Shown: one piece after another, positions 1 to 64,000 of the stretch
Layout: each line of letters opens with the position of its first letter
How positions within the stretch are numbered: position 1 is the stretch's first letter
NCBI RefSeq assembly: GCF_001709345.1
Contig: NZ_MDTQ01000001.1
Coordinates: 3,148,769 to 3,212,768, forward strand
Origin: Terasakiispira papahanaumokuakeensis
Lineage (GTDB): Bacteria > Pseudomonadota > Gammaproteobacteria > Pseudomonadales > Halomonadaceae
Length of the DNA stretch: 64,000 bases
Direction of reading: 5' to 3'
Program-made: the position numbers and the translations under genes
Notes under the pieces: generated by a model
The model's input: the letters and a program-made list of their open reading frames with translations, nothing else
Database searches by the model: none
What the model was told of the DNA's origin: nothing

Positions 1-885
1 GAGACCAAGATTCGCTCGGGTCTTGTTCGATCCGGTCCGGAGTTTCCCGCCATACTCAATGGCGACGTGGTTGGCATTGTGGATCAAGTCGGTGAAGGCG
101 TCACCCACATCAATGTCGGAGAGGCAGTGATGGGCTGCGCAGGCGGCGTTAAAGGGTATCCGGGCGCACTGGCAGATTATATGATTGCCGATGGACGAAC
201 CATTTATGCTGCACCTTCTCGCTTACCCCTCAACGATGTTGCAGCGCTGCCGCTGGTTTTCATGACCGCCTGGACGGCTCTAGTTGAGCGGGCACAGATT
301 CAAGCAGGTGAACACGTGCTGATCCATGCTGGTACGGGCGGTGTCGGGCACGTTGCCATTCAGATTGCCAAAGCGAAAGGCGCTCGTGTCGCGACCACGG
401 TATCGAGCGATGAAAAGGCGGAGCTGGCCCGCTCGCTGGGTGCAGATGACATCATTTTTTACCGCGATGAAGCCGTCTCAGATTATGTTGAACGCCTGAC
501 TGAAGGCAAAGGTTTTCATCTAGTCTTTGATACTGTCGGCGGCGATAACTTGGATCGCAGTATTGAAGCCACCGGCGTCTCCGGGCGTCTCTGTTCCATT
601 AATACGCGCTCCACACACGACTTATCACAACTGCATGCCAAAAACCTGACACTGCATGTCATCTTCCGGTCAGTGCCCTTACTACATGGTATCGGGATGG
701 AAGGGCAAATCGATCAACTTCGAGCACTTTATGACCTGGTTGAAACCGGCAAGCTCAAGCCACTGATTGATGCCAAGCGCTTCAGCTACAACGACATTGC
801 CGAAGCACATCGTTATCTCGAATCGGGCCAAGCCATCGGCAAGATCGTGCTCTATAACCCCCATTTTGAAACCTCGACGTCTTAA
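1..885 (+). CDS. NAD(P)H:quinone oxidoreductase family protein (5' end outside window)
   Basis: The reading frame is open from base 1, so the N-terminus lies upstream; about 294 residues are visible. This is the zeta-crystallin/quinone oxidoreductase branch of the medium-chain dehydrogenase superfamily, normally about 325 residues, so roughly 30 residues are missing. The nucleotide-binding loop AGTGGVGHVAIQIAKAKGA is clear, followed by SLGADDIIFYRDE and a C-terminal GKIVLYNP typical of the family. I see no structural-zinc cysteine cluster, which fits zinc-independent quinone or enone reductases using NADPH. The exact substrate cannot be told from sequence. No partner gene is visible downstream; the next gene lies over 300 bp away. 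Confidence 0.85.
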   Translation, partial: ETKIRSGLVRSGPEFPAILNGDVVGIVDQVGEGVTHINVGEAVMGCAGGVKGYPGALADYMIADGRTIYAAPSRLPLNDVAALPLVFMTAWTALVERAQIQAGEHVLIHAGTGGVGHVAIQIAKAKGARVATTVSSDEKAELARSLGADDIIFYRDEAVSDYVERLTEGKGFHLVFDTVGGDNLDRSIEATGVSGRLCSINTRSTHDLSQLHAKNLTLHVIFRSVPLLHGIGMEGQIDQLRALYDLVETGKLKPLIDAKRFSYNDIAEAHRYLESGQAIGKIVLYNPHFETSTS

Positions 886-1090
886 GTCATCAATGCCTTC
901 GCGTTAACTCGCTGGCGTTGTCACAGCGTCCCCAAAGGCCTGTTGATGCTGCAATCTGCAGTATCAATGGGTCTTTTCATTGTGGAACAAGGTTTCTCCT
1001 CCATAAGACCTCATGTATCTAAAATGCGACGATTGGTTTACCTGACTGGACATGATGAGATGACGTCATTGCAGCATCTTATGTCAGCAT

Positions 1091-1154
1091 TTTGGTTTAT
1101 CAGAGCTTTGGTTTATTAGAGCTTTAGTTTATTAGAACTCTGGTTGAATTAGTA
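1091..1154. repeat. 16-bp tandem repeat, three clear units plus a degenerate fourth
   Basis: Units TTTGGTTTATCAGAGC (1091), TTTGGTTTATTAGAGC (1107) and TTTAGTTTATTAGAAC (1123), then a decayed copy starting TCTGGTTGAATTAG (1139). They lie 55-118 bp upstream of the lipoprotein start codon and are AT-rich, so they may overlap the promoter. Confidence 0.9.
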
Positions 1155-1156
1155 AG

Positions 1157-1177
1157 ACGTCTCGCATATCGAGACGT
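1157..1177 (+). promoter_or_regulatory. 5'-leader hairpin of the lipoprotein gene
   Basis: ACGTCTCG, five-base loop, CGAGACGT: a perfect 8-bp stem ending about 20 bases before the GGAGG ribosome binding site. No T-tract follows, so it looks like a leader or mRNA-stability element rather than a terminator. Confidence 0.5.
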
Positions 1178-1208
1178 TATTCATATGAAGTCGTTTGGAG
1201 GTCGCATC

Positions 1209-1481
1209 ATGAAAAACATGACATCTACAAAGAAAACCCTGTTAGCTATGTCTCTGGTACTCGGTGGTGCCGCCTTCCTAGGTGGCTGTAGTGACGAAGG
1301 CCCTGCAGAAAAAGCAGGTGAAAAGCTCGATAATCAAGCTGAACAGGCGGGCGAAGCCATCGATAACACAATGGATAGCGCGGAAGATGCGCTCACCGAT
1401 CAAGGCCCTGCTGAAAAAGCGGGTGAGGAAATCGATGAAGCGGCTGACTCAGTCAACGATGCTTTGAGCAACGACAAATAA
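1209..1481 (+). CDS. Small repeat-containing lipoprotein
   Basis: A 90-residue protein starting MKNMTSTKKTLLAMS, chosen because GGAGG lies 7 bases before this ATG; an in-frame ATG 24 bases upstream has no such site. A basic-hydrophobic signal peptide ends in a lipobox-like FLGGC, so Cys near residue 27 is probably lipidated. The mature part is short, acidic and internally duplicated: GPAEKAGEKLDN and GPAEKAGEEIDE each head a helical Ala/Glu/Asp-rich stretch with heptad-like spacing. Similar small lipoproteins are widespread in Pseudomonas-like bacteria, but I know no established function. It is monocistronic, with an elaborate leader (tandem repeat and hairpin). Confidence 0.8.
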   Translation: MKNMTSTKKTLLAMSLVLGGAAFLGGCSDEGPAEKAGEKLDNQAEQAGEAIDNTMDSAEDALTDQGPAEKAGEEIDEAADSVNDALSNDK

Positions 1482-1661
1482 AGCACGTTAACTTAGGGGA
1501 CACTGCACATTCAAAGGCATCACAATGATCCTTTATAAGTGCGCTTCATCAGTCATCTCGCAAGCACATCATCACAGCGAGATAACGCGCGACAGCCGTA
1601 CACGATGGTCGTGCAGAAGTGATAACGCCAAGTCCTCTCACCTGCGGCGCGGTCAGAACAC

Positions 1662-2144
1662 TTATAACGTGTCTGGCCGCCGCCACCCCAGTAACCGAAA
1701 AAGATGTTCAATCATCCAAGCGGGCCCAATCAATAGCAGCCGAAGGTCTCTAGGTAATACGGGCTTACGCTTTTCAATCAATAACACACCGCACAAAGCC
1801 CCCAGCCAAAAGAGGCTGAATAAGCCTAATGCCCAGCTAACAAAAGCCCCATTCAGCTCTCGCTCAAGCATTAACGTGGCCACCCAAAATAATCCCCACA
1901 CCATACCAATGCCCAGTGTAATCACATTATCTAAACGCCAATACCACAATAGTGCACAAGCAATCAGCGGCCAGAAAATATGATTCCAAGTGCCCTGAAC
2001 ACCAGGCACAACCGGCAGCCACCAGCTCAACATCGTCACCGTCAGCATAATGCCTGGAATGCAGACCCAATGTAGGGCTTGGTTGACCTTATGGCGATGG
2101 CTGGCTTCATACAGCATCAGCCATTTTTTTAATGATCGGGACAT
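1662..2144 (-). CDS. Mpo1-like (DUF962) membrane protein
   Basis: 160 residues from MSRSLKKWLML, start chosen for a GGGAGG ribosome binding site about 8 bases upstream; an earlier in-frame start adds 13 residues without one. The N-terminus matches the Mpo1/YGL010w family pattern: ESSH-like ASHRHKVNQALHWVCIP, with the conserved His, Asn and His. About four hydrophobic segments follow (GIMLTVTMLSWWLP, IFWPLIACALLWYW, VITLGIGMVWGLFWV, LGLFSLFWLGALCGVLLI). Yeast Mpo1 is a dioxygenase in 2-hydroxy fatty acid breakdown; bacterial members are largely uncharacterised, so the reaction here is inference. No operon partner. Confidence 0.75.
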   Translation of the reverse strand: MSRSLKKWLMLYEASHRHKVNQALHWVCIPGIMLTVTMLSWWLPVVPGVQGTWNHIFWPLIACALLWYWRLDNVITLGIGMVWGLFWVATLMLERELNGAFVSWALGLFSLFWLGALCGVLLIEKRKPVLPRDLRLLLIGPAWMIEHLFRLLGWRRPDTL

Positions 2145-2293
2145 GGCGTTGCCCTCCCTGAGCTTATCATCAACAACCGTCATTATTTAAATATGACCGT
2201 CAGCTCAGGCCGGAGCAAGCTGCATTGCAGCACGATTCAGTGAAAATCAAGCGAAATCCCTGAGTGGATACTCGTCTGCTGACAGTGAGTCTC

Positions 2294-4054
2294 TCAGGCC
2301 GGTTTTAAAGCCGCGGGTTGGCGAACCCAGTGCTGGCAGAATGCCATAAATTCATCGGCGGGCATCGGTCGCGCATAATAAAAGCCCTGCCCCAATTCAC
2401 ACCCCATTGCCGCTAATAACTGAGCTTGGGCCTCATTTTCAATGCCTTCCGCGACCACTTGGCAACCAAAGTTATGGGCCATGTTCACCACAGTTTGAGC
2501 CAACCGCTGATCCTGCGGGTTATGCTCGATTTCCATGATAAAACTACGATCGATCTTCAACACCGAGACGGGCAAATGTTTTAGGTAAGCCAATGAAGAG
2601 TAACCTGTGCCGAAATCGTCAATTGCAGAAGTCACCCCGTTATGGTTCAAACGTATCAGTTGATCACGGGCCAACTCGACATCTCCCATCAAAGCCGACT
2701 CAGTCACTTCAACCTGTAGACGATGAGCCGGCACTTGAGCCAACTGGAGTGTTTCAAGCAACTGGTCGGAAAAATCAGTCTGCATCAGTTGTTGCCCGGA
2801 GACATTAATGGCCAGAACAAATGCATCAGTCAAAGCCCCCATCTCCAACCACTGCGCTAAAGACATAATCGCAGCCTCAACAACCCAATGCCCTAACACA
2901 TTGATGGCGTCCGTTTGTTCCGCTACAGGAATAAAATCAGAGGGCGACACCGGCCCCATCTCAGGGTGCGTCCAACGTAATAGTGCTTCAGCCCCGACGA
3001 TAAGACCGGTGCCGAGCTCAATCTTAGGTTGGAAGTACAAGGCGAGTTGACCTTGTTGTGGGGCATCCTTAAGCGCCAAGCGCAAACGATTACGGTACAA
3101 AAATTGGGCGGTCATGCTGGATCGGTAACGTAACAGCCGTGGCATGTCACGGCCTAAAGGCAATGCCATCACGGCATGGCGAATCAACGTCTCCGCGCTA
3201 TCGTGCTCATCACTGCTATGACTAATGCCAATATCGACTAGCACATCCAGCATTAGATCACCCACTGGCATAGGTCCATTCATCAAACGCACAAGCCGTT
3301 CACCACAGGATTGCCACCGTTCAAGCGGTAACGGCTTAATCAATAAAAAATCCTCACTACTCCAAGCACCTAGAAAGCCGCCCTGAGCCACAGCACTGGA
3401 TTCAAGCTGAGCCGCTAAGCCACACATCAGCGCATCGGACACGGCATACCCATGTAAACGTGCGATATCATTGAGCTGACGTACCCGCATAAAGAAAATA
3501 CCGAGCGATGTTTGCGCCACCAAACGTCGACTTAAGTGATGCAGAATCGCACGCCGATTAGGGAGCCCCGTCACAGGATCTTGTAATGAGCGCGCTTTAA
3601 GCTCTGCCGTGCGTGCTTCAACCAGTGTTTGCAGCTCATAACTGCGTTCTCTTTCCTGCTTCCCTCGGTAATGATGCTGCAAAATATTGTGAACACGTTG
3701 ACACAATTCTCGCTCATTAACCGGCTGGCTCAGCACACCCAAAGCACCGTAGAACAGCGCCTCTTGGCGATAGCGCGGCGTTGATGGATCGACAAGCACC
3801 AATACGGGTGGCATGGCGTCATGCCATTGCTGCTGCAATTGCTTCATCAACTTAACACCGCGAGCCCCTAAGACATCTAAGTCCAGCACGATCAAATCCG
3901 GTAACGTCTTGGCTAACGTCACCAATGCACTGGCCGTATCCGAAAAGTACGCGATGTTCTGATAGCCCGCTCCCGCTAACAAAGAGGGAAGCCGTTGAGA
4001 CGTGATTCGGTCATCACCCACAACCACCAAATGAGCATGCGGATAGGCCAGCAT
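2294..4054 (-). CDS. Receiver-GGDEF-EAL protein, probable c-di-GMP phosphodiesterase
   Basis: About 586 residues from MLAYPHAHLVVVG. The start is set by a TGATG overlap with the upstream kinase gene and GGAG 9 bases before; an alternative ATG at 4090 would add 12 residues. Domain order: receiver (about 5-125), GGDEF (about 155-320), EAL (about 340-580). The receiver keeps the phosphorylatable Asp in LIVLDLDVLG but has Gln where the conserved Lys is expected (LSQPVN). The GGDEF site is replaced by SSEDF, so cyclase activity is unlikely. The EAL site looks intact (GAEALLRW, DDFGTGYSSLAYLK, KIDRSFI, VAEGIE), so the output is probably c-di-GMP hydrolysis driven by the coupled kinase. Confidence 0.9.
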   Translation of the reverse strand: MLAYPHAHLVVVGDDRITSQRLPSLLAGAGYQNIAYFSDTASALVTLAKTLPDLIVLDLDVLGARGVKLMKQLQQQWHDAMPPVLVLVDPSTPRYRQEALFYGALGVLSQPVNERELCQRVHNILQHHYRGKQERERSYELQTLVEARTAELKARSLQDPVTGLPNRRAILHHLSRRLVAQTSLGIFFMRVRQLNDIARLHGYAVSDALMCGLAAQLESSAVAQGGFLGAWSSEDFLLIKPLPLERWQSCGERLVRLMNGPMPVGDLMLDVLVDIGISHSSDEHDSAETLIRHAVMALPLGRDMPRLLRYRSSMTAQFLYRNRLRLALKDAPQQGQLALYFQPKIELGTGLIVGAEALLRWTHPEMGPVSPSDFIPVAEQTDAINVLGHWVVEAAIMSLAQWLEMGALTDAFVLAINVSGQQLMQTDFSDQLLETLQLAQVPAHRLQVEVTESALMGDVELARDQLIRLNHNGVTSAIDDFGTGYSSLAYLKHLPVSVLKIDRSFIMEIEHNPQDQRLAQTVVNMAHNFGCQVVAEGIENEAQAQLLAAMGCELGQGFYYARPMPADEFMAFCQHWVRQPAALKPA

Positions 4055-6891
4055 CAATGTGAACTCCGGGCGTCCAGGCGCCATAACCAAGTATTCAACA
4101 TATCCTGTGTTAACGGCCAGGGCAGCGTCTCAAAGCGCCCTTTATGCGCCGCCGAACCGTCATCAGCCACAGAGTCTTGACCACTCACCGAATTTTGATC
4201 GGCCATAGCGCTTTTATAAAAAAAGTCTTCTTTCAATGTTTCTTCTAGGCAATCGCTATCCAGTAGCACGCAAGCTTCCAAGCTAGAATAATCAAGGTCA
4301 GAAGGCAGTAAACTTTGATCCGCCACACTGACCAATAACACATCTAATGGCGCCACTCGGCGAGCGGTTAATGTCTCGACCGTTAAAAACTCCCATTGCA
4401 ACTCAGGGAACTCACAAGCCAAATCCTCAATCAACCGACGATGAGCCGGATTGGTACTGAGATACCCCATCACCCGAGTTGTCTTATTCAGCAAGCCATG
4501 CGCCATCACCTCAGCGCTCGAAGCCCCCTCGGAGCGGCCATCATCAGAAGAGGTCTCCTCACGGCCAACCGCATCAGGCCCGCGTTCGATGCCCGCCCAG
4601 GCTAAACGACCGCCGGCAGAACTCAGCAGTGTCTGTTCATTAAGGCGACTCTGCTCCATCAATAAGGTCGAAGCTTCTTTTGTCGAAGTCTCTTTTAATG
4701 TTGCCCCGCCGCCCTGAGGAGCCTGCGTACTTAACTCCACCCAGAAGTCACAGCCTTGACCTGGAAGGCTATCCACACCGATATCGCCCTCCATACCCAC
4801 GGCCATTTTTCTTGATAACGCCAAGCCGACGCCGCTGCCTTCGATCTGACCGGCGTCTTGATTTAAACGGTTAAAGGGCTGGAATAAATTGTCTTGCTCT
4901 TCCGGCTCAAGACCTGGCCCGTTATCACTGACGACAATACGGATGCGTGAAAATGACAGGGGGTGTACCGCCACTTTGACATCACCCCCAGGGCAATTAT
5001 ATTTAATCGCATTAGAGAGAAGGTTCACCATAATTTGCCTAAGCCGCCTTGGATCCGCATAAACCCCTAAGCGCTCGGGGCACACAGGAGGGCACAATTG
5101 CACTTGGTAGGACTTAGCAATACTGCTCATTCCAGCGGACACCGAATGAAGTAATGGAGCCAGCTCAAAATAGCGACAGTCAAAGCGCATACGCCCCGCT
5201 TCCACGCGGGACAAATCCAACACGTCGTTTATCTCGGTCAGTAACTGTTGGCCACTCTCTCGAATATGATCAATTTGTGTCTGCTGCGATGGTGTCAGCG
5301 TCTGCGGATCTTCCAGCAGCAGTTCAGAAAATCCGATGATCGCATTTAAGGGCGTCCGCAACTCGTGGCTCATCATCGAGAGGAAATCTGACTTGGCCTG
5401 ACTGGTTCTGGCCTGCTCATCCCGAGCCGTTTTTAACGCCTGCATAAACTGCTCGCGCTCGGACATCTGACGATAAAGATTGATTAATAGTGCACAAGTG
5501 GCATTGAACGGCTCGAGCCAAGTCACCAGCGCCATATTTAATGGCTTACGGGAATTGGCGATGGCATACATGCCAATCACTTTACCTTTATCCAGAATCG
5601 GCACCCCCATATAGTTGCTCAATTGAGGATGCCCGTCTGGGAGGTGACAATGACGATCATCTTGTTGCATATCCGAGCTAATCACCGTTTCACCACCGGC
5701 AAATACACGCCCAAGCATGGTTGAAACATTTTCAAGCAGCATATCCCCAGCCTCGAGCTTATGCATAAGGCTGCGGGATTCCGGGCTCCAGGATAAATCC
5801 GTGATGGCATGCACCTTCAAAACCGGCCGGCCCAGCGGGGTCAGCACTTCGCCGATCAACGCATAATCACTATCCGTTAATGTCCTCAATGCATCCCGTA
5901 AAAAAGCCCACAACTGATTTTCCGACATTAGCCTTTGATAATCGGTTAACCCCTGATGTAATACGGTTAACAGCTGCTGCTCTTGGTGCAGCTGTTTGTA
6001 CGCGGCTTCTGTTTCAGAAACGTCTTGTAGCACCACAATAAATTCCGGCTGCTCATACCCCGGAATGTCAATACGACTCAGGCTAATGAATAAAGGCCGA
6101 CGCTCACCTTGAGTAGGCGAGGTATAGCACTGACAGCCCGCTTTCATGGCCGCCATATCCTGCAGATGTAAAGCGCGCCGCAACGGATGATCGGGGGCAT
6201 CCACCTCAAGTAATGAAAGAAACGCTTGGCCCTGCAACTGTGGCTCAGCCACATTAAAAAATTGGCCAGCGGCGGGATTACAACCTCGAATATAGCCCTG
6301 ATGATCCAAACGCATCACACCGGCCGACGTTTGTGACAACAGCCCCTGATAACGCGCAATCGTGTACTGATGCTGCTCTTGGGTGAATCGCAACTGCTGG
6401 AGATCATAATGATGCTTTAATAAGACTTCAGCTTGCGTTGCCAACACATTCAACAAGTCGCGTTGACTTTCATCCAGCTGATGAGGCTGTGAATGAAGTA
6501 AACAGAAAGTCCCCACTGGCTGTTGATTGAGGGGGCGAAGCGGCACCCCAAAATAAGCACGAATGAAAGGCGGCCCTGTCACCAGTGGGTTATCAAAAAA
6601 ACGCTCATCCTGATGGGTATCGATCACTTCTAATGGAGCATTATGTGCAACGGCATGGCCACAAAATGAAATATCTCGACCTGTTTCAGTCACAGACAAC
6701 CCAAAACGAGATTTAAACCACTGGCGATCACGATCAATCAACGACACCAGAGCAATATCAACCTTCAATAGCTCACAAGCCATTGCTGTCAGCTGATCAA
6801 GCAACTGATCTGGCGCCGTATCCAAAATGCCCAACTGATCTAAAGCCGCTTGCCGCGACGATTCATCTATAGGCATAGGGGGCATCAACAT
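4054..6891 (-). CDS. GAF-PAS-GAF sensor histidine kinase
   Basis: 945 residues; ATG at 6891 follows GGGAG at 8 bases. No membrane segments, so a cytoplasmic sensor. Order: N-terminal GAF (about 15-170, with FCGHAVAHNAPLEVIDTHQD), PAS (about 180-300), second GAF (about 310-470), HisKA with SHELRTPLNAIIGF (phosphoacceptor His509), HATPase with NLLSNAIKYN, SDNGPGLEPEE and GSGVGLALSRKM. About 200 residues follow the kinase core; they end in a segment that could be a worn-out receiver, without a clear phosphorylatable Asp. It is translationally coupled to the receiver-EAL gene, its likely partner. The signal is unknown. Confidence 0.9.
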   Translation of the reverse strand: MLMPPMPIDESSRQAALDQLGILDTAPDQLLDQLTAMACELLKVDIALVSLIDRDRQWFKSRFGLSVTETGRDISFCGHAVAHNAPLEVIDTHQDERFFDNPLVTGPPFIRAYFGVPLRPLNQQPVGTFCLLHSQPHQLDESQRDLLNVLATQAEVLLKHHYDLQQLRFTQEQHQYTIARYQGLLSQTSAGVMRLDHQGYIRGCNPAAGQFFNVAEPQLQGQAFLSLLEVDAPDHPLRRALHLQDMAAMKAGCQCYTSPTQGERRPLFISLSRIDIPGYEQPEFIVVLQDVSETEAAYKQLHQEQQLLTVLHQGLTDYQRLMSENQLWAFLRDALRTLTDSDYALIGEVLTPLGRPVLKVHAITDLSWSPESRSLMHKLEAGDMLLENVSTMLGRVFAGGETVISSDMQQDDRHCHLPDGHPQLSNYMGVPILDKGKVIGMYAIANSRKPLNMALVTWLEPFNATCALLINLYRQMSEREQFMQALKTARDEQARTSQAKSDFLSMMSHELRTPLNAIIGFSELLLEDPQTLTPSQQTQIDHIRESGQQLLTEINDVLDLSRVEAGRMRFDCRYFELAPLLHSVSAGMSSIAKSYQVQLCPPVCPERLGVYADPRRLRQIMVNLLSNAIKYNCPGGDVKVAVHPLSFSRIRIVVSDNGPGLEPEEQDNLFQPFNRLNQDAGQIEGSGVGLALSRKMAVGMEGDIGVDSLPGQGCDFWVELSTQAPQGGGATLKETSTKEASTLLMEQSRLNEQTLLSSAGGRLAWAGIERGPDAVGREETSSDDGRSEGASSAEVMAHGLLNKTTRVMGYLSTNPAHRRLIEDLACEFPELQWEFLTVETLTARRVAPLDVLLVSVADQSLLPSDLDYSSLEACVLLDSDCLEETLKEDFFYKSAMADQNSVSGQDSVADDGSAAHKGRFETLPWPLTQDMLNTWLWRLDARSSH

Positions 6892-6956
6892 TGTTCAATC
6901 TCCCAAAGCACATCCAAGCGTGGATCTGCTAGACATACATCTCAACCAGATCAATA

Positions 6957-6988
6957 GCCCTTTTTAACGGGAACTCGCCCTTTTTAAC
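6957..6988. repeat. Direct repeat GCCCTTTTTAAC, 20-bp period
   Basis: Two exact 12-base copies (6957-6968 and 6977-6988), 20 bp apart, i.e. about two helical turns, in the 215-bp region between the kinase gene and the divergent AraC regulator. AraC-type siderophore regulators often bind direct repeats, so this could be an operator (inference). Confidence 0.5.
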
Positions 6989-7126
6989 TTAGGTTAGCGC
7001 TTTGTGAGGAAGGGGTCGACTCTGCAACGAGCTGGATAAAACTTCTCAAACGCTATCGATTATTGTTTAATTTTCATAGGCATCCGAGATGGATGAAATT
7101 GCTCATTGATTGACGTTGAAAACGCC

Positions 7127-8134
7127 ATGACTCCAGCGACAGCAGCACCGACCTCTACACTTTCAACTCTGGACTTGCTGGGATTCGGGCAGCGTTTTGG
7201 TATTCGTTATCGATTTCCAGAGCAGAGCGCGCAACACACGCCGTCAAGCACCATTGCACAAGGCCAAACCCTTGCGACAGAAATCCGTGAAGGCTTGCAT
7301 TTCACGGCATCAAATCTGACGATACTTCAACCGTACGAATCCATATCGTTAGCGCCCCTCCCCTTACTCATGGTGGTATTGCTGGAAGGCCAGTTACAAG
7401 GACAGCAATTCGGCCAACGCTTTCATTTAAGGCCGGGCGATCTGCTTTGCACCCATCTTCACCCAGAGACACCGTTACAAGTTCTTCACCAAAGGCAGCC
7501 ACAACTGAAAACGCTGACACTCGCCATCACCTCATCTGGGGAAGGAGGCCTTGGGCTCAATCCACGACAAATGCCACAGCAACAATCTCAGAAAGCCCCC
7601 TATAACACTCACTTGCCTCTGAGTTTTATTGATCACCTAGAGAACAGTTTAGGTCGTTTATTTCATACCACTCATCAACCTTTACTACTGGAAGGACTCG
7701 CACTCCAATTATTAGCCTACGGCTTACCGCAAACGCCCCCCACGGCCTCAGCATCAAGACGCCCAACGGCCGATGTCCGTCTGACACGGGTTTATCGTTT
7801 TATTGAGCAACACGCCACAGATCCCTTAACACTGGCAGAACTCGCCCAAGTGGCCACAATGAGCAGCTCTCACTTACGCCAGCAATTCAAACGACAATTT
7901 GGTTGTTCACTATTTGATTTTCAGCGGCATTGCCGCCTTCGGCAGGCAAGACAGTGGCTTCATCAAGGTTATAGCGTGCAGCATGTCGCGCATTTATGTG
8001 GCTACCGTCATACCAGTAACTTTGTGACCGCCTATCGTCGACAATTTGGGGAGACACCAGGTCAGTATCGCGAATCAGCAGTGAGCATAACCAAAACATC
8101 ACTCAGCAAAACTAAAACCCATCTCAAAAAGTAA
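7127..8134 (+). CDS. AraC-family regulator, PchR/YbtA-like context
   Basis: 335 residues from ATG at 7127 (MTPATAAPTSTL); a TTG at 7106 in frame would add 7 residues, and neither start has a strong ribosome binding site. The C-terminal about 100 residues hold two helix-turn-helix motifs (LTLAELAQVATMSSSHLRQQ and VQHVAHLCGYRHTSNFVTAY) ending FGETPGQYR, the AraC signature. The N-terminal domain is cupin-like and would carry the effector site. It lies directly upstream of two TonB receptors and a siderophore ABC importer. In Pseudomonas PchR and Yersinia YbtA the same arrangement gives ferric-siderophore-dependent activation, so that role is inferred here. Confidence 0.88.
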   Translation: MTPATAAPTSTLSTLDLLGFGQRFGIRYRFPEQSAQHTPSSTIAQGQTLATEIREGLHFTASNLTILQPYESISLAPLPLLMVVLLEGQLQGQQFGQRFHLRPGDLLCTHLHPETPLQVLHQRQPQLKTLTLAITSSGEGGLGLNPRQMPQQQSQKAPYNTHLPLSFIDHLENSLGRLFHTTHQPLLLEGLALQLLAYGLPQTPPTASASRRPTADVRLTRVYRFIEQHATDPLTLAELAQVATMSSSHLRQQFKRQFGCSLFDFQRHCRLRQARQWLHQGYSVQHVAHLCGYRHTSNFVTAYRRQFGETPGQYRESAVSITKTSLSKTKTHLKK

Positions 8135-8146
8135 TAATTATTATTA
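8132..8146. promoter_or_regulatory. Candidate Fur box upstream of FhuA-like receptor
   Basis: TAATAATTATTATTA matches the 7-1-7 Fur core TGATAATCATTATCA at 12 of 15 positions, counting the central base as a mismatch. It overlaps the stop codon of the AraC gene and lies about 120 bp before the receptor start. Confidence 0.55.
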
Positions 8147-8264
8147 ACTTTTAATGCGCTACCGTGAGCTGTCGCGATAGCGCCTATTTCGAGTCTCCAA
8201 CCGGTACGTCCCGGTGTACGCAATGACTCCCCCATCACTTTTTATTTTGCTGAGGTTTGCTGTT

Positions 8265-10352
8265 ATGTTCGTCCCTCAACGTCTTCCTTTAGCACTGGCC
8301 GTTGCCGCGCTCACAGGCAGTGCTTCCACCTGGGCCGCTGAAAGCACAGGAACAAGTACCGAATTGGCACCCGTGACGGTGACAGGGCAAGCGGCAACCA
8401 AAACCGTGACCCCCTTTATCACCACCCCACAGGCGACCTCGCAAATAGGGTATGAGCAATGGGAGCAACGCGGGGCCGACTCAGTGCAACGTGCTTTGAA
8501 CTACACGCCAGGGGTCTACACCAATCAAGTCGGCGCTTCCAACCGTTATGACTACATCGTATTAAGAGGCTTTTCAGACGGCAGCCTGAGCAATACCTTT
8601 CTGGATGGCCTCAAGCTGATGGGCGATACCAACAGCTATAGCTCATTGGTGATCGACCCTTGGTTCCTTGACAGCATTGAGGTGGTGAAAGGCCCCGCCT
8701 CAGTGTTGTATGGACGTGCCTCCCCCGGCGGAGTGGTGGCGCTCAATCGCAAGCGGCCTGAGTTCACGTCTAACCACCGTATTCGGTTGGGGATTGGGGA
8801 TCATGATCGCCGAGCCGCCGCATTCGATTTCACCGGCGCGGTGACTGACAATGTCGCTTTCAGACTCAGTGGCATGATGGAGAAGCAGGACACCCAGTTT
8901 GGTCCAGTTGAGGAAGAGCGTCGTGCTATCGCACCGTCACTCACTTGGGATATCAGCGCGGATACACGCCTCACGGTCATGGCCTACTTACAAGATGACC
9001 CGGAAGGAGGTTATCACTCAGGCATGCCGTATGAAGGCACAGTCACTGATCACGCAGGCCGCAAAATTGATCACACCTTTTTTGAAGGTGAAACCGATTA
9101 CGATCAATTTGAACGTGAGCAGCGCCTGTTCAGCTACGATCTAGAACATGATTTTAACGATCAATGGCGCCTGCGTCATACGCTGCGTTACCTCGAATCT
9201 GATGTCAAAATGGGCCAAGTCTATGGCTATGGCTGGGCTTCAGAGACTGACCTGAACCGTTACTATTCAGGCGGTGATGAAGAGATGAAAGCCTGGGCAA
9301 TCGATAACCAACTATTAGGGCAGTTTGATACCGGTCCTATCCAGCACCGAGTGCTGATCGGTTTGGACTATCAACAACGCCGTAATGATGTCATCTGGAC
9401 AGCCGGGAGCTTCCCGACCATCAATGCCTTTACCCCCCAGTATGGCGCTGATGCGGTGAGTATTGCGGTGAGTGCTGATCAAAGGCACAAGCTAGAACAA
9501 ACAGGGGTCTACTTACAGGACCAGCTGACCTGGAACCAATGGTCACTGACATTAGGCGGACGTTATGATTCAGTCGATATCACTAATACCAGTCATTTAC
9601 TGAATGATGAATCGACATTGGATGATACTCAGTTCAGTGGTCGAGCAGGGCTCTTGTATCGCTTCAATCCCAGCTGGTCAGCCTATGTCAGTTACTCAAC
9701 CGCTTTCACGCCGACCAGCTTTGTTGATGCCAACAATGACCTACTCGAACCGATGGAAGGCCGTCAGATCGAAACTGGCTTGAAGTTTCAACCCGAGCAC
9801 AGCTTAAGCCAGTACAGCATCGCCTTGTTTAAAATCAATCAGGAAAATGTCGCGACCAAGGAGCAGCCGACGGATGACTACCGCGCAGTCGGCGAAATTG
9901 AATCACAAGGGGTCGAGCTGGAAGCGAATACTCAGCTGACCGATCAATTAAGCCTACAGGCGAGTTACAGCTTTACTGACATTACCTATGCTAAAAGTGA
10001 TGATGGCAATCAGGGTAACCGTGCGATTTATGCCCCGCGTCATCAAGCTTCAGCCTGGGCTCACTATGCGTTTGATAACGGCTTACTTACTGGTTTAGAT
10101 GCCGGTGTGGGGGTACGTTACAGCGCCGATATTCCAACCGATCGGGCGAATACACATACATTGCCCCACTACACGCTGCTGGATGCCACACTGGGTTATG
10201 ACTTGAGTGCGCTGGGTCTCGACGGTTTATCCACACGCTTGAATGTCACCAACCTACTGGACAAAGAGTACATCGCCTCATGTAATTCACTGGAATATTG
10301 CTACTTTGGCGCTGAGCGGAGTGTCAAGGCTGATCTGACTTATCAGTTTTAA
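8265..10352 (+). CDS. TonB-dependent ferric siderophore receptor, FhuA/FoxA type
   Basis: About 695 residues from MFVPQRLPLALAV. This ATG is chosen because TGAGG precedes it and it gives a clean signal peptide ending SASTWA-A; a GTG at 8214 would add 17 residues. A TonB-box-like region (LAPVTVTG) is followed by the plug domain (about 50-160; GVYTNQVGASNRYDYIVLRG, IEVVKGPASVLYGRASPGG) and a 22-strand-type barrel ending in aromatic Phe. The C-terminal SCNSLEYCYFGAERSV, a Cys pair before FGAERSV, is characteristic of hydroxamate receptors of the FhuA/FoxA group. Predicted substrate: a ferric hydroxamate such as ferrichrome or ferrioxamine (inference). A Fur-like box lies upstream. Confidence 0.92.
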   Translation: MFVPQRLPLALAVAALTGSASTWAAESTGTSTELAPVTVTGQAATKTVTPFITTPQATSQIGYEQWEQRGADSVQRALNYTPGVYTNQVGASNRYDYIVLRGFSDGSLSNTFLDGLKLMGDTNSYSSLVIDPWFLDSIEVVKGPASVLYGRASPGGVVALNRKRPEFTSNHRIRLGIGDHDRRAAAFDFTGAVTDNVAFRLSGMMEKQDTQFGPVEEERRAIAPSLTWDISADTRLTVMAYLQDDPEGGYHSGMPYEGTVTDHAGRKIDHTFFEGETDYDQFEREQRLFSYDLEHDFNDQWRLRHTLRYLESDVKMGQVYGYGWASETDLNRYYSGGDEEMKAWAIDNQLLGQFDTGPIQHRVLIGLDYQQRRNDVIWTAGSFPTINAFTPQYGADAVSIAVSADQRHKLEQTGVYLQDQLTWNQWSLTLGGRYDSVDITNTSHLLNDESTLDDTQFSGRAGLLYRFNPSWSAYVSYSTAFTPTSFVDANNDLLEPMEGRQIETGLKFQPEHSLSQYSIALFKINQENVATKEQPTDDYRAVGEIESQGVELEANTQLTDQLSLQASYSFTDITYAKSDDGNQGNRAIYAPRHQASAWAHYAFDNGLLTGLDAGVGVRYSADIPTDRANTHTLPHYTLLDATLGYDLSALGLDGLSTRLNVTNLLDKEYIASCNSLEYCYFGAERSVKADLTYQF

Positions 10353-10417
10353 GCCCAGACACTCGACATACTGGATACCATGAGGCCTCGATACCTCGCA
10401 TCCTATTAAAATGATTC

Positions 10418-10454
10418 GCCCCTTTAGCTTCGGTCAACCCCATGCTAAAGGGGC
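10418..10454 (+). terminator. Terminator after FhuA-like receptor
   Basis: GCCCCTTTAGC and GCTAAAGGGGC form a perfect 11-bp stem with a 15-base loop, followed by TGTTTCT. It starts 66 bases after the receptor stop codon. Confidence 0.75.
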
Positions 10455-10653
10455 TGTTTCTATACACCCGACGCCAGATTTACCTCCGATACCTTCAATC
10501 CGGCCGCTACTTTTTACTACGCCTTTCAACTGGCCACTGTTCGTCTTCGCTTGCTCGCCTTACCCGCTTCGACTTGATCGAGCACCGACATCGATGCATA
10601 TCTCATCAAAAATTTTGATGTTGAACTGATAAAAACCACAACACTTTGAAAAT

Positions 10654-10672
10654 GATAATGATAAAAATTACT
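10654..10672. promoter_or_regulatory. Fur box upstream of second TonB receptor
   Basis: GATAATGATAAAAATTACT agrees with the first 11 bases of the Fur consensus GATAATGATAATCATTATC and partly with the rest. It lies about 90 bp before the receptor start, where a promoter is expected. Confidence 0.7.
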
Positions 10673-10762
10673 ATTAGCTGCGACTTTATCATGTCATCGT
10701 CAAACTACGCTGATGATCCCCACAGCGACCACGCACCATAACGCCCATTAAGAGCGCTTTTT

Positions 10763-12931
10763 ATGTTTTCAACTGCCATGTCAAAAACAGAAGAATCCAT
10801 AACGACAAGCCGACGTCGTTCATTCATCATTCCCTTACTGGCCGGTAGTAGTACCCTATTATCCTCTATGGCCATCGCCGCCGATCCTCAAACAACATCA
10901 GCGCATACCGATAGCTTGTCGCCGATGGTGATCACGGCCCTACGCAATGAAAGCGATGCCGACAAAACCCCTCGCCGCATCACCGTCATTGATCGCGCAC
11001 AGATTCAGCAACAATTAAGTATTTCTCAAGATCCTGGGCAGGTGCTGAGCCAGCTGATTCCCTCTTATTCACCTTCGCGCCAGAAGCTCTCTAATGCAGG
11101 CGAAACTTTTCGTGGCCGTGATCCGCTGTACATGATTGATGGTGTACCTCAGTCAAATCCGCTACGCGATAGTTCGCGGGATAGTTACACCATCGATCTC
11201 GATATGGTTGAACGGATTGAGGTCATTCACGGGGCCAGCGCTGAACATGGCCTTGGTGCCACAGGCGGCATCATCAATTTTGTCACGCGTCGCGCCGAAA
11301 ATGGCACTTTCAATCAACATGCGGGGGTGAGTGTTACAACCGATGACGGCGTCCACGGAGAAGGGCTAGGCCATAAGCTGAAATACCGGGCCAGTGGTCA
11401 GCAAGGCAGCTGGGATTACATGGCAGGCATCACGCGGCAACAGCGCGGCATCTTTTACGATGGCGACAATGAGCGCATTGGCCGCGCTTATCCCGGCGAG
11501 ATCCAGGATTCCACCAGTTATGATGTGATGGGCCGATTAGGCTACTGGTTAGATGAGAACCAAAACATCGAATTATTCGTCAACCGGTTTGAGCTAGAAG
11601 GTGATGGCGATTATATCGCGGTCAGTGGCGATCGAGACGCGGGTATCCCGACCACCGCCGTCAAAGGCGATGACCTGGGAGAACCCAGCTATAATCGAGT
11701 CACGACAGCACGTCTGTCTTACCGGCACGACCAATGGTATGGCAACCAAGTGAAGGCACAGATCTATCAACAACGCTTTCGGGCCCGCTTTGGCACCACC
11801 ACCTCTTTCCCTTATTTTGATCAAAATGGCACCACTCATTATGACCAAACGCGCAACGAGTCCGATAAAGTCGGCGCCAAGTTCTCGCTGACGCGCGCCG
11901 GGCTGTGGGAGAATCGATTAACCCTGACGACCGGCCTGGACCTGCTACAAGATGAAACCCAACAGGTGCTGGATCATACGGAACGTCAGTATGTCCCAGA
12001 AACGACGTACCAGAATGGTGCCGTCTTTCTGCAGGGAAGCCTGGAAGCCACGGAGAGCTTGACCCTACAAGCCGGGGTGCGTCACGAACGGGCTAAGCTT
12101 GACGTGGACACTTACGCCACCATTGATCGCAGCAATGTTCGCCAGGACAAGGTGACCGTGCAGGGCGGTGAACCCGACTTTGATGAAACCCTCTACAACG
12201 CAGGCTTGGTTTATCAAATCACCGGTTGGGCACAAGCTTACGCTAACTATTCTGAAGGGTTTGGCATGCCTGATGTCGGCCGAGTACTGCGTGGTATCAG
12301 CGCCACAGGTCAGGATGTCGACAATTTGCTTCAACTTAAACCGATCGTCACGGATAACCGGGAAGTCGGGATGCGCTTTAATTGGACCGATTACAACCTG
12401 GAAGTCAGCTACTACGAATCCGATTCGGATTATGGCCAGCGTTTATCCGAGGTCAACGGTACTTGGATTGCCAATCGAGAAAAAACGGAAATTAAAGGGA
12501 TTGAGATCACAGGTGAAGCCAAGCTCAATGATGATCACCAATTCCAGGCCAGTTACACCCATTCGGAAGGGAAGTCAGACACGGATGGCAACGGCCGTGT
12601 CGATACCGATCTGACCGGCATCAATATTGCGCCAGACACGATCAAACTCGGTTGGGATGCCCGCTGGAGCCGTCATCTAACTAGCCGACTGCAATATACC
12701 CACTACCTGGACCGCGATATTGAGCAAGATAACCTGGACTTTGACGGCTTTGGCCTGATGGATGCTTCCCTGGCCTATCAACTGCCGAAAGGCCAAGTCA
12801 CCCTTGGGGTCGAGAACCTGCTCGATAAACGCTACATCACTTATTACTCTCAAGCCGCTCGCGTCAGTGATGACTATTACTTTACCGGTCGCGGTCGAAC
12901 TTGGACGGTCGGTTATCAGTTAGATTTCTAA
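10763..12931 (+). CDS. TonB-dependent receptor for an iron chelate
   Basis: 722 residues; ATG at 10763, with a second ATG 15 bases on as an alternative. The signal peptide is long (basic SRRRSFI, hydrophobic core, SSMAIAA). Plug domain about 55-185 (VITALRNESDADKTPRRITV, FRGRDPLYMIDGVPQSNP, IEVIHGASAEHGLGATGGI), then a barrel ending in YFTGRGRTWTVGYQLDF. Plug and C-terminus resemble the IutA/RhtA branch more than FhuA, but the substrate cannot be named. It faces the FecD-like permease gene tail to tail and has its own Fur box, so it probably supplies the FecBCDE-like importer. Confidence 0.9.
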   Translation: MFSTAMSKTEESITTSRRRSFIIPLLAGSSTLLSSMAIAADPQTTSAHTDSLSPMVITALRNESDADKTPRRITVIDRAQIQQQLSISQDPGQVLSQLIPSYSPSRQKLSNAGETFRGRDPLYMIDGVPQSNPLRDSSRDSYTIDLDMVERIEVIHGASAEHGLGATGGIINFVTRRAENGTFNQHAGVSVTTDDGVHGEGLGHKLKYRASGQQGSWDYMAGITRQQRGIFYDGDNERIGRAYPGEIQDSTSYDVMGRLGYWLDENQNIELFVNRFELEGDGDYIAVSGDRDAGIPTTAVKGDDLGEPSYNRVTTARLSYRHDQWYGNQVKAQIYQQRFRARFGTTTSFPYFDQNGTTHYDQTRNESDKVGAKFSLTRAGLWENRLTLTTGLDLLQDETQQVLDHTERQYVPETTYQNGAVFLQGSLEATESLTLQAGVRHERAKLDVDTYATIDRSNVRQDKVTVQGGEPDFDETLYNAGLVYQITGWAQAYANYSEGFGMPDVGRVLRGISATGQDVDNLLQLKPIVTDNREVGMRFNWTDYNLEVSYYESDSDYGQRLSEVNGTWIANREKTEIKGIEITGEAKLNDDHQFQASYTHSEGKSDTDGNGRVDTDLTGINIAPDTIKLGWDARWSRHLTSRLQYTHYLDRDIEQDNLDFDGFGLMDASLAYQLPKGQVTLGVENLLDKRYITYYSQAARVSDDYYFTGRGRTWTVGYQLDF

Positions 12932-12937
12932 CCGCTT

Positions 12938-12979
12938 GGGTGAGTTGTGGCGGCAAACAATATTCGCCCCAACTCACCC
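12938..12979. terminator. Bidirectional terminator between convergent genes
   Basis: Two 15-base arms (12938-12952 and 12965-12979) pair at 14 of 15 positions around a 12-base loop. The right arm overlaps the last codons of the convergent permease gene. No long T-tract on either side. Confidence 0.6.
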
Positions 12980-13948
12980 GGTTCGCCGCTGGCGATAGAG
13001 CAGGTAAACAAAACAAGGAGCCCCCACAGCGGCGACAAAAATACCGGCGGGCAGATCTTGAGGCAAAAACATGACGCGCCCGATGGTATCGGCCAATAAG
13101 ACCATTTCAGCACCAATCAACACGGTCGCAGTGGCTTGCCAGGCAAAGCCCGCACGCACACAACGTCGAGCGATATGAGGCGCAATCAATCCGACAAAGC
13201 TCAGCCCACCCGCATAAGCCACCGCTGAGCCGGCCAACATGGCACTGGTCAGCAAAAGTCCGAGACGACACTGACGCACTGCCGCCCCGAGCCCTTGAGC
13301 GGTCATCTCACCCAGCTGCATGACATCCAAGTGGGCCGCCATGAGCCAAGCCATCACCAAGCCCAATACAGTCCAAGGGAGCATTCCCCACACATCCACC
13401 ATTTCAGCCGCATACAAGCTTCCCATCAGCCAAACATAAGCCTGTAGAGAAGACGTTTCTGAGCTCATCACCATTAACAAGGTCGTGATCGCCTGGGCGG
13501 CTGCCGCCAAGCCAATACCGATCAACACCAAGCGACCTGATGCCAGCTGAGTCGGCCCAGCCAACAGAGACAACAAGACCGTGGTCAGACCCGCACCCAA
13601 CATCGACAGCAATGGGATATAAGCGCTCCAAGCACTGTTCAACAAAGTTAAAGCCATCACCGCCATCACCGCACCACCGCCGGTCACACCGATCACATCA
13701 GGCGACGCCAACGGATTACGCAGTAATGCCTGCAGCATTAACCCGGCCAATCCCAATGCCCCGCCCGTTAATATCGCCAAGGCGATACGAGGGACACGCA
13801 CTTGGGTCAAAATAAACTGGAGGCGCTCATCCCCATGCCCTATCAGAACAGCCCAGAGTTGAGGCAGAGAAGTCGAATGACTCCCCGCAGCCAGCGCGAT
13901 CAGCACGCTCAGCAATAACACACCGATCAGGCCCAGAACACCTCTCAT
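12974..13948 (-). CDS. Iron-siderophore ABC permease, FecD-like
   Basis: 324 residues from MRGVLGLIG, placed by the ATGA overlap with the preceding permease gene. FecCD family, normally 320-350 residues with about 10 transmembrane helices. Family motifs: RVPRIALAILTGGALGLAGLMLQ, NPLASPDVIGVTGG, and LSFVGLIAPHIAR, the loop that contacts the ATPase. It forms the inner-membrane channel with the FecC-like partner immediately upstream. Because the two are coupled, a heterodimer is likely. Last gene of the FecB-C-D-like operon; its stop lies inside the shared bidirectional terminator. Confidence 0.9.
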   Translation of the reverse strand: MRGVLGLIGVLLLSVLIALAAGSHSTSLPQLWAVLIGHGDERLQFILTQVRVPRIALAILTGGALGLAGLMLQALLRNPLASPDVIGVTGGGAVMAVMALTLLNSAWSAYIPLLSMLGAGLTTVLLSLLAGPTQLASGRLVLIGIGLAAAAQAITTLLMVMSSETSSLQAYVWLMGSLYAAEMVDVWGMLPWTVLGLVMAWLMAAHLDVMQLGEMTAQGLGAAVRQCRLGLLLTSAMLAGSAVAYAGGLSFVGLIAPHIARRCVRAGFAWQATATVLIGAEMVLLADTIGRVMFLPQDLPAGIFVAAVGAPCFVYLLYRQRRTG

Positions 13949-14943
13949 GAGCGGCCTCCCCGTCGGGCCAGCATAATAAAGAAAGGCACACCGACCAGTG
14001 CGGTCATAATGCCGACGGGAATGTCCTGAGGCGGAATCACCAAACGCGCTAACGTATCCGCCAGCACTAATAGAGCGGCCCCCAATAGGGCGGACATCGG
14101 TAACACCCACCGATGATCCTGACCAAATAAGAGCCGTGTGAGGTGAGGGACAACTAAACCCACAAAACCGATCAACCCCGCCATCGCCACCGCGCTACCG
14201 GCTAACGCCACAACCAAAGTACTTAACCCCAAACGCAAACGCACAGGGGATTGCCCCAACCCTTGAATCACCGCATCATCCAATCCCAAAATATTAAGCC
14301 AGCGCCAGCTCAGCATCGACAGCAACAAAGCCCCGCCCCACCAAGGCCATAGCGGTATCATGACACCTATATCACGACCAGCGACAGAACCTGCCAGCCA
14401 GAACAGCAATTGATCCAGCCGCCCCTGATCCATGACCAGCAGCGCCTGACTAAAAGCCACAAACAATGCGGAAACCGCAACACCCGCCAAGACAATACTT
14501 AATTGACGTGTATCGCGTTGTTGACCCGCAAGCCACTGAACCAGCAGAGCCGCCATTGCGGCACCTAAAAATGAGGCCCAAACCATACTCTGAGCAGACT
14601 GCACCCAGCCAAGAACACCAGCGACCACCAGCGCGAACATGGCCCCAGCATTAATCCCCAGAAGGCCGGGCGAAGCCAAGGGGTTACGTGTCATGGCTTG
14701 CATTAACACTCCCGCCACCGCCAATGCAGACCCGACGCCCATCGCCATCAACGTTCGCGGTAAACGTTCACTGCGTACAATCAATTGAGGAATCGCACCG
14801 GGCTCAGGCGCCCAGAGTGCCAGCCACACTTGATCAACAGAAACAGCCAAAGCCCCGAAGGATAAGCTGGCCATCGCAGCCATTACGAAGACCCCGGCCA
14901 CCGCACAAGCCATCAAGGCCCGAGGAGAATCAATGGGCCTCAT
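13945..14943 (-). CDS. Iron-siderophore ABC permease, FecC-like
   Basis: 332 residues from MRPIDSPRALMACAV; start chosen for GGGGAG about 6 bases upstream, overlapping the binding-protein gene by 14 bp. FecCD family membrane protein: RSERLPRTLMAMGVGSALAV, MQAMTRNPLASPGLLGINAG, GLIGFVGLVVPHLTRL. With the FecD-like protein it should make the heterodimeric permease that receives ferric siderophore from the periplasmic binding protein. The closely matching gene pair suggests an old duplication, in contrast to the fused permease of the second system at 24-26 kb. Confidence 0.9.
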   Translation of the reverse strand: MRPIDSPRALMACAVAGVFVMAAMASLSFGALAVSVDQVWLALWAPEPGAIPQLIVRSERLPRTLMAMGVGSALAVAGVLMQAMTRNPLASPGLLGINAGAMFALVVAGVLGWVQSAQSMVWASFLGAAMAALLVQWLAGQQRDTRQLSIVLAGVAVSALFVAFSQALLVMDQGRLDQLLFWLAGSVAGRDIGVMIPLWPWWGGALLLSMLSWRWLNILGLDDAVIQGLGQSPVRLRLGLSTLVVALAGSAVAMAGLIGFVGLVVPHLTRLLFGQDHRWVLPMSALLGAALLVLADTLARLVIPPQDIPVGIMTALVGVPFFIMLARRGGRS

Positions 14944-15928
14944 GAACGCTCCCCTCAACAGCATAAGGGCAGGCTTCGAACGCGGGCTGATCTAGCCCAT
15001 AAAGCCGGTATAAATCGGTCATCACCTGTTCGGCGGCTAACCAACCGCCTCCCAAACTCCAAGCCACTCGATCAACCGGCCAGACCGCCTGACGACGCAC
15101 GGCAGTCAATTGCTGCCAAAGCGGGTGCTCTCGCCAACGCTGATAGGTTTGACGCACCTGCGGGTTTTGCTTATCCATAAAAAGGAAAATTACATCCGCT
15201 TCTAATGCAGGAATCGCTTCTCGGCTGGTCAACTTAATGCCCCAGCGTTCCCCTTCATCGGCGGCCGGGCGGCGAAACCCAACCTCGTCAAGAATAGCGC
15301 CAGCAAAACCATGGTAATAAAGCCGGACATGGTCCTGACGGATATTGACCACCGCCACTCGTGGCGGCCAAGCATCACCGAGGGTGCGCTTAAGTTGAGC
15401 CCGAAGATCCGCCACCTGATGATCCCACTGACACAACATGTGTTGGGCCTTCTTTTGCTGTCCGGTGGCACGCGCGACGGCTTGCAAGGTCGCTTTAAAG
15501 TCATACACATCAGCCACTGACTGTACGGGGGCAATGTCACCTAAAAGCCCCATGATCTGGGTGTGTCGAAAAGACGTTGCGATAATGTGATCGGGTTGCA
15601 ACCAGGCAATCTCTTCCAGGTTGGGTTGGGTTTCTAACCCTAACCAATGTACCGGGGGCGCCCCTTTTAGGGCTTCGATTCGATCTCCCCAATAGGGATA
15701 AAGAGGCGGGTTCTCCCATGCCACCACCGATCCGACAGGCACCACACCTAAAGCCAACGCCGAATCCGTTGCGCCTTGGAATAAAGTTACGATTCGTGGA
15801 AAAGCCGCAGTTTGCGCAGGGGCCGCTTCAAGACTGCGGCCCCATGCCGCCAAAAACAGTATCCCCATCAATAGACACCAGCAGATCCTTGGCCGACGTT
15901 TATACGGCTCAATCACAGCAATCACCAT
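14930..15928 (-). CDS. Periplasmic iron-siderophore binding protein, FecB/FhuD family
   Basis: About 332 residues from MVIAVIEPYKRRPRICW; an in-frame TTG at 15976 would extend it by 16, and neither start has a strong ribosome binding site. A signal sequence (ICWCLLMGILFLAAWGRSLEA) leads into a class III binding fold: FPRIVTLFQGATDSALALGV near the N-terminus and EIAWLQPDHIIATSF, the usual LKPDLVI-type strand. It should deliver ferric chelates to the FecC/FecD-like permease encoded by the next two overlapping genes. The ATPase is divergent, about 130 bp away, sharing a promoter region with a weak Fur-like box. Confidence 0.87.
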   Translation of the reverse strand: MVIAVIEPYKRRPRICWCLLMGILFLAAWGRSLEAAPAQTAAFPRIVTLFQGATDSALALGVVPVGSVVAWENPPLYPYWGDRIEALKGAPPVHWLGLETQPNLEEIAWLQPDHIIATSFRHTQIMGLLGDIAPVQSVADVYDFKATLQAVARATGQQKKAQHMLCQWDHQVADLRAQLKRTLGDAWPPRVAVVNIRQDHVRLYYHGFAGAILDEVGFRRPAADEGERWGIKLTSREAIPALEADVIFLFMDKQNPQVRQTYQRWREHPLWQQLTAVRRQAVWPVDRVAWSLGGGWLAAEQVMTDLYRLYGLDQPAFEACPYAVEGSVHEAH

Positions 15929-16013
15929 CGCCTGAATAGACACAAGGGCGGGACAATGACACACTCTCAATCTCAATCACAACCCAATCTCAATTACGAA
16001 TACAAACAAAGTT

Positions 16014-16032
16014 GTTAACTATAATCATTCAT
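16014..16032. promoter_or_regulatory. Weak Fur-like box in divergent fecB/fecE-like promoter
   Basis: GTTAACTATAATCATTCAT matches the 19-base Fur consensus at 13 positions, including an unbroken ATAATCATT. It sits between the divergent binding-protein and ATPase genes, so one site could serve both. Confidence 0.4.
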
Positions 16033-16059
16033 CTTTAAATTCAATAGAGTGACCTCACT

Positions 16060-16866
16060 GTGACCGCAGCACCGCGCCTGGTCGGCCAACAATTGGTGGT
16101 CGGCTACGAAGACCGACACATTCTGAATGGCATTGACCTTGAAGTGGCCCCTCAACAAGTCACCGCATTACTCGGACCTAACGGCTGCGGTAAATCAACC
16201 TTGTTAAAAACGCTGGCACGCACGCTAACACCGATGCAAGGGCAAGTGGTCTTGGATGGTGAAGCCATCAGTCATCAGTCCACTCGAAGTATTGCCCAAC
16301 GCTTGGGGATTTTGCCGCAAAGCCCAACCGCCCCAGCAGGGCTGACGGTTAAGGAACTCGTTGCACTGGGACGGTTCCCTCACCGGCGCTTATGGCGCCA
16401 TAATAGCCAGGCAGATCAAGCGGCCATTGATGAAGCGATGGCGATTACCCATGTGGATAGTCTCGCGGAGCGGAGCGTCGATACACTGTCTGGCGGCCAA
16501 CGCCAGCGTTGCTGGATTGCCATGGTTCTGGCTCAACAAACCGACTTGGTACTTCTGGATGAGCCTACGACCTACCTAGATCTCAAAGTACAAGTCGATT
16601 TATTGTCGTTACTGACACAGCTGGCCCATGAGCAAAACCGCACGCTTTTAGTGGTCTTGCATGACTTGAACCTCGCCGCGGCCTATGCGGATCGACTGGT
16701 CATGATGCGCGATGGACAAATTCTACAACAAGGCACCCCGCAACAAGTCTTCACCGCCGACAACCTACGGCAAGTCTTCGACCTGGAAGCCCGCATCATT
16801 CACGACCCGCTCTCAGGCACCCCCATCTGTGTGCCTCAACCAATCGGCACGGATCCGCGGGGATAA
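16060..16866 (+). CDS. Iron-siderophore ABC ATPase, FecE/FhuC-like
   Basis: 268 residues from a GTG start. Walker A GPNGCGKSTLL (about 47-57), Q-loop LGILPQSP, signature LSGGQRQRCWIAMVLAQQ, Walker B LVLLDEPTTYLDL, and switch His in VVLHDLNLAAAYAD. This is the FhuC/FecE subfamily that energises siderophore import at the inner membrane. It is divergent from the FecB-C-D-like operon and is its likely ATPase. The last 31 bp overlap the convergent KtrB-like gene tail to tail, which leaves no room for a separate terminator. Confidence 0.9.
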   Translation: MTAAPRLVGQQLVVGYEDRHILNGIDLEVAPQQVTALLGPNGCGKSTLLKTLARTLTPMQGQVVLDGEAISHQSTRSIAQRLGILPQSPTAPAGLTVKELVALGRFPHRRLWRHNSQADQAAIDEAMAITHVDSLAERSVDTLSGGQRQRCWIAMVLAQQTDLVLLDEPTTYLDLKVQVDLLSLLTQLAHEQNRTLLVVLHDLNLAAAYADRLVMMRDGQILQQGTPQQVFTADNLRQVFDLEARIIHDPLSGTPICVPQPIGTDPRG

Positions 16867-18215
16867 CGTATCGCCTGCTCACGTCGCGCAGCCAAGAAGT
16901 AACCAATCGATAGCGGGCCAACCCGGCCCAGCAACATCGTCACGACCAGTACTAATTGTCCGCCATGAGATAAATCGCCAGTAATCCCACGACTTAACCC
17001 CACCGTCGCAAATGCTGATACGGTCTCAAAGGCCAGATCTAAAAAATGCTTACCGGGTTCCGTAATGGTTAACACAAATAAGCAAGTGAAGATCAACGCG
17101 ATCCCCGCCAACGCTACTGAAACCGCTTTCATTACCGTATCCTGAGCTAAAGCACGGCCCATTAAGTGGGGTTGTGCCTGGCCGCGAAGAAAAGCCCGAG
17201 CCACCATTAATAATACGACGAAAGTCGTCAGCTTAATGCCACTGGCGGTCGATCCAGAGCCACCTCCGATAAACATCAAGAACATGGTGACCAAGCTCAT
17301 GGGATCACTCAACTGGCCGGTATCCAATGTATTAAAGCCCGCCGTGCGCGGTGTAAGCGACTGGAACAAAGCCGCCTGCAAACGTGCAGAGATCGAGGGC
17401 AAGCTACCTAAAGTTCGCGGGTTTTGCCACTCCAATAACAACATGGCGACAAATCCCAGCAGCGCCAGCCATAAAGTCGCACGCAATACGATCCGGGTGT
17501 TCAGTGACAGCGATTTCCCCGGCCGCCATTCCATCAACTCACCAATCACCGTGAATCCGAGCCCGCCCATCACAAACAAGACAATGATCACCGCATTAAC
17601 CAAGCCCTGATCCACCGATCGCATCAGGCTATCCGGCCAAAGTGAAAAGCCTGCATTATTAAACGCCGAGACAGCATGAAAAAAACTGGCCCAAAGCCCT
17701 TGCCCCCAGCCATATTCCGGTACCCAAACCAGTGCTAGAAATGCCGCACCCGTCAACTCAGCGACAAGGCTGACGCGAACCACCAATTGGACCAACTGCT
17801 TTAATTCAGCAAAAGAGGTGTGGTTCAAACTCTCCTTCACCAAATTACGCTGATATAACGGCAACCGAATGCCCAGTAATGACAGAGTCAGGGCGGCGAA
17901 GGTCATAAACCCAATCCCCCCTAACTGAATCAGCCCTAAGACAACGACCTGCCCCCAAAGCGTCAACTCTGAGGTCGGAATCACCGACAGCCCCGTCACC
18001 GTAATCGCAGAAGTCGCCGTGAATAGGGCTTGCCATAATGACAAAGGCTCATGAGCGGCCAAAGGCCACCATAACAGCCCAGTGCCGAATAAACTCAAGG
18101 CACCAAAGCCCAGTAACAACAACACTGGCGGGGAAATTGCGATCACCCCACTGTCGATATGACGTGGATGAAAGCGGTGATGGCGGGAACGAAAAATCGG
18201 GCGACTGAAGCGCAT
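16836..18215 (-). CDS. ktrB: TrkH/KtrB-type potassium uptake channel subunit
   Basis: 459 residues. The second of two adjacent ATGs (MRFSRPIF) is chosen because AAGGAG lies 6 bases before it. Four pore loops are visible, each with the filter glycine: TATSAITVTGLS, AVSAFNNAGFS, LTPRTAGFNT and ETVSAFATVGLSRG. The third membrane unit carries the long GGGSGSTASGIK segment typical of Trk/Ktr proteins. At about 460 residues it is closer to KtrB than to the longer TrkH. The cytoplasmic regulatory subunit is encoded 28 bp upstream, so this is a KtrAB-type K+ uptake system. It lies between two siderophore clusters without an obvious functional link. Confidence 0.9.
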   Translation of the reverse strand: MRFSRPIFRSRHHRFHPRHIDSGVIAISPPVLLLLGFGALSLFGTGLLWWPLAAHEPLSLWQALFTATSAITVTGLSVIPTSELTLWGQVVVLGLIQLGGIGFMTFAALTLSLLGIRLPLYQRNLVKESLNHTSFAELKQLVQLVVRVSLVAELTGAAFLALVWVPEYGWGQGLWASFFHAVSAFNNAGFSLWPDSLMRSVDQGLVNAVIIVLFVMGGLGFTVIGELMEWRPGKSLSLNTRIVLRATLWLALLGFVAMLLLEWQNPRTLGSLPSISARLQAALFQSLTPRTAGFNTLDTGQLSDPMSLVTMFLMFIGGGSGSTASGIKLTTFVVLLMVARAFLRGQAQPHLMGRALAQDTVMKAVSVALAGIALIFTCLFVLTITEPGKHFLDLAFETVSAFATVGLSRGITGDLSHGGQLVLVVTMLLGRVGPLSIGYFLAARREQAIRYPRGSVPIG

Positions 18216-18225
18216 CATCAGCTCC

Positions 18226-18263
18226 TTAAAGTTTCTTACCCAATTAAAGTTTCTTACCCAATT
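18226..18263. repeat. 18-bp tandem duplication across the ktrA stop codon
   Basis: The 20-mer TTAAAGTTTCTTACCCAATT occurs at 18226-18245 and 18244-18263, i.e. an exact duplication with an 18-bp period. It repeats the last codons and stop of ktrA in the ktrA-ktrB gap, just ahead of the ktrB ribosome binding site. Confidence 0.95.
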
Positions 18264-18900
18264 CCCGCATACTGTCGAGATCACCCATCAGAATCAGGTG
18301 GTCTTTTTCTTTTAAATCCGTACTGTCACTAGGATCTTTTACAACCTCATGACCCCGCTTGATCGCGATTAGGCTTAGATCACATTCATCCAGCTCCAGA
18401 TCTCCCACGGTTTTACAATGCTGGCTGAGTCGCTCAGTCGTCTGCAATTCGACAATAAACTTACGGTTGCCTAACTGAATAAAATCCACCATCGCGCGAT
18501 AGTGCATGCTCTCGGCCACCCTTAGGCCAGTGTCATATTCCGGGTAAACCACATGCTCTGCACCCAAACGTTTCAGTAACCGGTAATGCGTATCCGAATG
18601 CGCCTTAACCCAGCGTTCCTTGGCCCCTTGCTCATGGGCTAACAGCGTACAGATCAGGCTGGCTTCAATATTGTCATCCAAATCAATCACAACGGCGTCG
18701 TAATCCCCGAGCGATAACTCTTCCAGCACCTTCTCATTGGTGACATCGCCCACCACCGCATGACTCAAGAAGTCTGCCAGCGCATTGACCCGATCTTCAT
18801 TCACATCAACACCGAGCACATCATCGCCCTGACGACGCAACTCCTGCGCCACGGTCAGCCCAAAATACCCTAACCCTAAAATCGCAAACTGTTGCGCCAT
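18244..18900 (-). CDS. ktrA: KtrA-type potassium channel regulatory subunit (RCK domain)
   Basis: 218 residues from MAQQFAILGLGYFG, preceded by GAGG at 5 bases; an in-frame extension upstream to 19071 lacks a site and has no family similarity. RCK-N Rossmann domain with GLGYFGLTVAQEL, acidic DVNEDRV at the end of the second strand and GDVTNEKVLEE, then an RCK-C (TrkA_C) domain from about 145 (LELDECDLSLIAIKRG). A single N+C unit of about 220 residues matches KtrA, not double-length TrkA. It gates the KtrB channel by nucleotide binding in an octameric ring. Operon with ktrB downstream. Confidence 0.9.
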   Translation of the reverse strand: MAQQFAILGLGYFGLTVAQELRRQGDDVLGVDVNEDRVNALADFLSHAVVGDVTNEKVLEELSLGDYDAVVIDLDDNIEASLICTLLAHEQGAKERWVKAHSDTHYRLLKRLGAEHVVYPEYDTGLRVAESMHYRAMVDFIQLGNRKFIVELQTTERLSQHCKTVGDLELDECDLSLIAIKRGHEVVKDPSDSTDLKEKDHLILMGDLDSMRELGKKL

Positions 18901-19078
18901 GTTGGCCTCACTGAATCCAAACGATGGGCATCGCCATAGCGGCGACGCCCATCGCATAAGCAAAAAACCCGGCAACCCCGAGAAGACCTGTTTATCTTGC
19001 CGCAAAGCCATACAGATGTCGTGTTTGAATCTCGTGGGCTCAGCGACCAAGGATGTGCTTATTCCTGCCATGCACCAC

Positions 19079-19114
19079 CCAACACGCCCTTCCAGACCAA
19101 CACGCCCTTCCAGA
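19079..19114. repeat. 18-bp perfect tandem duplication upstream of ktrA
   Basis: CCAACACGCCCTTCCAGA occurs at 19079-19096 and 19097-19114 without mismatch. It lies about 180 bp upstream of ktrA and 35 bp downstream of the NTF2-like gene, both read leftward. Confidence 0.95.
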
Positions 19115-19148
19115 AATAAAGCTTCAGAGCCTGGGTAGAGACAACCGA

Positions 19149-19550
19149 TCAGGACTCACTCATTGCAGACCCTAAATACCGATCTTGAGTATCGCCGTCA
19201 CATAAGCGACTGTGTTCATAGCAGCTGATAATCCGACCCTCGATACATTCAAACCGGGCCAAGACTTCAAGCCGGGCGGTAGTGCCCTGGTGACGAGTGA
19301 CATCAACACGATGATGAGTCATGACGGTGTTGCCATTACTGGCAATCGCAAGTATTTGAAGGTGCATCTGCTGAACTTGTGACTTCAAGTAATCGAGATG
19401 GGCCAAAAACTCGGCATAGTTCAGTGTACGACCATCGACATGCTGTTGGTACTGGGGTGAAAAGAACTGAGCGGCAGTGTCGGCGTCCAAGGCTTCAGGC
19501 CGGAGGAGCTGAGAAAGCGCTTGCTGTACGAGCTGGCAGGGAGTTTTCAT
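19149..19550 (-). CDS. NTF2-like / SnoaL-fold protein
   Basis: 133 residues. The pattern fits the small cone-shaped NTF2/SnoaL fold: a helical N-terminus, FFSPQYQQHVDGRTLNYAEF, then beta strands with TVMTHHRVDVTRH and ARFECIEGRIISCYEHSRL. Members include polyketide cyclases, ketosteroid isomerases and many binding proteins. The Tyr-Xn-His pair is compatible with an acid-base site, but I cannot assign a reaction. It is followed at a distance by ktrAB on the same strand and faces an AraC-type regulator divergently, which may control it (inference from orientation only). Confidence 0.75.
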   Translation of the reverse strand: MKTPCQLVQQALSQLLRPEALDADTAAQFFSPQYQQHVDGRTLNYAEFLAHLDYLKSQVQQMHLQILAIASNGNTVMTHHRVDVTRHQGTTARLEVLARFECIEGRIISCYEHSRLCDGDTQDRYLGSAMSES

Positions 19551-19678
19551 TTAAGAACACCTCTTGATGTCATGACCCAGCGAAGATCACTGAGTGGTTT
19601 GAGGTGGTTTAATTTAATACATCACGACATTGTCGGTTTAACGCTATTCAGACAACAAATAAGGCTGATCAGACATCT

Positions 19679-20422
19679 ATGGAGATCCGTTCACTCACCC
19701 ATGCCTCTCAACATCACACCCAACCCCACCAACATCATGAAGGGCAATTGATTTACTTGGAAAAGGGGTTGATCCAAATTAAAACGCCTGAAGTTGAACA
19801 TATCGTCACGTCAGGCGCCTTAGGTTGGCTACCTCCTGGGACATTACATCAAGCTTTAACCTTCGTAAGCACACAGGGTTGGATTCTGTACCTTCCTCAT
19901 GACGAGACTCAAGCGTCGTCGATATCAAAAGGCGCCCCCAACCAAAGCGAATGGGTTCAGGCTTCAAAGCTAAGTCAGGCACTGGTGATGTCCCTGATTC
20001 AACTGGCTTCAGAGGTGACCGATGCCGCTAAGCAGGCACGGCTACAACTGATTTGGGATGAATGGTCTCGCGCGCCAACAGCAATGCTAACCTTACCCAT
20101 GCCACGAGACACACGCCTATGCAAGATCGCGCTAAATATTCAGGCGAACCCGGCCACTCCCCTGTCACAAGCCGACTGGGCCAACCGCACAGGCATCAGT
20201 CCACGCCATATGAGCCGCTTATTTCAGGCTGAAACGGGCTTTAATTTTATTCAATGGCGCCAGCAGGCCCGATTAATTCATGCTTTAGCGTTATTACAGC
20301 AACCGCTCCCCATAGCCGCGATAGCTGAAGCTTGCGGCTATGCTCACCCCAGTACATTGATTCAACAGTTCAAACAACGTTTTGGTCAAACCCCTGGGGA
20401 CTACCGGGCCCAGCATGCTTAA
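19679..20422 (+). CDS. AraC-family transcriptional regulator with N-terminal cupin
   Basis: 247 residues. The short N-terminal domain starts with a His-rich stretch (HASQHHTQPHQHHEGQ), then LIYLEKGLIQI and GALGWLPPGTLHQAL, typical of the cupin sensor of small AraC proteins. The C-terminal 100 residues carry the two helix-turn-helix elements (SQADWANRTGISPRHMSRLF and IAAIAEACGYAHPSTLIQQF) ending FGQTPGDYR. It is divergent from the NTF2-like gene and convergent with the ABC exporter gene; the target is unknown. The His-rich tip could bind metal, but that is speculation. Confidence 0.85.
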   Translation: MEIRSLTHASQHHTQPHQHHEGQLIYLEKGLIQIKTPEVEHIVTSGALGWLPPGTLHQALTFVSTQGWILYLPHDETQASSISKGAPNQSEWVQASKLSQALVMSLIQLASEVTDAAKQARLQLIWDEWSRAPTAMLTLPMPRDTRLCKIALNIQANPATPLSQADWANRTGISPRHMSRLFQAETGFNFIQWRQQARLIHALALLQQPLPIAAIAEACGYAHPSTLIQQFKQRFGQTPGDYRAQHA

Positions 20423-20469
20423 TCGTCTTGGGGGTGCGTTTACTTCCCGCCTTGATAACACGGAGATCG

Positions 20470-22257
20470 TTATACGCCTGATACATCTGAAGCATGACCG
20501 GTCTGAACACGCCACTGGCTAGCGTAACGACCATTCAAAGCAAGCAACGCCTGATGGTCCCCTTGCTCGACAATTTCACCGTGTTCCAGAACCACAATAT
20601 TGTCCGCATTCACAATGGTCGAAAGCCGGTGCGCAATCACAATCACAGTCCGGCCATGGGCAATGTGAGCCAAAGAGCGTTGAATCGCCGCCTCGGTTTC
20701 GTTATCCACCGCGCTGGTGGCTTCATCAAGAATGAGCACCGGCGCATCTTTCAGTAAGGCGCGGGCCAACGATAACCGCTGGCGTTGCCCCCCCGAAAGA
20801 CGGGCACCTCTTTCACCAATCAGGGTATCAAGGCCCTCAGGCAGCGCATTGATAAAGTCCCAGGCCTCGGCCTGACGAGCGGCGCGGATGATCTCCTCAT
20901 CACTGGCCTCTGGACGACCATAAGCAATGTTATCGCGAATCCGCCCTTCGAATAGATAAACGTCCTGACTGACCAGAGCAAGATGACGCCGCAACTCATG
21001 CAGTGATAACTGATCAATGGGCACACCATCCAAATACAAGGCGCCCTTTTGAGGTTGAAGGAAGCGCAGTAATAGCTTGATTAAGGTCGACTTCCCAGCC
21101 CCCGTCGTGCCCACCAGCGCGACCATTTGTCCTGCCGGAATGGTCAAGCTCACTCCCTTGATGCCACCGTGTGTTCGGCTATAACGGAAATGAACATCGG
21201 ACAAGATCACTTCACCCCGCACCGGGGCGGATAACGTCTGGGTGCCTTGATCCTGAGTCTGACAGGGGGTATCCAAGAGGTTAAACAGGCGTCGCGTACT
21301 GGCCATTGCCCGCTCAAACAAATCAACCACATTGGCCAGCCCCGTCATGGGCCAAAGCAATCGCTGTGTCAAAAACACCAACACACCATAAGCGCCCACA
21401 TTCAGCTCACCGGAAAGGGCCTGAAGACCGCCCACAAGAAATGTCGCGAGAAAGCCGGTCAGAATCCCCATACGAATGACGGGAATAAATGCCGAGCTCA
21501 TACGTATCGCTCGCCGGTTAGCCTCAACATAAGCTTCACTATCAGCTCTGACTCGCGCGGCTTCTCGCGCTTCAGCCGTGAAACTTTTAATGGTCGCGAT
21601 CCCGGCGATGTTGTTCGCCAAGCGACCAGACAAAACACCGACCTTCTCGCGAACATCGGCATACAAGGGGCTCGCTTTACGTTGAAAATAAAAAGCCCCG
21701 GCAATAATTAAAGGAACGGGCACAAAAGCCAGCAGTGCAATCAGGGGCGATAGCACAAAAAAGACCGTACCAATGGCCAATACCGTGACTAACACTTGAA
21801 CGATGGCATTGGCCCCACCATCCAAAAAGCGCTCTAGCTGGTTGACATCGTCATTTAATGTCGCCACCAATTGGCCTGAAGGGCGAGACTCAAAAAAGCT
21901 CATATCCAATTGCTGTACATGTTGATAAACATCCTGACGCAAATCAGATTGCAAGCGTTGAGACAAACCTCGCCACATTAATTGATAGAGATACTCAAAC
22001 AGCGATTCACCAGCCCAGATCACAAAGGTCAGGATACCCAGCATCATGATCTGAGAGCGGGGGCTCTCAAATCCAAGCTGTGCCACAAAGCTGGTCTCCT
22101 GATTGACGACGACATCAATCGCCACACCAATCAATAATTCAGGCGCGATATCAAATAGCTTGTTGATGACAGAACAGGCGATGGCACCACTGATCGTACG
22201 ACGATAGCCCCGGGCATAACGCAGTAAGCGCCCCAGAGCCTTAAAACTGCTAGACAT
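20470..22257 (-). CDS. Half-size ABC exporter (membrane domain fused to ATPase)
   Basis: 595 residues. N-terminal six-helix exporter domain (about 1-320) with the coupling segment FFESRPSGQLVATLNDDVNQ, then the nucleotide-binding domain: Walker A GTTGAGKSTLIK, signature LSGGQRQRLSLARALL, Walker B VLILDEATSAVDNETE, H-loop IAHRLSTI. It should work as a homodimer. It is divergent from fhuCDB-iutA-fhuF and shares their Fur-like promoter region. A role in siderophore handling (export, recycling, or release of iron-stripped ligand) is therefore likely but inferred. General lipid or drug export remains possible. Confidence 0.88.
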   Translation of the reverse strand: MSSSFKALGRLLRYARGYRRTISGAIACSVINKLFDIAPELLIGVAIDVVVNQETSFVAQLGFESPRSQIMMLGILTFVIWAGESLFEYLYQLMWRGLSQRLQSDLRQDVYQHVQQLDMSFFESRPSGQLVATLNDDVNQLERFLDGGANAIVQVLVTVLAIGTVFFVLSPLIALLAFVPVPLIIAGAFYFQRKASPLYADVREKVGVLSGRLANNIAGIATIKSFTAEAREAARVRADSEAYVEANRRAIRMSSAFIPVIRMGILTGFLATFLVGGLQALSGELNVGAYGVLVFLTQRLLWPMTGLANVVDLFERAMASTRRLFNLLDTPCQTQDQGTQTLSAPVRGEVILSDVHFRYSRTHGGIKGVSLTIPAGQMVALVGTTGAGKSTLIKLLLRFLQPQKGALYLDGVPIDQLSLHELRRHLALVSQDVYLFEGRIRDNIAYGRPEASDEEIIRAARQAEAWDFINALPEGLDTLIGERGARLSGGQRQRLSLARALLKDAPVLILDEATSAVDNETEAAIQRSLAHIAHGRTVIVIAHRLSTIVNADNIVVLEHGEIVEQGDHQALLALNGRYASQWRVQTGHASDVSGV

Positions 22258-22409
22258 GGAAGAAAACCCTTCATTGAACGCCAGTCACTGACACGGCGGA
22301 ATACTCATGCCGGTGGCGGAATGATCTCACATTGTCTCGATCACTGCTTGCACCGATAACGGCACCACAAGCCATTACCGCTACAGTAAAATCAAAACAT
22401 GAGAAACAT

Positions 22410-22428
22410 TGAAAACAATTCTTATTTG
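22410..22428. promoter_or_regulatory. Candidate Fur box between ABC exporter and fhuC
   Basis: TGAAAACAATTCTTATTTG; its reverse complement differs from the common variant CAAATGAGAATTATTCTCA at three of 19 positions. It lies 150 bp from the exporter start and about 120 bp from fhuC, so it could repress both. Confidence 0.6.
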
Positions 22429-22495
22429 TTTTACTTTTCTCGACCTCAGCGCAGCATACACGTATCGCACCATATCCAATACCTTGCGCGCAGGC

Positions 22496-22533
22496 TCGAA
22501 CATCAAAGTATCGAACATCAAAGTATCGAACAT
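22496..22533. repeat. 15-bp tandem repeat in the fhuC leader
   Basis: TCGAACATCAAAGTA at 22496 and 22511, then a partial third copy TCGAACAT at 22526. It ends just before the GGAG ribosome binding site of fhuC. The copies fall within one frame, so an upstream reading frame stays open through them, but no start signal supports its use. Confidence 0.92.
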
Positions 22534-22546
22534 CTTGGAGATCCGC

Positions 22547-23317
22547 ATGTTCAATGTCCAAGCGGCCACTTTTGCGGTCGAGGAACGCTGCCTGCTTCAG
22601 CCCTTGGATCTGAATCTACAGGGCGGTCAGGTTCACGGGCTGATTGGTCATAATGGTTCGGGTAAATCCACGCTACTTAAATTACTGGCTCGTCAGCAGC
22701 CTCGCTCCAGTGGTGAGATCACTTTCGACGGTCGGAGCTTAGATGACTGGCGCCCGCGTGAATTTGCCCGCCAAGTGGCCTACCTCCCGCAACAACTGCC
22801 CGAAAGCGGTGCCCTCCTTGGCAAGGAACTGGTCGCCTTTGGTCGCTACCCCTGGCGGGGCCTACTCGGGCGACAAAATGCAGAAGATCGTCATCAAATC
22901 GAACGCGCCATGGCGCTTACGCATACCGAAGCCTTTGCCGATCGACCGGTAGGCTTATTATCCGGTGGTGAACGCCAACGATTATGGCTGGCGATGTTAC
23001 TGGCTCAACAAAGTCGTTTCTTATTATTAGATGAGCCGTTATCAGCACTGGATATTGCACACCAGGTGGACGTATTAAAACTGATCCAAAAGCTCACCCG
23101 TGAACTCGATTTAGGCGTCGTGATTGTGCTCCATGATATCAATATGGCCGCGCGCTATTGCGATAACCTAGTGGCCCTGCATCAAGGGCGCTTGCTGGAA
23201 CAAGGCCCCCCCGCCACATTGATGACCAATGAAGTGCTGGCTCGTATCTATGGTTTGCCCCTCCAGGTTGTCCCCCATCCTCAGGATGCCTGCCCGGTTG
23301 CATTGGTCCCGGCATGA
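22547..23317 (+). CDS. fhuC: Hydroxamate siderophore ABC ATPase
   Basis: 256 residues from MFNVQAATFAVEE, chosen for GGAG about 7 bases upstream; the frame is open for 46 codons further up without family similarity. Walker A GHNGSGKSTLLKLLA, Q-loop VAYLPQQLPE, signature LLSGGERQRLWLAMLLAQQ, Walker B LLLDEPLSALDI, switch His VIVLHDINMAARYCD. It resembles E. coli FhuC in length and motifs. ATGA overlap with fhuD downstream and order C-D-B as in the fhu operon support hydroxamate uptake (ferrichrome, aerobactin, ferrioxamine). Confidence 0.9.
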   Translation: MFNVQAATFAVEERCLLQPLDLNLQGGQVHGLIGHNGSGKSTLLKLLARQQPRSSGEITFDGRSLDDWRPREFARQVAYLPQQLPESGALLGKELVAFGRYPWRGLLGRQNAEDRHQIERAMALTHTEAFADRPVGLLSGGERQRLWLAMLLAQQSRFLLLDEPLSALDIAHQVDVLKLIQKLTRELDLGVVIVLHDINMAARYCDNLVALHQGRLLEQGPPATLMTNEVLARIYGLPLQVVPHPQDACPVALVPA

Positions 23318-24303
23318 CATACCGCTCATATCGTTTCATCACCAGGCTTCTGTGCTTGCTCATATTCAGTCTGCCGATCAACGCGGTCGCAGCAGAAGCG
23401 CCCGCCCCGACAGACACCACAAATACCCGACTCAAACCCACCCGTTTGGTGGCCTTGAACTGGACATTGGCAGAAACCATGGTGGGACTGGGCTATCAGC
23501 CGCTAGGCGTGGGCAACCTACGAGGCTATCAACAGTGGGTGGCGGAACCTCGAATGCCGGATCAGGTACACGATTTAGGCCTGCGCATTCAGCCTAACCT
23601 AGAGCTGCTCGCGACACTAAACCCAGACGCTATCCTGATGCCAGCGTTCTATGAGCCCATGCTTGACCGCCTCCGTCCAGTGGCTCCATTTAAAGTCTAC
23701 AAACTCTACTCGACTGAAACCGATCTTTGGCACCGATTACAAGCCGTCACACGTGATGTGGCCCAGCGACTACATGACCCCAGCGCAGCTGATCAACTGA
23801 TCCATCAAACCGATGCCACCTTTAAATATTGGCGCCAGCAACTGGCACAAGCCGCTTCAGAGCCCCCTCCGGTCCTGATTGTCCAATTTATGGATGCGCG
23901 ACATATGCGCGTATTTGCCAAGCATGGTCTCTATCAACTGGTCTTGGATCAACTCGGGCTACGCAATGTATGGGATATCCCCACCAATGGCTGGGGGTTT
24001 TCGATGGCGTCTATTGATGAACTCGCCCAAAAATCACTCCCGGCAGAAACTCGACTGATTATTGTCGACCCCATGCCGCTGGGTGTGAAAGAACGCCTCC
24101 AACACAGCGGCTTATGGCAGTTATTACGCCCCGTACAACAGCAACATGTATTGAATATTCCAGCCGTTTGGAGTTTTGGCAGCTTGCCTTCAGTACAACG
24201 ATTTACCCGTTTATTAGGGGCCGCGTTAGTCAACGACTTAGCTGCAACAAATCCTCCAAAGACCGCCGCAAGGCCTCAGCCCGATAATGCGATCAGCCCA
24301 TGA
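23314..24303 (+). CDS. fhuD: Periplasmic hydroxamate siderophore binding protein
   Basis: 329 residues, start fixed by the ATGA overlap with fhuC. A Sec signal peptide (MTYRSYRFITRLLCLLIFS, cleaved near AVAA-EAP) leads into the FhuD-type fold: RLVALNWTLAETMVGLGYQPLGVG, LGLRIQPNLELLATLNPDAIL, and WGFSMASIDELAQ, all recognisable from FhuD. It picks up ferric hydroxamates in the periplasm and passes them to FhuB. An ATGA overlap joins it to fhuB. Confidence 0.9.
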   Translation: MTYRSYRFITRLLCLLIFSLPINAVAAEAPAPTDTTNTRLKPTRLVALNWTLAETMVGLGYQPLGVGNLRGYQQWVAEPRMPDQVHDLGLRIQPNLELLATLNPDAILMPAFYEPMLDRLRPVAPFKVYKLYSTETDLWHRLQAVTRDVAQRLHDPSAADQLIHQTDATFKYWRQQLAQAASEPPPVLIVQFMDARHMRVFAKHGLYQLVLDQLGLRNVWDIPTNGWGFSMASIDELAQKSLPAETRLIIVDPMPLGVKERLQHSGLWQLLRPVQQQHVLNIPAVWSFGSLPSVQRFTRLLGAALVNDLAATNPPKTAARPQPDNAISP

Positions 24304-26252
24304 ATAACACCATGAAACGTCACCGCTGGTTACTGAATGGGGGCTTACTGCTGTCACTGATAGTGCTGGTCGCCCAGACATTGGCCCCCAGTCAGGCCCC
24401 ATTGACGAGTCTATGGTCTGCCCAGGCGGCACCGTTGCTGCACTATAGCTGGTGGCCACGCCTGTTCATGGCCTTATTAGTTGGCGCGAGCTTGGGGGTT
24501 GCGGGGGTATTGATGCAGCAAGTGCTGCGTAACCCACTCGCCACACCGTTAACGTTGGGGGTCTCCAGTGGCGCCAGCCTTGCACTGATGAGCGCCACAC
24601 TCATGGCCCCCAGTGTGCTTTTAATTGGCCGTGAATGGATTGCAACCCTGGGCGGTTTTGCCGCAATGGGGCTGGTGCTGATGCTCGCCTGGCGACGTCA
24701 ACTCGCACCGGTTGTCGTGGTATTAGCGGGGCTGGTGATTAACCTATATGCCGGGGCCTTGAGTTTGGTGCTGCTGCTGTTCAACCAGGAAGCCCTCAGT
24801 GGCATGATGGTCTGGGGCGCAGGCTCCATGGCTCAAAATGGTTGGCATGACCTCAACTTTCTCTGGCCTCGCTTACTCGGGTCCGTCTTGGTGTTGCTAC
24901 TGCTTTATCGAGCCTTGAACCTGCTAGAACTGGATGACGCCAGTATCAAAAGCCTCGGGGTGCCGGTACGCCCTTTGCGTTTAGCGGGTCTGGGGCTGGC
25001 CGTCTTCATCACTGCATGTTCAGTCAGTGTCGTTGGAGTGATCGGATTTGTCGGGCTTGCTGCACCGGCACTGGCACGTCTGACCGGTGCCCGAACATTA
25101 GGCCAGCGACTGTGGCAAGCGCCATTGCTGGGCGCACTGCTACTGGCCGTGACCGATCAACTGCTACAAGCTTTGGGCCATCTGACAGGGCAGCTCATGG
25201 CCACTGGCGCCATCACCGCCATGATTGGCGCACCGTTGTTACTGTGGTTATTGCCTCGTTTATCGTTACCCGCCTCTCGCCCTTCCAGCGGCGATGCCAG
25301 TGAATATCGGCATCGACATCCACGTCGTCTCCACTTACTGATTTTGATCCTACTGATCATCGCCATGGTATTAGCGTTGGGCTGGGGGCAATTGACGGCG
25401 GGTTGGCAATGGAGCCTAGCACCGGAGGCACTGACTTGGCGCTGGCCGCGCATGTTAGGCGCGGCTGCGGGTGGCATTCTATTGGCCTTAGCGGGCACCG
25501 TCATTCAACGAATGACCGCCAACCCCATGGCCAGCCCAGAAGTGCTAGGCATTAGCAGTGGCAGTGCCATGGGCTTAATGCTCACCCTTCTCTTCTGGCG
25601 TGGCGCCACCACCAGTAGCCTGATCATTGCCGGAACCTTAGGGGCCCTGATCGCGCTGGGGCTTTTAGTGGCCCTCAATCGACGCCATGATTTTCAACCT
25701 GCTCGGCTACTGCTGACAGGGGTGGCCATGGCCGCCCTGTTTGATGGACTTCGTACCCTGGTGCTGGCCAATGGTGATCCGCGTGGTCAGCAGATTCTGG
25801 CCTGGATATCCGGTTCCACTTATTACTTGAGCCCCACCAGCGCCATCACCGCGATGATGTTGGCGCTCTTGATGCTGGGCATCACGCTATTGCTAGCTCG
25901 CTGGCTCGACATCATGCCGCTGGGCAGTGCAACGGCGAGCGCCCTAGGCCTAGGCATGACGCAGGCACGACTGACGTTGTTGTTACTGGTCGCATTACTG
26001 ACGGCCGTCGCCACCTTAATGGTGGGTCCACTCTCCTTTGTCGGCTTACTGGCGCCCCATATGGCCCGACTGATGGGCTGGAGCCGTGGGCGCGACCACC
26101 TGCTGGGTGCCGCTTTAATGGGGGCCGTGTTGATGGTGGTCGCCGACTGGCTAGGCCGACAACTGTTGTTTCCCCAAGAGCTTCCCGCTGGCATTGTCGC
26201 CACGCTCATCGGCGGCCTTTATTTCATGTGGGGGCTGAAGCGCAGCCAATAA
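24300..26252 (+). CDS. fhuB: Fused double-length hydroxamate siderophore permease
   Basis: 650 residues containing two FecCD permease halves in tandem, as in FhuB. First half: LFMALLVGASLGVAGVLMQ, NPLATPLTLGVSSG and VGVIGFVGLAAPALAR. Second half: GGILLALAGTVIQRMTANPM, SPEVLGISSGSAMG and VGPLSFVGLLAPHMAR. About 20 transmembrane helices are predicted. The start overlaps fhuD by ATGA; a second Met four codons on is also possible. The fused form separates this system from the two-gene FecC/FecD-like permease at 13-15 kb. Confidence 0.93.
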   Translation: MNNTMKRHRWLLNGGLLLSLIVLVAQTLAPSQAPLTSLWSAQAAPLLHYSWWPRLFMALLVGASLGVAGVLMQQVLRNPLATPLTLGVSSGASLALMSATLMAPSVLLIGREWIATLGGFAAMGLVLMLAWRRQLAPVVVVLAGLVINLYAGALSLVLLLFNQEALSGMMVWGAGSMAQNGWHDLNFLWPRLLGSVLVLLLLYRALNLLELDDASIKSLGVPVRPLRLAGLGLAVFITACSVSVVGVIGFVGLAAPALARLTGARTLGQRLWQAPLLGALLLAVTDQLLQALGHLTGQLMATGAITAMIGAPLLLWLLPRLSLPASRPSSGDASEYRHRHPRRLHLLILILLIIAMVLALGWGQLTAGWQWSLAPEALTWRWPRMLGAAAGGILLALAGTVIQRMTANPMASPEVLGISSGSAMGLMLTLLFWRGATTSSLIIAGTLGALIALGLLVALNRRHDFQPARLLLTGVAMAALFDGLRTLVLANGDPRGQQILAWISGSTYYLSPTSAITAMMLALLMLGITLLLARWLDIMPLGSATASALGLGMTQARLTLLLLVALLTAVATLMVGPLSFVGLLAPHMARLMGWSRGRDHLLGAALMGAVLMVVADWLGRQLLFPQELPAGIVATLIGGLYFMWGLKRSQ

Positions 26253-26343
26253 CCACACAAACCATCTCGCTTTTAACCACAAAAAAACTATCTCACTTTG
26301 TTCAAACTCATCGCGTCAATATACTGATAATAGGAAGTATGAC

Positions 26344-28467
26344 ATGTCATTCCAGACGACAGTACGCTATACCCCACTGGCCCTGGCAACGCTCACCTTA
26401 AGCGCAGCTCCACAGCTATATGCCGCTCAACCGCAAGCCGAAAAACTCGACAAGCTCGTTGTGACGGCCACCCGAACGCCCGAAACCATCAGCCAAATTC
26501 CGGGCTCGGTCTGGGTGATTGAAGGGGAAACCTTGCGGACTCAGTTAGATGCGGGTGCCGACCTGAAAACCGCATTAGGCAAGCTGGTGCCGGGTCTTGA
26601 TCTGGCGCCCCAGAGTCGGACGAATTACGGACAAAATTTGCGCGGGCGGAGTGTACAAGTCCTGATTGATGGCGTGTCGATGAATAGTTCTCGTGGGCTT
26701 TCACGTCAGTTTGATTCCATTGATCCTTTTAATATCGCTCGCGTAGAAGTGCTCTCTGGCGCCAGCAGCCTTTATGGCGGCGGTGCCACCGGGGGGATCA
26801 TCAATATCATTACTCAAGCGCCTGAAGAAGGACCGGCCCGCTTCCGCAGTCAGGGCGGTGTCACCACAGGCTTTAATAACAGTAATGACCTCAGTTACCG
26901 GCTGGCCCAATCAGTCACGGGAGGCACTCGAACCGTACAGGGGCGATTGTCACTCGCTTACCAAGAGGAAGGGCGCCACTACGACGCCAATGGCGATGAG
27001 ATCTTTCCCGATATTGCGCAAACGGATATGCAGGATAACCGTAGCCTTGATGTGATGGGGAATTTGCGTATTCAACTCAGTGCTGATCAAACCCTAGCAC
27101 TGATGCTGCAACGTTATGACTCCAAGTATGAGGGGGATCGAGGCGTCTATTTCCCTCACCTGAACGATGAGAACCCCGATCTGAGCGACGCCGAAATTCG
27201 TGACGGCTTTAGCGCAGACCGAGAACCTGCGACGGAAAGAACGCTGATCAACGCCCAGTATCATCACGCCAACCTGCTGGACCAAGACTTTTATCTACAA
27301 GCTTACTATCGCAAAGAAGAGGCCAAGTTTCAGGCCTTTCCTTATCCCAGCAATGGCAGCTATCAATTCCGGGCATCCAAACAAAATACTAAGCTCAGTG
27401 GTATCAAAGGCTTGTTCAAGGCATCACTCACGGACACGATCAGCCTGACATATGGCTTGGATTTTGATCACGAAGAATTCGATGCGACCCAGATGAGTTT
27501 CGACACTGCCGTCTCCAGTGCCACGGGAGGATTAAAGCTACGCGAAAGCAGCCTGGTGGATCGTTACCCCAGTTACGACATTGATAACCTAGCGGCCTTT
27601 GCTCAAGCCGACTGGCAATTCACAGAGCAACTCAAATTATCCGGCGGTATACGTCAACGAGAAACAGACGTTGACGTTGATGACTTCAAGAATGTGCCAG
27701 GTGGCAGTAACGATTACGATGCCACTCTCGTCAATGCGAGCTTGTTATACGACTTCAACAACGGACAGCAAACCTGGTTACGTTATAGCCAAGGGTTTGA
27801 GTTGCCTGATCCAGCCAAATATTACGGTAAAAGCGCTGAAGTCAGTGTCAGTCAAAACCCGTTATCCGCCATCAAAACCGATCAGGTTGAACTGGGCTGG
27901 CGTTTAATGGACGCGCGCTGGGATATGCAAGCGGCGATTTACTACGCTTGGTCCGATAAGGCCGTGGAAAATGCAGAGGATCTCACGGTTGAAGTCGTCG
28001 ATGAAGACAAGCGTGACTATGGTTTAGAAGCTGCAGTCACACGCTACTTTGATCAAGGTTTGGAAAGCGGCGCCACCTTACACTTGGTGCGTTCAGAACA
28101 GAAAGATGCTGACAATGATTGGCAAAAGCGTGATGCCCGCTACGCCTCGTTATCATCAGCGACCGCTTACGTCGGCTGGCATGATGAAGACCGTTCTGCA
28201 CGATTACAGGCCAACCATGCTTTTGATCTAGACGACGACAGTGACCACGAGATTGACGGCTACACCACTTTTGACTTGACGCTGGCTCAAACTATCGGGC
28301 CGGGCCGCGCCAGCTTAGGGGTACAAAACCTGCTCGACAAAGACTACTCAACGGTCTGGGGACAGCGGGCGAGCATGTTCTACTCGCCTTACTATGGCCC
28401 GGCCTATCTGTATGACTATAAAGGCCGCGGTCGTACCTATACGCTGAGCTATACCCTTGAGTATTAA
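26344..28467 (+). CDS. TonB-dependent receptor resembling IutA (ferric aerobactin)
   Basis: 707 residues, signal peptide ending QLYAA-QPQ, TonB-box-like LDKLVVTATRTPE. The plug matches the IutA/RhtA pattern closely: VPGLDLAPQSRTNYGQNLRG, VLIDGVSMNSSRGLSRQFDS, IDPFNIARVEVLSGASSLYG, GGGATGGIINIIT. The barrel ends YDYKGRGRTYTLSYTLEY, again as in aerobactin and rhizobactin receptors. Aerobactin-type ligands cross the inner membrane through FhuCDB, and this gene lies 91 bp after fhuB, so receptor and transporter fit together. An outer-membrane role in citrate-hydroxamate uptake is well supported; the exact ligand is inferred. Confidence 0.92.
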   Translation: MSFQTTVRYTPLALATLTLSAAPQLYAAQPQAEKLDKLVVTATRTPETISQIPGSVWVIEGETLRTQLDAGADLKTALGKLVPGLDLAPQSRTNYGQNLRGRSVQVLIDGVSMNSSRGLSRQFDSIDPFNIARVEVLSGASSLYGGGATGGIINIITQAPEEGPARFRSQGGVTTGFNNSNDLSYRLAQSVTGGTRTVQGRLSLAYQEEGRHYDANGDEIFPDIAQTDMQDNRSLDVMGNLRIQLSADQTLALMLQRYDSKYEGDRGVYFPHLNDENPDLSDAEIRDGFSADREPATERTLINAQYHHANLLDQDFYLQAYYRKEEAKFQAFPYPSNGSYQFRASKQNTKLSGIKGLFKASLTDTISLTYGLDFDHEEFDATQMSFDTAVSSATGGLKLRESSLVDRYPSYDIDNLAAFAQADWQFTEQLKLSGGIRQRETDVDVDDFKNVPGGSNDYDATLVNASLLYDFNNGQQTWLRYSQGFELPDPAKYYGKSAEVSVSQNPLSAIKTDQVELGWRLMDARWDMQAAIYYAWSDKAVENAEDLTVEVVDEDKRDYGLEAAVTRYFDQGLESGATLHLVRSEQKDADNDWQKRDARYASLSSATAYVGWHDEDRSARLQANHAFDLDDDSDHEIDGYTTFDLTLAQTIGPGRASLGVQNLLDKDYSTVWGQRASMFYSPYYGPAYLYDYKGRGRTYTLSYTLEY

Positions 28468-28526
28468 GGTATGTTAAGCAGCGAGCGATTCAATCACTCG
28501 TCTTCACGTCGTTGATCACTCAATCT

Positions 28527-28583
28527 GAAAGTCGCCCCTGCACAACTCGGGCGACTTTCCAAGACCGCGGAACAAGCGCGGTC
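28527..28583 (+). promoter_or_regulatory. Two adjacent hairpins between receptor and fhuF-like gene
   Basis: First hairpin: GAAAGTCGCCC (28527) with GGGCGACTTTC (28549-28559), perfect 11-bp stem. Second: GACCGCG (28563) with CGCGGTC (28577-28583), 7-bp stem whose right arm touches the GGGAG ribosome binding site of the next gene. No T-tract after the first. Possible attenuator or processing site between the two genes. Confidence 0.55.
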
Positions 28584-28593
28584 GGGAGCATTC

Positions 28594-29343
28594 ATGACAC
28601 CGCAATGGCTGACATTGACCCCAGCAGAAACCACTCACCTACAGCAGGCGCTGACAAGCCTTCAACAAGTACTGAGCCATAACGCTGATCGCCTGGATCT
28701 CACACAACTTGCCCATGTATTACCGCTGACAACATCGTCTCACGCCAGTGAACGCCTCACTTATGGCGCGTTATTGGCACGTGACTTATTGTTGAAATGG
28801 CTAGGCCCTCTCACCATAAGGCAAATATTAGACCAACAGGCCCCGGCACCAGATAGTACTCCCCTGAATATCGAATGGCGCCCTGACTCATTGGGGTTTG
28901 TACTCGCGCCCAGTATACTCAGCACACCCAGTTTAGAGTTAGATCGATGGATCCCGTCTGTTCGTAATTGGCTGACCCAATTAGAAGAAGCGTTTCGGAC
29001 TCAATTACGCGTCGGGAAAGGGGCTTTCTGGAGTAGCGCCGCACTGGCCTTGGCAATGCCTTGGACACAGCTACAGAGCTTTCGACCCGCAGATGAACTG
29101 GAATCAGGCAGCCATGCTTGGCTGACCTATCTAGATGACCGGCTGCCCCGCTACTTACGCTGGCGTGAAGCCCATGCTGAGGGTCAAGCTCGAAAACTCC
29201 CTAATCGACGAGGTTGTTGCCTACGTTACCGGTTGCCTGAGCAACCCCATCTATGTGGCACCTGTGGCAGGCGTAAGCAAGCAGACCTGGACCAAATGTT
29301 CGCCAATCGACTGCGTTTAGCACGAGAGGCTGCCTTAAATTAA
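28594..29343 (+). CDS. fhuF: FhuF-like ferric siderophore reductase, [2Fe-2S]
   Basis: 249 residues, ATG preceded by GGGAG. E. coli FhuF is a cytoplasmic [2Fe-2S] protein that reduces iron in hydroxamate siderophores; its cluster ligands form a C-terminal CC-x10-C-x2-C motif. Here the C-terminus reads RGCCLRYRLPEQPHLCGTCG, i.e. CC-x11-C-x2-C, one residue longer between the pairs. The body has the family's GAFWSSAALALAMP segment. Position after fhuCDB and an IutA-like receptor fits reductive iron release after import. The stop codon lies inside the terminator hairpin. Confidence 0.88.
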   Translation: MTPQWLTLTPAETTHLQQALTSLQQVLSHNADRLDLTQLAHVLPLTTSSHASERLTYGALLARDLLLKWLGPLTIRQILDQQAPAPDSTPLNIEWRPDSLGFVLAPSILSTPSLELDRWIPSVRNWLTQLEEAFRTQLRVGKGAFWSSAALALAMPWTQLQSFRPADELESGSHAWLTYLDDRLPRYLRWREAHAEGQARKLPNRRGCCLRYRLPEQPHLCGTCGRRKQADLDQMFANRLRLAREAALN

Positions 29344-29350
29344 GGCAGCC
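29328..29350 (+). terminator. Terminator of the fhu operon
   Basis: GGCTGCCTTAA, one base, TTAAGGCAGCC: 11 pairable bases each side, followed by GTTTTAGCTTTTAAT. It overlaps the fhuF-like stop codon. The convergent ribB gene ends 26 bp beyond. Confidence 0.8.
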
Positions 29351-29375
29351 GTTTTAGCTTTTAATCAACTGGGCC

Positions 29376-30098
29376 TTAAGCCAGCTCAGTCGGCGAAGCA
29401 AGAGCGGGGTGATCAGTCATCGCCGTCATATCGGAAGCGTTGAGGATATAAGCCACCAAATCCTCAATGGACAGCACCGGCATATGATGCCGTTGACCAA
29501 AGTCTAAAATCTCAGGCAATCGCGCCATGGTGCCATCATCTAATGTCACCTCGCAAAGTACCCCGGCAGACTTCAGCCCAGCCAAACGCATCAGATCAAT
29601 GGTGCCTTCGGTATGCCCACGGCGGGTCAAGACCCCCCCTTCACGAGCCCGTAGCGGGAACATATGTCCAGGACTCGCCAAATCACTCGGTTGGGCATGA
29701 TCGGCAATCGCTGCCTTCACCGTGGTCACACGATCCGCTGCCGATACGCCGGTGGTCACCCCTTCACGGGCCTCAATGGAAACCGTGAATCCAGTGCCAT
29801 AACGGCTCTTGTTATCAGACACCATCATGGGCAACTGTAATTGTGCGATTTTGGCCTCAGTCAGACATAAGCAGACAATGCCACTGCCATGACGAATCAT
29901 CAGCGCCATCTGCTCAGACGTGATCGACTCGGCGGCAAAAATCATATCGCCTTCATTTTCGCGGTCGGCATCATCGACCAGTAAAACACCATGGCCATCA
30001 CGCAGTGCCGCTAGCGCTCGCTCAACACGCGTATGAGGGTCGCCCGGTAACGTATCTTGAGCGGTGGATTCAGTGGTCATCGAAGAGAACTGATTCAT
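29376..30098 (-). CDS. ribB: 3,4-dihydroxy-2-butanone-4-phosphate synthase
   Basis: 240 residues; AGGA lies 8 bases before the ATG. It converts ribulose 5-phosphate to dihydroxybutanone phosphate plus formate for riboflavin. Family motifs: [16 protein letters not shown] (metal-binding acidic loop), [48 protein letters not shown] with [11 protein letters not shown]. At about 220-240 residues it is the stand-alone RibB, without the GTP cyclohydrolase II half. An FMN riboswitch lies in its leader, so expression should fall when FMN is plentiful. It is monocistronic beside the iron genes rather than in a rib operon. Confidence 0.95.
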
Positions 30099-30263
30099 TT
30101 CACATTCCTAGAAATACCGATGCGGAGCATCGTTGAATGGATGAATCAGGGCATGAGGAGACACCGTCACCCGCCTATAGGGTCGACGGCAATGAGCCCG
30201 CCCTATTGCGCTGACAACGGTAAAAGGACAGCATCGGCATCGCCGCGGCTATCGATCATTTAT

Positions 30264-30426
30264 TCTCTCTCATCCGGACTGTTACCGTCGGCTCCGGTTT
30301 CTCACCGGATCTGCTGGACCCTGCAACATAGTGAACTCTACAACATAGATTGCAAGCGCTCGCGGGCTTAGTGAGACATCACTCACTTTACCGCCGGTCG
30401 GGAATTGCACCCTGCCCTGAGAATAA
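30264..30426 (-). ncRNA. FMN riboswitch (RFN element) in ribB leader
   Basis: On the minus strand the conserved RFN blocks appear in order: CAGGGCAGGGTGCAATTCCC, GACCGGCGGTAAAGTGAGTG, AGCCCGCGAGCGC, GATCCGGTGAGAAACCGGAG, CCGACGGTAACAGTCCGGAT, GAGAGAGAATAA. The P1 helix closes with TTCTC/GAGAA. It ends about 165 bases before ribB. I see no hairpin with a T-tract in between, so control may be at translation; a weak ATAGGG/CCCTAT leader stem and a CGATGC/GCATCG hairpin (30118-30132) just ahead of the ribosome binding site could be the expression platform (inference). Confidence 0.93.
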
Positions 30427-30526
30427 GCTTCATGAATTGATTAAGAAGCCTGATCACTTTAGCGCGGACCGATATATAGCGCAAATCGATACGGGTTCAC
30501 TGAATGATATAAAAGACGCTATACCG

Positions 30527-31297
30527 CTAGGTTTTCAGGGCCAATAACGGTGCATCCGCATGATGAGACCATTCAAGATCCGCATGATAGATCTGTGATA
30601 AACGCTCCACATCCAGGACCTCTGCGGGTGATCCCATGGCTAAGCACTGGCCTTGATCCAACAGCCAGACCTGATCCGCATAACGCGCCGCCAAGTTAAG
30701 ATCATGCAATACACACACGACAGCCAACGGCTGCGCTTGGGAGAGCTGGCGCAAACAACGCATTAAACGCTGTTGTTGACCCAAATCTAATGCACTGGTC
30801 GGTTCATCCAGCAACAAAAGGCCAGACAACGCCAGCATTGACGATGCACAGGGCGTCACAGGCGCAGTCACCAACTGCCCTAACGCACGGGCAATCATCA
30901 CCCGCTGACGCTCGCCTCCTGAAAGACGTTGCACCCCACGTTGTTGGAGGTGGGCAATATCCAGCCAGTGTAAAATAGTGAGCATCACCTCGCGGGGGAC
31001 AGCATGGCCCAGGCTCACGAGATCCATGACAGACCAATCAAACACGGGCGCACTCTGCTGTGAGACTAACGCTCGCTGTGTCGCCAGTTCGGCAGAAGAC
31101 CATGCCGCCAAAGGCCGCCCTTGAAAATCAACATCACCTTGCTCAGGCGCTCGAAAGCCCGACAGCATTTGCAGCAACGTACTTTTACCCGCACCGTTGG
31201 GGCCCACAATCGCCACTAATTGATGGGGCTGAATCGAGCCAGACAACGGCTGTATCTGCGGCGGCTGAACAAATCCCGCCTGATTAAGCTTGAGCAT
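30527..31297 (-). CDS. hmuV: Haem ABC importer ATPase
   Basis: 256 residues overlapping hmuU by 14 bp. Walker A GPNGAGKSTLLQMLSG, signature RLSGGERQRVMIARAL, Walker B LLLDEPTSALDLGQQQ, switch His CVLHDLNLAARYAD. Between signature and Walker B it has the about 20-residue insertion (QLVTAPVTPCASSMLALSG) characteristic of HmuV/BhuV ATPases as opposed to FhuC. It drives haem transport through HmuU. Last gene of hmuTUV. Confidence 0.9.
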   Translation of the reverse strand: MLKLNQAGFVQPPQIQPLSGSIQPHQLVAIVGPNGAGKSTLLQMLSGFRAPEQGDVDFQGRPLAAWSSAELATQRALVSQQSAPVFDWSVMDLVSLGHAVPREVMLTILHWLDIAHLQQRGVQRLSGGERQRVMIARALGQLVTAPVTPCASSMLALSGLLLLDEPTSALDLGQQQRLMRCLRQLSQAQPLAVVCVLHDLNLAARYADQVWLLDQGQCLAMGSPAEVLDVERLSQIYHADLEWSHHADAPLLALKT

Positions 31298-32312
31298 GCC
31301 GTTGCCCTCGCACCAGTAACCACAAGAAGTAAGGTCCTCCGATCAAACTGGTCAATACGCCAACCGGTAACTCTGCCGGAGGCGCTAAGCTACGCGCTAG
31401 CATATCGGCACAAACCAATAAGGCCGCGCCCCCTAACATAGATGCCGGCAGTAACAAACGATGACCAGGCCCCAACCATAAGCGCAAAGCATGAGGGACC
31501 AACAAGCCGACAAATCCAATAATGCCGCTCAAGGCCACGCATAGACCGACCCCTAAGGCGCTCCACAACACCACTGAACGCCGTAACCGTGGAATATCGA
31601 GGCCCGCACCATGAGCCGTTAAATCACCCAACTGAAGTAAATCCAAATCACCAGCACGGCGCCATAACCCCCAGGCCGCCACTGGCATCAGTACCAAACC
31701 GACCACCACAGGAGGCCACAAGGACTGAGTCAGGCTCCCCATGCCCCAAAGGCTTAACTGCCGTAGTTGCTCATCATTGGCTAGAAAGGCCAGCAGCCCA
31801 CCTCCTGCTGACGCCAGTGCCGTAATCGCTAAACCAGCCAATAACAACGTCAACAAACTATCACCACTGGCGCGCCCTTGGCCCAGGGTAAAAACCAACA
31901 AGCTCACCACCAAAGCGCCTAGAAAACCAGCGCCGAACTGACCATAAAGACCCCAGTCGCCGACAAAGCCTTGAAAAAACACGATCCAAATCGCAACAGC
32001 CAGACCCGCCCCACTGGCCATCCCCAATAACGTCGGATCAGCTAACGGATTACGAAACAGCCCTTGCATGGCCGTCCCACTCGCAGCCAACATCGCCCCG
32101 ACCATCAGCCCCAGTAATAATCTCGGCAAGCGTAGCGCAGCCCAAATCGTCAAGACCTGGTCCATCGGAGCTGAACCGTTTGTCAACGCCTGTAAACCAA
32201 TACCGCCCTGATAAGCCGCCCAAGCCAAGATCAAACAGAGGCCAATGAATAAACTCCATAGCGGCGCACCTTTTAGCGACAAACGCGGCCCGAATCGAAT
32301 CACGGCGCTCAT
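31284..32312 (-). CDS. hmuU: Haem ABC importer permease
   Basis: 342 residues, FecCD family. Motifs LRLPRLLLGLMVGAMLAASG, MQGLFRNPLADPTLLGMASG and GIIGFVGLLVPHALRLWLG, with about ten hydrophobic helices. The start overlaps the hmuT stop as ATGA. NPLADPTLLG is the version seen in HmuU/BhuU haem permeases rather than siderophore permeases. It likely works as a homodimer with HmuV. Confidence 0.9.
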   Translation of the reverse strand: MSAVIRFGPRLSLKGAPLWSLFIGLCLILAWAAYQGGIGLQALTNGSAPMDQVLTIWAALRLPRLLLGLMVGAMLAASGTAMQGLFRNPLADPTLLGMASGAGLAVAIWIVFFQGFVGDWGLYGQFGAGFLGALVVSLLVFTLGQGRASGDSLLTLLLAGLAITALASAGGGLLAFLANDEQLRQLSLWGMGSLTQSLWPPVVVGLVLMPVAAWGLWRRAGDLDLLQLGDLTAHGAGLDIPRLRRSVVLWSALGVGLCVALSGIIGFVGLLVPHALRLWLGPGHRLLLPASMLGGAALLVCADMLARSLAPPAELPVGVLTSLIGGPYFLWLLVRGQRHAQA

Positions 32313-33232
32313 GGCACGGCGCTCGCTGGCGCCTCATCCACAGGTTGAAGCGGACGATCAAATGAGCGTTGAATGGCCTGTCGCAATGCCAGCAATGCCT
32401 TAGGCGTTCGCGGCCCGGATGTGAGCAAGGCAGTTTCATCCAGCACCATCACCTGCGCGGTCTGACCCGCCGGTGTCATGCTTAACCCGGGAATACGCCA
32501 CAACCCCGCTTCCCCGCCCAACGACTTTAAGCCCGCCGCAGAGACCAATACGAGATTAGGCTGCGCCTGTAACAAGCCATCAGCCCCAATCCGTTGATAG
32601 CCCTGCATATCATGAAACGCATTGCTCACTCCCAGAGATTGCATCATCAGGTCTGCACTGGTGCCACTGCCGGCCACCATCGGGGCCATCCCCGCATGAC
32701 TGAGTATCAGCATGGCCTTCACATGGGCGAGATCTGGAATGTCTTCAACCTCATGCAGCGCGGGAGTCAACTCACGATTCAATTGCTGAGCAGCTTGGGA
32801 CCTCCCCAGTGCCGCCCCCACCTGACGGACCTTTTCAGGAAGATCCGACACACGATCTGAAGCTTGAACCCAATGCACTTCAACACCGGTTGCGGCCACT
32901 TGTTCAACCACTTCACGAGGAGACGCTTTATGGCTGACGATCAGACGCTGAGGGTGTAGCGTCATTAAACTCTCGGCACTGAGTCGACGTAAATAACCCA
33001 CAGAGGGCAACGATTGAATGCGCGGCGGGGCAAGGCTGGTATCGTCGCGCCCGACCAATTGAGATTCCGCCCCCAAGGCCACGGCAATCTCGGTCACATC
33101 CCCGCCAATGGTCAAAGTCGGAAGCGCTTTAGCCTGCACCGTATGCCCCCAACTCAGAGCGCCTAAACTCAACAGGCCCAACCCTAGCCATTTCACAAAA
33201 TGACCGTTGGTCGCCCACTGCCTGATCCTCAT
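32309..33232 (-). CDS. hmuT: Periplasmic haem-binding protein
   Basis: 307 residues; the second of two adjacent ATGs is chosen because AGGGG then sits at normal spacing. Signal peptide: WLGLGLLSLGALSWGHTVQA. The HmuT pattern is clear: LPTLTIGGDVTEIAVALGAE, LVGRDDTSLAPP, LPSVGYLRRLSAESLMTLHP. The conserved Tyr of VGY is the likely haem ligand. It is the first gene of a three-gene haem import operon under a perfect Fur core. No haem receptor, hmuS or tonB-exbBD is adjacent, so the outer-membrane step must be encoded elsewhere or be met by one of the receptors at 8-13 kb. Confidence 0.9.
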   Translation of the reverse strand: MRIRQWATNGHFVKWLGLGLLSLGALSWGHTVQAKALPTLTIGGDVTEIAVALGAESQLVGRDDTSLAPPRIQSLPSVGYLRRLSAESLMTLHPQRLIVSHKASPREVVEQVAATGVEVHWVQASDRVSDLPEKVRQVGAALGRSQAAQQLNRELTPALHEVEDIPDLAHVKAMLILSHAGMAPMVAGSGTSADLMMQSLGVSNAFHDMQGYQRIGADGLLQAQPNLVLVSAAGLKSLGGEAGLWRIPGLSMTPAGQTAQVMVLDETALLTSGPRTPKALLALRQAIQRSFDRPLQPVDEAPASAVP

Positions 33233-33339
33233 CATAATCCCCTTGTCATCATGGCTCATCCCATCAGCCCGTGTTCATCCATCCTGCGTTCACCTATCCT
33301 ACGGACATGACAGAATACCGAATCAATCCCATCCAATTA

Positions 33340-33354
33340 TGATAATCATTATCA
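33340..33354. promoter_or_regulatory. Fur box of hmuTUV (perfect 7-1-7 core)
   Basis: TGATAATCATTATCA is a perfect Fur 7-1-7 core; the surrounding 19-mer matches the classical consensus at 17 positions. It is about 108 bp upstream of hmuT, on the side away from the TRAP operon terminator. Confidence 0.9.
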
Positions 33355-33402
33355 ATGAATGGCAAGAGTCATCACATGAAAATATCTTTAAGGACCGATA
33401 AC

Positions 33403-33429
33403 AAAAAAGCCCATCCACAAGGGATGGGC
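33403..33429 (-). terminator. Terminator of the TRAP transporter operon
   Basis: On the minus strand GCCCATCC, five-base loop, GGATGGGC, then TTTTTT. It begins about 55 bases after the dctM stop, a textbook rho-independent terminator. Confidence 0.9.
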
Positions 33430-33483
33430 CGATCATACAAAACGGATGATCACATTGGATCAGGCACTCAACTTGGGGGCAAT

Positions 33484-34884
33484 TTAAAACCCTTTGGCTG
33501 GACCATCCAATAATTCCGGCAGAAACAGACTGATTTCCGGGATATAAGTAATCAACATCAAGAAGCCTAATAAGAGCACCAGCCAAGGCAAGGCGGCACG
33601 AATCGCCCAGCCGATACTTTCCCCGGTAATCCCCGCTGTCACAAAGAGGTTCAACCCAACAGGCGGTGTCAGCATCCCGATCTCCATATTCACCACCATG
33701 ATCACGCCGAGGTGAACCGGATCAATCCCCAGCTGCATGGCAATCGGGAACAAAATCGGCGCCATGATCAAGATAATCGCAGACGGCTCCATAAAGTTAC
33801 CGGCGATCAACAGCAGAATATTCACCACAATCAAGAAGCCCCAAGCAGGCAGCCCCCACCCGGTGATGGTTTCGGCAATGGCATGCGGGATACGTTCATT
33901 GGTCAACACATAAGCGAACAGCATGGCGTTGGCAATGATGAACAACAGCATCAAAGAGACTTTGGCCGCATCCATCACCACTTGGCGCACTTCCGGGTGC
34001 CAGAAACTGCGCACAAAGCCCGTTGGCACTTCAAGAATGGCACGGGCAATCGCTTGGCCCACAGATTCACCCTCACGCACCCAAGGGCTATTCTTCAACG
34101 GCCCCATATCCCGGTAACCAATCACCGCCACCAAGAATGCATACACAGCCGCCACAGACGCCGCCTCTGTTGGGCTGGCGACCCCGCCATAAATCGAGCC
34201 TAAAACCAATACAATCAAAAACAGCCCCGCAGCCGCATGACTCCCTGAAATCACTAACTTACCAAGACCGGGGAAAGGGACTGGCTGCAATTTCATCCGG
34301 CGGGCGACAATATAAATCGCCACCATCAGGATGGTCCCCATCATCAGGCCAGGAATCATCCCCGCCATAAACATTCGGGCCGCGGAGACCTCTGTTGCCG
34401 CAGAGTAAACCAACATCACGATAGACGGCGGAATCAGAATCCCCAAAGTCCCCGCATTGGCGATGACCCCCGCGGCCATGGCTTTGGGATAACCTTGACG
34501 GACCATACCGGCAATCACAATCGAACCAATCGCGGCGACCGTCGCCGGTGAAGACCCCGAGACAGCGGCAAAAATCATACACGCCAATACCGACGCCATG
34601 GCCAAACCACCCCGGATATGACCGACGCAGTCCACAGCAAAATCAATAATACGGCGGGCAACGCCCCCGGTAGACAAAAACGCGGAAGACAGTACAAAAA
34701 ACGGAATCGCCAACAACGTATAGTGACTACCCGCATCGCTGTAGAGCTTCACCGCGACAGAGCCTAAAGAGTCACTGGTAAAAAATAATATCACCGAAAG
34801 GCTGGATAGCCCCAAGGCAAAAGCAATCGGCATGCCAATCAGCATGCAGCCGAACAAAACGGCGAAGAGCGTTAAAGTTGCCAT
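33484..34884 (-). CDS. dctM: TRAP transporter large membrane subunit
   Basis: 466 residues, 12-13 hydrophobic helices. DctM family features: IGMPIAFALGLSSL near the N-terminus, AAVSGSSPATVAAIG, GMVRQGYPKAMAAGVIANAG, LGILIPPSIVMLVYS, and near the C-terminus IEIG-like MEIGMLTPPVGLNLFV. It uses the sodium gradient to move substrate delivered by DctP. The start overlaps the dctQ stop as TAATG, so the membrane subunits are translationally coupled. The substrate class is organic acid; the precise one is not readable. Confidence 0.92.
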   Translation of the reverse strand: MATLTLFAVLFGCMLIGMPIAFALGLSSLSVILFFTSDSLGSVAVKLYSDAGSHYTLLAIPFFVLSSAFLSTGGVARRIIDFAVDCVGHIRGGLAMASVLACMIFAAVSGSSPATVAAIGSIVIAGMVRQGYPKAMAAGVIANAGTLGILIPPSIVMLVYSAATEVSAARMFMAGMIPGLMMGTILMVAIYIVARRMKLQPVPFPGLGKLVISGSHAAAGLFLIVLVLGSIYGGVASPTEAASVAAVYAFLVAVIGYRDMGPLKNSPWVREGESVGQAIARAILEVPTGFVRSFWHPEVRQVVMDAAKVSLMLLFIIANAMLFAYVLTNERIPHAIAETITGWGLPAWGFLIVVNILLLIAGNFMEPSAIILIMAPILFPIAMQLGIDPVHLGVIMVVNMEIGMLTPPVGLNLFVTAGITGESIGWAIRAALPWLVLLLGFLMLITYIPEISLFLPELLDGPAKGF

Positions 34885-35441
34885 TAGTTATTTTTCTCCC
34901 CATTTTGGCCTTGGGCTTCTTCAGCCAAGCGCATACTTTCGCTGGCTTCATCGACCATGTGGAAACTGCTCTGCTGATTGCTCAGAACACGCCAAGCGAT
35001 ATAAAGGAAGTTCAAACTTAATAAGGAGAAAGCGACCAACAAAATCGATAAGGCATGCCAACGTTTAAACGGCAAATCTTCCATATCGACATTAATCAAT
35101 TGCATCAGCTTGATATATTCCCAAGACCCCATCAGGAAAATAGCGCAGTAAATCAAGCAGCCGATAATCGCGACCCCCGTCAGTAAACGCTGCAACGGGT
35201 TAGGAAAAAGCTTAATCAAGGCATCAACACTGATATGAGCCCCTTGTCTCAATGCCCAGGATGCGCCGAACAAGACAAACCAAGACGCCATCGTCAGGAC
35301 CAACTCTTCGGCCCAGAGCACACCATGGTCAAAGCCATAGCGCAGAACCACTTCTACAAACACAATACCGGTCATCAAGGCCAGCAACAGGCCAATGATG
35401 GTGCGCTCAACACGCTCAAGCAGGCTGAACAAGGCGGTCAT
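34884..35441 (-). CDS. dctQ: TRAP transporter small membrane subunit
   Basis: 185 residues; GGAGAA lies 7 bases before the ATG. Four hydrophobic helices with family motifs VEVVLRYGFDHGVLWAEEL (the R-Y-x-F and W-x-E-E pattern) and WALRQGAHISVDAL. The C-terminal about 30 residues are a hydrophilic tail (ESMRLAEEAQGQNGEKNN). It pairs with DctM. It is separated from dctP by 138 bp containing a GC hairpin that could reduce expression of the membrane subunits relative to the binding protein. Confidence 0.9.
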   Translation of the reverse strand: MTALFSLLERVERTIIGLLLALMTGIVFVEVVLRYGFDHGVLWAEELVLTMASWFVLFGASWALRQGAHISVDALIKLFPNPLQRLLTGVAIIGCLIYCAIFLMGSWEYIKLMQLINVDMEDLPFKRWHALSILLVAFSLLSLNFLYIAWRVLSNQQSSFHMVDEASESMRLAEEAQGQNGEKNN

Positions 35442-35458
35442 GAATCTTCTCCAACATT

Positions 35459-35475
35459 GGCCCCAAACAGGGGCC
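35459..35475 (-). promoter_or_regulatory. Hairpin between dctP and dctQM
   Basis: GGCCCC, five bases, GGGGCC in the dctP-dctQ gap, 18 bases before the dctQ start codon. No T-tract. It could act as a stabiliser or attenuator giving more binding protein than membrane subunits (inference). Confidence 0.45.
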
Positions 35476-35579
35476 TGGACTGATGACTAAGGCATCAAAA
35501 GTGGCCGGGCCTACTCTCAAGCGCTCAACGATACCGCGTCGCAGAGCAAAGCCCAGCCAATGCCTCTATACCCGGGGCG

Positions 35580-36566
35580 TTACTGATTAGCTTTCAATGC
35601 GGCATCAATCAGATCACGACCAATGTCATCTTCAAATTCAGACCAAACCGGCTTTTCTGCTTCAACCCAAGCTTGACGCTGCTCAGCTGACATTTGAACG
35701 ACTTTGGTGCCCTCATCATCGATAATGGCCTGACGATCACGGGCAGCCAGATCAGCAGATTGCTCGTTGCCGTATGCAATGGCTTCATTCATGGCTTTGT
35801 TTAACTTGTCACGCACATCGGGCTCTAAACCGTTCCAGAAAGAAGCCGATGTAACGACCAGATAATCCAACACCCCATGATTGGACTCAGTCACATAGTC
35901 CTGCACTTCAAAGAACTTCTTCGAGTAAAGGTTCGACCAAGGATTCTCGGCGCCATCAATCGCTTTGGTTTGCAGCAGCGTAAAGACTTCAGAGAAGGGT
36001 TTTTTTACCGGAATCGCATCAACGGCCTCAAACTGAGCAGCCAGGATGTCGGATGTTTGAATACGGAATTTTTTCCCCGCCGCATCTTCCGGTGTCAAAA
36101 TTGGTTCATTGGCTGAAAACTGCTTCATACCGTTATGCAGATAGCCCAAGCCGATCAGGCCTTTATCTTCCATTGAGTTCAGCAAAGACTGACCCGCTTC
36201 GCTTTGTTGGAAACGGTCTACAGCGGCCATATCGTCAAACAGGAAAGGCAGATCAAAGACCTGGAGCTTATTGGTAAAACGTTGGAACTTAGACAGAGAG
36301 GGCGCTGCGATCTGCACATCACCCAGCAGCATCGCCTCTAGGACACGGCTGTCATCATACAGCTGAGAGTTTGGGAACACCTGAACGTCCAACCCGGGCA
36401 CGGCCGCCTCTGCTAACTCTTCAAATTTACGTGCCATTTTGCCTTTAGGCGTATTCTCAGCCACCACGTGGGAGAACTTGATCGTCATATCGGCTGCTTG
36501 CGCGCCACCAGCAAGAATTCCCACCGCAGCGACAGCAGATGCCAATACCGTTTTCATCAATTTCAT
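35580..36566 (-). CDS. dctP: TRAP transporter periplasmic binding protein, DctP family
   Basis: 328 residues; GAGGA at 7 bases before the ATG. Signal peptide MKLMKTVLASAVAAVGILAG, cleaved near AQA-A. Family features: IKFSHVVAENTPKGKMARKF, LGDVQIAAPSLSKF, LPFLFDD, and the substrate-carboxylate-binding Arg in GKKFRIQTSDI, then TKAIDGAENPWSN. These match C4-dicarboxylate DctP members, so succinate/malate/fumarate-type substrates are likely. It is the first gene of dctPQM. The 590 bp upstream region is unusually rich in palindromes. Confidence 0.92.
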   Translation of the reverse strand: MKLMKTVLASAVAAVGILAGGAQAADMTIKFSHVVAENTPKGKMARKFEELAEAAVPGLDVQVFPNSQLYDDSRVLEAMLLGDVQIAAPSLSKFQRFTNKLQVFDLPFLFDDMAAVDRFQQSEAGQSLLNSMEDKGLIGLGYLHNGMKQFSANEPILTPEDAAGKKFRIQTSDILAAQFEAVDAIPVKKPFSEVFTLLQTKAIDGAENPWSNLYSKKFFEVQDYVTESNHGVLDYLVVTSASFWNGLEPDVRDKLNKAMNEAIAYGNEQSADLAARDRQAIIDDEGTKVVQMSAEQRQAWVEAEKPVWSEFEDDIGRDLIDAALKANQ

Positions 36567-36872
36567 GGGTGTTCCTCTTCGTCGTTAGCTGCGCTGCTTA
36601 ATCGATAGCCACTGATAAAAATCGAATACAGGCAGCGGTTTATTGTAATAACGCTTTATTGAGATGACGGCCTTATCGAACGACCTGCCCCGGTGATCAG
36701 CCCTGATGATCAACCGCTGACGAGGTGGTCCGGTCATAAAGCAATCCGCGACTTTCAACACCCTACCAAGCAAAACCAATGCCAATTTATTTTTATCGTT
36801 AAAAAACAATTAAATACATTAAAAATTAGACTAAAGTCATGACCATCTAAAGTCTAAACTTGAATGCCATTC

Positions 36873-36888
36873 GTGCGGGTTTCCACAC
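36873..36888. promoter_or_regulatory. Imperfect palindrome, GTGCGG motif copy 1
   Basis: GTGCGGGTTTCCACAC, preceded by TTC. It is the less symmetric of two related sites; the second starts exactly 33 bp away. About 310 bp upstream of dctP. Confidence 0.5.
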
Positions 36889-36905
36889 ACCGCCAAATAA
36901 CGCTC

Positions 36906-36921
36906 GTGCGGACTTCCGCAC
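36906..36921. promoter_or_regulatory. Palindrome, GTGCGG motif copy 2
   Basis: GTGCGGACTTCCGCAC: arms GTGCGGA and TCCGCAC are exact reverse complements around a CT centre. A dimeric regulator site is the natural reading; no regulator gene is adjacent on the dctP side. Confidence 0.55.
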
Positions 36922-37105
36922 AGGCCACCATTTCTGAAATGACATCGGTATTGACGCATCACAACGTCACATTTAATGCCATACCCCCATCGATATTCAC
37001 GGAACAAGATCATCTGGTTAAAGAAGCGGCGTTCGATAAGTCATTTTTAAGCCATTCAGACCAGACCATCCGCCCATAAAAAGTGGACGATTACGCTAAC
37101 GTCAA

Positions 37106-37135
37106 ACGGGATGTGCGGATATCCGCACATCCCGT
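37106..37135. promoter_or_regulatory. 30-bp perfect palindrome, GTGCGG motif copy 3
   Basis: The 30 bases are perfectly self-complementary; the centre GTGCGGATATCCGCAC is a clean copy of the two motifs nearby. It begins 25 bp beyond the LysE-family stop codon (37160), so it may also act as that gene's terminator stem, although no T-tract follows. Confidence 0.6.
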
Positions 37136-37159
37136 CATATTCATGGTGAGATCAGTGAA

Positions 37160-37783
37160 TTAGCTGAGGATCAGCAGTACACAAGCGGCCGTCATCGCCC
37201 CCATCACGCCATTGAAACAACGCCAATGCCATGCTTTCTTCAACAACCGACCGATCGCCACACCAAATCCTGCCCACATGGCAATAGACGGGAGATTAGT
37301 CAAACCACATAGCACTGTGACAAACGCCGCCGACAACCAAAACTCATCACCCGTCCAGGTAAAAGAAGCAATGGCAGAAATCGCCATGACCCAACACTTA
37401 GGGTTCACAAACTGAAAACTGAGCGCCTGCCAGAAAGAAAAAGGACGCCCGGACACCCCCTCTTCAGTCGACACCGCAAGTTCGGGGGCTGGCGCTTTTG
37501 CAATTTTCCAAGCCAGCCAGAGTAAATAAGCACTACCGATCACCTTTAGCCCTTGCTGCAATATCGGCCACTGCTGGAACAAGCTGCCCAGACCTAACGC
37601 GACCGCCACCATCAACACCATAAACCCGATGGAAATCCCTAACATATGGGGCAAGGTGCGATAAAAGCCATACTGCGCACCTGATGCTGTCAACATCATG
37701 TTATTAGGCCCAGGTGTTGCCGACATCGTTAATGCAAACATCACAACAGGGCCCGCCAGCCCCCACCAAGACAATATCTCCAT
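37160..37783 (-). CDS. LysE/RhtB family amino-acid exporter
   Basis: 207 residues from MEILSWWGLAGPVVM; of two nearby ATGs the second gives better spacing to GAGGG. Motif TMSATPGPNNMMLTASGA near the N-terminus marks the LysE superfamily, and about six helices follow (IGFMVLMVAVALGLG, LKVIGSAYLLWLAWKIA, VNPKCWVMAISAIASF). These proteins export amino acids or derivatives. It is divergent from a MocR-type regulator, a pairing often used for self-control of exporters or PLP-linked amines; substrate unknown. Confidence 0.88.
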   Translation of the reverse strand: MEILSWWGLAGPVVMFALTMSATPGPNNMMLTASGAQYGFYRTLPHMLGISIGFMVLMVAVALGLGSLFQQWPILQQGLKVIGSAYLLWLAWKIAKAPAPELAVSTEEGVSGRPFSFWQALSFQFVNPKCWVMAISAIASFTWTGDEFWLSAAFVTVLCGLTNLPSIAMWAGFGVAIGRLLKKAWHWRCFNGVMGAMTAACVLLILS

Positions 37784-37896
37784 CACCATTCCCTCACTCA
37801 ACTCGCATGCACCAATCCTGGCTGATCTGCCGCACTGAGCGTGACTGACGACAATATTCATCAGGTTCAAATGATCAGCGCCCCTCAAATCATAAA

Positions 37897-37914
37897 AATT
37901 GTATGCACACAATT
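37897..37914. promoter_or_regulatory. Dyad AATTGT-N6-ACAATT between lysE-type and mocR-type genes
   Basis: AATTGTATGCACACAATT, perfect 6-base arms, in the 280-bp divergent promoter region. A second, shorter dyad with the same half-site (ACAAT-AG-ATTGT, 37996-38007) lies about 90 bp away. Candidate operators for the MocR-type regulator. Confidence 0.5.
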
Positions 37915-37995
37915 AGAAAATAAATCATGACAATCGTGGCATTGGGTGAGTATGCTGGGCTTTCAGAAGAGTGCAATCAGGAAGTTGTGATCCAT

Positions 37996-38007
37996 ACAAT
38001 AGATTGT
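37996..38007. promoter_or_regulatory. Second ACAAT dyad in the divergent promoter
   Basis: ACAATAGATTGT shares the ACAAT/ATTGT half-sites with the dyad at 37897. About 56 bp before the mocR-type start codon, positioned for autoregulation (inference). Confidence 0.4.
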
Positions 38008-38062
38008 GCCCCTAACAATTCGGCCCCTAGCTCTTGGTGCCACCAACAGCCGAGGAAACCGC

Positions 38063-39502
38063 ATGCCATCAGCACCTTCTATTCAGGAAAAAGCGCGTCA
38101 ACGTTGCCACTGGTTGCCAGATCTTTCCCAACACCGAGGCGCTCGCTACCAAGGCATTGTGGATGCATTGGCTCATGCCATTACACAAGGGACCTTGGCG
38201 CCGGGCGAACGGCTCCCGCCGCAACGGTTAATGGCCGATGCTTTAGGCGTCACGGTGGGTACGATCACCCGAGCTTATCGGGAGGCTGAACGGCGAGGAT
38301 TAGTCGAAGCGAAGGTGGGCAGCGGCACTCGAATCAAAAGCGCTTTATCAGAATCAGACAAACCCTCTTTCTCCCATTTGTCTCAAGCGGCGGCCGACAG
38401 TATCGACCTCTCACTCTCAATACAGACCCCTCATCCGGGTCGGCACACTTTATGGACTTCTCTGATCCATGAGTTTGGCGATCAAACCCACGCCTCAACC
38501 TTGGCATTGGATTACCAAACGGAGCAGGGCGCCCTGGCGCATCGCCAACAATTGGCGGATTGGTTGAACCAACAGTCTCTGCATGTCGATGCCAATGAGT
38601 TAATTCTCACTACGGGCGGTCAACATGCCGACTATCTCGCACTGCAAGCGTTGGTCCGCCCAGGAGAGGCCGTTGCTTCAGCGGCATTGACTTACCCAGG
38701 CATGATTGCCGCCAGCCGACAGCTGGGTTTCAAGCATATTGCGGTGCCCATGGATGCCGAGGGCATTCAGCCTGAAGCGTTGGAAAGGCTCTGTCAGCAA
38801 CAACGCATTCGAATGCTGTATGTCATGCCTGAACATAACAATCCAACCGGTGCTCACATGAGCGAGACACGGCGCCAAGCCATTGTCGATGTGGCACGTC
38901 GGCATGATATGTTCTTGCTGGAAGACGGCGTTCAGTTTGTCCCCGCCGCTTATCGAGGCCGACCTTTTTTTGAACTCGCCCCAGAGCGTTCACTCTATAT
39001 TTTCAGTATTTCCAAGTTGCTCTCTGGGGGCTTAAGATTTGGTGCTTTAAGAGCCCCAGCAGCATTAGTCAGCCGACTGACAGCGGCTTTAAGAGCTCAA
39101 TGCTGGTCATTGCCAGGCATTGTTCCCTGCTTGGCCCTGGCTTGGCTCACCTCGCCCCAAGGCAATGCCATCATTGATTGGCAATGGCAGGAAGTTATCG
39201 CGCGCCACCAACTTCTGGACCAATACCTCGCAGGCTATACCCTTAGCACTCACCCTTGCAGCTTCCATGCTTGGTTGAAATTACCCGAGCCTTGGCGAGC
39301 CCATGAATTTGTTCAACAAGCCGCCTCCGTCGGTGTCACCCTGATCAATCCTGACCCCTTCTGCGTGGGCAGCCAACCCGCGCCCCAATCCGTCCGTATC
39401 TGTTTAACACCACCGGAGCAACGGGAACGTTTAGCATTAGGGCTGGAACGGCTGGCGCGCTTACTGCATACAGGGCCGCCTTTACGGATGCCGCTGGTGT
39501 AG
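38063..39502 (+). CDS. MocR/PdxR-type regulator (GntR HTH fused to aminotransferase fold)
   Basis: 479 residues from MPSAPSIQEKARQ; GAGGAAA lies just upstream, so this ATG is favoured over one 57 bases earlier. The N-terminal winged helix (about 20-95) has RYQGIVDALAHAITQGTLAP, LPPQRLMADALGVTVGTITR and LVEAKVGSGTRI. The rest is a fold-type I aminotransferase domain: PEHNNPTGAHMS and SISKLLSGGLRFG, whose Lys would bind pyridoxal phosphate. MocR proteins use PLP or its amino-acid adducts as effector. The divergent LysE-family exporter is the obvious target. Confidence 0.9.
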   Translation: MPSAPSIQEKARQRCHWLPDLSQHRGARYQGIVDALAHAITQGTLAPGERLPPQRLMADALGVTVGTITRAYREAERRGLVEAKVGSGTRIKSALSESDKPSFSHLSQAAADSIDLSLSIQTPHPGRHTLWTSLIHEFGDQTHASTLALDYQTEQGALAHRQQLADWLNQQSLHVDANELILTTGGQHADYLALQALVRPGEAVASAALTYPGMIAASRQLGFKHIAVPMDAEGIQPEALERLCQQQRIRMLYVMPEHNNPTGAHMSETRRQAIVDVARRHDMFLLEDGVQFVPAAYRGRPFFELAPERSLYIFSISKLLSGGLRFGALRAPAALVSRLTAALRAQCWSLPGIVPCLALAWLTSPQGNAIIDWQWQEVIARHQLLDQYLAGYTLSTHPCSFHAWLKLPEPWRAHEFVQQAASVGVTLINPDPFCVGSQPAPQSVRICLTPPEQRERLALGLERLARLLHTGPPLRMPLV

Positions 39503-39580
39503 AGACTCACGCTAAAGCAATGCGCTGAATTTGAAAGGAGCATGTCAAGAAGCTCGCCCCAACCCACAAACATCGGTAAA

Positions 39581-39596
39581 CTGTATTCATATACAG
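39581..39596 (+). promoter_or_regulatory. LexA box of dinB
   Basis: CTGTATTCATATACAG fits the gammaproteobacterial LexA pattern CTGT-N8-ACAG exactly, 18 bp before the dinB start codon. It implies SOS induction. Confidence 0.9.
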
Positions 39597-39613
39597 CCTT
39601 CTAGCCTGACATT

Positions 39614-40672
39614 ATGACCCGCAAAATCATTCATTGTGACTGTGACTGCTTTTATGCGGCCGTAGAAATGCGGGATAACCCCGCGCTTAGAGATATTCCC
39701 ATTGCCATTGGTGGGCGTGTCGAAAATCGTGGCGTGATTGCAACGTGTAACTACCCCGCTCGCCGTTATGGGATTCATTCGGCGATGCCGACAGCTCAGG
39801 CGCTTAAACGCTGCCCCGAGTTGACGCTGATTCATGGCAATATGAATCAATATAAAGCCGTGTCACAGCAAATTTTTGCGATTTATCGAGAACTAACCCC
39901 TTGGGTCGAGCCTCTTTCACTGGATGAGGCTTATCTCGATGTCAGCGACGTTTTAGCCTGCCAAGGCAGTGCGACTCGCATGGCGGAATGGATACGACAA
40001 CGCGTTCGTACCGAGGTCGGCATTACGGTCTCCGCAGGCGTAGCCCCCAATAAATTCCTTGCCAAGATTGCCAGCGATTGGCAAAAACCCGACGGGCTTT
40101 TTGTCATCACGCCGGACCAAGTAGAGACTTTTGTCACCGACTTGCCGGTTGAACGCATCAGCGGGGTCGGCCCACAAACCACGAAGCGTCTCCACCAGTG
40201 GGGCCTGAAAACGTGTGGCGATATCCGACAATGGCCCCAAAGTGAACTCTTACGCCATTTTGGACGCTTTGGGCAACGCCTCTATGCCTTTAGCCGCGGG
40301 GAAGATCATCGTCCTGTAAAAGTCAGCCGTGAACGAAAGTCAGTCAGTACGGAACACACTTATGCGGAAGACCTCCCTGATCTCGCCCATTGTCAGGCAC
40401 GGCTGCCAGAGCTGATCACTGACTTACAACAGCGCTATGATCGTTTGACACCGGCCCCGCCCATTCGGGGGCTTGTGGTCAAACTCAAATTCAATGATTT
40501 TACGCAGACCACCGTTGAACAGACCTGCTTTGGTCTAGATGAATCCTTAGTGGCACAACTGTTACGGACAGGCTGGGAACGTGGAGAAGGCAAACCGGTG
40601 AGGCTCATGGGCATCGGCTTTCGCTTGCGCCATGAGCAAGGCCCAATGCCGACACAGCTGCCCTTATTTTGA
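39614..40672 (+). CDS. dinB: DNA polymerase IV (Y-family)
   Basis: 352 residues. Y-family error-prone polymerase for bypass of damaged bases. Catalytic motifs: HCDCDCFYAAVEMRDNP (first metal-binding Asp; usual HIDMDCF has Ile and Met where this has two Cys), YPARRYGIHSAMP, SLDEAYLDVS (the D-E pair), GVAPNKFLAKIASDWQKPDG, and the helix-hairpin-helix VERISGVGPQTTKRLHQWG. The C-terminus ends with PTQLPLF, a credible QxxLxLF-type beta-clamp binding peptide. A LexA box precedes it. Its 3' end overlaps the convergent GGDEF-EAL gene by 9 bp. Confidence 0.95.
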   Translation: MTRKIIHCDCDCFYAAVEMRDNPALRDIPIAIGGRVENRGVIATCNYPARRYGIHSAMPTAQALKRCPELTLIHGNMNQYKAVSQQIFAIYRELTPWVEPLSLDEAYLDVSDVLACQGSATRMAEWIRQRVRTEVGITVSAGVAPNKFLAKIASDWQKPDGLFVITPDQVETFVTDLPVERISGVGPQTTKRLHQWGLKTCGDIRQWPQSELLRHFGRFGQRLYAFSRGEDHRPVKVSRERKSVSTEHTYAEDLPDLAHCQARLPELITDLQQRYDRLTPAPPIRGLVVKLKFNDFTQTTVEQTCFGLDESLVAQLLRTGWERGEGKPVRLMGIGFRLRHEQGPMPTQLPLF

Positions 40673-42610
40673 ACGGCTCGTATGCTGTTGACGCCATTCG
40701 AGGAAATCTTCTGGCGCTAAAGGAGGTGCAAACAAGAATCCCTGTAATTGTTGGCACCCCGCTTCCAAAAGAAAGACACGCTGATCTTCCTTTTCAACGC
40801 CTTCGGCAATCGTTTCCAAATTCAGATGACGAGCAATATCAATAATCAGGCGCACTAAAGCAATATCATCGCCATCATCAGGGAGGCCATCGATAAAAGC
40901 GCGATCAATTTTTAATTTATCAATGGGGAAGCGTTTGAGGTAAGCCAAGCTGGAGTAGCCCGTGCCAAAATCATCCAGCGCGACTCGAATACCGAGGGCC
41001 TTCATGGCCTGCAGCATAACCACAGCATGCTCAGGGTCTTCCATTAATACACTTTCCGTCACTTCCACTTCAAGCCAACGGGCCGGATATCCTGTTTCAG
41101 CGAGCACCTGCTCAACCCAATCGACCAAACCTGAGCGGAACTGAAGCGCGGATAAATTCACCGATAGCATCAAAGGGGGTAACCCGCGATCCAACCAGCG
41201 CCGCGCTTCCAAACAGGACTCACGCAAAACCCACAGGCCAATAGATTGAATGAGTCCGGTTTCTTCGGCTAATGGAATAAACTGGTCTGGCGGTACCAGC
41301 CCCCATTCCGGATGATGCCACCGGATCAGCACTTCGCAACCACACAGCTGGCTATCCTCCAGCCGCACCTGGGGCTGAATCATTAACCGAAACTCATTGC
41401 GACTGAGCGCCTGGCGCAATGCATTTTCTTTCGTTAACCGCGCTAATACCTGAGCATTCATGCTCGGCGTAAAAAACTGGAAATTATCCCGCCCAGCCCT
41501 TTTTGCATGGTTCAAAGCCGCATCGGCATTACGTAACAGAAGATCAAAGTCGTGACCATCCATCGGATACAAGGCAATACCGACACTGGAGGTCATCAGT
41601 AACGAATGATCGCCCAGCACAAAGGGCGTTGAAACGGCGGTCTGAAGTTGGCGCGTCATATCCGCCGCCTGGTTGGGGCTATCGACAACCGGCATCAAGA
41701 TCACAAAGTCATCGCCACCTAAACGCGCCACCATGCCAGCAGGCCCGAGCGTCTCTTGTAAACGCAAGGCCATTTGCTGCAACAGCTGATCGCCAACGCG
41801 GTGCCCTAATGAATCATTGATCGTCTGAAAACGATCCAGATCCATAAACATCAAGGCCAGTGAATGCCCCTTCCACTCAGCAATACGTAGATCCTGACGG
41901 ACCTGCTCCGCTAAGCCATGGCGATTCGCCAACCCCGTCAACACATCATGATCGGCGAGATAACGTACTCGAGCTTCTGCTTCTTTACGTTCTGTGAGAT
42001 CAGAGAAGGTGGCGATGTAATGCTGGAGACGATGCTGGTCATCACGATCTTCGGTGATCGACAACCACTCAGGAAAGAAAGAGCCATCTTGTCGACGATT
42101 CCATACCTCACCTTGCCAGCAACCATGTTCAGCTAATGCGGCCCACATCTGGGCGTAAAAATGAGCATCATGTCGACCCGAAGACAGCATTTCTGGATCA
42201 CGACCGATCACCGCTTCCGGCGTATATCCGGTGATCCGAGTAAACGCCTGGTTCACTGCAACGATACGGTTATTTGCATCAGTGATCATGATGCCTTCAT
42301 TGGCACATTCAAAGACACGACTGGCCAACTGAAGCTGGCGGTGTTGTCGATAATAAGCCCCACTGATAGGAAAATAGGGGGCTTGACGGCCTCGAATAGC
42401 GAAACAGATTGCCCCCGCCACGAGCACACCGCCGACCCCCCCCATCAGAGAGATCACAGCAAACGACGCTAAGTTAGATTCGAGGCCATAGCGTGCCGCG
42501 AGCTCGGATGAATGGCCCCACCAGCGCGCCAATATTCCCCCGACAGCCCCAGAGAGCAGCCCCGTGATGAGCCAACGTAGCAGCCGATGAGCCTTATCGT
42601 TCACACCCAT
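40664..42610 (-). CDS. Membrane PAS-GGDEF-EAL protein (c-di-GMP turnover)
   Basis: 648 residues. Two N-terminal hydrophobic segments (LLRWLITGLLSGAVGGILA and SFAVISLMGGVGGVLVAGA) flank a short periplasmic loop. PAS at about 95-215 (RVFECANEGIMITDANNRIV), GGDEF about 220-380, EAL about 395-640. The cyclase site reads RLGGDDFVIL, GGDDF rather than GGDEF. The phosphodiesterase residues look intact (CEVLIRW, DDFGTGYSSLAYLK, KIDRAFIDGLP, IAEGVE). Net activity cannot be told from sequence; GTP-regulated phosphodiesterase is plausible. The ribosome binding site fits a GTG at 42604 slightly better than the ATG at 42610. Confidence 0.9.
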   Translation of the reverse strand: MGVNDKAHRLLRWLITGLLSGAVGGILARWWGHSSELAARYGLESNLASFAVISLMGGVGGVLVAGAICFAIRGRQAPYFPISGAYYRQHRQLQLASRVFECANEGIMITDANNRIVAVNQAFTRITGYTPEAVIGRDPEMLSSGRHDAHFYAQMWAALAEHGCWQGEVWNRRQDGSFFPEWLSITEDRDDQHRLQHYIATFSDLTERKEAEARVRYLADHDVLTGLANRHGLAEQVRQDLRIAEWKGHSLALMFMDLDRFQTINDSLGHRVGDQLLQQMALRLQETLGPAGMVARLGGDDFVILMPVVDSPNQAADMTRQLQTAVSTPFVLGDHSLLMTSSVGIALYPMDGHDFDLLLRNADAALNHAKRAGRDNFQFFTPSMNAQVLARLTKENALRQALSRNEFRLMIQPQVRLEDSQLCGCEVLIRWHHPEWGLVPPDQFIPLAEETGLIQSIGLWVLRESCLEARRWLDRGLPPLMLSVNLSALQFRSGLVDWVEQVLAETGYPARWLEVEVTESVLMEDPEHAVVMLQAMKALGIRVALDDFGTGYSSLAYLKRFPIDKLKIDRAFIDGLPDDGDDIALVRLIIDIARHLNLETIAEGVEKEDQRVFLLEAGCQQLQGFLFAPPLAPEDFLEWRQQHTSRSK

Positions 42611-42653
42611 ACCTCTCTCTCACCCCATATCAAGGGAGACTCTCGCGATAAGG

Positions 42654-43523
42654 TCAATCAGCACCATGGTTCAACCGTTGGCGCAATGCCTTGATGACCG
42701 CGTCCGTCTGCGGGCGTTGATGTCGCCAAAGGAAAAAAGACTCGGCCGCCTGTTCAACCAGCATCCCCAGCCCATCGGCCGTGATGGCCCCTTGCGAGGA
42801 AGCCCACTGCAGGAAAATTGTTGGCATCGCACCGTACATCATATCGTAGGCCATCGCCTCGGGCGTAAACAGCGTATCGGGGAGTGGCGGTAACTCGCCC
42901 GACAAACTCGCAGCCGTTGCATTAATCACGACATCATAGCGGGCCGCTGCTTGTACGTCACAATCACTCAGCGATGACCACCCGCCACCAGAGACAGACC
43001 CAAGCGATTCAAAATGAGCTGCGAGCGCCTCAGCTTTAGCCGCCGTACGGTTCGCAATATGCAGTTGCGCCGGCTGCTCGGCTAATAAGGGGGCAATCAC
43101 ACCTCTTGAAGCTCCTCCTGCGCCCAAAACCAAAAGCCGCTTCCCGGCCAGTGTTTGGCCATGGTTCTGAGTCAAATCTCGAACCAGGCCAACACCATCC
43201 GTATTATCACCATAAAGCTGACCGTTTTTGCCCAGCTGAAGCGTATTCACCGCGCCCGCCTGACGCGCCCGAGGCGACAGGACATCACACAAAGCATAGG
43301 CCTCTTCTTTAAAAGGCACGGTGACATTGGCTCCGCGCCCCCCTTGGGCAATGAAAGCACGGAGCACCCCAGCAAAATCATCCAAAGGCGCCTCACAAGT
43401 TTCATAGACCAGTGTTTGCCCGGTCTCACGGGCAAATGCCTGGTGAATCCAAGGGGATTGACTATGGTGCACCGGATTACCGAATACTCGATAGAGATCA
43501 ACGGGTTGGGCAGGATCCGTCAT
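42654..43523 (-). CDS. aroE: Shikimate 5-dehydrogenase
   Basis: 289 residues from ATG at 43523 (a TTG precedes it). Reduces dehydroshikimate to shikimate with NADPH in the chorismate pathway. Motifs: YRVFGNPVHHSQSPWIHQAF (shikimate-binding Ser pair region), GANVTVPFKEEA with the catalytic Lys, AGAVNTLQ, YGDNTDGVGLVRDL, VLGAGGASRGVIAPLL (NADP loop), ANRTAAKAEAL. In relatives aroE commonly follows hemF; here hemF is about 17 kb away, across the aryl polyene cluster, on the same strand. Its product feeds chorismate, from which the cluster's aromatic starter may derive. Confidence 0.95.
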   Translation of the reverse strand: MTDPAQPVDLYRVFGNPVHHSQSPWIHQAFARETGQTLVYETCEAPLDDFAGVLRAFIAQGGRGANVTVPFKEEAYALCDVLSPRARQAGAVNTLQLGKNGQLYGDNTDGVGLVRDLTQNHGQTLAGKRLLVLGAGGASRGVIAPLLAEQPAQLHIANRTAAKAEALAAHFESLGSVSGGGWSSLSDCDVQAAARYDVVINATAASLSGELPPLPDTLFTPEAMAYDMMYGAMPTIFLQWASSQGAITADGLGMLVEQAAESFFLWRHQRPQTDAVIKALRQRLNHGAD

Positions 43524-44007
43524 CAAGAGAAGCTTCTCCTTATCATCATATCTTCAAACTTACATTATCGGCCAGCCACGCCAGGCTCACAACGTTTGAG
43601 GCGTCATTCAACTCAGGTTTCACAAAGTACATAAAACAGACACTTTTCATCATCAAGTCGCTCAGAATCGGGCAAAACCTATGATATAGTCTCAAGTTGT
43701 CATTGAGTGTCTTCGATTTGTCACCATCCGGTCTTAGCAACATCGAGCTTGGGCCTGGCCAGGACTACGTTCGTAGGGCACGGATAAAGCTCTGATCTTA
43801 GAAAAATTGACCTTAAGAACATTGACCTTAAGAACATTGACCTTAAGAACATTGGCCTTAAAAGCATGAACCTTTTAAACAGGGCGCCCTTTTAACAATC
43901 GCTTAAAGGGTTTGGCTTACGCGCACCATGACGCATCATCATGAATGCCCATACCTAAGGGCAGATGTTATTAGGATTTTAAGGAAAGCGACTGAAGGGA
44001 TGGTACT
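43524..44007. other. Promoter region of the aryl polyene cluster
   Basis: 480 bp between divergent aroE and the first cluster gene. Contents: a small dyad CTACG-TT-CGTAG (43765-43776), a 15-bp tandem repeat (43807-43866) and TATGATATAGT (43680-43690), which could be a -10 region though no good -35 was found. No regulator gene is present. A 63-codon frame starting at 43928 is not supported. Confidence 0.55.
43807..43866 (+). repeat. 15-bp tandem repeat, four units, in the aryl polyene leader
   Basis: TTGACCTTAAGAACA three times without change (43807, 43822, 43837) and a fourth variant TTGGCCTTAAAAGCA (43852). A further decayed TGAACCTTTTAAACA follows at 43867. It ends about 140 bp before the first cluster gene and may lie in the mRNA leader or promoter. 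Confidence 0.95.
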
Positions 44008-44700
44008 GTGGAGTTCAGATTCAATATTCACCATCAGGCCCAATGGTCTTCTAAGCTGCATGATACCCCCGAGCTCCCCGAAGTTCCTGCGATGCAACGG
44101 CGACGTCTCAGTCGTTTAACCAAAATGGCGCTCAGGGTTTGCTTCGATATGCCCGGCACCTCAGTGCTTCCCAGCGTCTTTGCTTCTCGTCACGGTGAAA
44201 TCAGTCGCACACTGACCCTATTGAATCAAATGATTGCAGGAGAGCCATTATCCCCGGCTGCATTTTCACAGTCCGTTCATAATACCGCATCCGGCACCTA
44301 TGCCATTCAGGCACACAATACACAATCATCCAGCGCACTCTGTGCCGGTGCGGAAACACTGCCAATGGCACTGCTTGAAGCCTGGAGTATCAGCCAATAT
44401 CGACAAACGCCAGTACTCCTTGTCTATGTCGATGAGCCCCAAGCGGTTTGCTATCAATTATTCCAGGATGAGCTCGGCGACGCACTCGCACTGGGTTGGA
44501 TCATCGACGCCCATCCGCAAGGCCAAATTCTCAGTGAATGGCGACCCAATACCGTGACGACGCCCTCCACTTCACCGTCCACGTCGCTGCCCATGTCATT
44601 GGCTTGGCAGTGGTGGCAACAACAGGTGCAGTCTGAGTCCACGATGAAATCGATCATCTGTCGACACCCTAAAGGCGAATGGCACTGGCATGTGGCGTAA
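44008..44700 (+). CDS. apeC: Ketosynthase-like chain-length factor of the aryl polyene cluster
   Basis: 230 residues from GTG, with AAGGGA 7-8 bases before. It is a half-length beta-ketoacyl-synthase-like protein (Pfam ketoacyl-synt_2 type): RRRLSRLTKMALRVC, FASRHGEISRTLTLLNQM, LSPAAFSQSVHNTASG. The nucleophile-bearing TACSS of true ketosynthases is replaced by HNTQSSSALCAG. In characterised aryl polyene clusters this protein (ApeC) pairs with the ketosynthase ApeO to set chain length. First gene of the cluster; overlaps the acyltransferase gene by 11 bp. Symbol by analogy with the Xenorhabdus nomenclature. Confidence 0.8.
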   Translation: MEFRFNIHHQAQWSSKLHDTPELPEVPAMQRRRLSRLTKMALRVCFDMPGTSVLPSVFASRHGEISRTLTLLNQMIAGEPLSPAAFSQSVHNTASGTYAIQAHNTQSSSALCAGAETLPMALLEAWSISQYRQTPVLLVYVDEPQAVCYQLFQDELGDALALGWIIDAHPQGQILSEWRPNTVTTPSTSPSTSLPMSLAWQWWQQQVQSESTMKSIICRHPKGEWHWHVA

Positions 44701-45463
44701 GCTCGAATACTACTGGCGGCTAGCGGCGACAGGATTGTCTTTTGCCATTTTTGGGCTCGGTGGGCTAAGTGCATCGCTCACGCTGTTTAACCTCATTCGC
44801 TTGCTCCCCTGTTCGCGCCAATCCAAACGCGTTATCAGTCAGCGCTGGGTACACCAGTTGTTTCGCTTTTATATCGGCCTGATGAAAGCAATGGGGGTGC
44901 TGACGCTCGATGTGAGGGGCAAAGAGCAGCTGGCCGCAAGCCAAGGACAGATCATTCTGGCTAATCATCCTTCATTGCTGGATGTAGTGATTCTGATCAG
45001 TCTGGTGCCACGAGCGAACTGTCTCATCAAAGAAAGCTTACAGCAAAATATCTTTATGCGTGGCATCATTGCCGCTGCCGGCTATATCGGTAATGGTACT
45101 GATAGCACTCTGGTGTTAAAGCACTGTCAACAAGTGCTGAATGAAGGCGATAACTTGATCATTTTTCCTGAAGGCACCCGCTCGACACCCGGCCAGCCCA
45201 TTTCATTACGGCGCGGCGCCGCTCAAATTGCCGTACGTAGTCAAGCAACGGTGATACCCATTCATATGCAATGCCACCCCACGACACTGACTAAGTCCGA
45301 ACGCTGGTATCAAATTCCAGAACAGCGCGCTCACTTTTCAGTCGCAGTGATGGCACCTATTTCGTCGACGACCTATCAGGTAGAGGCGAGTGAAAGTCGA
45401 CAAGCCAGACGCTTAACACAATACCTACAAGACCTTTTTAACAAGGCGCAGGGACCCTTATGA
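44690..45463 (+). CDS. PlsC-like acyltransferase of the aryl polyene cluster
   Basis: 257 residues, one N-terminal membrane segment (LAATGLSFAIFGLGGLSASL). The glycerolphosphate acyltransferase motifs are present: NHPSLLD (H-x4-D, catalytic) at about residue 92 and FPEGTRSTPGQ. In aryl polyene clusters such enzymes are thought to help build the lipid carrying the polyene. Overlaps both neighbours (11 bp upstream; ATGA with the ACP downstream). Confidence 0.87.
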   Translation: MWRKLEYYWRLAATGLSFAIFGLGGLSASLTLFNLIRLLPCSRQSKRVISQRWVHQLFRFYIGLMKAMGVLTLDVRGKEQLAASQGQIILANHPSLLDVVILISLVPRANCLIKESLQQNIFMRGIIAAAGYIGNGTDSTLVLKHCQQVLNEGDNLIIFPEGTRSTPGQPISLRRGAAQIAVRSQATVIPIHMQCHPTTLTKSERWYQIPEQRAHFSVAVMAPISSTTYQVEASESRQARRLTQYLQDLFNKAQGPL

Positions 45464-45747
45464 ACGAACTGAACCTCCGTATAAAACAACTCATTATCGA
45501 TGCTTTAGAACTTGAAGACATCAGCCCTAATGATATTGAAGATGATGCACCCTTGTTTGGCGACGGCCTGGGACTGGACTCCATTGATGCACTCGAGCTG
45601 GGGATGGCATTGAAAAAACAATTCGGCATTACGCTAGATGCTAAATCAGACGCCACCAAAGCGCATTTTGCCAGTGTTAACGCTTTAGCTCACTTAGTCA
45701 GCCAACAGCAGGACACGAATAACCCGCAGGAGTCACACCGTGCATAA
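45460..45747 (+). CDS. apeE: Acyl carrier protein 1
   Basis: 95 residues, acidic, with the phosphopantetheine site LGLDSIDALEL (Ser41). Predicted to carry the aryl starter or the growing polyene chain. It starts inside the acyltransferase stop (ATGA) and overlaps the second ACP by 8 bp. The C-terminal tail is hydrophilic (SQQQDTNNPQESHRA). Two different ACPs in tandem are a fixed feature of aryl polyene clusters. Symbol by analogy. Confidence 0.9.
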   Translation: MNELNLRIKQLIIDALELEDISPNDIEDDAPLFGDGLGLDSIDALELGMALKKQFGITLDAKSDATKAHFASVNALAHLVSQQQDTNNPQESHRA

Positions 45748-46000
45748 TCGCGATGCCATTCTCACTCAACTGAAAGATATTCTGGCTGAAGACTTTGAGA
45801 TTGATCCACAACAGGTACACCCAGAGACCAACCTTTATGTTGACCTGGATCTCGACAGTATTGATGCGGTTGACCTGGTGGTTAAGTTACAGCAACTGAC
45901 CGGTAAAAAAATCCAGGCCGAAGAGTTCAAATCCGTCCGTACGGTTGAACAACTCGTGACCACTATTGATCAGCTGGTTAATCAACCGACATCGGCTTGA
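45740..46000 (+). CDS. apeF: Acyl carrier protein 2
   Basis: 86 residues; site DLDLDSIDAVDLVVK (Ser40), surrounded by the usual acidic helix 2. More FabACP-like than the preceding ACP. In studied systems the two ACPs have separate jobs in starter loading and elongation, which cannot be assigned from sequence here. Followed directly by the COG4648 membrane protein. Confidence 0.9.
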   Translation: MHNRDAILTQLKDILAEDFEIDPQQVHPETNLYVDLDLDSIDAVDLVVKLQQLTGKKIQAEEFKSVRTVEQLVTTIDQLVNQPTSA

Positions 46001-46002
46001 GC

Positions 46003-46569
46003 ATGAGTTTTGTGAAAAGCTTAGGCGTCATCGCCACACTGATGATGGTCGCCTATCCCTTGCTGGTCTATGGCGCCATACAGACAGGGCAGCTGTCAGC
46101 ACTGCTCCCAGTGCTGGCGCTGCTGTTGATCTTTAGAGCATTACGTTGTGCTCAACAGCGTCAGTACCTGATGCTGTGTGTCGCGCTGGCGGGCGTGGGG
46201 CTACTCGGCGTCGCCCAGCAACTGGATCAGCATCAATGGGTATTATGGTATCCGGTGATGATGAATGTTGGCATGCTCAGTGTATTCGGGTATTCATTGC
46301 AACAATCACAGCCATTGATTGAACGGTTTGCCCGCCTACGCCAACCCGACATTCCTGAGTCAGCACGCCCTTATTTACGCCGAGTCACTCAGACCTGGTG
46401 TCTCTTTTTTATGCTCAACGGCGGCATCGCCACAATCACGATTCTATTGGGGAATCTCGATTGGTGGGCACTGTATAACGGCTTATTGGCTTATATCGGT
46501 ATTGCTTTAATGATCGTGGGTGAATGGCTATACCGATACTTTTTTATTCAACCTCACCGCCAGGCCTAA
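46003..46569 (+). CDS. COG4648-type membrane protein of the aryl polyene cluster
   Basis: 188 residues from ATG at 46003; a TTG six bases earlier overlaps the ACP stop and is an alternative. Five to six hydrophobic segments (LGVIATLMMVAYPLLVYGAI, LLPVLALLLIFRALRC, WYPVMMNVGMLSVFGY, WCLFFMLNGGIATITILLG). Small polytopic proteins of this family occur in almost all aryl polyene clusters; function unknown. The neighbouring loop ERFARLRQPDIPESARPYLR matches the family. Confidence 0.8.
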   Translation: MSFVKSLGVIATLMMVAYPLLVYGAIQTGQLSALLPVLALLLIFRALRCAQQRQYLMLCVALAGVGLLGVAQQLDQHQWVLWYPVMMNVGMLSVFGYSLQQSQPLIERFARLRQPDIPESARPYLRRVTQTWCLFFMLNGGIATITILLGNLDWWALYNGLLAYIGIALMIVGEWLYRYFFIQPHRQA

Positions 46570-46573
46570 TGCC

Positions 46574-48028
46574 ATGTCCATGACTCCTGCTCTGAATCAG
46601 TCCTATTTTTGGCCCATGAATACGCCGGTGAGCATACAAAGCAGCCGAGCCTTAAACGCGAATGACTTAAACGCTGAGGCACAGACACTGGCGGAGACAC
46701 TCAAGGCACATCCCGGTCAACGCTGGTTACTGATCGCTCAAGAGATCGAACAATTTCTACTCGGTTGGCTGGCCCTTTGTTTTGCGGGCAAAACCATCAT
46801 TTTGCCGCCTAACAGCCAACCCGCCACTTTGAATCAACTGGCCGGGAATATTGAGGGCTGGTTAAGCGATCAAACGTTATCGCTCAACTGTCACGGCCAT
46901 GTGCTGAACACTCGATCGCTTTGGCATACGGTTTCGCCTGAAGCACTGAAAAACCGTTTAGACACGCAGAACGTGTCTTCCAGCACTCTTCAATGGCACT
47001 TTCCTTATGATGTCGCCGTTGAAATGTTCACCTCTGGAAGTACTGGACAACCGAAGGCGATACATAAACGGCTAAGTCATTTTTTGAGGGAAGTCGACAC
47101 CCTTGAGACCACCTTTGGCTCATTGGATGGCGCCCCGATTCGCCATGTCTGGCTTGCCGTCTCACATCAACATATTTACGGCATATTATTTGGCTTACTG
47201 TGGCCACTCTGTACCGGCCGCAGCCAAATTCGGCCGACGTTACATTATGGCGAACAGCTGGTCGAACAACTCCACCTGACGCCTGAAACCGCGATTATCG
47301 GCTCTCCCGCTTTACTTCGTTTGTTGGCCGAAGACAGTGCCTCCTTGTCAAACGACCGTCCCAGCATTGTCTTCAGTTCAGGCGGTGCGCTATCTGCCAA
47401 CGATGCCGCCACTGTTCACAAGCACTGGGGGCAAGCCCCTTATGAGATTTATGGCAGCACAGAAACCGGGGGCATGGCCTGGCGCCAGCAGCAACCTCAG
47501 AAGTCACAACAACCGTATCCACCACAGCAAGGTACTGAAACCGCTTGGACACCTTTTGCCGGTGTGCAATGGCAACTCGATGATCAACAAGCCCTAAAGG
47601 TTCGCTCTCCATTACTAAACAAGCCCGATCAATGGTGGTCCACTGGCGATTGTGCGAGACCTTCAGGGTCAGGGTTTATCCTCACCGGCCGGCTGGATCG
47701 CATGATTAAGTTAGCCGAAAAGCGCATTTCACTCGACCAGATGGAACAGCATCTGAAGGCACACCCGGAGGTTGAGGACGCGGCGTTGATCGTACTGAAC
47801 AAACACCGCCAACAATTAGGCGCGATTATTCAGCTCACTGAAAGCGCTGCCCAGCAATGGGCACAGTCAGGCAGAAAAATAGGCATTGCGCACCTTAAAT
47901 CACATTTAAACCAATGGTATGAAGCGGTCACCCTGCCGCGCTATTGGCGCCTGGTTGAACATATCCCTTGTAACCCCCAGGGCAAAAGGGTTCACGCCCA
48001 GTTGAAGGAGCTATTCGATGAGCGTTAA
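46574..48028 (+). CDS. apeH: AMP-forming acyl/aryl ligase for starter activation
   Basis: 484 residues from MSMTPALNQS. Adenylate-forming enzyme: TSGSTGQPKAIHK (P-loop, about 158-170), IYGSTETGG (AMP pocket), WWSTGDCARP and GRLDRMIKLAEKRISLDQME (hinge, C-terminal domain). It is shorter than standard acyl-CoA ligases, as in other cluster versions. ApeH in Xenorhabdus activates 4-hydroxybenzoate and loads it on an ACP; the same is inferred here. Overlaps the dehydratase gene by 11 bp. Confidence 0.88.
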   Translation: MSMTPALNQSYFWPMNTPVSIQSSRALNANDLNAEAQTLAETLKAHPGQRWLLIAQEIEQFLLGWLALCFAGKTIILPPNSQPATLNQLAGNIEGWLSDQTLSLNCHGHVLNTRSLWHTVSPEALKNRLDTQNVSSSTLQWHFPYDVAVEMFTSGSTGQPKAIHKRLSHFLREVDTLETTFGSLDGAPIRHVWLAVSHQHIYGILFGLLWPLCTGRSQIRPTLHYGEQLVEQLHLTPETAIIGSPALLRLLAEDSASLSNDRPSIVFSSGGALSANDAATVHKHWGQAPYEIYGSTETGGMAWRQQQPQKSQQPYPPQQGTETAWTPFAGVQWQLDDQQALKVRSPLLNKPDQWWSTGDCARPSGSGFILTGRLDRMIKLAEKRISLDQMEQHLKAHPEVEDAALIVLNKHRQQLGAIIQLTESAAQQWAQSGRKIGIAHLKSHLNQWYEAVTLPRYWRLVEHIPCNPQGKRVHAQLKELFDER

Positions 48029-48374
48029 TCACCCGCCGCAGGTCAGGCTTTTAGCACAACAACCGCATACGGTCTCATTGGAAGCGACCCTATCGCCTGA
48101 CTTACCCTGCTTCGCAGGCCACTTCCCAGGTCATCCGGTCTTGCCTGGCGTGATCATGATGCATTGGGTGATGTGTTGGGCGCAGGAGTACCTGGCAATC
48201 CAGCAGCCGGCTCAGCAGCTGGAAGCCATTAAGTATCAAAAAATAGTGCAACCGGGCATGTCCATTCAGATCGAGCTGCATTATCAAGCCGATAAACACA
48301 AACTTTCCTTTGCCGTGACCCACGCAGGGGCTCCCTGTAGCTCGGGGCGGATCGCGTTAACAGGCGCCGTATAA
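48018..48374 (+). CDS. apeI: Hotdog-fold 3-hydroxyacyl-ACP dehydratase
   Basis: 118 residues with a single hotdog domain; FAGHFPGHPVLPGVIMMHW is the FabA/FabZ active-site helix region, His in HFPGHPVLPG being catalytic. With a second dehydratase at 56.8 kb it would make the conjugated double bonds. Stop and next start overlap at one base (TAATG). Confidence 0.88.
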   Translation: MSVNHPPQVRLLAQQPHTVSLEATLSPDLPCFAGHFPGHPVLPGVIMMHWVMCWAQEYLAIQQPAQQLEAIKYQKIVQPGMSIQIELHYQADKHKLSFAVTHAGAPCSSGRIALTGAV

Positions 48375-50122
48375 TGCAGGTGTGTGCCCTGATTCCTTGC
48401 TATCGCCATCGTCATCGGTTGGCGCAAACGCTGATGCAGTTGCGTCAGTACGATCTGCCTTGTCTGGTGATTGACGATGGTTCAGAGCCTGATGACGCAG
48501 CGGCTATTGCCCATATATGCGAGCAAGCGGGCGACGGCGTGCAGTTGATTCGTCACAATCGCAACCGGGGGAAGGGTGCTGCCGTGATGACCGGCTTTCA
48601 AGCTGCGGCAACACAAGGCTTCAGCCATGCACTACAAATTGATGCAGACGGCCAACACAATACGCAGGATATTCCACGCTTTCTAAACCAGGCGCAGGCC
48701 TCTCCCGAAGCCGTCATCACGGGAATCCCCCAGTATGATCAAAGTGTTCCTCGCCACCGTTTGTATGCGCGTTACCTCACCCATGCCTGGGTCTGGATCG
48801 AGACGCTCAGTCTTGAATTGAAAGACACCATGTGCGGATTCCGACTGTATCCGCTGTCAGCCGTGATGGCCTTAATACAACAGGTTAATATCGGCCAGAG
48901 AATGGATTTTGACACCGACATACTGGTGCGACTGTATTGGCAAGGAGTGCCAGTCATTCAACAGCCCACCCGAGTCATTTACCCACAGGACGGTCGATCC
49001 AATTTCCGTCCCTGGCAAGACAACCTCTTGATTTCCTGGATGCATACCCGATTGGTCTGCGGCATGTTAAAGCGCCAGGGGTTACGGTTGTGGCCTAAGC
49101 GGAGGCAAACCGTTGATCCTCAACAGGGATGCCCCTCCCAACCCACGACCCCCAGCATTCATTGGGCGAAAACTCGCGAGAGGGGCAGCCTCAAAGGGCT
49201 CATGCTGATGTCCTGGCTATATCGTCACGGCGGGCGCCCCCTTTTCAAAGCAGTGCTTTATTTTGTCGTGGCTTATTTTTTTCTCACCGGACGCAATGCT
49301 CGCCAAGCCTCCGCGGATTATCTACAGCGCTTATATCAGTTCACCGGCGGCACGAGCCCTAAACCCAGCCTCAAGCATAACTGGCAACACTTTCTCAACT
49401 TCAGTCAGGCCATTATCACGCGCTTGGATGCCTGGCATCAGCACGGGCAGATCACTCCCCAAGTCGATACCCAGGCACCGGATACGCTCAAACAGCATCT
49501 CAGTACAGGGAAAGGCATATTTATCCTCGTCTCCCACATGGGCAATATTGAGCTATGTCGTGCGCTGGCTGAACATAAATCGCTCCGACTCAATATTCTG
49601 CTGCACTCCCGTAATGCTGAAAAAATTAATCAGGTGGTGCGATCCCTTCAACTGGATACACCAATTCGATTAATACAAGTCGATGACATTGACCCCAGCA
49701 CATCCATTGACTTAGCCCAACGCATCGAAGCCGGTGAATGGGTCATCATGGCCGCCGACAGAACCCCTGTCTCAGGGGCAACCCGGACCTTTGAAATACC
49801 GTTTCTGGGCCAACCGGCACTGTTTCCTCAAGGCCCCTTTATATTAGCCAGTTTGATGCGCTGCCCGGTCTATAGCATGTTTTGTCTCAAAACAAGCGCT
49901 CATCAATGGCAGGTCCATTGGCACGAGATTGCGGATCACCTGAATGGGCCTCGCAAAACGCGTTGGCCAAGATTACAGCACGCCTGTGAAACCTATGTGG
50001 CGCAATTAGAGCAAGCCTGTCAGCGCCAACCATTGCAATGGTTTAATTTTTACGACTTCTGGGCTCGACCTCACAGCATGTCGCCCACCCAGCCAACCGC
50101 CAAGCAGGATCACACCTTATGA
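48374..50122 (+). CDS. Glycosyltransferase 2 - LpxL-like acyltransferase fusion
   Basis: 582 residues, two enzymes in one. N-terminal GT-A family 2 domain (about 1-235): ALIPCYRHRHRLAQTL, LVIDDGSEPDD, GKGAAVMTGF, and QIDADGQHN with the metal-binding Asp motif. C-terminal LPLAT (about 275-575): FLTGRNARQASADYL, SHMGNIEL (H-x4-E), AADRTPVSG, FLGQPALFPQGPFILA, as in LpxL-type late acyltransferases. Such fusions are typical of aryl polyene clusters and are thought to add sugar and acyl chain to build the lipid anchor. ATGA overlap with the thioesterase gene. Confidence 0.92.
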   Translation: MQVCALIPCYRHRHRLAQTLMQLRQYDLPCLVIDDGSEPDDAAAIAHICEQAGDGVQLIRHNRNRGKGAAVMTGFQAAATQGFSHALQIDADGQHNTQDIPRFLNQAQASPEAVITGIPQYDQSVPRHRLYARYLTHAWVWIETLSLELKDTMCGFRLYPLSAVMALIQQVNIGQRMDFDTDILVRLYWQGVPVIQQPTRVIYPQDGRSNFRPWQDNLLISWMHTRLVCGMLKRQGLRLWPKRRQTVDPQQGCPSQPTTPSIHWAKTRERGSLKGLMLMSWLYRHGGRPLFKAVLYFVVAYFFLTGRNARQASADYLQRLYQFTGGTSPKPSLKHNWQHFLNFSQAIITRLDAWHQHGQITPQVDTQAPDTLKQHLSTGKGIFILVSHMGNIELCRALAEHKSLRLNILLHSRNAEKINQVVRSLQLDTPIRLIQVDDIDPSTSIDLAQRIEAGEWVIMAADRTPVSGATRTFEIPFLGQPALFPQGPFILASLMRCPVYSMFCLKTSAHQWQVHWHEIADHLNGPRKTRWPRLQHACETYVAQLEQACQRQPLQWFNFYDFWARPHSMSPTQPTAKQDHTL

Positions 50123-50541
50123 CATCAATGGCTCCCGTGACCGCCAGCGTGCAGGTCGAAGTTCCTTTTCACGACATTGATCCCATGGGGGTGGCCTGGC
50201 ATGGCCATTACTTCAAGTATTTTGAAATTGCGCGTTGTGCCCTACTCGACAAGATTGACTATAACTACCCACAAATGAAGGCATCGGGCTATATGTGGCC
50301 GATTGTCGATACTCGGGTCAAATACGTCGGATCAGCCCTTTTCCAGCAAACACTCAATGTTACTGCCACCTTGCTGGAGTATGAAAATAGGCTCAAAATC
50401 GGCTATGACATCGCTGAAGCCCAGAGCGGTCAGCGCCTCACCAAGGGCTATACCATCCAGGTCGCGGTGGATATCAACAGCCGAGAAATGTGCTATGCCT
50501 CACCGGCCATACTGCTGGAGAAGCTGGGGATATCGGCATGA
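50119..50541 (+). CDS. apeK: Acyl-ACP/CoA thioesterase, 4HBT (YbgC-like)
   Basis: 140 residues, hotdog fold. The VPFHDIDPMGVAWHGHYFKY segment is the 4-hydroxybenzoyl-CoA thioesterase signature with the catalytic Asp. It would release or edit acyl intermediates during polyene assembly. In many clusters an aromatic ammonia-lyase gene sits between the GT-acyltransferase and this gene; here they overlap by ATGA, leaving no room for one. Confidence 0.88.
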   Translation: MTSMAPVTASVQVEVPFHDIDPMGVAWHGHYFKYFEIARCALLDKIDYNYPQMKASGYMWPIVDTRVKYVGSALFQQTLNVTATLLEYENRLKIGYDIAEAQSGQRLTKGYTIQVAVDINSREMCYASPAILLEKLGISA

Positions 50542-51254
50542 GTGGAGATACCTGCACGCCCGGCAAACAGCGACGAGGGTTGTTCGTCTTGAGCCTATGC
50601 GCTGCTATTTTGTGCCTACAGGTATTGATGAGCTCACAGGTCAACGCCGAAACGACTCAAGTGACAGCACTGCAACAGCTGGCCAAGACACTGACGGCAC
50701 CAGAACGCGTCCGAGCAGATTTTACTCAGAAACGCCATTTAAAAGCCTTCAATCAGCCACTGATCACTCAAGGGCACATGCTGTTATTACCGCAGCGAGC
50801 CCTCATCTGGCAACAGCAATCACCGGTGCCTCAAATACTGGTTCTGACCTCTGCACAAGGCTGGACGATTGATCAGGGTGAGGCCTCCGCACTCTCCGCT
50901 CAGGCACAGGCATCAATCGCCCCCCTGTTGTTGGCGGCGTTAAGCGGTGACTGGCCCTCATTACAGACGCAATTCACACTGGATTATCAGTCTGCTCAGA
51001 ATGTCACAGCGCCCTGGCAGCTATGGCTCGACCCTAAGCCCGAGACGCCTCTGCACGCGGTTTTTGAACAGATTAAGCTCCAAGGCCATCACACCATCGA
51101 GCAGATCACTTTACGTGGCCGTGAAGGCGATCTGACTGAATTAACACTCACCCCTCAAGCGGCTACGCCGCTGACAGCACAGGAGCGGGATTGGTTAACA
51201 CCTCCTGCGTCTTTATCCGATGCCCCCGTAGTCGAGAACCCGCCTCAACCATGA
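50538..51254 (+). CDS. LolA-like periplasmic lipoprotein carrier
   Basis: 238 residues from MSGDTCTPGKQRRG at an ATGA overlap; an earlier in-frame start at 50490 is internal to the thioesterase gene. Signal peptide with core LFVLSLCAAILCLQVLM cut near NAE. LolA-fold features: RVRADFTQKRHLKAFNQPL and GHMLLLPQRALIWQQQSPVPQ, then alternating strands. It is presumed to bind the lipid-linked polyene and move it across the periplasm to the outer membrane. It is coupled to the MMPL exporter. Confidence 0.88.
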   Translation: MSGDTCTPGKQRRGLFVLSLCAAILCLQVLMSSQVNAETTQVTALQQLAKTLTAPERVRADFTQKRHLKAFNQPLITQGHMLLLPQRALIWQQQSPVPQILVLTSAQGWTIDQGEASALSAQAQASIAPLLLAALSGDWPSLQTQFTLDYQSAQNVTAPWQLWLDPKPETPLHAVFEQIKLQGHHTIEQITLRGREGDLTELTLTPQAATPLTAQERDWLTPPASLSDAPVVENPPQP

Positions 51255-53590
51255 AGCGTTTAGATTTCCGCCCCTTCATTCAGTGGCATAGCCTATTGTG
51301 GATAGGATTAGTCATCATATGTCTACTGGCGCTCAGCCTAAGAGACGATTATCCCGTCAGCGAGGATATCGCCAGCCTGATTCCTCATGCGGATCAAGAT
51401 AAACAGCGAGACATTATTCAGCGGATGGCCAAACCCTTTGATCAGCAAATCCTGATCTTACTCGGGGGGCCAACGCCCGATTCAGTCACTCAAGCGGCTC
51501 AGCAATTAGCACAGCAATTGCGATCAGAGCATGGGCAACCAGAACAAGGGCAAACAGAACCCGCCTTTGAGCAAGTCCAGCTCAATAACACCCAACAGGG
51601 CCAGCAGTTAGCCCGTCTGTATTTTCCTTATCGCTTTATGCTGCTGACGGATCAACAACAACAGGCGCTGGCCAGCCCGAATTCTCTTGCGGAGCAACAG
51701 CAACGACTATGGCAACAACTCAATAGCCCCACCAGTCCGGTGTCATCATCGCTCCTAAGTCGTGACCCTTGGCTGCTGTTTCCTGAATGGCTGAGTCAGC
51801 ACAATACTCAACACTGGCAACTGTATAAGGGCATCGCATTACATCAAAACTCGGATGGTTTTTGGACATTAATCCGTGCACGTTTCAATGGCAGCGCCTT
51901 TGACCCTGGTTTGCAACAACGCTTGATGCCGCTCATTAACACCAGCCTGGACAAGCTGCCCGACAATATCACCGCCGCACGCGCGGGATTGCTGTTTCAT
52001 GCCGCAGCAGCCACCCAGCAAGCACAGCACGAAGTCACCCTGATTGGTGGCCTATCGATCATGGGCATCATTACCTTGGTCCTACTAGCGTTCGCCTCTC
52101 TACGCCCACTCTTACTAATCTTACTCAGCCTAAGCACGGGATTATTAGCCGCCCTGACTTTCTGCTGGTGGTGGTTTGGTAGCTTACAGTTGCTCACACT
52201 GGTGTTTGGCACTAGCTTAATCGGCATTGCGGTGGACTACAGTTTTCATTGGTGTTGTGAGCGGCAGAGTTCAACAGACTCCGCCATGCAGACATTGCGC
52301 CACTTAGCACCCGCATTAACTTTGAGCGCCGCCAGTAGTTTGTTGGCGTATCTGACCATGACATTGATGCCACTGCCAGCCATTCAACAAATGGCCACCT
52401 TCTGCGCGATCGGTCTGGCAATAGCCGCCTTGACACTGTGGCTGCTCGCCCCCAGTCTAGCGCCAGACATTAAGACGCCGCGTTTCAGTCGCTGGTTGTG
52501 GCGTCACCTGCCATTGCCGGGTCACCGAGTGCTCTGGTTACTCTTAGTCATCCTGCTCATGGGGCTCACTCAAGTCTCGTTGAATGATGATATCCGAGCC
52601 CTGAGAGGCGGAGATCCCACATTACGACAACAAGAGCAGCAAGTTCGCCAACTGGTTCAGCTGCAAGACAATCAGTTTTTTATCATCAGCGGTACGGATC
52701 AAGAACAGCTGTTACAACGAGACGAGGCTTTACGTCAGCAACTGGCTCATTTCAGTGGTATCGACAGCCAGCAAGGAGTGAGCGAATGGTTGCCATCTCA
52801 ACAGCGCCAGCAACGCAATTATCACCTTCAGGCCCCGCTGTTCGCTGATCAAGGGCTCGGATCGTTAGCTCAATTAGGCTTTGACATCACGCCATTAAAA
52901 CAACTTCAAAGCGTTTATCAGCAGGCTGATGGACACTGGCTGACAGCCGCGGTCTTGACGGATCAGCTCCCGATGATCGCCGGGCTCTATGACTTCCAAG
53001 GCCCCCACCCTTATGTGATTCGGCGTGTGCAGGGCATTCAGGATCTCGCGGGTCTCGAACATCTTGCCGACACCTTGCCGGGCGTTGCCTGGGTTGACCC
53101 TGTCGCAGAGATATCTCAGCAGTTAGGCCATCTCCGTTTATTAACCTGGGGGGTCATTTTAACCACCTTAGCGATAGCTGCCGCGCTACTCAGCTGGCGC
53201 TTATCTTGGCCCATCGCCTGGCGGCTATTAGCCGTTCCAACCCTAGGCGGGCTGTCGGCCATTGGCGGTATCAGTTGGCTAGGCCAGCCCCTGACACTGT
53301 TCCACAGCTTGGCTTTGTTATTGGTATTAGGGATTGGGATTGATTACGCCCTATTCCATCAATTTGCCCGACAACATCGGCCACAAGTCGGTTTAGCCAC
53401 GACCTTGGCGGGACTATCAACATTATTAGCCTTCGGCACGCTGGCCTTCAGCCATACCCCTGCGTTGGCGGGCTTTGGCCTACTGCTGAGTATTGGCATT
53501 GTCGTCTGTTACAGCTTGGCCCCCGCATTATGCCGCCCAGAGTTCAGGACGCCACAGTCTTCTGTTACTGAAATTCAAACACACGATTAA
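51251..53590 (+). CDS. MMPL/RND-type exporter of the aryl polyene lipid
   Basis: 779 residues from MKRLDFRPFIQWH (ATGA overlap). Two RND halves: a first transmembrane helix (LLWIGLVIICLLALSL), a Gln-rich periplasmic domain, a helix bundle (GGLSIMGIITLVLLAFASLR ... GTSLIGIAVDYSFHW), a second periplasmic domain, and a final bundle with LLVLGIGIDYALFHQFARQH. The G-I-x-x-D-Y motifs contain the proton-relay Asp of MMPL proteins. It likely removes the lipid from the inner membrane for the LolA-like carrier. Confidence 0.9.
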   Translation: MKRLDFRPFIQWHSLLWIGLVIICLLALSLRDDYPVSEDIASLIPHADQDKQRDIIQRMAKPFDQQILILLGGPTPDSVTQAAQQLAQQLRSEHGQPEQGQTEPAFEQVQLNNTQQGQQLARLYFPYRFMLLTDQQQQALASPNSLAEQQQRLWQQLNSPTSPVSSSLLSRDPWLLFPEWLSQHNTQHWQLYKGIALHQNSDGFWTLIRARFNGSAFDPGLQQRLMPLINTSLDKLPDNITAARAGLLFHAAAATQQAQHEVTLIGGLSIMGIITLVLLAFASLRPLLLILLSLSTGLLAALTFCWWWFGSLQLLTLVFGTSLIGIAVDYSFHWCCERQSSTDSAMQTLRHLAPALTLSAASSLLAYLTMTLMPLPAIQQMATFCAIGLAIAALTLWLLAPSLAPDIKTPRFSRWLWRHLPLPGHRVLWLLLVILLMGLTQVSLNDDIRALRGGDPTLRQQEQQVRQLVQLQDNQFFIISGTDQEQLLQRDEALRQQLAHFSGIDSQQGVSEWLPSQQRQQRNYHLQAPLFADQGLGSLAQLGFDITPLKQLQSVYQQADGHWLTAAVLTDQLPMIAGLYDFQGPHPYVIRRVQGIQDLAGLEHLADTLPGVAWVDPVAEISQQLGHLRLLTWGVILTTLAIAAALLSWRLSWPIAWRLLAVPTLGGLSAIGGISWLGQPLTLFHSLALLLVLGIGIDYALFHQFARQHRPQVGLATTLAGLSTLLAFGTLAFSHTPALAGFGLLLSIGIVVCYSLAPALCRPEFRTPQSSVTEIQTHD

Positions 53591-53615
53591 ACAACACGAG
53601 GCATCACGACAGCTC

Positions 53616-54896
53616 ATGGATAGCTCAACATCAAACACGGCTCACGCGCAGACCCGGCAACACACTCAGGTTGCCATTATTGGCGCAGGTCCTTCAGGCT
53701 CAGTGGCTGGAGCGCTACTCAAACGTGCCGGCATTGATGTCACCGTGCTGGAGCGTAGTCGCTTCCCTCGTTTTAGTATCGGTGAAAGCTTGCTACCTCA
53801 AAGCATGGAGATGTTAGAGGAGGCAGGCCTGTTAGAAGCGATTGAGCAGGCAGGCTTTCAATACAAGAATGGCGCAGCCTTTCGCTGTGCAGATCGTTAC
53901 TGCGAGTTTGATTTTCGAGAAAAAAGCAGTGCAGGGCCTGGAACGACGTTTCAAGTTCAGCGCGCCAATTTTGATCAGTTGCTGGCCGATGCGGCGGCAC
54001 AACAAGGTGTGCCAGTCCATTTTGAACATACCGTCAATGCCATTGAGTTCAACAATGAGCAAGCCGAGCTTGAGATCAGTACACCTGAAAGCGCTTACAC
54101 ACTGACTGCAGATTTCATTCTGGATGCTTCGGGCTATGGACGTGTACTACCCCGATTATTAGATTTAGAGCAGCCCAGCCCATTGCCCCACCGCTCGGCG
54201 TTGTTTACGCATATTGAAGACCGAATCACTGACCCAACTTATGATCGTAATAAGATTTTGATCAGTGTGCATCCGACCATGCCGGATATCTGGTATTGGC
54301 TCATCCCCTTCAGCAATGGCCGCTGTTCTCTGGGTGTCGTTGGGTTGGATAGCCAACTCGAACTGGATCAATCCCAACACCATGACCCGGCAGATTCTAC
54401 AGTACTGCAATCCTGGGTCGCGCAAGAGCCGAAACTCAAAGCGCTACTCGAACAGGCCCAGTATGATCATCCAGTACAGACCATTCGAGGGTATTCCTGT
54501 GGGGTGTCACAACTGGCAGGAGACCGCTTTGCGCTGCTCGGCAATGCGGGAGAATTTCTTGATCCGGTCTTTTCATCTGGAGTGACGATCGCGTTAAAAT
54601 CTGCCAGCCTCGCAGCTCATGCCTTAATTCGTCGATATCAGGGAGAAACAGTGGACTGGGCGACAGCATATACCGTACCGCTGATGCAAGGAGTCAACAC
54701 TTTCCGAACCTACGTGGAAGCGTGGTATGACGGTCGTTTTCAGGATGTCATTTTCTACCCAGACCCAGAACCGACGATCAAAGCTCATATTTCCTCAATC
54801 CTGGCGGGGTATGCCTGGGATAAAAGCAATCCTTATGTTGTAGAGTCCGAACGTCGACTAAACACGCTCGCGACCCTATGCCGAGAGACTGTTTAA
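53616..54896 (+). CDS. FAD-dependent oxidoreductase of the flavin halogenase family
   Basis: 426 residues from MDSSTSNTAHAQT. GAGPSGSVAGALLKRAG is the FAD-binding loop, FSIGESLLPQS the family's second motif, and WYWLIP (226-231) fits W-x-W-x-I-P, diagnostic for flavin-dependent halogenases. GNAGEFLDPVFSSGV is the C-terminal FAD site. I do not see the Lys expected about 5-10 residues after GESLLP, so halogenation is uncertain; hydroxylation or desaturation is possible. Xanthomonadin and flexirubin clusters carry related enzymes. No flavin reductase is adjacent. Confidence 0.87.
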   Translation: MDSSTSNTAHAQTRQHTQVAIIGAGPSGSVAGALLKRAGIDVTVLERSRFPRFSIGESLLPQSMEMLEEAGLLEAIEQAGFQYKNGAAFRCADRYCEFDFREKSSAGPGTTFQVQRANFDQLLADAAAQQGVPVHFEHTVNAIEFNNEQAELEISTPESAYTLTADFILDASGYGRVLPRLLDLEQPSPLPHRSALFTHIEDRITDPTYDRNKILISVHPTMPDIWYWLIPFSNGRCSLGVVGLDSQLELDQSQHHDPADSTVLQSWVAQEPKLKALLEQAQYDHPVQTIRGYSCGVSQLAGDRFALLGNAGEFLDPVFSSGVTIALKSASLAAHALIRRYQGETVDWATAYTVPLMQGVNTFRTYVEAWYDGRFQDVIFYPDPEPTIKAHISSILAGYAWDKSNPYVVESERRLNTLATLCRETV

Positions 54897-55579
54897 TGCG
54901 TTGTTTCAGCTTAATGGGCTTTCGTTTAATGATATCGTTTCTTGATCGAACGTCTTTGCAAGCCGTCATCTATCTATTGATGGGCCTGCTTCTACTAGGC
55001 TGTGCTCACGAAACGCAAAAACCTCAGGAGTCTGTTCAAAAGCCCATTGAGCCTTCAGAGCAACAGTCTCCTGCTCAGGCCCCCACGCCTCGCTTTAACT
55101 TACTGGCCCCCACACAGTTAGGGGATACGCCATTACGTTTACAACGTTTAGCCGTGTCACGCCCAGACCAGAAGCACACCCTACTGGCTCAATGGCAAGT
55201 TCACACCGGCCACTTATCACTGGAAGCCCTGACACCGTTAGGGCTGCCCTTGCTCAGTCTGACGTATACGGATCACCAGCAACTGTCCACGAAGACTTAT
55301 ATTCCCATTCCAGAAGGCCTATCCGCCGAACGCGTGATCGCCGACCTACAGTGGGCTTATTGGCCGATACCGGCACTGAGTGAAGCGCTGCAAGCGGGCT
55401 ATCACATTCGCCAGGCGCAAAAGACATGTGCCCAAGGTCACCATTGCCGACAATTATGGTATGGCCAGCAGCTCATCAGTGAAGTCGACTACTTGGACCA
55501 AGTGCACAACACACTTGTGATTGTTGATCATCAATATGGCTATCAACTGCATATTTCGACCCTTACGGTGACCCCATGA
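54896..55579 (+). CDS. DUF3261 outer-membrane lipoprotein
   Basis: 227 residues from MRCFSLMGFRLMI, overlapping the flavoprotein stop as TAATG; a later start (MISFLDRTSL) would also leave a full signal. LLMGLLLLGC is the lipobox (Cys about 36), so a lipoprotein. DUF3261 proteins are found almost only in aryl polyene clusters and resemble LolB, the outer-membrane receptor for LolA cargo. It may insert the polyene lipid (inference). LSLEALTPLGLPLLSLTY is the family's strand pair. Confidence 0.82.
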   Translation: MRCFSLMGFRLMISFLDRTSLQAVIYLLMGLLLLGCAHETQKPQESVQKPIEPSEQQSPAQAPTPRFNLLAPTQLGDTPLRLQRLAVSRPDQKHTLLAQWQVHTGHLSLEALTPLGLPLLSLTYTDHQQLSTKTYIPIPEGLSAERVIADLQWAYWPIPALSEALQAGYHIRQAQKTCAQGHHCRQLWYGQQLISEVDYLDQVHNTLVIVDHQYGYQLHISTLTVTP

Positions 55580-56784
55580 ATCACGGCTCCGTCGGCTTGC
55601 CCCATATGGCCATGATCTCTAGCCTCGGCACCCACTTGGATGAAGTGTGGCAACACTGGGCTTATGGTGAACAGGATCATTACCTCAGTTCATGGGCCTC
55701 GGCTTTGAACCCCGAACGCGACTGGCTCACCGGGCAAGTACGCGCCTCCCTCCCCGCGATAGGGCCGGAATATCAACGCTTAGCCTCCCGCTGTACTGCC
55801 ATGTTAGAGCATTGTATTCAACAGCTGCTCGACCCCATAGAAGCCCTCATTGAGCAATATGGGCGAGACCGAATGGCGGTCATCATCGGCTCCAGCACCT
55901 CAGGCATTAGCCAAGGCGAGCAAGCCTGGAGGCACCAACAACAGCACCCGGATTTCCCTCCTGGCTATCATTACGACCAGCAGGCCTTGAGCAGCCCTGC
56001 CCACTATATCCAACAACGTCTACGCCTTAGCGGCCCTTGCTATACACTCTCAACCGCCTGCAGCTCCAGCGGTAAAGCCTTTGCAACGGCCCAACGGTTA
56101 ATCCTTAATGGCATTGTCGACGTTGCCTTGGTCGGAGGGGCCGATGAGTTATGCGACCTGACGACTCAAGGGTTCCATGCGCTAGCGTCTGTATCTGATC
56201 ATCCCTGCCAACCCTTTGGCGCTGAGCGCGAGGGCATTAACATTGGCGAAGGCGCGGCGCTCTTCGTGATGACGAAGACTCAAGCAGAGGTCAATTTACA
56301 GGGCGTTGGCGAGTCATCCGATGCCCATCATATGTCAGCGCCGGATCCCTCTGGCGCTGGCGCCTTAGAGGCTATGCATCAGGCCTTGAAGATTGCCGCA
56401 TTATCACCTTCAGAACTGGGCTATGTGAATTTACATGGGACGGGCACCCCCCTGAATGATGCGATGGAGAGCTTGGCCTTTCGGACCCTTTTCGCCGAAC
56501 ACACCTCATCCGTTTGCTGTAGTGCGACGAAACGCCTCACAGGCCATACGCTAGGTGCTTCAGGTGCGCTGGAACTGGCGCTGTGCTGGTTACTTTTAAA
56601 GACGGATTACAACCGTGAAGGCATTATTCCGCCGATGCGAGGCGATTATGCTTTAGACGAAATGCTGCAACCTCTCCCTTTGGTTTGGCAAACAGCACGC
56701 GTATTATCCACCCCCACGATTTTAAGTAACTCTTTTGCCTTTGGCGGCAGTAATGTCGCCGTCTGTATCGGTAGACACGACTGA
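55576..56784 (+). CDS. apeO: Beta-ketoacyl-ACP synthase
   Basis: 402 residues at an ATGA overlap. Thiolase-fold condensing enzyme: TACSSSGKAFATAQRL (nucleophile Cys162), LHGTGTPLNDAMES and SATKRLTGHTLGASGALELAL (both catalytic His), GGSNVAVCIG at the C-terminus. It should elongate the aryl starter together with the chain-length-factor-like protein encoded at 44.0 kb. Symbol by analogy with Xenorhabdus ApeO. Confidence 0.9.
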   Translation: MNHGSVGLPHMAMISSLGTHLDEVWQHWAYGEQDHYLSSWASALNPERDWLTGQVRASLPAIGPEYQRLASRCTAMLEHCIQQLLDPIEALIEQYGRDRMAVIIGSSTSGISQGEQAWRHQQQHPDFPPGYHYDQQALSSPAHYIQQRLRLSGPCYTLSTACSSSGKAFATAQRLILNGIVDVALVGGADELCDLTTQGFHALASVSDHPCQPFGAEREGINIGEGAALFVMTKTQAEVNLQGVGESSDAHHMSAPDPSGAGALEAMHQALKIAALSPSELGYVNLHGTGTPLNDAMESLAFRTLFAEHTSSVCCSATKRLTGHTLGASGALELALCWLLLKTDYNREGIIPPMRGDYALDEMLQPLPLVWQTARVLSTPTILSNSFAFGGSNVAVCIGRHD

Positions 56785-56792
56785 CGACGATT

Positions 56793-57263
56793 ATGCAGAA
56801 ACTTGATCCCCCTATTACTGACTTACTGCCCCACGCAGCCCCGATGGTCTTACTTGATCGCTTATGCCATTACACAGCGAATAAAGTGCAGTGTGAGCTG
56901 ACAATCCAACCGGATAGCTACCTGTACGACCCGCAACAACAAGGCGTGCCTAATTATGTTGCGCTTGAGTATATGGCACAGACTATCGGCGTTATTGCTG
57001 GGCTGGAAGCTAAAGCGCGAGCAGATAAAGTTAAACTGGGCTTTCTGCTGGGCACTCGACGCTGCCAGCTACATACAGCACTATTTTCATGTGGTGAAGT
57101 ATTACAAATCACCGCTGAGCGGGTTTGGCAAGAAGATGAATCGGGACTGGCCGTTTTTGCTTGTCAGGTCACCGGGCGTCATCAGCAATGTTTGGCAGAA
57201 GCTCAATTGAATGTGTACCAGCCACACGATATCGACGCTTTTTTTCAAGAGGGAGCGGCATGA
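56793..57263 (+). CDS. apeP: Second 3-hydroxyacyl-ACP dehydratase
   Basis: 156 residues, hotdog fold. LPHAAPMVLLDRLCHY places His at the active site, and YVALEYMAQTIGVIAGLEA with Glu is the central helix. It is larger and of a different subfamily from ApeI at 48.0 kb; in studied systems the pair act together. ATGA overlap with the ketoreductase. Confidence 0.85.
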   Translation: MQKLDPPITDLLPHAAPMVLLDRLCHYTANKVQCELTIQPDSYLYDPQQQGVPNYVALEYMAQTIGVIAGLEAKARADKVKLGFLLGTRRCQLHTALFSCGEVLQITAERVWQEDESGLAVFACQVTGRHQQCLAEAQLNVYQPHDIDAFFQEGAA

Positions 57264-57994
57264 GCACTGAACATCAAGCGCTTTTAGTCACCGGCGCCAG
57301 CCGTGGTATCGGCCGAGCCATTGCACTATATCTCGCCCGTAAGGGGCACCCCATCACCTTGCACTATCGAGGTAACCATGAGGCAGCCAAAGCCGTCCAG
57401 CAGCAGATAGAAGCCGAAGGCGGCCAAGCGCAGCGATTGGCTTTTGATGTCAGTGATCGTGAGGCGGCCCATACTGCCTTAAGCCAGCACATCGAACAAT
57501 ATGGCCCTTTCTACGGCATTGTATTGAATGCCGGAATTGCACGGGATAACGCCTTTCCTGCTTTGCTGGATGAAGAATGGGATCAGGTCATCCACACCAA
57601 CCTTGACGGCTTTTATAATGTGCTCAAGCCCTGCGTCATGCCAATGGTGCAAGCCCGCAAAGGAGGCCGTATCGTCACCTTATCGTCGCTCTCTGGACAA
57701 GCAGGCAATCGCGGCCAAGTGAACTACAGCGCCGCCAAAGCAGGCATCATCGGCGCGACCAAATCCCTAGCACTGGAACTGGCCAAACGACGGATCACCG
57801 TCAACTGCGTGGCCCCAGGCCTAATCGAGACAGAAATGCTAGAGACGTTGCCAACCGATGAGATCGTCAAGCAAATTCCCATGCGCCGCCTAGGGCAACC
57901 CGAGGAAGTCGCCGCCATGGTGGGCTTTCTAATGTCGGATGAAGCCACCTACATTACTCGGCAGGTCTTTGCCGTTAATGGGGGGTTGTTGTAA
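57260..57994 (+). CDS. apeQ: 3-ketoacyl-ACP reductase (SDR)
   Basis: 244 residues from MSTEHQALLVTGASRG, at an ATGA overlap; the open frame further up lies inside the dehydratase gene. FabG-type short-chain dehydrogenase: TGASRGIGRAIALYL (NADPH), LNAGIARDNAF, TLSSLSGQAGNRGQVNYSAAK (catalytic Ser, Tyr, Lys), VNCVAPGLIETEM. It reduces each beta-keto step before dehydration. Confidence 0.93.
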   Translation: MSTEHQALLVTGASRGIGRAIALYLARKGHPITLHYRGNHEAAKAVQQQIEAEGGQAQRLAFDVSDREAAHTALSQHIEQYGPFYGIVLNAGIARDNAFPALLDEEWDQVIHTNLDGFYNVLKPCVMPMVQARKGGRIVTLSSLSGQAGNRGQVNYSAAKAGIIGATKSLALELAKRRITVNCVAPGLIETEMLETLPTDEIVKQIPMRRLGQPEEVAAMVGFLMSDEATYITRQVFAVNGGLL

Positions 57995-58079
57995 TACGGG
58001 CTCGTGTCGACAAGACCCATCGAGACAGAACGAACCAATACGAGCACCTCAACTGAGTGTGTAGTCACGGAGACAAATC

Positions 58080-59303
58080 ATGGTACATCGGGTGGTAATT
58101 ACTGGGATGGGCGGTATCTCAGCACTGGGCGATCAATGGTCTAAGATCGAACAAGGGCTTCGTGCACGACAAAACAAAATACAAGTCATGGACGAGTGGG
58201 CCCGATATGAAAACCTCGGCACCCGGCTGGGGGGCCCTGTCAGTGATTTCAAAGCCCCCCCTTACCCTCGAAAGAAAGTTCGCGGCATGGGTCGCGTCTC
58301 ACTGATGGCCACACGTGCCGCCGAAATGGCACTAGAGCAAGCCGGATTACGGGATGACCCCAGCATTCAAGATGGGCGCATGGGCGTGGCCTTCGGTTCA
58401 TCAACAGGCAGTACAGAACCTGTTCGCGTCTTCGGCAATATGCTCAATGACGGCACCATGCAGGGGGTCACTGCAACCACTTATATCCAAATGATGGCGC
58501 ACACGACCGCCGTGAATATCGGGGTTTTCTTTGGTTTAAAAGGGCGTGTTCATACCACCTCCAGTGCTTGCACATCAGGCAGCCAGGGGATTGGCTATGC
58601 TTACGAAGCGATTCGCCATGGCTATCAACAAATGATGATCGCAGGCGGTGCTGAAGAGCTTTGTGCGACTGAGGCCGCTGTCTTCGATACCCTTTTTGCG
58701 ACCAGCACACAAAACGATACGCCCGAAATGACCCCTCGCCCCTTTGATGCCCAGCGTGATGGGCTTGTGATTGGAGAAGGTGCCGGTGCACTAGTGCTGG
58801 AATCACTGGAACATGCCCAGGCACGAGGAGCCAAGATCCTAGCGGAAATCGTGGGATTTGGGACTAACTCTGACGGCCTGCATGTCACTCAACCGAATGC
58901 CCAGACAATGCAAAAGGCCATGACCCTCGCCTTGGATCAAGCAGGATTAGCCCCGGAGGCAATTGGTTACATCAATGCCCATGGAACCGCCACTGAACGC
59001 GGTGATATTGCAGAATCCCATGCCACACGTGCCGTATTCGGCGGGCAGACACCCATCAGCACCCAAAAGGGGTATCTCGGCCATACACTGGGCGCCTGCG
59101 GCGCGCTAGAAGCCTGGTTCTCAGTCGAAATGATGCACCTAGGCTGGTTTGCACCCAATATCAACCTCAGCGATTTAGATCCTCAATGTGCCGAACTGGA
59201 CTATATTGTCGGCGATGGACGTCACATCGATACTGAATATGTCATGACCAACAATTTTGCTTTTGGCGGCATTAACACGTCGCTGATTTTGCGCCGGGTC
59301 TGA
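58080..59303 (+). CDS. apeR: FabF-like beta-ketoacyl-ACP synthase, last gene of the cluster
   Basis: 407 residues with its own GGAGA ribosome binding site; the only gene of the cluster's second half set apart (85 bp). TSSACTSGSQGIGYAY carries the nucleophile Cys164; INAHGTATERGDIAESHA and GYLGHTLGACGALEAW carry the two His; NNFAFGGINTSLI closes the fold. ApeR is thought to perform the first condensation on the aryl starter, with ApeO elongating. Followed by a 36-bp palindromic terminator. Confidence 0.9.
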   Translation: MVHRVVITGMGGISALGDQWSKIEQGLRARQNKIQVMDEWARYENLGTRLGGPVSDFKAPPYPRKKVRGMGRVSLMATRAAEMALEQAGLRDDPSIQDGRMGVAFGSSTGSTEPVRVFGNMLNDGTMQGVTATTYIQMMAHTTAVNIGVFFGLKGRVHTTSSACTSGSQGIGYAYEAIRHGYQQMMIAGGAEELCATEAAVFDTLFATSTQNDTPEMTPRPFDAQRDGLVIGEGAGALVLESLEHAQARGAKILAEIVGFGTNSDGLHVTQPNAQTMQKAMTLALDQAGLAPEAIGYINAHGTATERGDIAESHATRAVFGGQTPISTQKGYLGHTLGACGALEAWFSVEMMHLGWFAPNINLSDLDPQCAELDYIVGDGRHIDTEYVMTNNFAFGGINTSLILRRV

Positions 59304-59316
59304 CGACATCGTAAGG

Positions 59317-59352
59317 CTCGATTAAACGCCGCTTAAGCGGCGTTTAATCGAG
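59317..59352. terminator. 36-bp perfect palindrome, bidirectional terminator
   Basis: Each 18-base arm is the exact complement of the other; the core is AAACGCCGC-TTAA-GCGGCGTTT, so both strands read a GC stem followed by GTTT. It fills the 51-bp gap between the aryl polyene cluster and the convergent oxidoreductase gene. Confidence 0.85.
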
Positions 59353-59354
59353 TA

Positions 59355-60464
59355 TTAGTCAAGAGTTAATCGGGCCACCACTTCATCAGCCAAGGTCAAG
59401 CAGCTGGTCAATCCAGGCGACTCAATACCTAACAAGTGAACCAGCCCAGGCACACCATGCACGGCCGCATCGGCGATCAGGAAATCGGCATTGGGCTCAC
59501 CTGGCCCCACCAGTTTGGGACGAATACCGGCATAGTCGGGCTGAAGTTGTGCTGTCGGCACCTCAGGCCACCACTGGCGAATACCATCCACAAAAGCGTT
59601 GACTCTAGCCGGGTCAACTGTCAAAGGATACTGATCTGGGTCAGCCTCAGTGAGCCACTGCACATCCGGCCCGAAGCGAGCCCGAGCGTGTAGATCCAAA
59701 GTAAGGTGGACACCTAGCCCGCCGGGCTCAGGCAAGGGGTAAATCAAATGGCGAAACGGTGTCCGACCACTGAGCGAAAAATAATGGCCTCGAGCAAAAT
59801 GTGCACGAGGTAACCAAGCCGTATCATCACCATGCAGCGCACGCGCCCAGTTAACGGCATTTAAGCCTGCCGCATTGACCAGTTGTCTGACTCGAAAACG
59901 CTCACCTTCTACTTCGACAACCACACCTGAAGATTCCAGCGCCCGGGGGATCACTGACTGAGCTGTGACCAACATCGCACCGGCATGTTCAGCATCACCG
60001 GCAAGCGCCGTCATGAGTGCATGGCTATCAATAATGCCGGTGGCCGGAGAGAAAAGCGCTTGATCCGCCCGAAGGGCAGGTTCCAGCTGCGACAGATCGG
60101 CGCGATCACGCCATTGTAACGGCGTTGCACCATTGGCCTCGGCTTGCGCTTGTAATTGCCTTAAACCTTCTGTTTGGGATTGGGAAGCCACAATCAATTT
60201 ACCGCAACGTCGAAAAGGCACCCCACGCTGCTGAGCATAGGCATATAACTGCCGTTGGCCTTCGACACAAAGACGGGCCTTGAGGCTCCCGGTCGGGTAA
60301 TAAATCCCGGCATGAATCACTTCAGAATTACGGGCACTGGTTTCTTCCCCAAAACGCTCGTGGCGTTCCAGAATCATCACCTCTCGGCCCGACTGCGCCA
60401 AAGCGCGTCCCACTGCAAGCCCGACAACCCCCGCACCGACGACCAAAGTATCCAGCTGTTCCAT
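59355..60464 (-). CDS. FAD-dependent oxidoreductase, L-2-hydroxyglutarate dehydrogenase-like
   Basis: 369 residues from MEQLDTLVVGAG (ATG at 60464; AGGA 8 bases before). FAD loop VVGAGVVGLAVGRALAQSGR, then ERFGEETSARNSEVIHAGIY and YYPTGSLKARLCVEGQRQLY, the pattern of L2HGDH/LhgO and DAO-family oxidases, and near the C-terminus PDYAGIRPKLVGPGEPNADF with GLVHLLGIESPGLTSCL. It oxidises a hydroxy acid or amine with FAD; the actual substrate is unproven. Only 24 bp downstream of hemF, probably co-transcribed. Its 3' end abuts the palindromic terminator. Confidence 0.87.
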   Translation of the reverse strand: MEQLDTLVVGAGVVGLAVGRALAQSGREVMILERHERFGEETSARNSEVIHAGIYYPTGSLKARLCVEGQRQLYAYAQQRGVPFRRCGKLIVASQSQTEGLRQLQAQAEANGATPLQWRDRADLSQLEPALRADQALFSPATGIIDSHALMTALAGDAEHAGAMLVTAQSVIPRALESSGVVVEVEGERFRVRQLVNAAGLNAVNWARALHGDDTAWLPRAHFARGHYFSLSGRTPFRHLIYPLPEPGGLGVHLTLDLHARARFGPDVQWLTEADPDQYPLTVDPARVNAFVDGIRQWWPEVPTAQLQPDYAGIRPKLVGPGEPNADFLIADAAVHGVPGLVHLLGIESPGLTSCLTLADEVVARLTLD

Positions 60465-60488
60465 CACCCTATTCCTAACCAGAAATTA

Positions 60489-61463
<975 letters not shown>

Positions 61464-61486
61464 CTAAACAGTGATGGGCGCTATGA

Positions 61487-62176
61487 TTAACCCGCTCGAA
61501 CTGTATCGCCGCTCATCAAATCTCGAATCTGGCTCGGCTGGGTGCGTCCCCCAGTCGGACCGTCAAGAAAACCATCCGGCCGATCGCCCAATGCTCTTTG
61601 GGCTTCACGTAAGTTCATCGCCGAAGGTTGCCCTGCCAAATTAGCCGACGTCGAAACAATCGGTCCACCAAAGGCCTCACATAAGGCCACAACCAAAGGG
61701 TGGTCAGTCACCCTCAGCGCCACACTACCATGCTGACCACGAATCCAAGTCGGAGCTTGTCGTTCGGGATCAGGGACAAGCCAGGTATGAGGGCCCGGCC
61801 AACTGTCATCGAGCAATGCGCGCTGCTCGTCCTCTAGAGGCGCAAGCCAGGGCTTCAATTGTCGCTGATGACCGGCAATTAAAATAACGCCCTTTGCGGG
61901 ATCACGTTGCTTGATCCGTAAGAGCCGTGCGACCGCAATCGGGTTAAAGGGATCACAGCCTACGCCCCACACTGCTTCAGTGGGATATGCCAACACCCCA
62001 CCCTGACGCAGACACGAGGCCGCAGCCGATATTGCCGACCAAACCGGTACCTCGGGTGCGGCCGCCATCATCGATGATGAAGAAAAAATAGATGACAAAT
62101 CGGGAGCAGAGCCGCTCGATGAAGAATTGCTCAATGAAGAATCACTCAATGAAGAGCTTGACGGTGACGATGTCAC
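61487..62176 (-). CDS. tsaC: Threonylcarbamoyl-AMP synthase with Ser-rich N-terminal extension
   Basis: 229 residues from GTG at 62176, which has ACGGAG 8 bases before; an inner ATG at 62071 gives a canonical length (194) but no ribosome binding site. TsaC makes threonylcarbamoyl-AMP for the t6A tRNA modification. Core motifs: VLAYPTEAVWGVGCDPFNP, KQRDPAKGVILIAGH, SWPGPHTWLVPD, VALRVTDHP, GGPIVSTSANLAG. If the GTG is used, the first 35 residues are almost all Ser with three copies of a five-residue unit. E. coli TsaC has no such tail. Confidence 0.93.
   Translation of the reverse strand: MTSSPSSSSLSDSSLSNSSSSGSAPDLSSIFSSSSMMAAAPEVPVWSAISAAASCLRQGGVLAYPTEAVWGVGCDPFNPIAVARLLRIKQRDPAKGVILIAGHQRQLKPWLAPLEDEQRALLDDSWPGPHTWLVPDPERQAPTWIRGQHGSVALRVTDHPLVVALCEAFGGPIVSTSANLAGQPSAMNLREAQRALGDRPDGFLDGPTGGRTQPSQIRDLMSGDTVRAG
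62114..62158 (-). repeat. 15-bp tandem repeat coding the TsaC Ser-rich tail
   Basis: Three 15-base units (62158-62144, 62143-62129, 62128-62114) with few changes, encoding SSSLS, DSSLS and NSSSS. In frame with tsaC, so unit gain or loss would change only the tail length. Confidence 0.9.
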
Positions 62177-62225
62177 GATAAGAACTCCGTAAGGCTTGAC
62201 CGGCCTTATGACTAATATTATTGAA

Positions 62226-62252
62226 GCGGCACGTTACCCAAGCCGGTGCCGC
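62226..62252 (-). promoter_or_regulatory. Hairpin in the dprA-tsaC gap
   Basis: GCGGCAC, 13-base loop, GTGCCGC, followed on the minus strand by TTCAATAATATTAG. A weak terminator or attenuator between dprA and tsaC in the 123-bp gap. Confidence 0.4.
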
Positions 62253-62299
62253 AGAGCAAGTTTATCGCATTCTTATCGAGAGGTTGGTATAGCGGTGCA

Positions 62300-63475
62300 T
62301 CAACTGCGCACCCATCCGCCGGGTTGCGCCGTGATCAAGCCTTCGAGTTCAAGTTGCATCAGCCGTGCTTGCAGATCCGCCATGCCCAGCGACAGCTGGC
62401 TTTGTAATAAATCCGCTGGAATAGGCGTACCGGACAAACACGACCATACCTGTAGCAAAGGTTCCGGCAAGGCCGGCATCGTGACCTCAGGGCGCAGCAT
62501 CGCGGTTGGTGTCGTATGAAATGAGCGCTTATCGACATCGACCGCCACCGGTGGGCTTAAATGGGGTTGATGCCAATCGGCTAAATCAGCCACGACCTGA
62601 TCAGGCGCTGTGACCAACTGTGCCCCCTGACGAATCAACTGATGACAGCCCGCACTTTGGCCCTGTAAAACAGGACCCGGCAATGCATACACTTCACGCC
62701 CTTGCTCTGCCGCTAAGCGAGCACTGACTAACGAGCCGCTGCGTTCGGCAGCCTCAATCACGACAACGCCAAGCGCCAAACCAGTCACAATACGATTGCG
62801 AACAGGAAACATCTCACGTCGGGGAGGGGCTCCGAGCGGCGCCTCAGATAGCAGAGCGCCCCCCGTATCGACAATTTGATCGGCCAGCGCCCGATGACTA
62901 CGGGGATAGCAGCGATCCACCCCTGACGCCAAAACACCCACAGTGGCCGCCTTGGCATCCAAAGCACCGCGATGGGCTGCAGCATCAACGCCTAACGCTA
63001 ACCCACTGATAATACTAAACCCTGCAGCCCCTAACTCGGCGCCAAACTGGTGAGCTAATTGACGCCCAGCATGCGTGGGTTGGCGAGTGCCGACCAGGGC
63101 AATACTAGGTCCTTCAATCGCTTCGCAACGCCCGACCAAACAGAGTAAACGAGGAGGATCAGGAATGTGTTGCAAGGTTTGGGGCAGTTGGTGAAAAGGC
63201 AGCAGCCAATGCAGAGGCCCTTCGGCCCAATGTAAGTGTGTTTCGACAAGAGGCCACAAGGGCGAACGCTCAGGCATGGCCAACCAAGTACGGGCTGCCT
63301 GCTGGGTTTTAAAGGGAACACCCGCCGCCCCTTGGGCTAAAATCGCCAGCCGCTGACGAGGCGTTGCATCGGCCTCCAGCTCAAGCAGTTGTTGAAACCG
63401 ACGTCCAGAGAACCCAGGTAAACGCCATAGCGCGATGGCATCAGCCAACATCGCGACATCACTCGGTAATGGCAT
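62300..63475 (-). CDS. dprA: DNA processing protein DprA
   Basis: 391 residues from MPLPSDVAMLADA; AAGGAGG at 7 bases upstream picks this ATG over in-frame sequence up to 63568. DprA binds incoming single-stranded DNA and loads RecA during transformation. Order: N-terminal SAM-like helix region (LADAIALWRLPGFSGRRFQQ), Rossmann domain (about 115-310; IALVGTRQPTHAGRQLA, IISGLALGVDAAAHRGAL, GVLASGVDRCYPRSHRALAD, FPVRNRIVTGLALGVVVIEA, SGSLVSARLAAEQGREVYA), and a C-terminal winged-helix (about 320-391). Divergent from def. Confidence 0.94.
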   Translation of the reverse strand: MPLPSDVAMLADAIALWRLPGFSGRRFQQLLELEADATPRQRLAILAQGAAGVPFKTQQAARTWLAMPERSPLWPLVETHLHWAEGPLHWLLPFHQLPQTLQHIPDPPRLLCLVGRCEAIEGPSIALVGTRQPTHAGRQLAHQFGAELGAAGFSIISGLALGVDAAAHRGALDAKAATVGVLASGVDRCYPRSHRALADQIVDTGGALLSEAPLGAPPRREMFPVRNRIVTGLALGVVVIEAAERSGSLVSARLAAEQGREVYALPGPVLQGQSAGCHQLIRQGAQLVTAPDQVVADLADWHQPHLSPPVAVDVDKRSFHTTPTAMLRPEVTMPALPEPLLQVWSCLSGTPIPADLLQSQLSLGMADLQARLMQLELEGLITAQPGGWVRS

Positions 63476-63580
63476 CACATTCCTCCTTGAAGTGAGAGGG
63501 TCTTCGATGGACTGATCCATCAGTCCAGCAAAACCAACATCAATTATGCCTGAGATTAAACAGATCACATCATATAGCGG

Positions 63581-63610
63581 TTCACCTTGATAGGCCCCTT
63601 CATCTAGAAT
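63581..63610 (+). promoter_or_regulatory. Candidate promoter of def
   Basis: TTCACC, 18-base spacer, TAGAAT, about 120 bp before the def start codon in the divergent dprA-def region. The -10 matches the sigma-70 consensus at five of six bases; the -35 is poor. Confidence 0.4.
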
Positions 63611-63728
63611 AAGGGCTAAGAACGGCCCTGAAGAACGTCATCCTATCCCGATGGCCCACCCAGAGCTGATGCCTAGGCGCTTAAATTGATATCGCGCCTG
63701 ATCCACCGATTGAATAAATGAGAATGCC

Positions 63729-64000
63729 ATGGCCATTCTGAATATTCTGGAATACCCAGACCCGCGCCTGCGGACCCAAGCTGCCCCGATGACCGAGGCC
63801 GATTTCACTCCTGCGCTGCAGCAACAAATCGATGACATGTTCGAGACCATGTACGATGCCCCCGGCATTGGCTTAGCGGCGACGCAGGTCGACTTCCACA
63901 AACAACTGATCGTCATTGATGTTTCGGAAACACGTGATCAGCCGCTCGTACTGATCAACCCGAGCTATGAGCCGGTCGATGAGCAGCGGTGTATGATGCA
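63729..64000 (+). CDS. def: Peptide deformylase (3' end outside window)
   Basis: The first 90 codons are present; the frame runs off the window edge. [20 protein letters not shown] is the canonical Def N-terminus and [19 protein letters not shown] the first active-site motif; the EGCLS and HExxH metal motifs would follow outside. It removes formyl from new proteins. Divergent from dprA, as in many gammaproteobacteria, where fmt usually follows def. Confidence 0.94.

Follow-up and report, generated by a model that had tools for sequence, protein, structure and literature searches.

The window analysed here is a 64,000-nucleotide stretch of the Terasakiispira papahanaumokuakeensis genome (RefSeq assembly GCF_001709345.1, contig NZ_MDTQ01000001.1, positions 3,148,769 to 3,212,768), and it contains an aryl polyene (APE) biosynthetic cluster with a short tandem repeat in its leader. 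The co-directional genes of the cluster belong to the families Ketoacyl-synt_2, LPLAT, two ACPs, AMP ligase, ApeI-like and ApeP-like dehydratases, LolA, MMPL, DUF3261, SDR and two ketosynthases. The sequence-only reading of this DNA had called it an aryl polyene cluster. Since ApeI-like and ApeP-like, ACP, AMP ligase, LolA, MMPL, DUF3261, SDR and ketosynthase matches lie downstream, this name is right, and the domain content fits a genuine APE cluster. On the other side, the cluster is followed by a FAD-dependent oxidoreductase-like gene and a gene that we take to be hemF from its sequence. A match to the latter was present within the 1.5-kb flank of aroE in 27 of the 29 loci of relatives, usually directly adjacent, whereas the distance between aroE and hemF is 17 kb here, with the APE cluster and the oxidoreductase-like gene intervening. 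Because the two genes are neighbours in most relatives but are split here by the cluster, gene order makes an insertion of the cluster between hemF and aroE probable. Elsewhere, the window contains an FMN riboswitch (30258-30428, - strand; Rfam RF00050, 115.7 bits).

The repeat lies inside the 481-bp divergent region between aroE and the APE cluster. Its core consists of three identical 15-bp copies (15/15) of TTGACCTTAAGAACA starting at 43807, 43822 and 43837, and TRF described it with a period of 15, 3.7 copies, 97% matches and a score of 105, the top TRF score within the window. The full extent, including a degraded copy at each edge, is about six units (43792-43881). The four copies that had been reported before, three exact and one variant at 43807-43866, were reproduced in position and identity (15/15 three times and 12/15), and so was their distance of about 140 bp to the cluster, as 141 bp separate the array end at 43866 from the GTG at 44008. 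The near-perfect middle copies and the decayed edges are also consistent with the recent expansion proposed at that time. An identity of at least 10/15 was reached by only 3 of 2000 random 15-mers of local dinucleotide composition, and no comparable array occurred in three first-order Markov simulations of the non-coding sample, versus 22 in the actual DNA. The APE-leader array, built of head-to-tail copies of a unit longer than 6 bp beyond what chance gives, is a minisatellite, a kind of repeat already known.

Table 1 Features of the aroE-APE-hemF region (positions in the window)
Feature	Position	Strand	Basis or remark
aroE (shikimate dehydrogenase), divergent neighbour	42654..43526	-	
Degraded upstream copy CTGATCTTAGAAAAA	43792..43806	+	10/15 to reference TTGACCTTAAGAACA, in phase
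Three exact copies TTGACCTTAAGAACA	43807..43851	+	Direct reading, TRF
Variant copy TTGGCCTTAAAAGCA	43852..43866	+	12/15 to reference TTGACCTTAAGAACA
Degraded downstream copy TGAACCTTTTAAACA	43867..43881	+	10/15 to reference, in phase; second TRF row extends to 43874
Plausible ribosome-binding site GAAGGGA	43994-44000		Inferred from sequence
First APE gene, beta-ketoacyl synthase N-terminal domain (Ketoacyl-synt_2), GTG start	44008..44700	+	
Aryl polyene biosynthetic cluster, genes co-directional	44008..59303	+	Domain matches
FAD-dependent oxidoreductase-like gene	59355-60467		Between APE cluster and hemF
Presumed hemF	60489..61451	-	Matches gene neighbouring aroE in relatives

A DNA search with the leader in 58 genomes (57 relatives, the own genus being represented by one genome) matched the own genome only, and no relative had an alignable leader. 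The leader had no match in plasmids, and a protein scan of the genome contigs gave no confirmed match. Homologues of the first APE gene were found in 99 of the 275 family genomes with about 26-43% identity (the own match apart), and their leaders were left unaligned because of this low identity. Within the own genome, the search for a second leader copy returned four weak matches only (E 1.44 or worse). The repeat motif with up to two mismatches occurred there at 13 places, three of which are the array itself, and the remaining ten somewhat exceed the two places obtained with a reversed control pattern. Five of these ten places were read: four fall within ORFs and one, L006, between genes. We rejected a dispersed repeat family, since the five places read appear incidental and the leader has no second copy.

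A genome-wide class of short tandem arrays

The sample of the own genome comprised the window and 40 stretches of 20 kb each, together 864 kb of 4.05 Mb. DNA outside mechanical ORFs of at least 100 aa was regarded as non-coding (104,750 bp in the sample), and an exact run of at least 12 bases repeated at a lag of 6-60 was counted as a comparable place. The non-coding sample contained 70 such places, 46 of them with a lag of 13-18 and a mode at 15. The counts were 0 at lags 10, 11 and 12, and 7, 9, 12, 7, 7, 4, 3 and 4 at lags 13-20; nine places had lags of 6-9 and few were found beyond lag 20. When runs of at least 10 bases were considered, the counts were 2, 0 and 4 at lags 10-12 and 8, 13, 20, 14, 8, 4, 5 and 5 at lags 13-20, and one Markov replicate gave 13 places across all lags. 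The unit sequences of the arrays across the genome are unrelated to each other. The APE-leader array, whose TRF score was the fifth among the intergenic arrays listed in 464 kb, is not special in its genome.

Inside ORFs, the lag was divisible by three in 29 of 38 places (16 of them with a lag of 15), as expected when the reading frame filters the outcome of a mutational process. Among the 68 of the 70 non-coding places that could be assigned, 22 lay in 16.7 kb of convergent, 36 in 53.9 kb of co-directional and 10 in 26.3 kb of divergent intergenic DNA, the kind that holds promoters (convergent versus divergent frequency, p = 0.0006; divergent deficit, p = 0.011). In co-directional regions, 21 of the 38 arrays with lags of 12-20 were nearer to the end of the upstream gene, showing no pull of the arrays toward gene starts. 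The distribution speaks against the class as a whole acting in promoters. Genome-wide duplication and slippage predict both the placement and the frame pattern observed, whereas dedicated promoter switches do not. A microhomology test on simple two-copy duplications of the own genome (n = 21, of which 11 had 0-1 extra matching bases) included too few cases to separate mechanisms.

Another intergenic array of the same class is present in the window at 1091-1145 (period 16, 3.4 copies, TTTGGTTTATTAGAGC), and further ones in the own genome (G000) are at L055:1025-1100, L062:7372-7449, L068:2316-2393 and L068:6517-6632. The array at L055:1025-1100 (G000:C1:1101025-1101100) is a perfect 8-bp repeat, 9.5 copies of TAAATGGC, situated between an ORF ending at 1013 and an ORF with a GTG at 1115, 14 bp before this start codon. 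The flanking ORFs presumably correspond to kdsB and a low-molecular-weight protein tyrosine phosphatase. This array is a better candidate for phase variation than the one in the APE leader.

Distribution in the family and changes in unit number

Twelve genera of the family, including the own one, and one order-level outgroup were sampled, with 100-300 kb each besides the own genome. The density of arrays with lags of 13-18 per 10 kb of non-coding DNA was 4.4 in the own genome, 3.2 in G029 and 3.3 in G011, intermediate in G010 (1.8, i.e. two arrays in 11.3 kb) and 0 to 1.3 in the remaining nine genomes, so that three of the twelve family genera sampled are array-rich. With G010 left out, the pooled counts were 62 in 153.9 kb for the rich versus 2 in 84.6 kb for the poor genomes; the pooled 'low8' set, from which both G010 and G041 were excluded, had five places at lag 15. 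One 50-kb stretch of E. coli used as a yardstick gave no match, but its 3.6 kb of non-coding DNA by the same kind of mask is too small to weigh.

Exonucleases of the ExoI, SbcD and ExoVII kind restrain slippage; a literature search on this effect found nothing relevant. The ExoI C-terminal domain and the ExoVII large subunit were detected in all 13 genomes, and SbcD was above the cut-off in 11 of them, both exceptions being array-poor. The end-joining protein Ku was present only in G022, an array-poor genome; all three array-rich genomes, the own one included, lack it. As the presence of Ku, ExoI, SbcD and ExoVII does not separate array-rich from array-poor genomes, we rejected them as the cause of the difference.

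Four arrays of G029 could be traced into sister species of its genus, g7, which is a sister genus of the own one. The TRF copy numbers in G029 and G067 differed for three of them (6.0/3.4, 4.4/2.6 and 5.2/4.2), and the fourth had 4.5/4.6. G070 was shorter at all three arrays for which both flanks were traceable, and its 14-bp array amounted to about one unit; G068, G069 and G006 were left unscored, their flanks being too diverged or partly aligned. Arrays of the same kind thus gain and lose units between close relatives, as VNTR loci do; this was seen for other arrays in another genus, g7 being the one genus compared. These changes make the earlier guess of variability reasonable, and by analogy lability of the APE-leader array itself is plausible.

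Origin and role of the array in the APE leader

The array contains three -35-like TTGACC hexamers, and the top + strand sigma-70-like score of the intergenic region overlaps it (TTGACC at 43837, spacer 16, TAAAAG). It could therefore be read as a phase-variable promoter element, in which the number of units tunes APE transcription through the TTGACC count or the activator-promoter spacing, as each 15-bp unit would shift upstream elements around the helix by about 1.4 turns. Repeats in promoters are known to tune surface genes through spacing, for instance at nadA, porA and hifA/hifB (PMC3899988). However, the score of 7.12 is below the median maximum of 8.50 of 200 Markov copies, the -10 candidate TAAAAG lacks the final T, a consensus scan of 43500-44200 gave no + strand promoter, and the array class avoids divergent regions. 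Titles and abstracts found in the literature did not tie APE to phase variation or tandem repeats. We consider such an element unlikely. The proposal of the sequence-only reading, namely that the copy number may tune expression of the pigment, a classical target of phase variation, is not supported: the genome has dozens of unrelated arrays, which are scarce in divergent regions, the best sigma-70-like site scores below the shuffled median, and the leader RNA fold has z = -0.01.

The three exact copies, being direct repeats ahead of an operon, could also be the tandem binding sites of a specific regulator of the APE genes, and the half-site ACCTTAAG presumably resembles MerR-family operator half-sites. 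Nevertheless, the units have no dyad partner, the units of the remaining arrays in the genome are unrelated, a 21-mer made of the repeat and the next half was absent from the genome and viral contigs searched, and no regulon is visible in the five other motif places that were read. We consider such an operator slightly less likely still. The least probable reading is a structured or translated leader, in which the RNA would form hairpins or the open frames of the repeat (43807-43869, 20 aa, + strand; 43721-43867, 48 aa, - strand) would encode a leader peptide. Any period divisible by three keeps such frames open automatically, and the one on the + strand begins at a TTG within the repeat. An RNA element was rejected, since 104 of 200 shuffled sequences folded no worse than the leader and Rfam gave no match at the array, its one match being the FMN riboswitch elsewhere in the window.

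In our opinion, the APE-leader array is probably a neutral or near-neutral product of a genome-wide tandem-duplication process, without a dedicated role as a pigment switch. A 15-bp stretch would initially have been duplicated, and later slippage, which we infer as the mechanism, or unequal exchange would have led to about six units with both edges decayed. The genome-wide process in this lineage would favour units of 13-17 bp, and the resulting arrays would be tolerated mainly in unconstrained DNA. We presume that the array was not selected for a role in APE expression. It might still influence this expression passively, as every additional unit lengthens the leader by 15 bp (about 1.4 helical turns) and brings in a further TTGACC hexamer. 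The counterpoint to a neutral origin is that the array lies between divergent genes and that three of its units carry TTGACC, which matches 5/6 of a -35 hexamer; a process-wide origin is compatible with a later co-option of a single array.

Generic slippage predicts neither the preference for units of about 15 bp nor the patchy spread among genera. The lengths of the class have their mode at 15 with almost none at 9-11, and a size so well defined, with an abrupt lower limit, suggests the footprint of a protein or of strand exchange over generic slippage. It is conceivable, though we advance it only tentatively, that in some lineages of the family a specific process of DNA metabolism creates tandem duplications of 13-17 bp throughout the genome, the APE-leader array being one of its products. 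A literature search for a class of intergenic arrays with units of about 15 bp revealed no such pattern in titles and abstracts, which is weak evidence, as subscription papers were mostly outside the search.

Before a perfect repeat in the leader of an operon is called a switch, it should first be weighed against the repeat background of its own genome. Of more interest than the APE array is the lineage-specific class to which it belongs, with its preference for units of about 15 bp: this background is a testable problem in mutation mechanism, and high-density arrays of about 15 bp in three of twelve genera are ready candidates for strain-typing markers.

Among known systems, the phase-variable promoter repeats (nadA TAAA, porA poly-G and hifA/hifB TA; PMC3899988) likewise lie 5' of genes for surface-associated products, but their units measure 1-4 bp and sit in a defined promoter, whereas the APE leader has a 15-bp unit and no promoter identified by the scan. 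Mycoplasma hyopneumoniae also has a genome-wide set of intergenic tandem repeats, which have been proposed to be regulatory; they are mostly mononucleotide and other simple repeats and promoter-associated, whereas those of the present genome are of 13-20 bp and commonest between convergent genes (PMC5179023). The array also resembles the bacterial VNTR or minisatellite loci used in MLVA typing, which share the head-to-tail unit longer than 6 bp, the perfect core, the non-coding position and, for the sister-genus arrays, the change in unit number between related genomes. Unlike these loci, the class in the present genome has a narrow peak of unit length near 15 bp.
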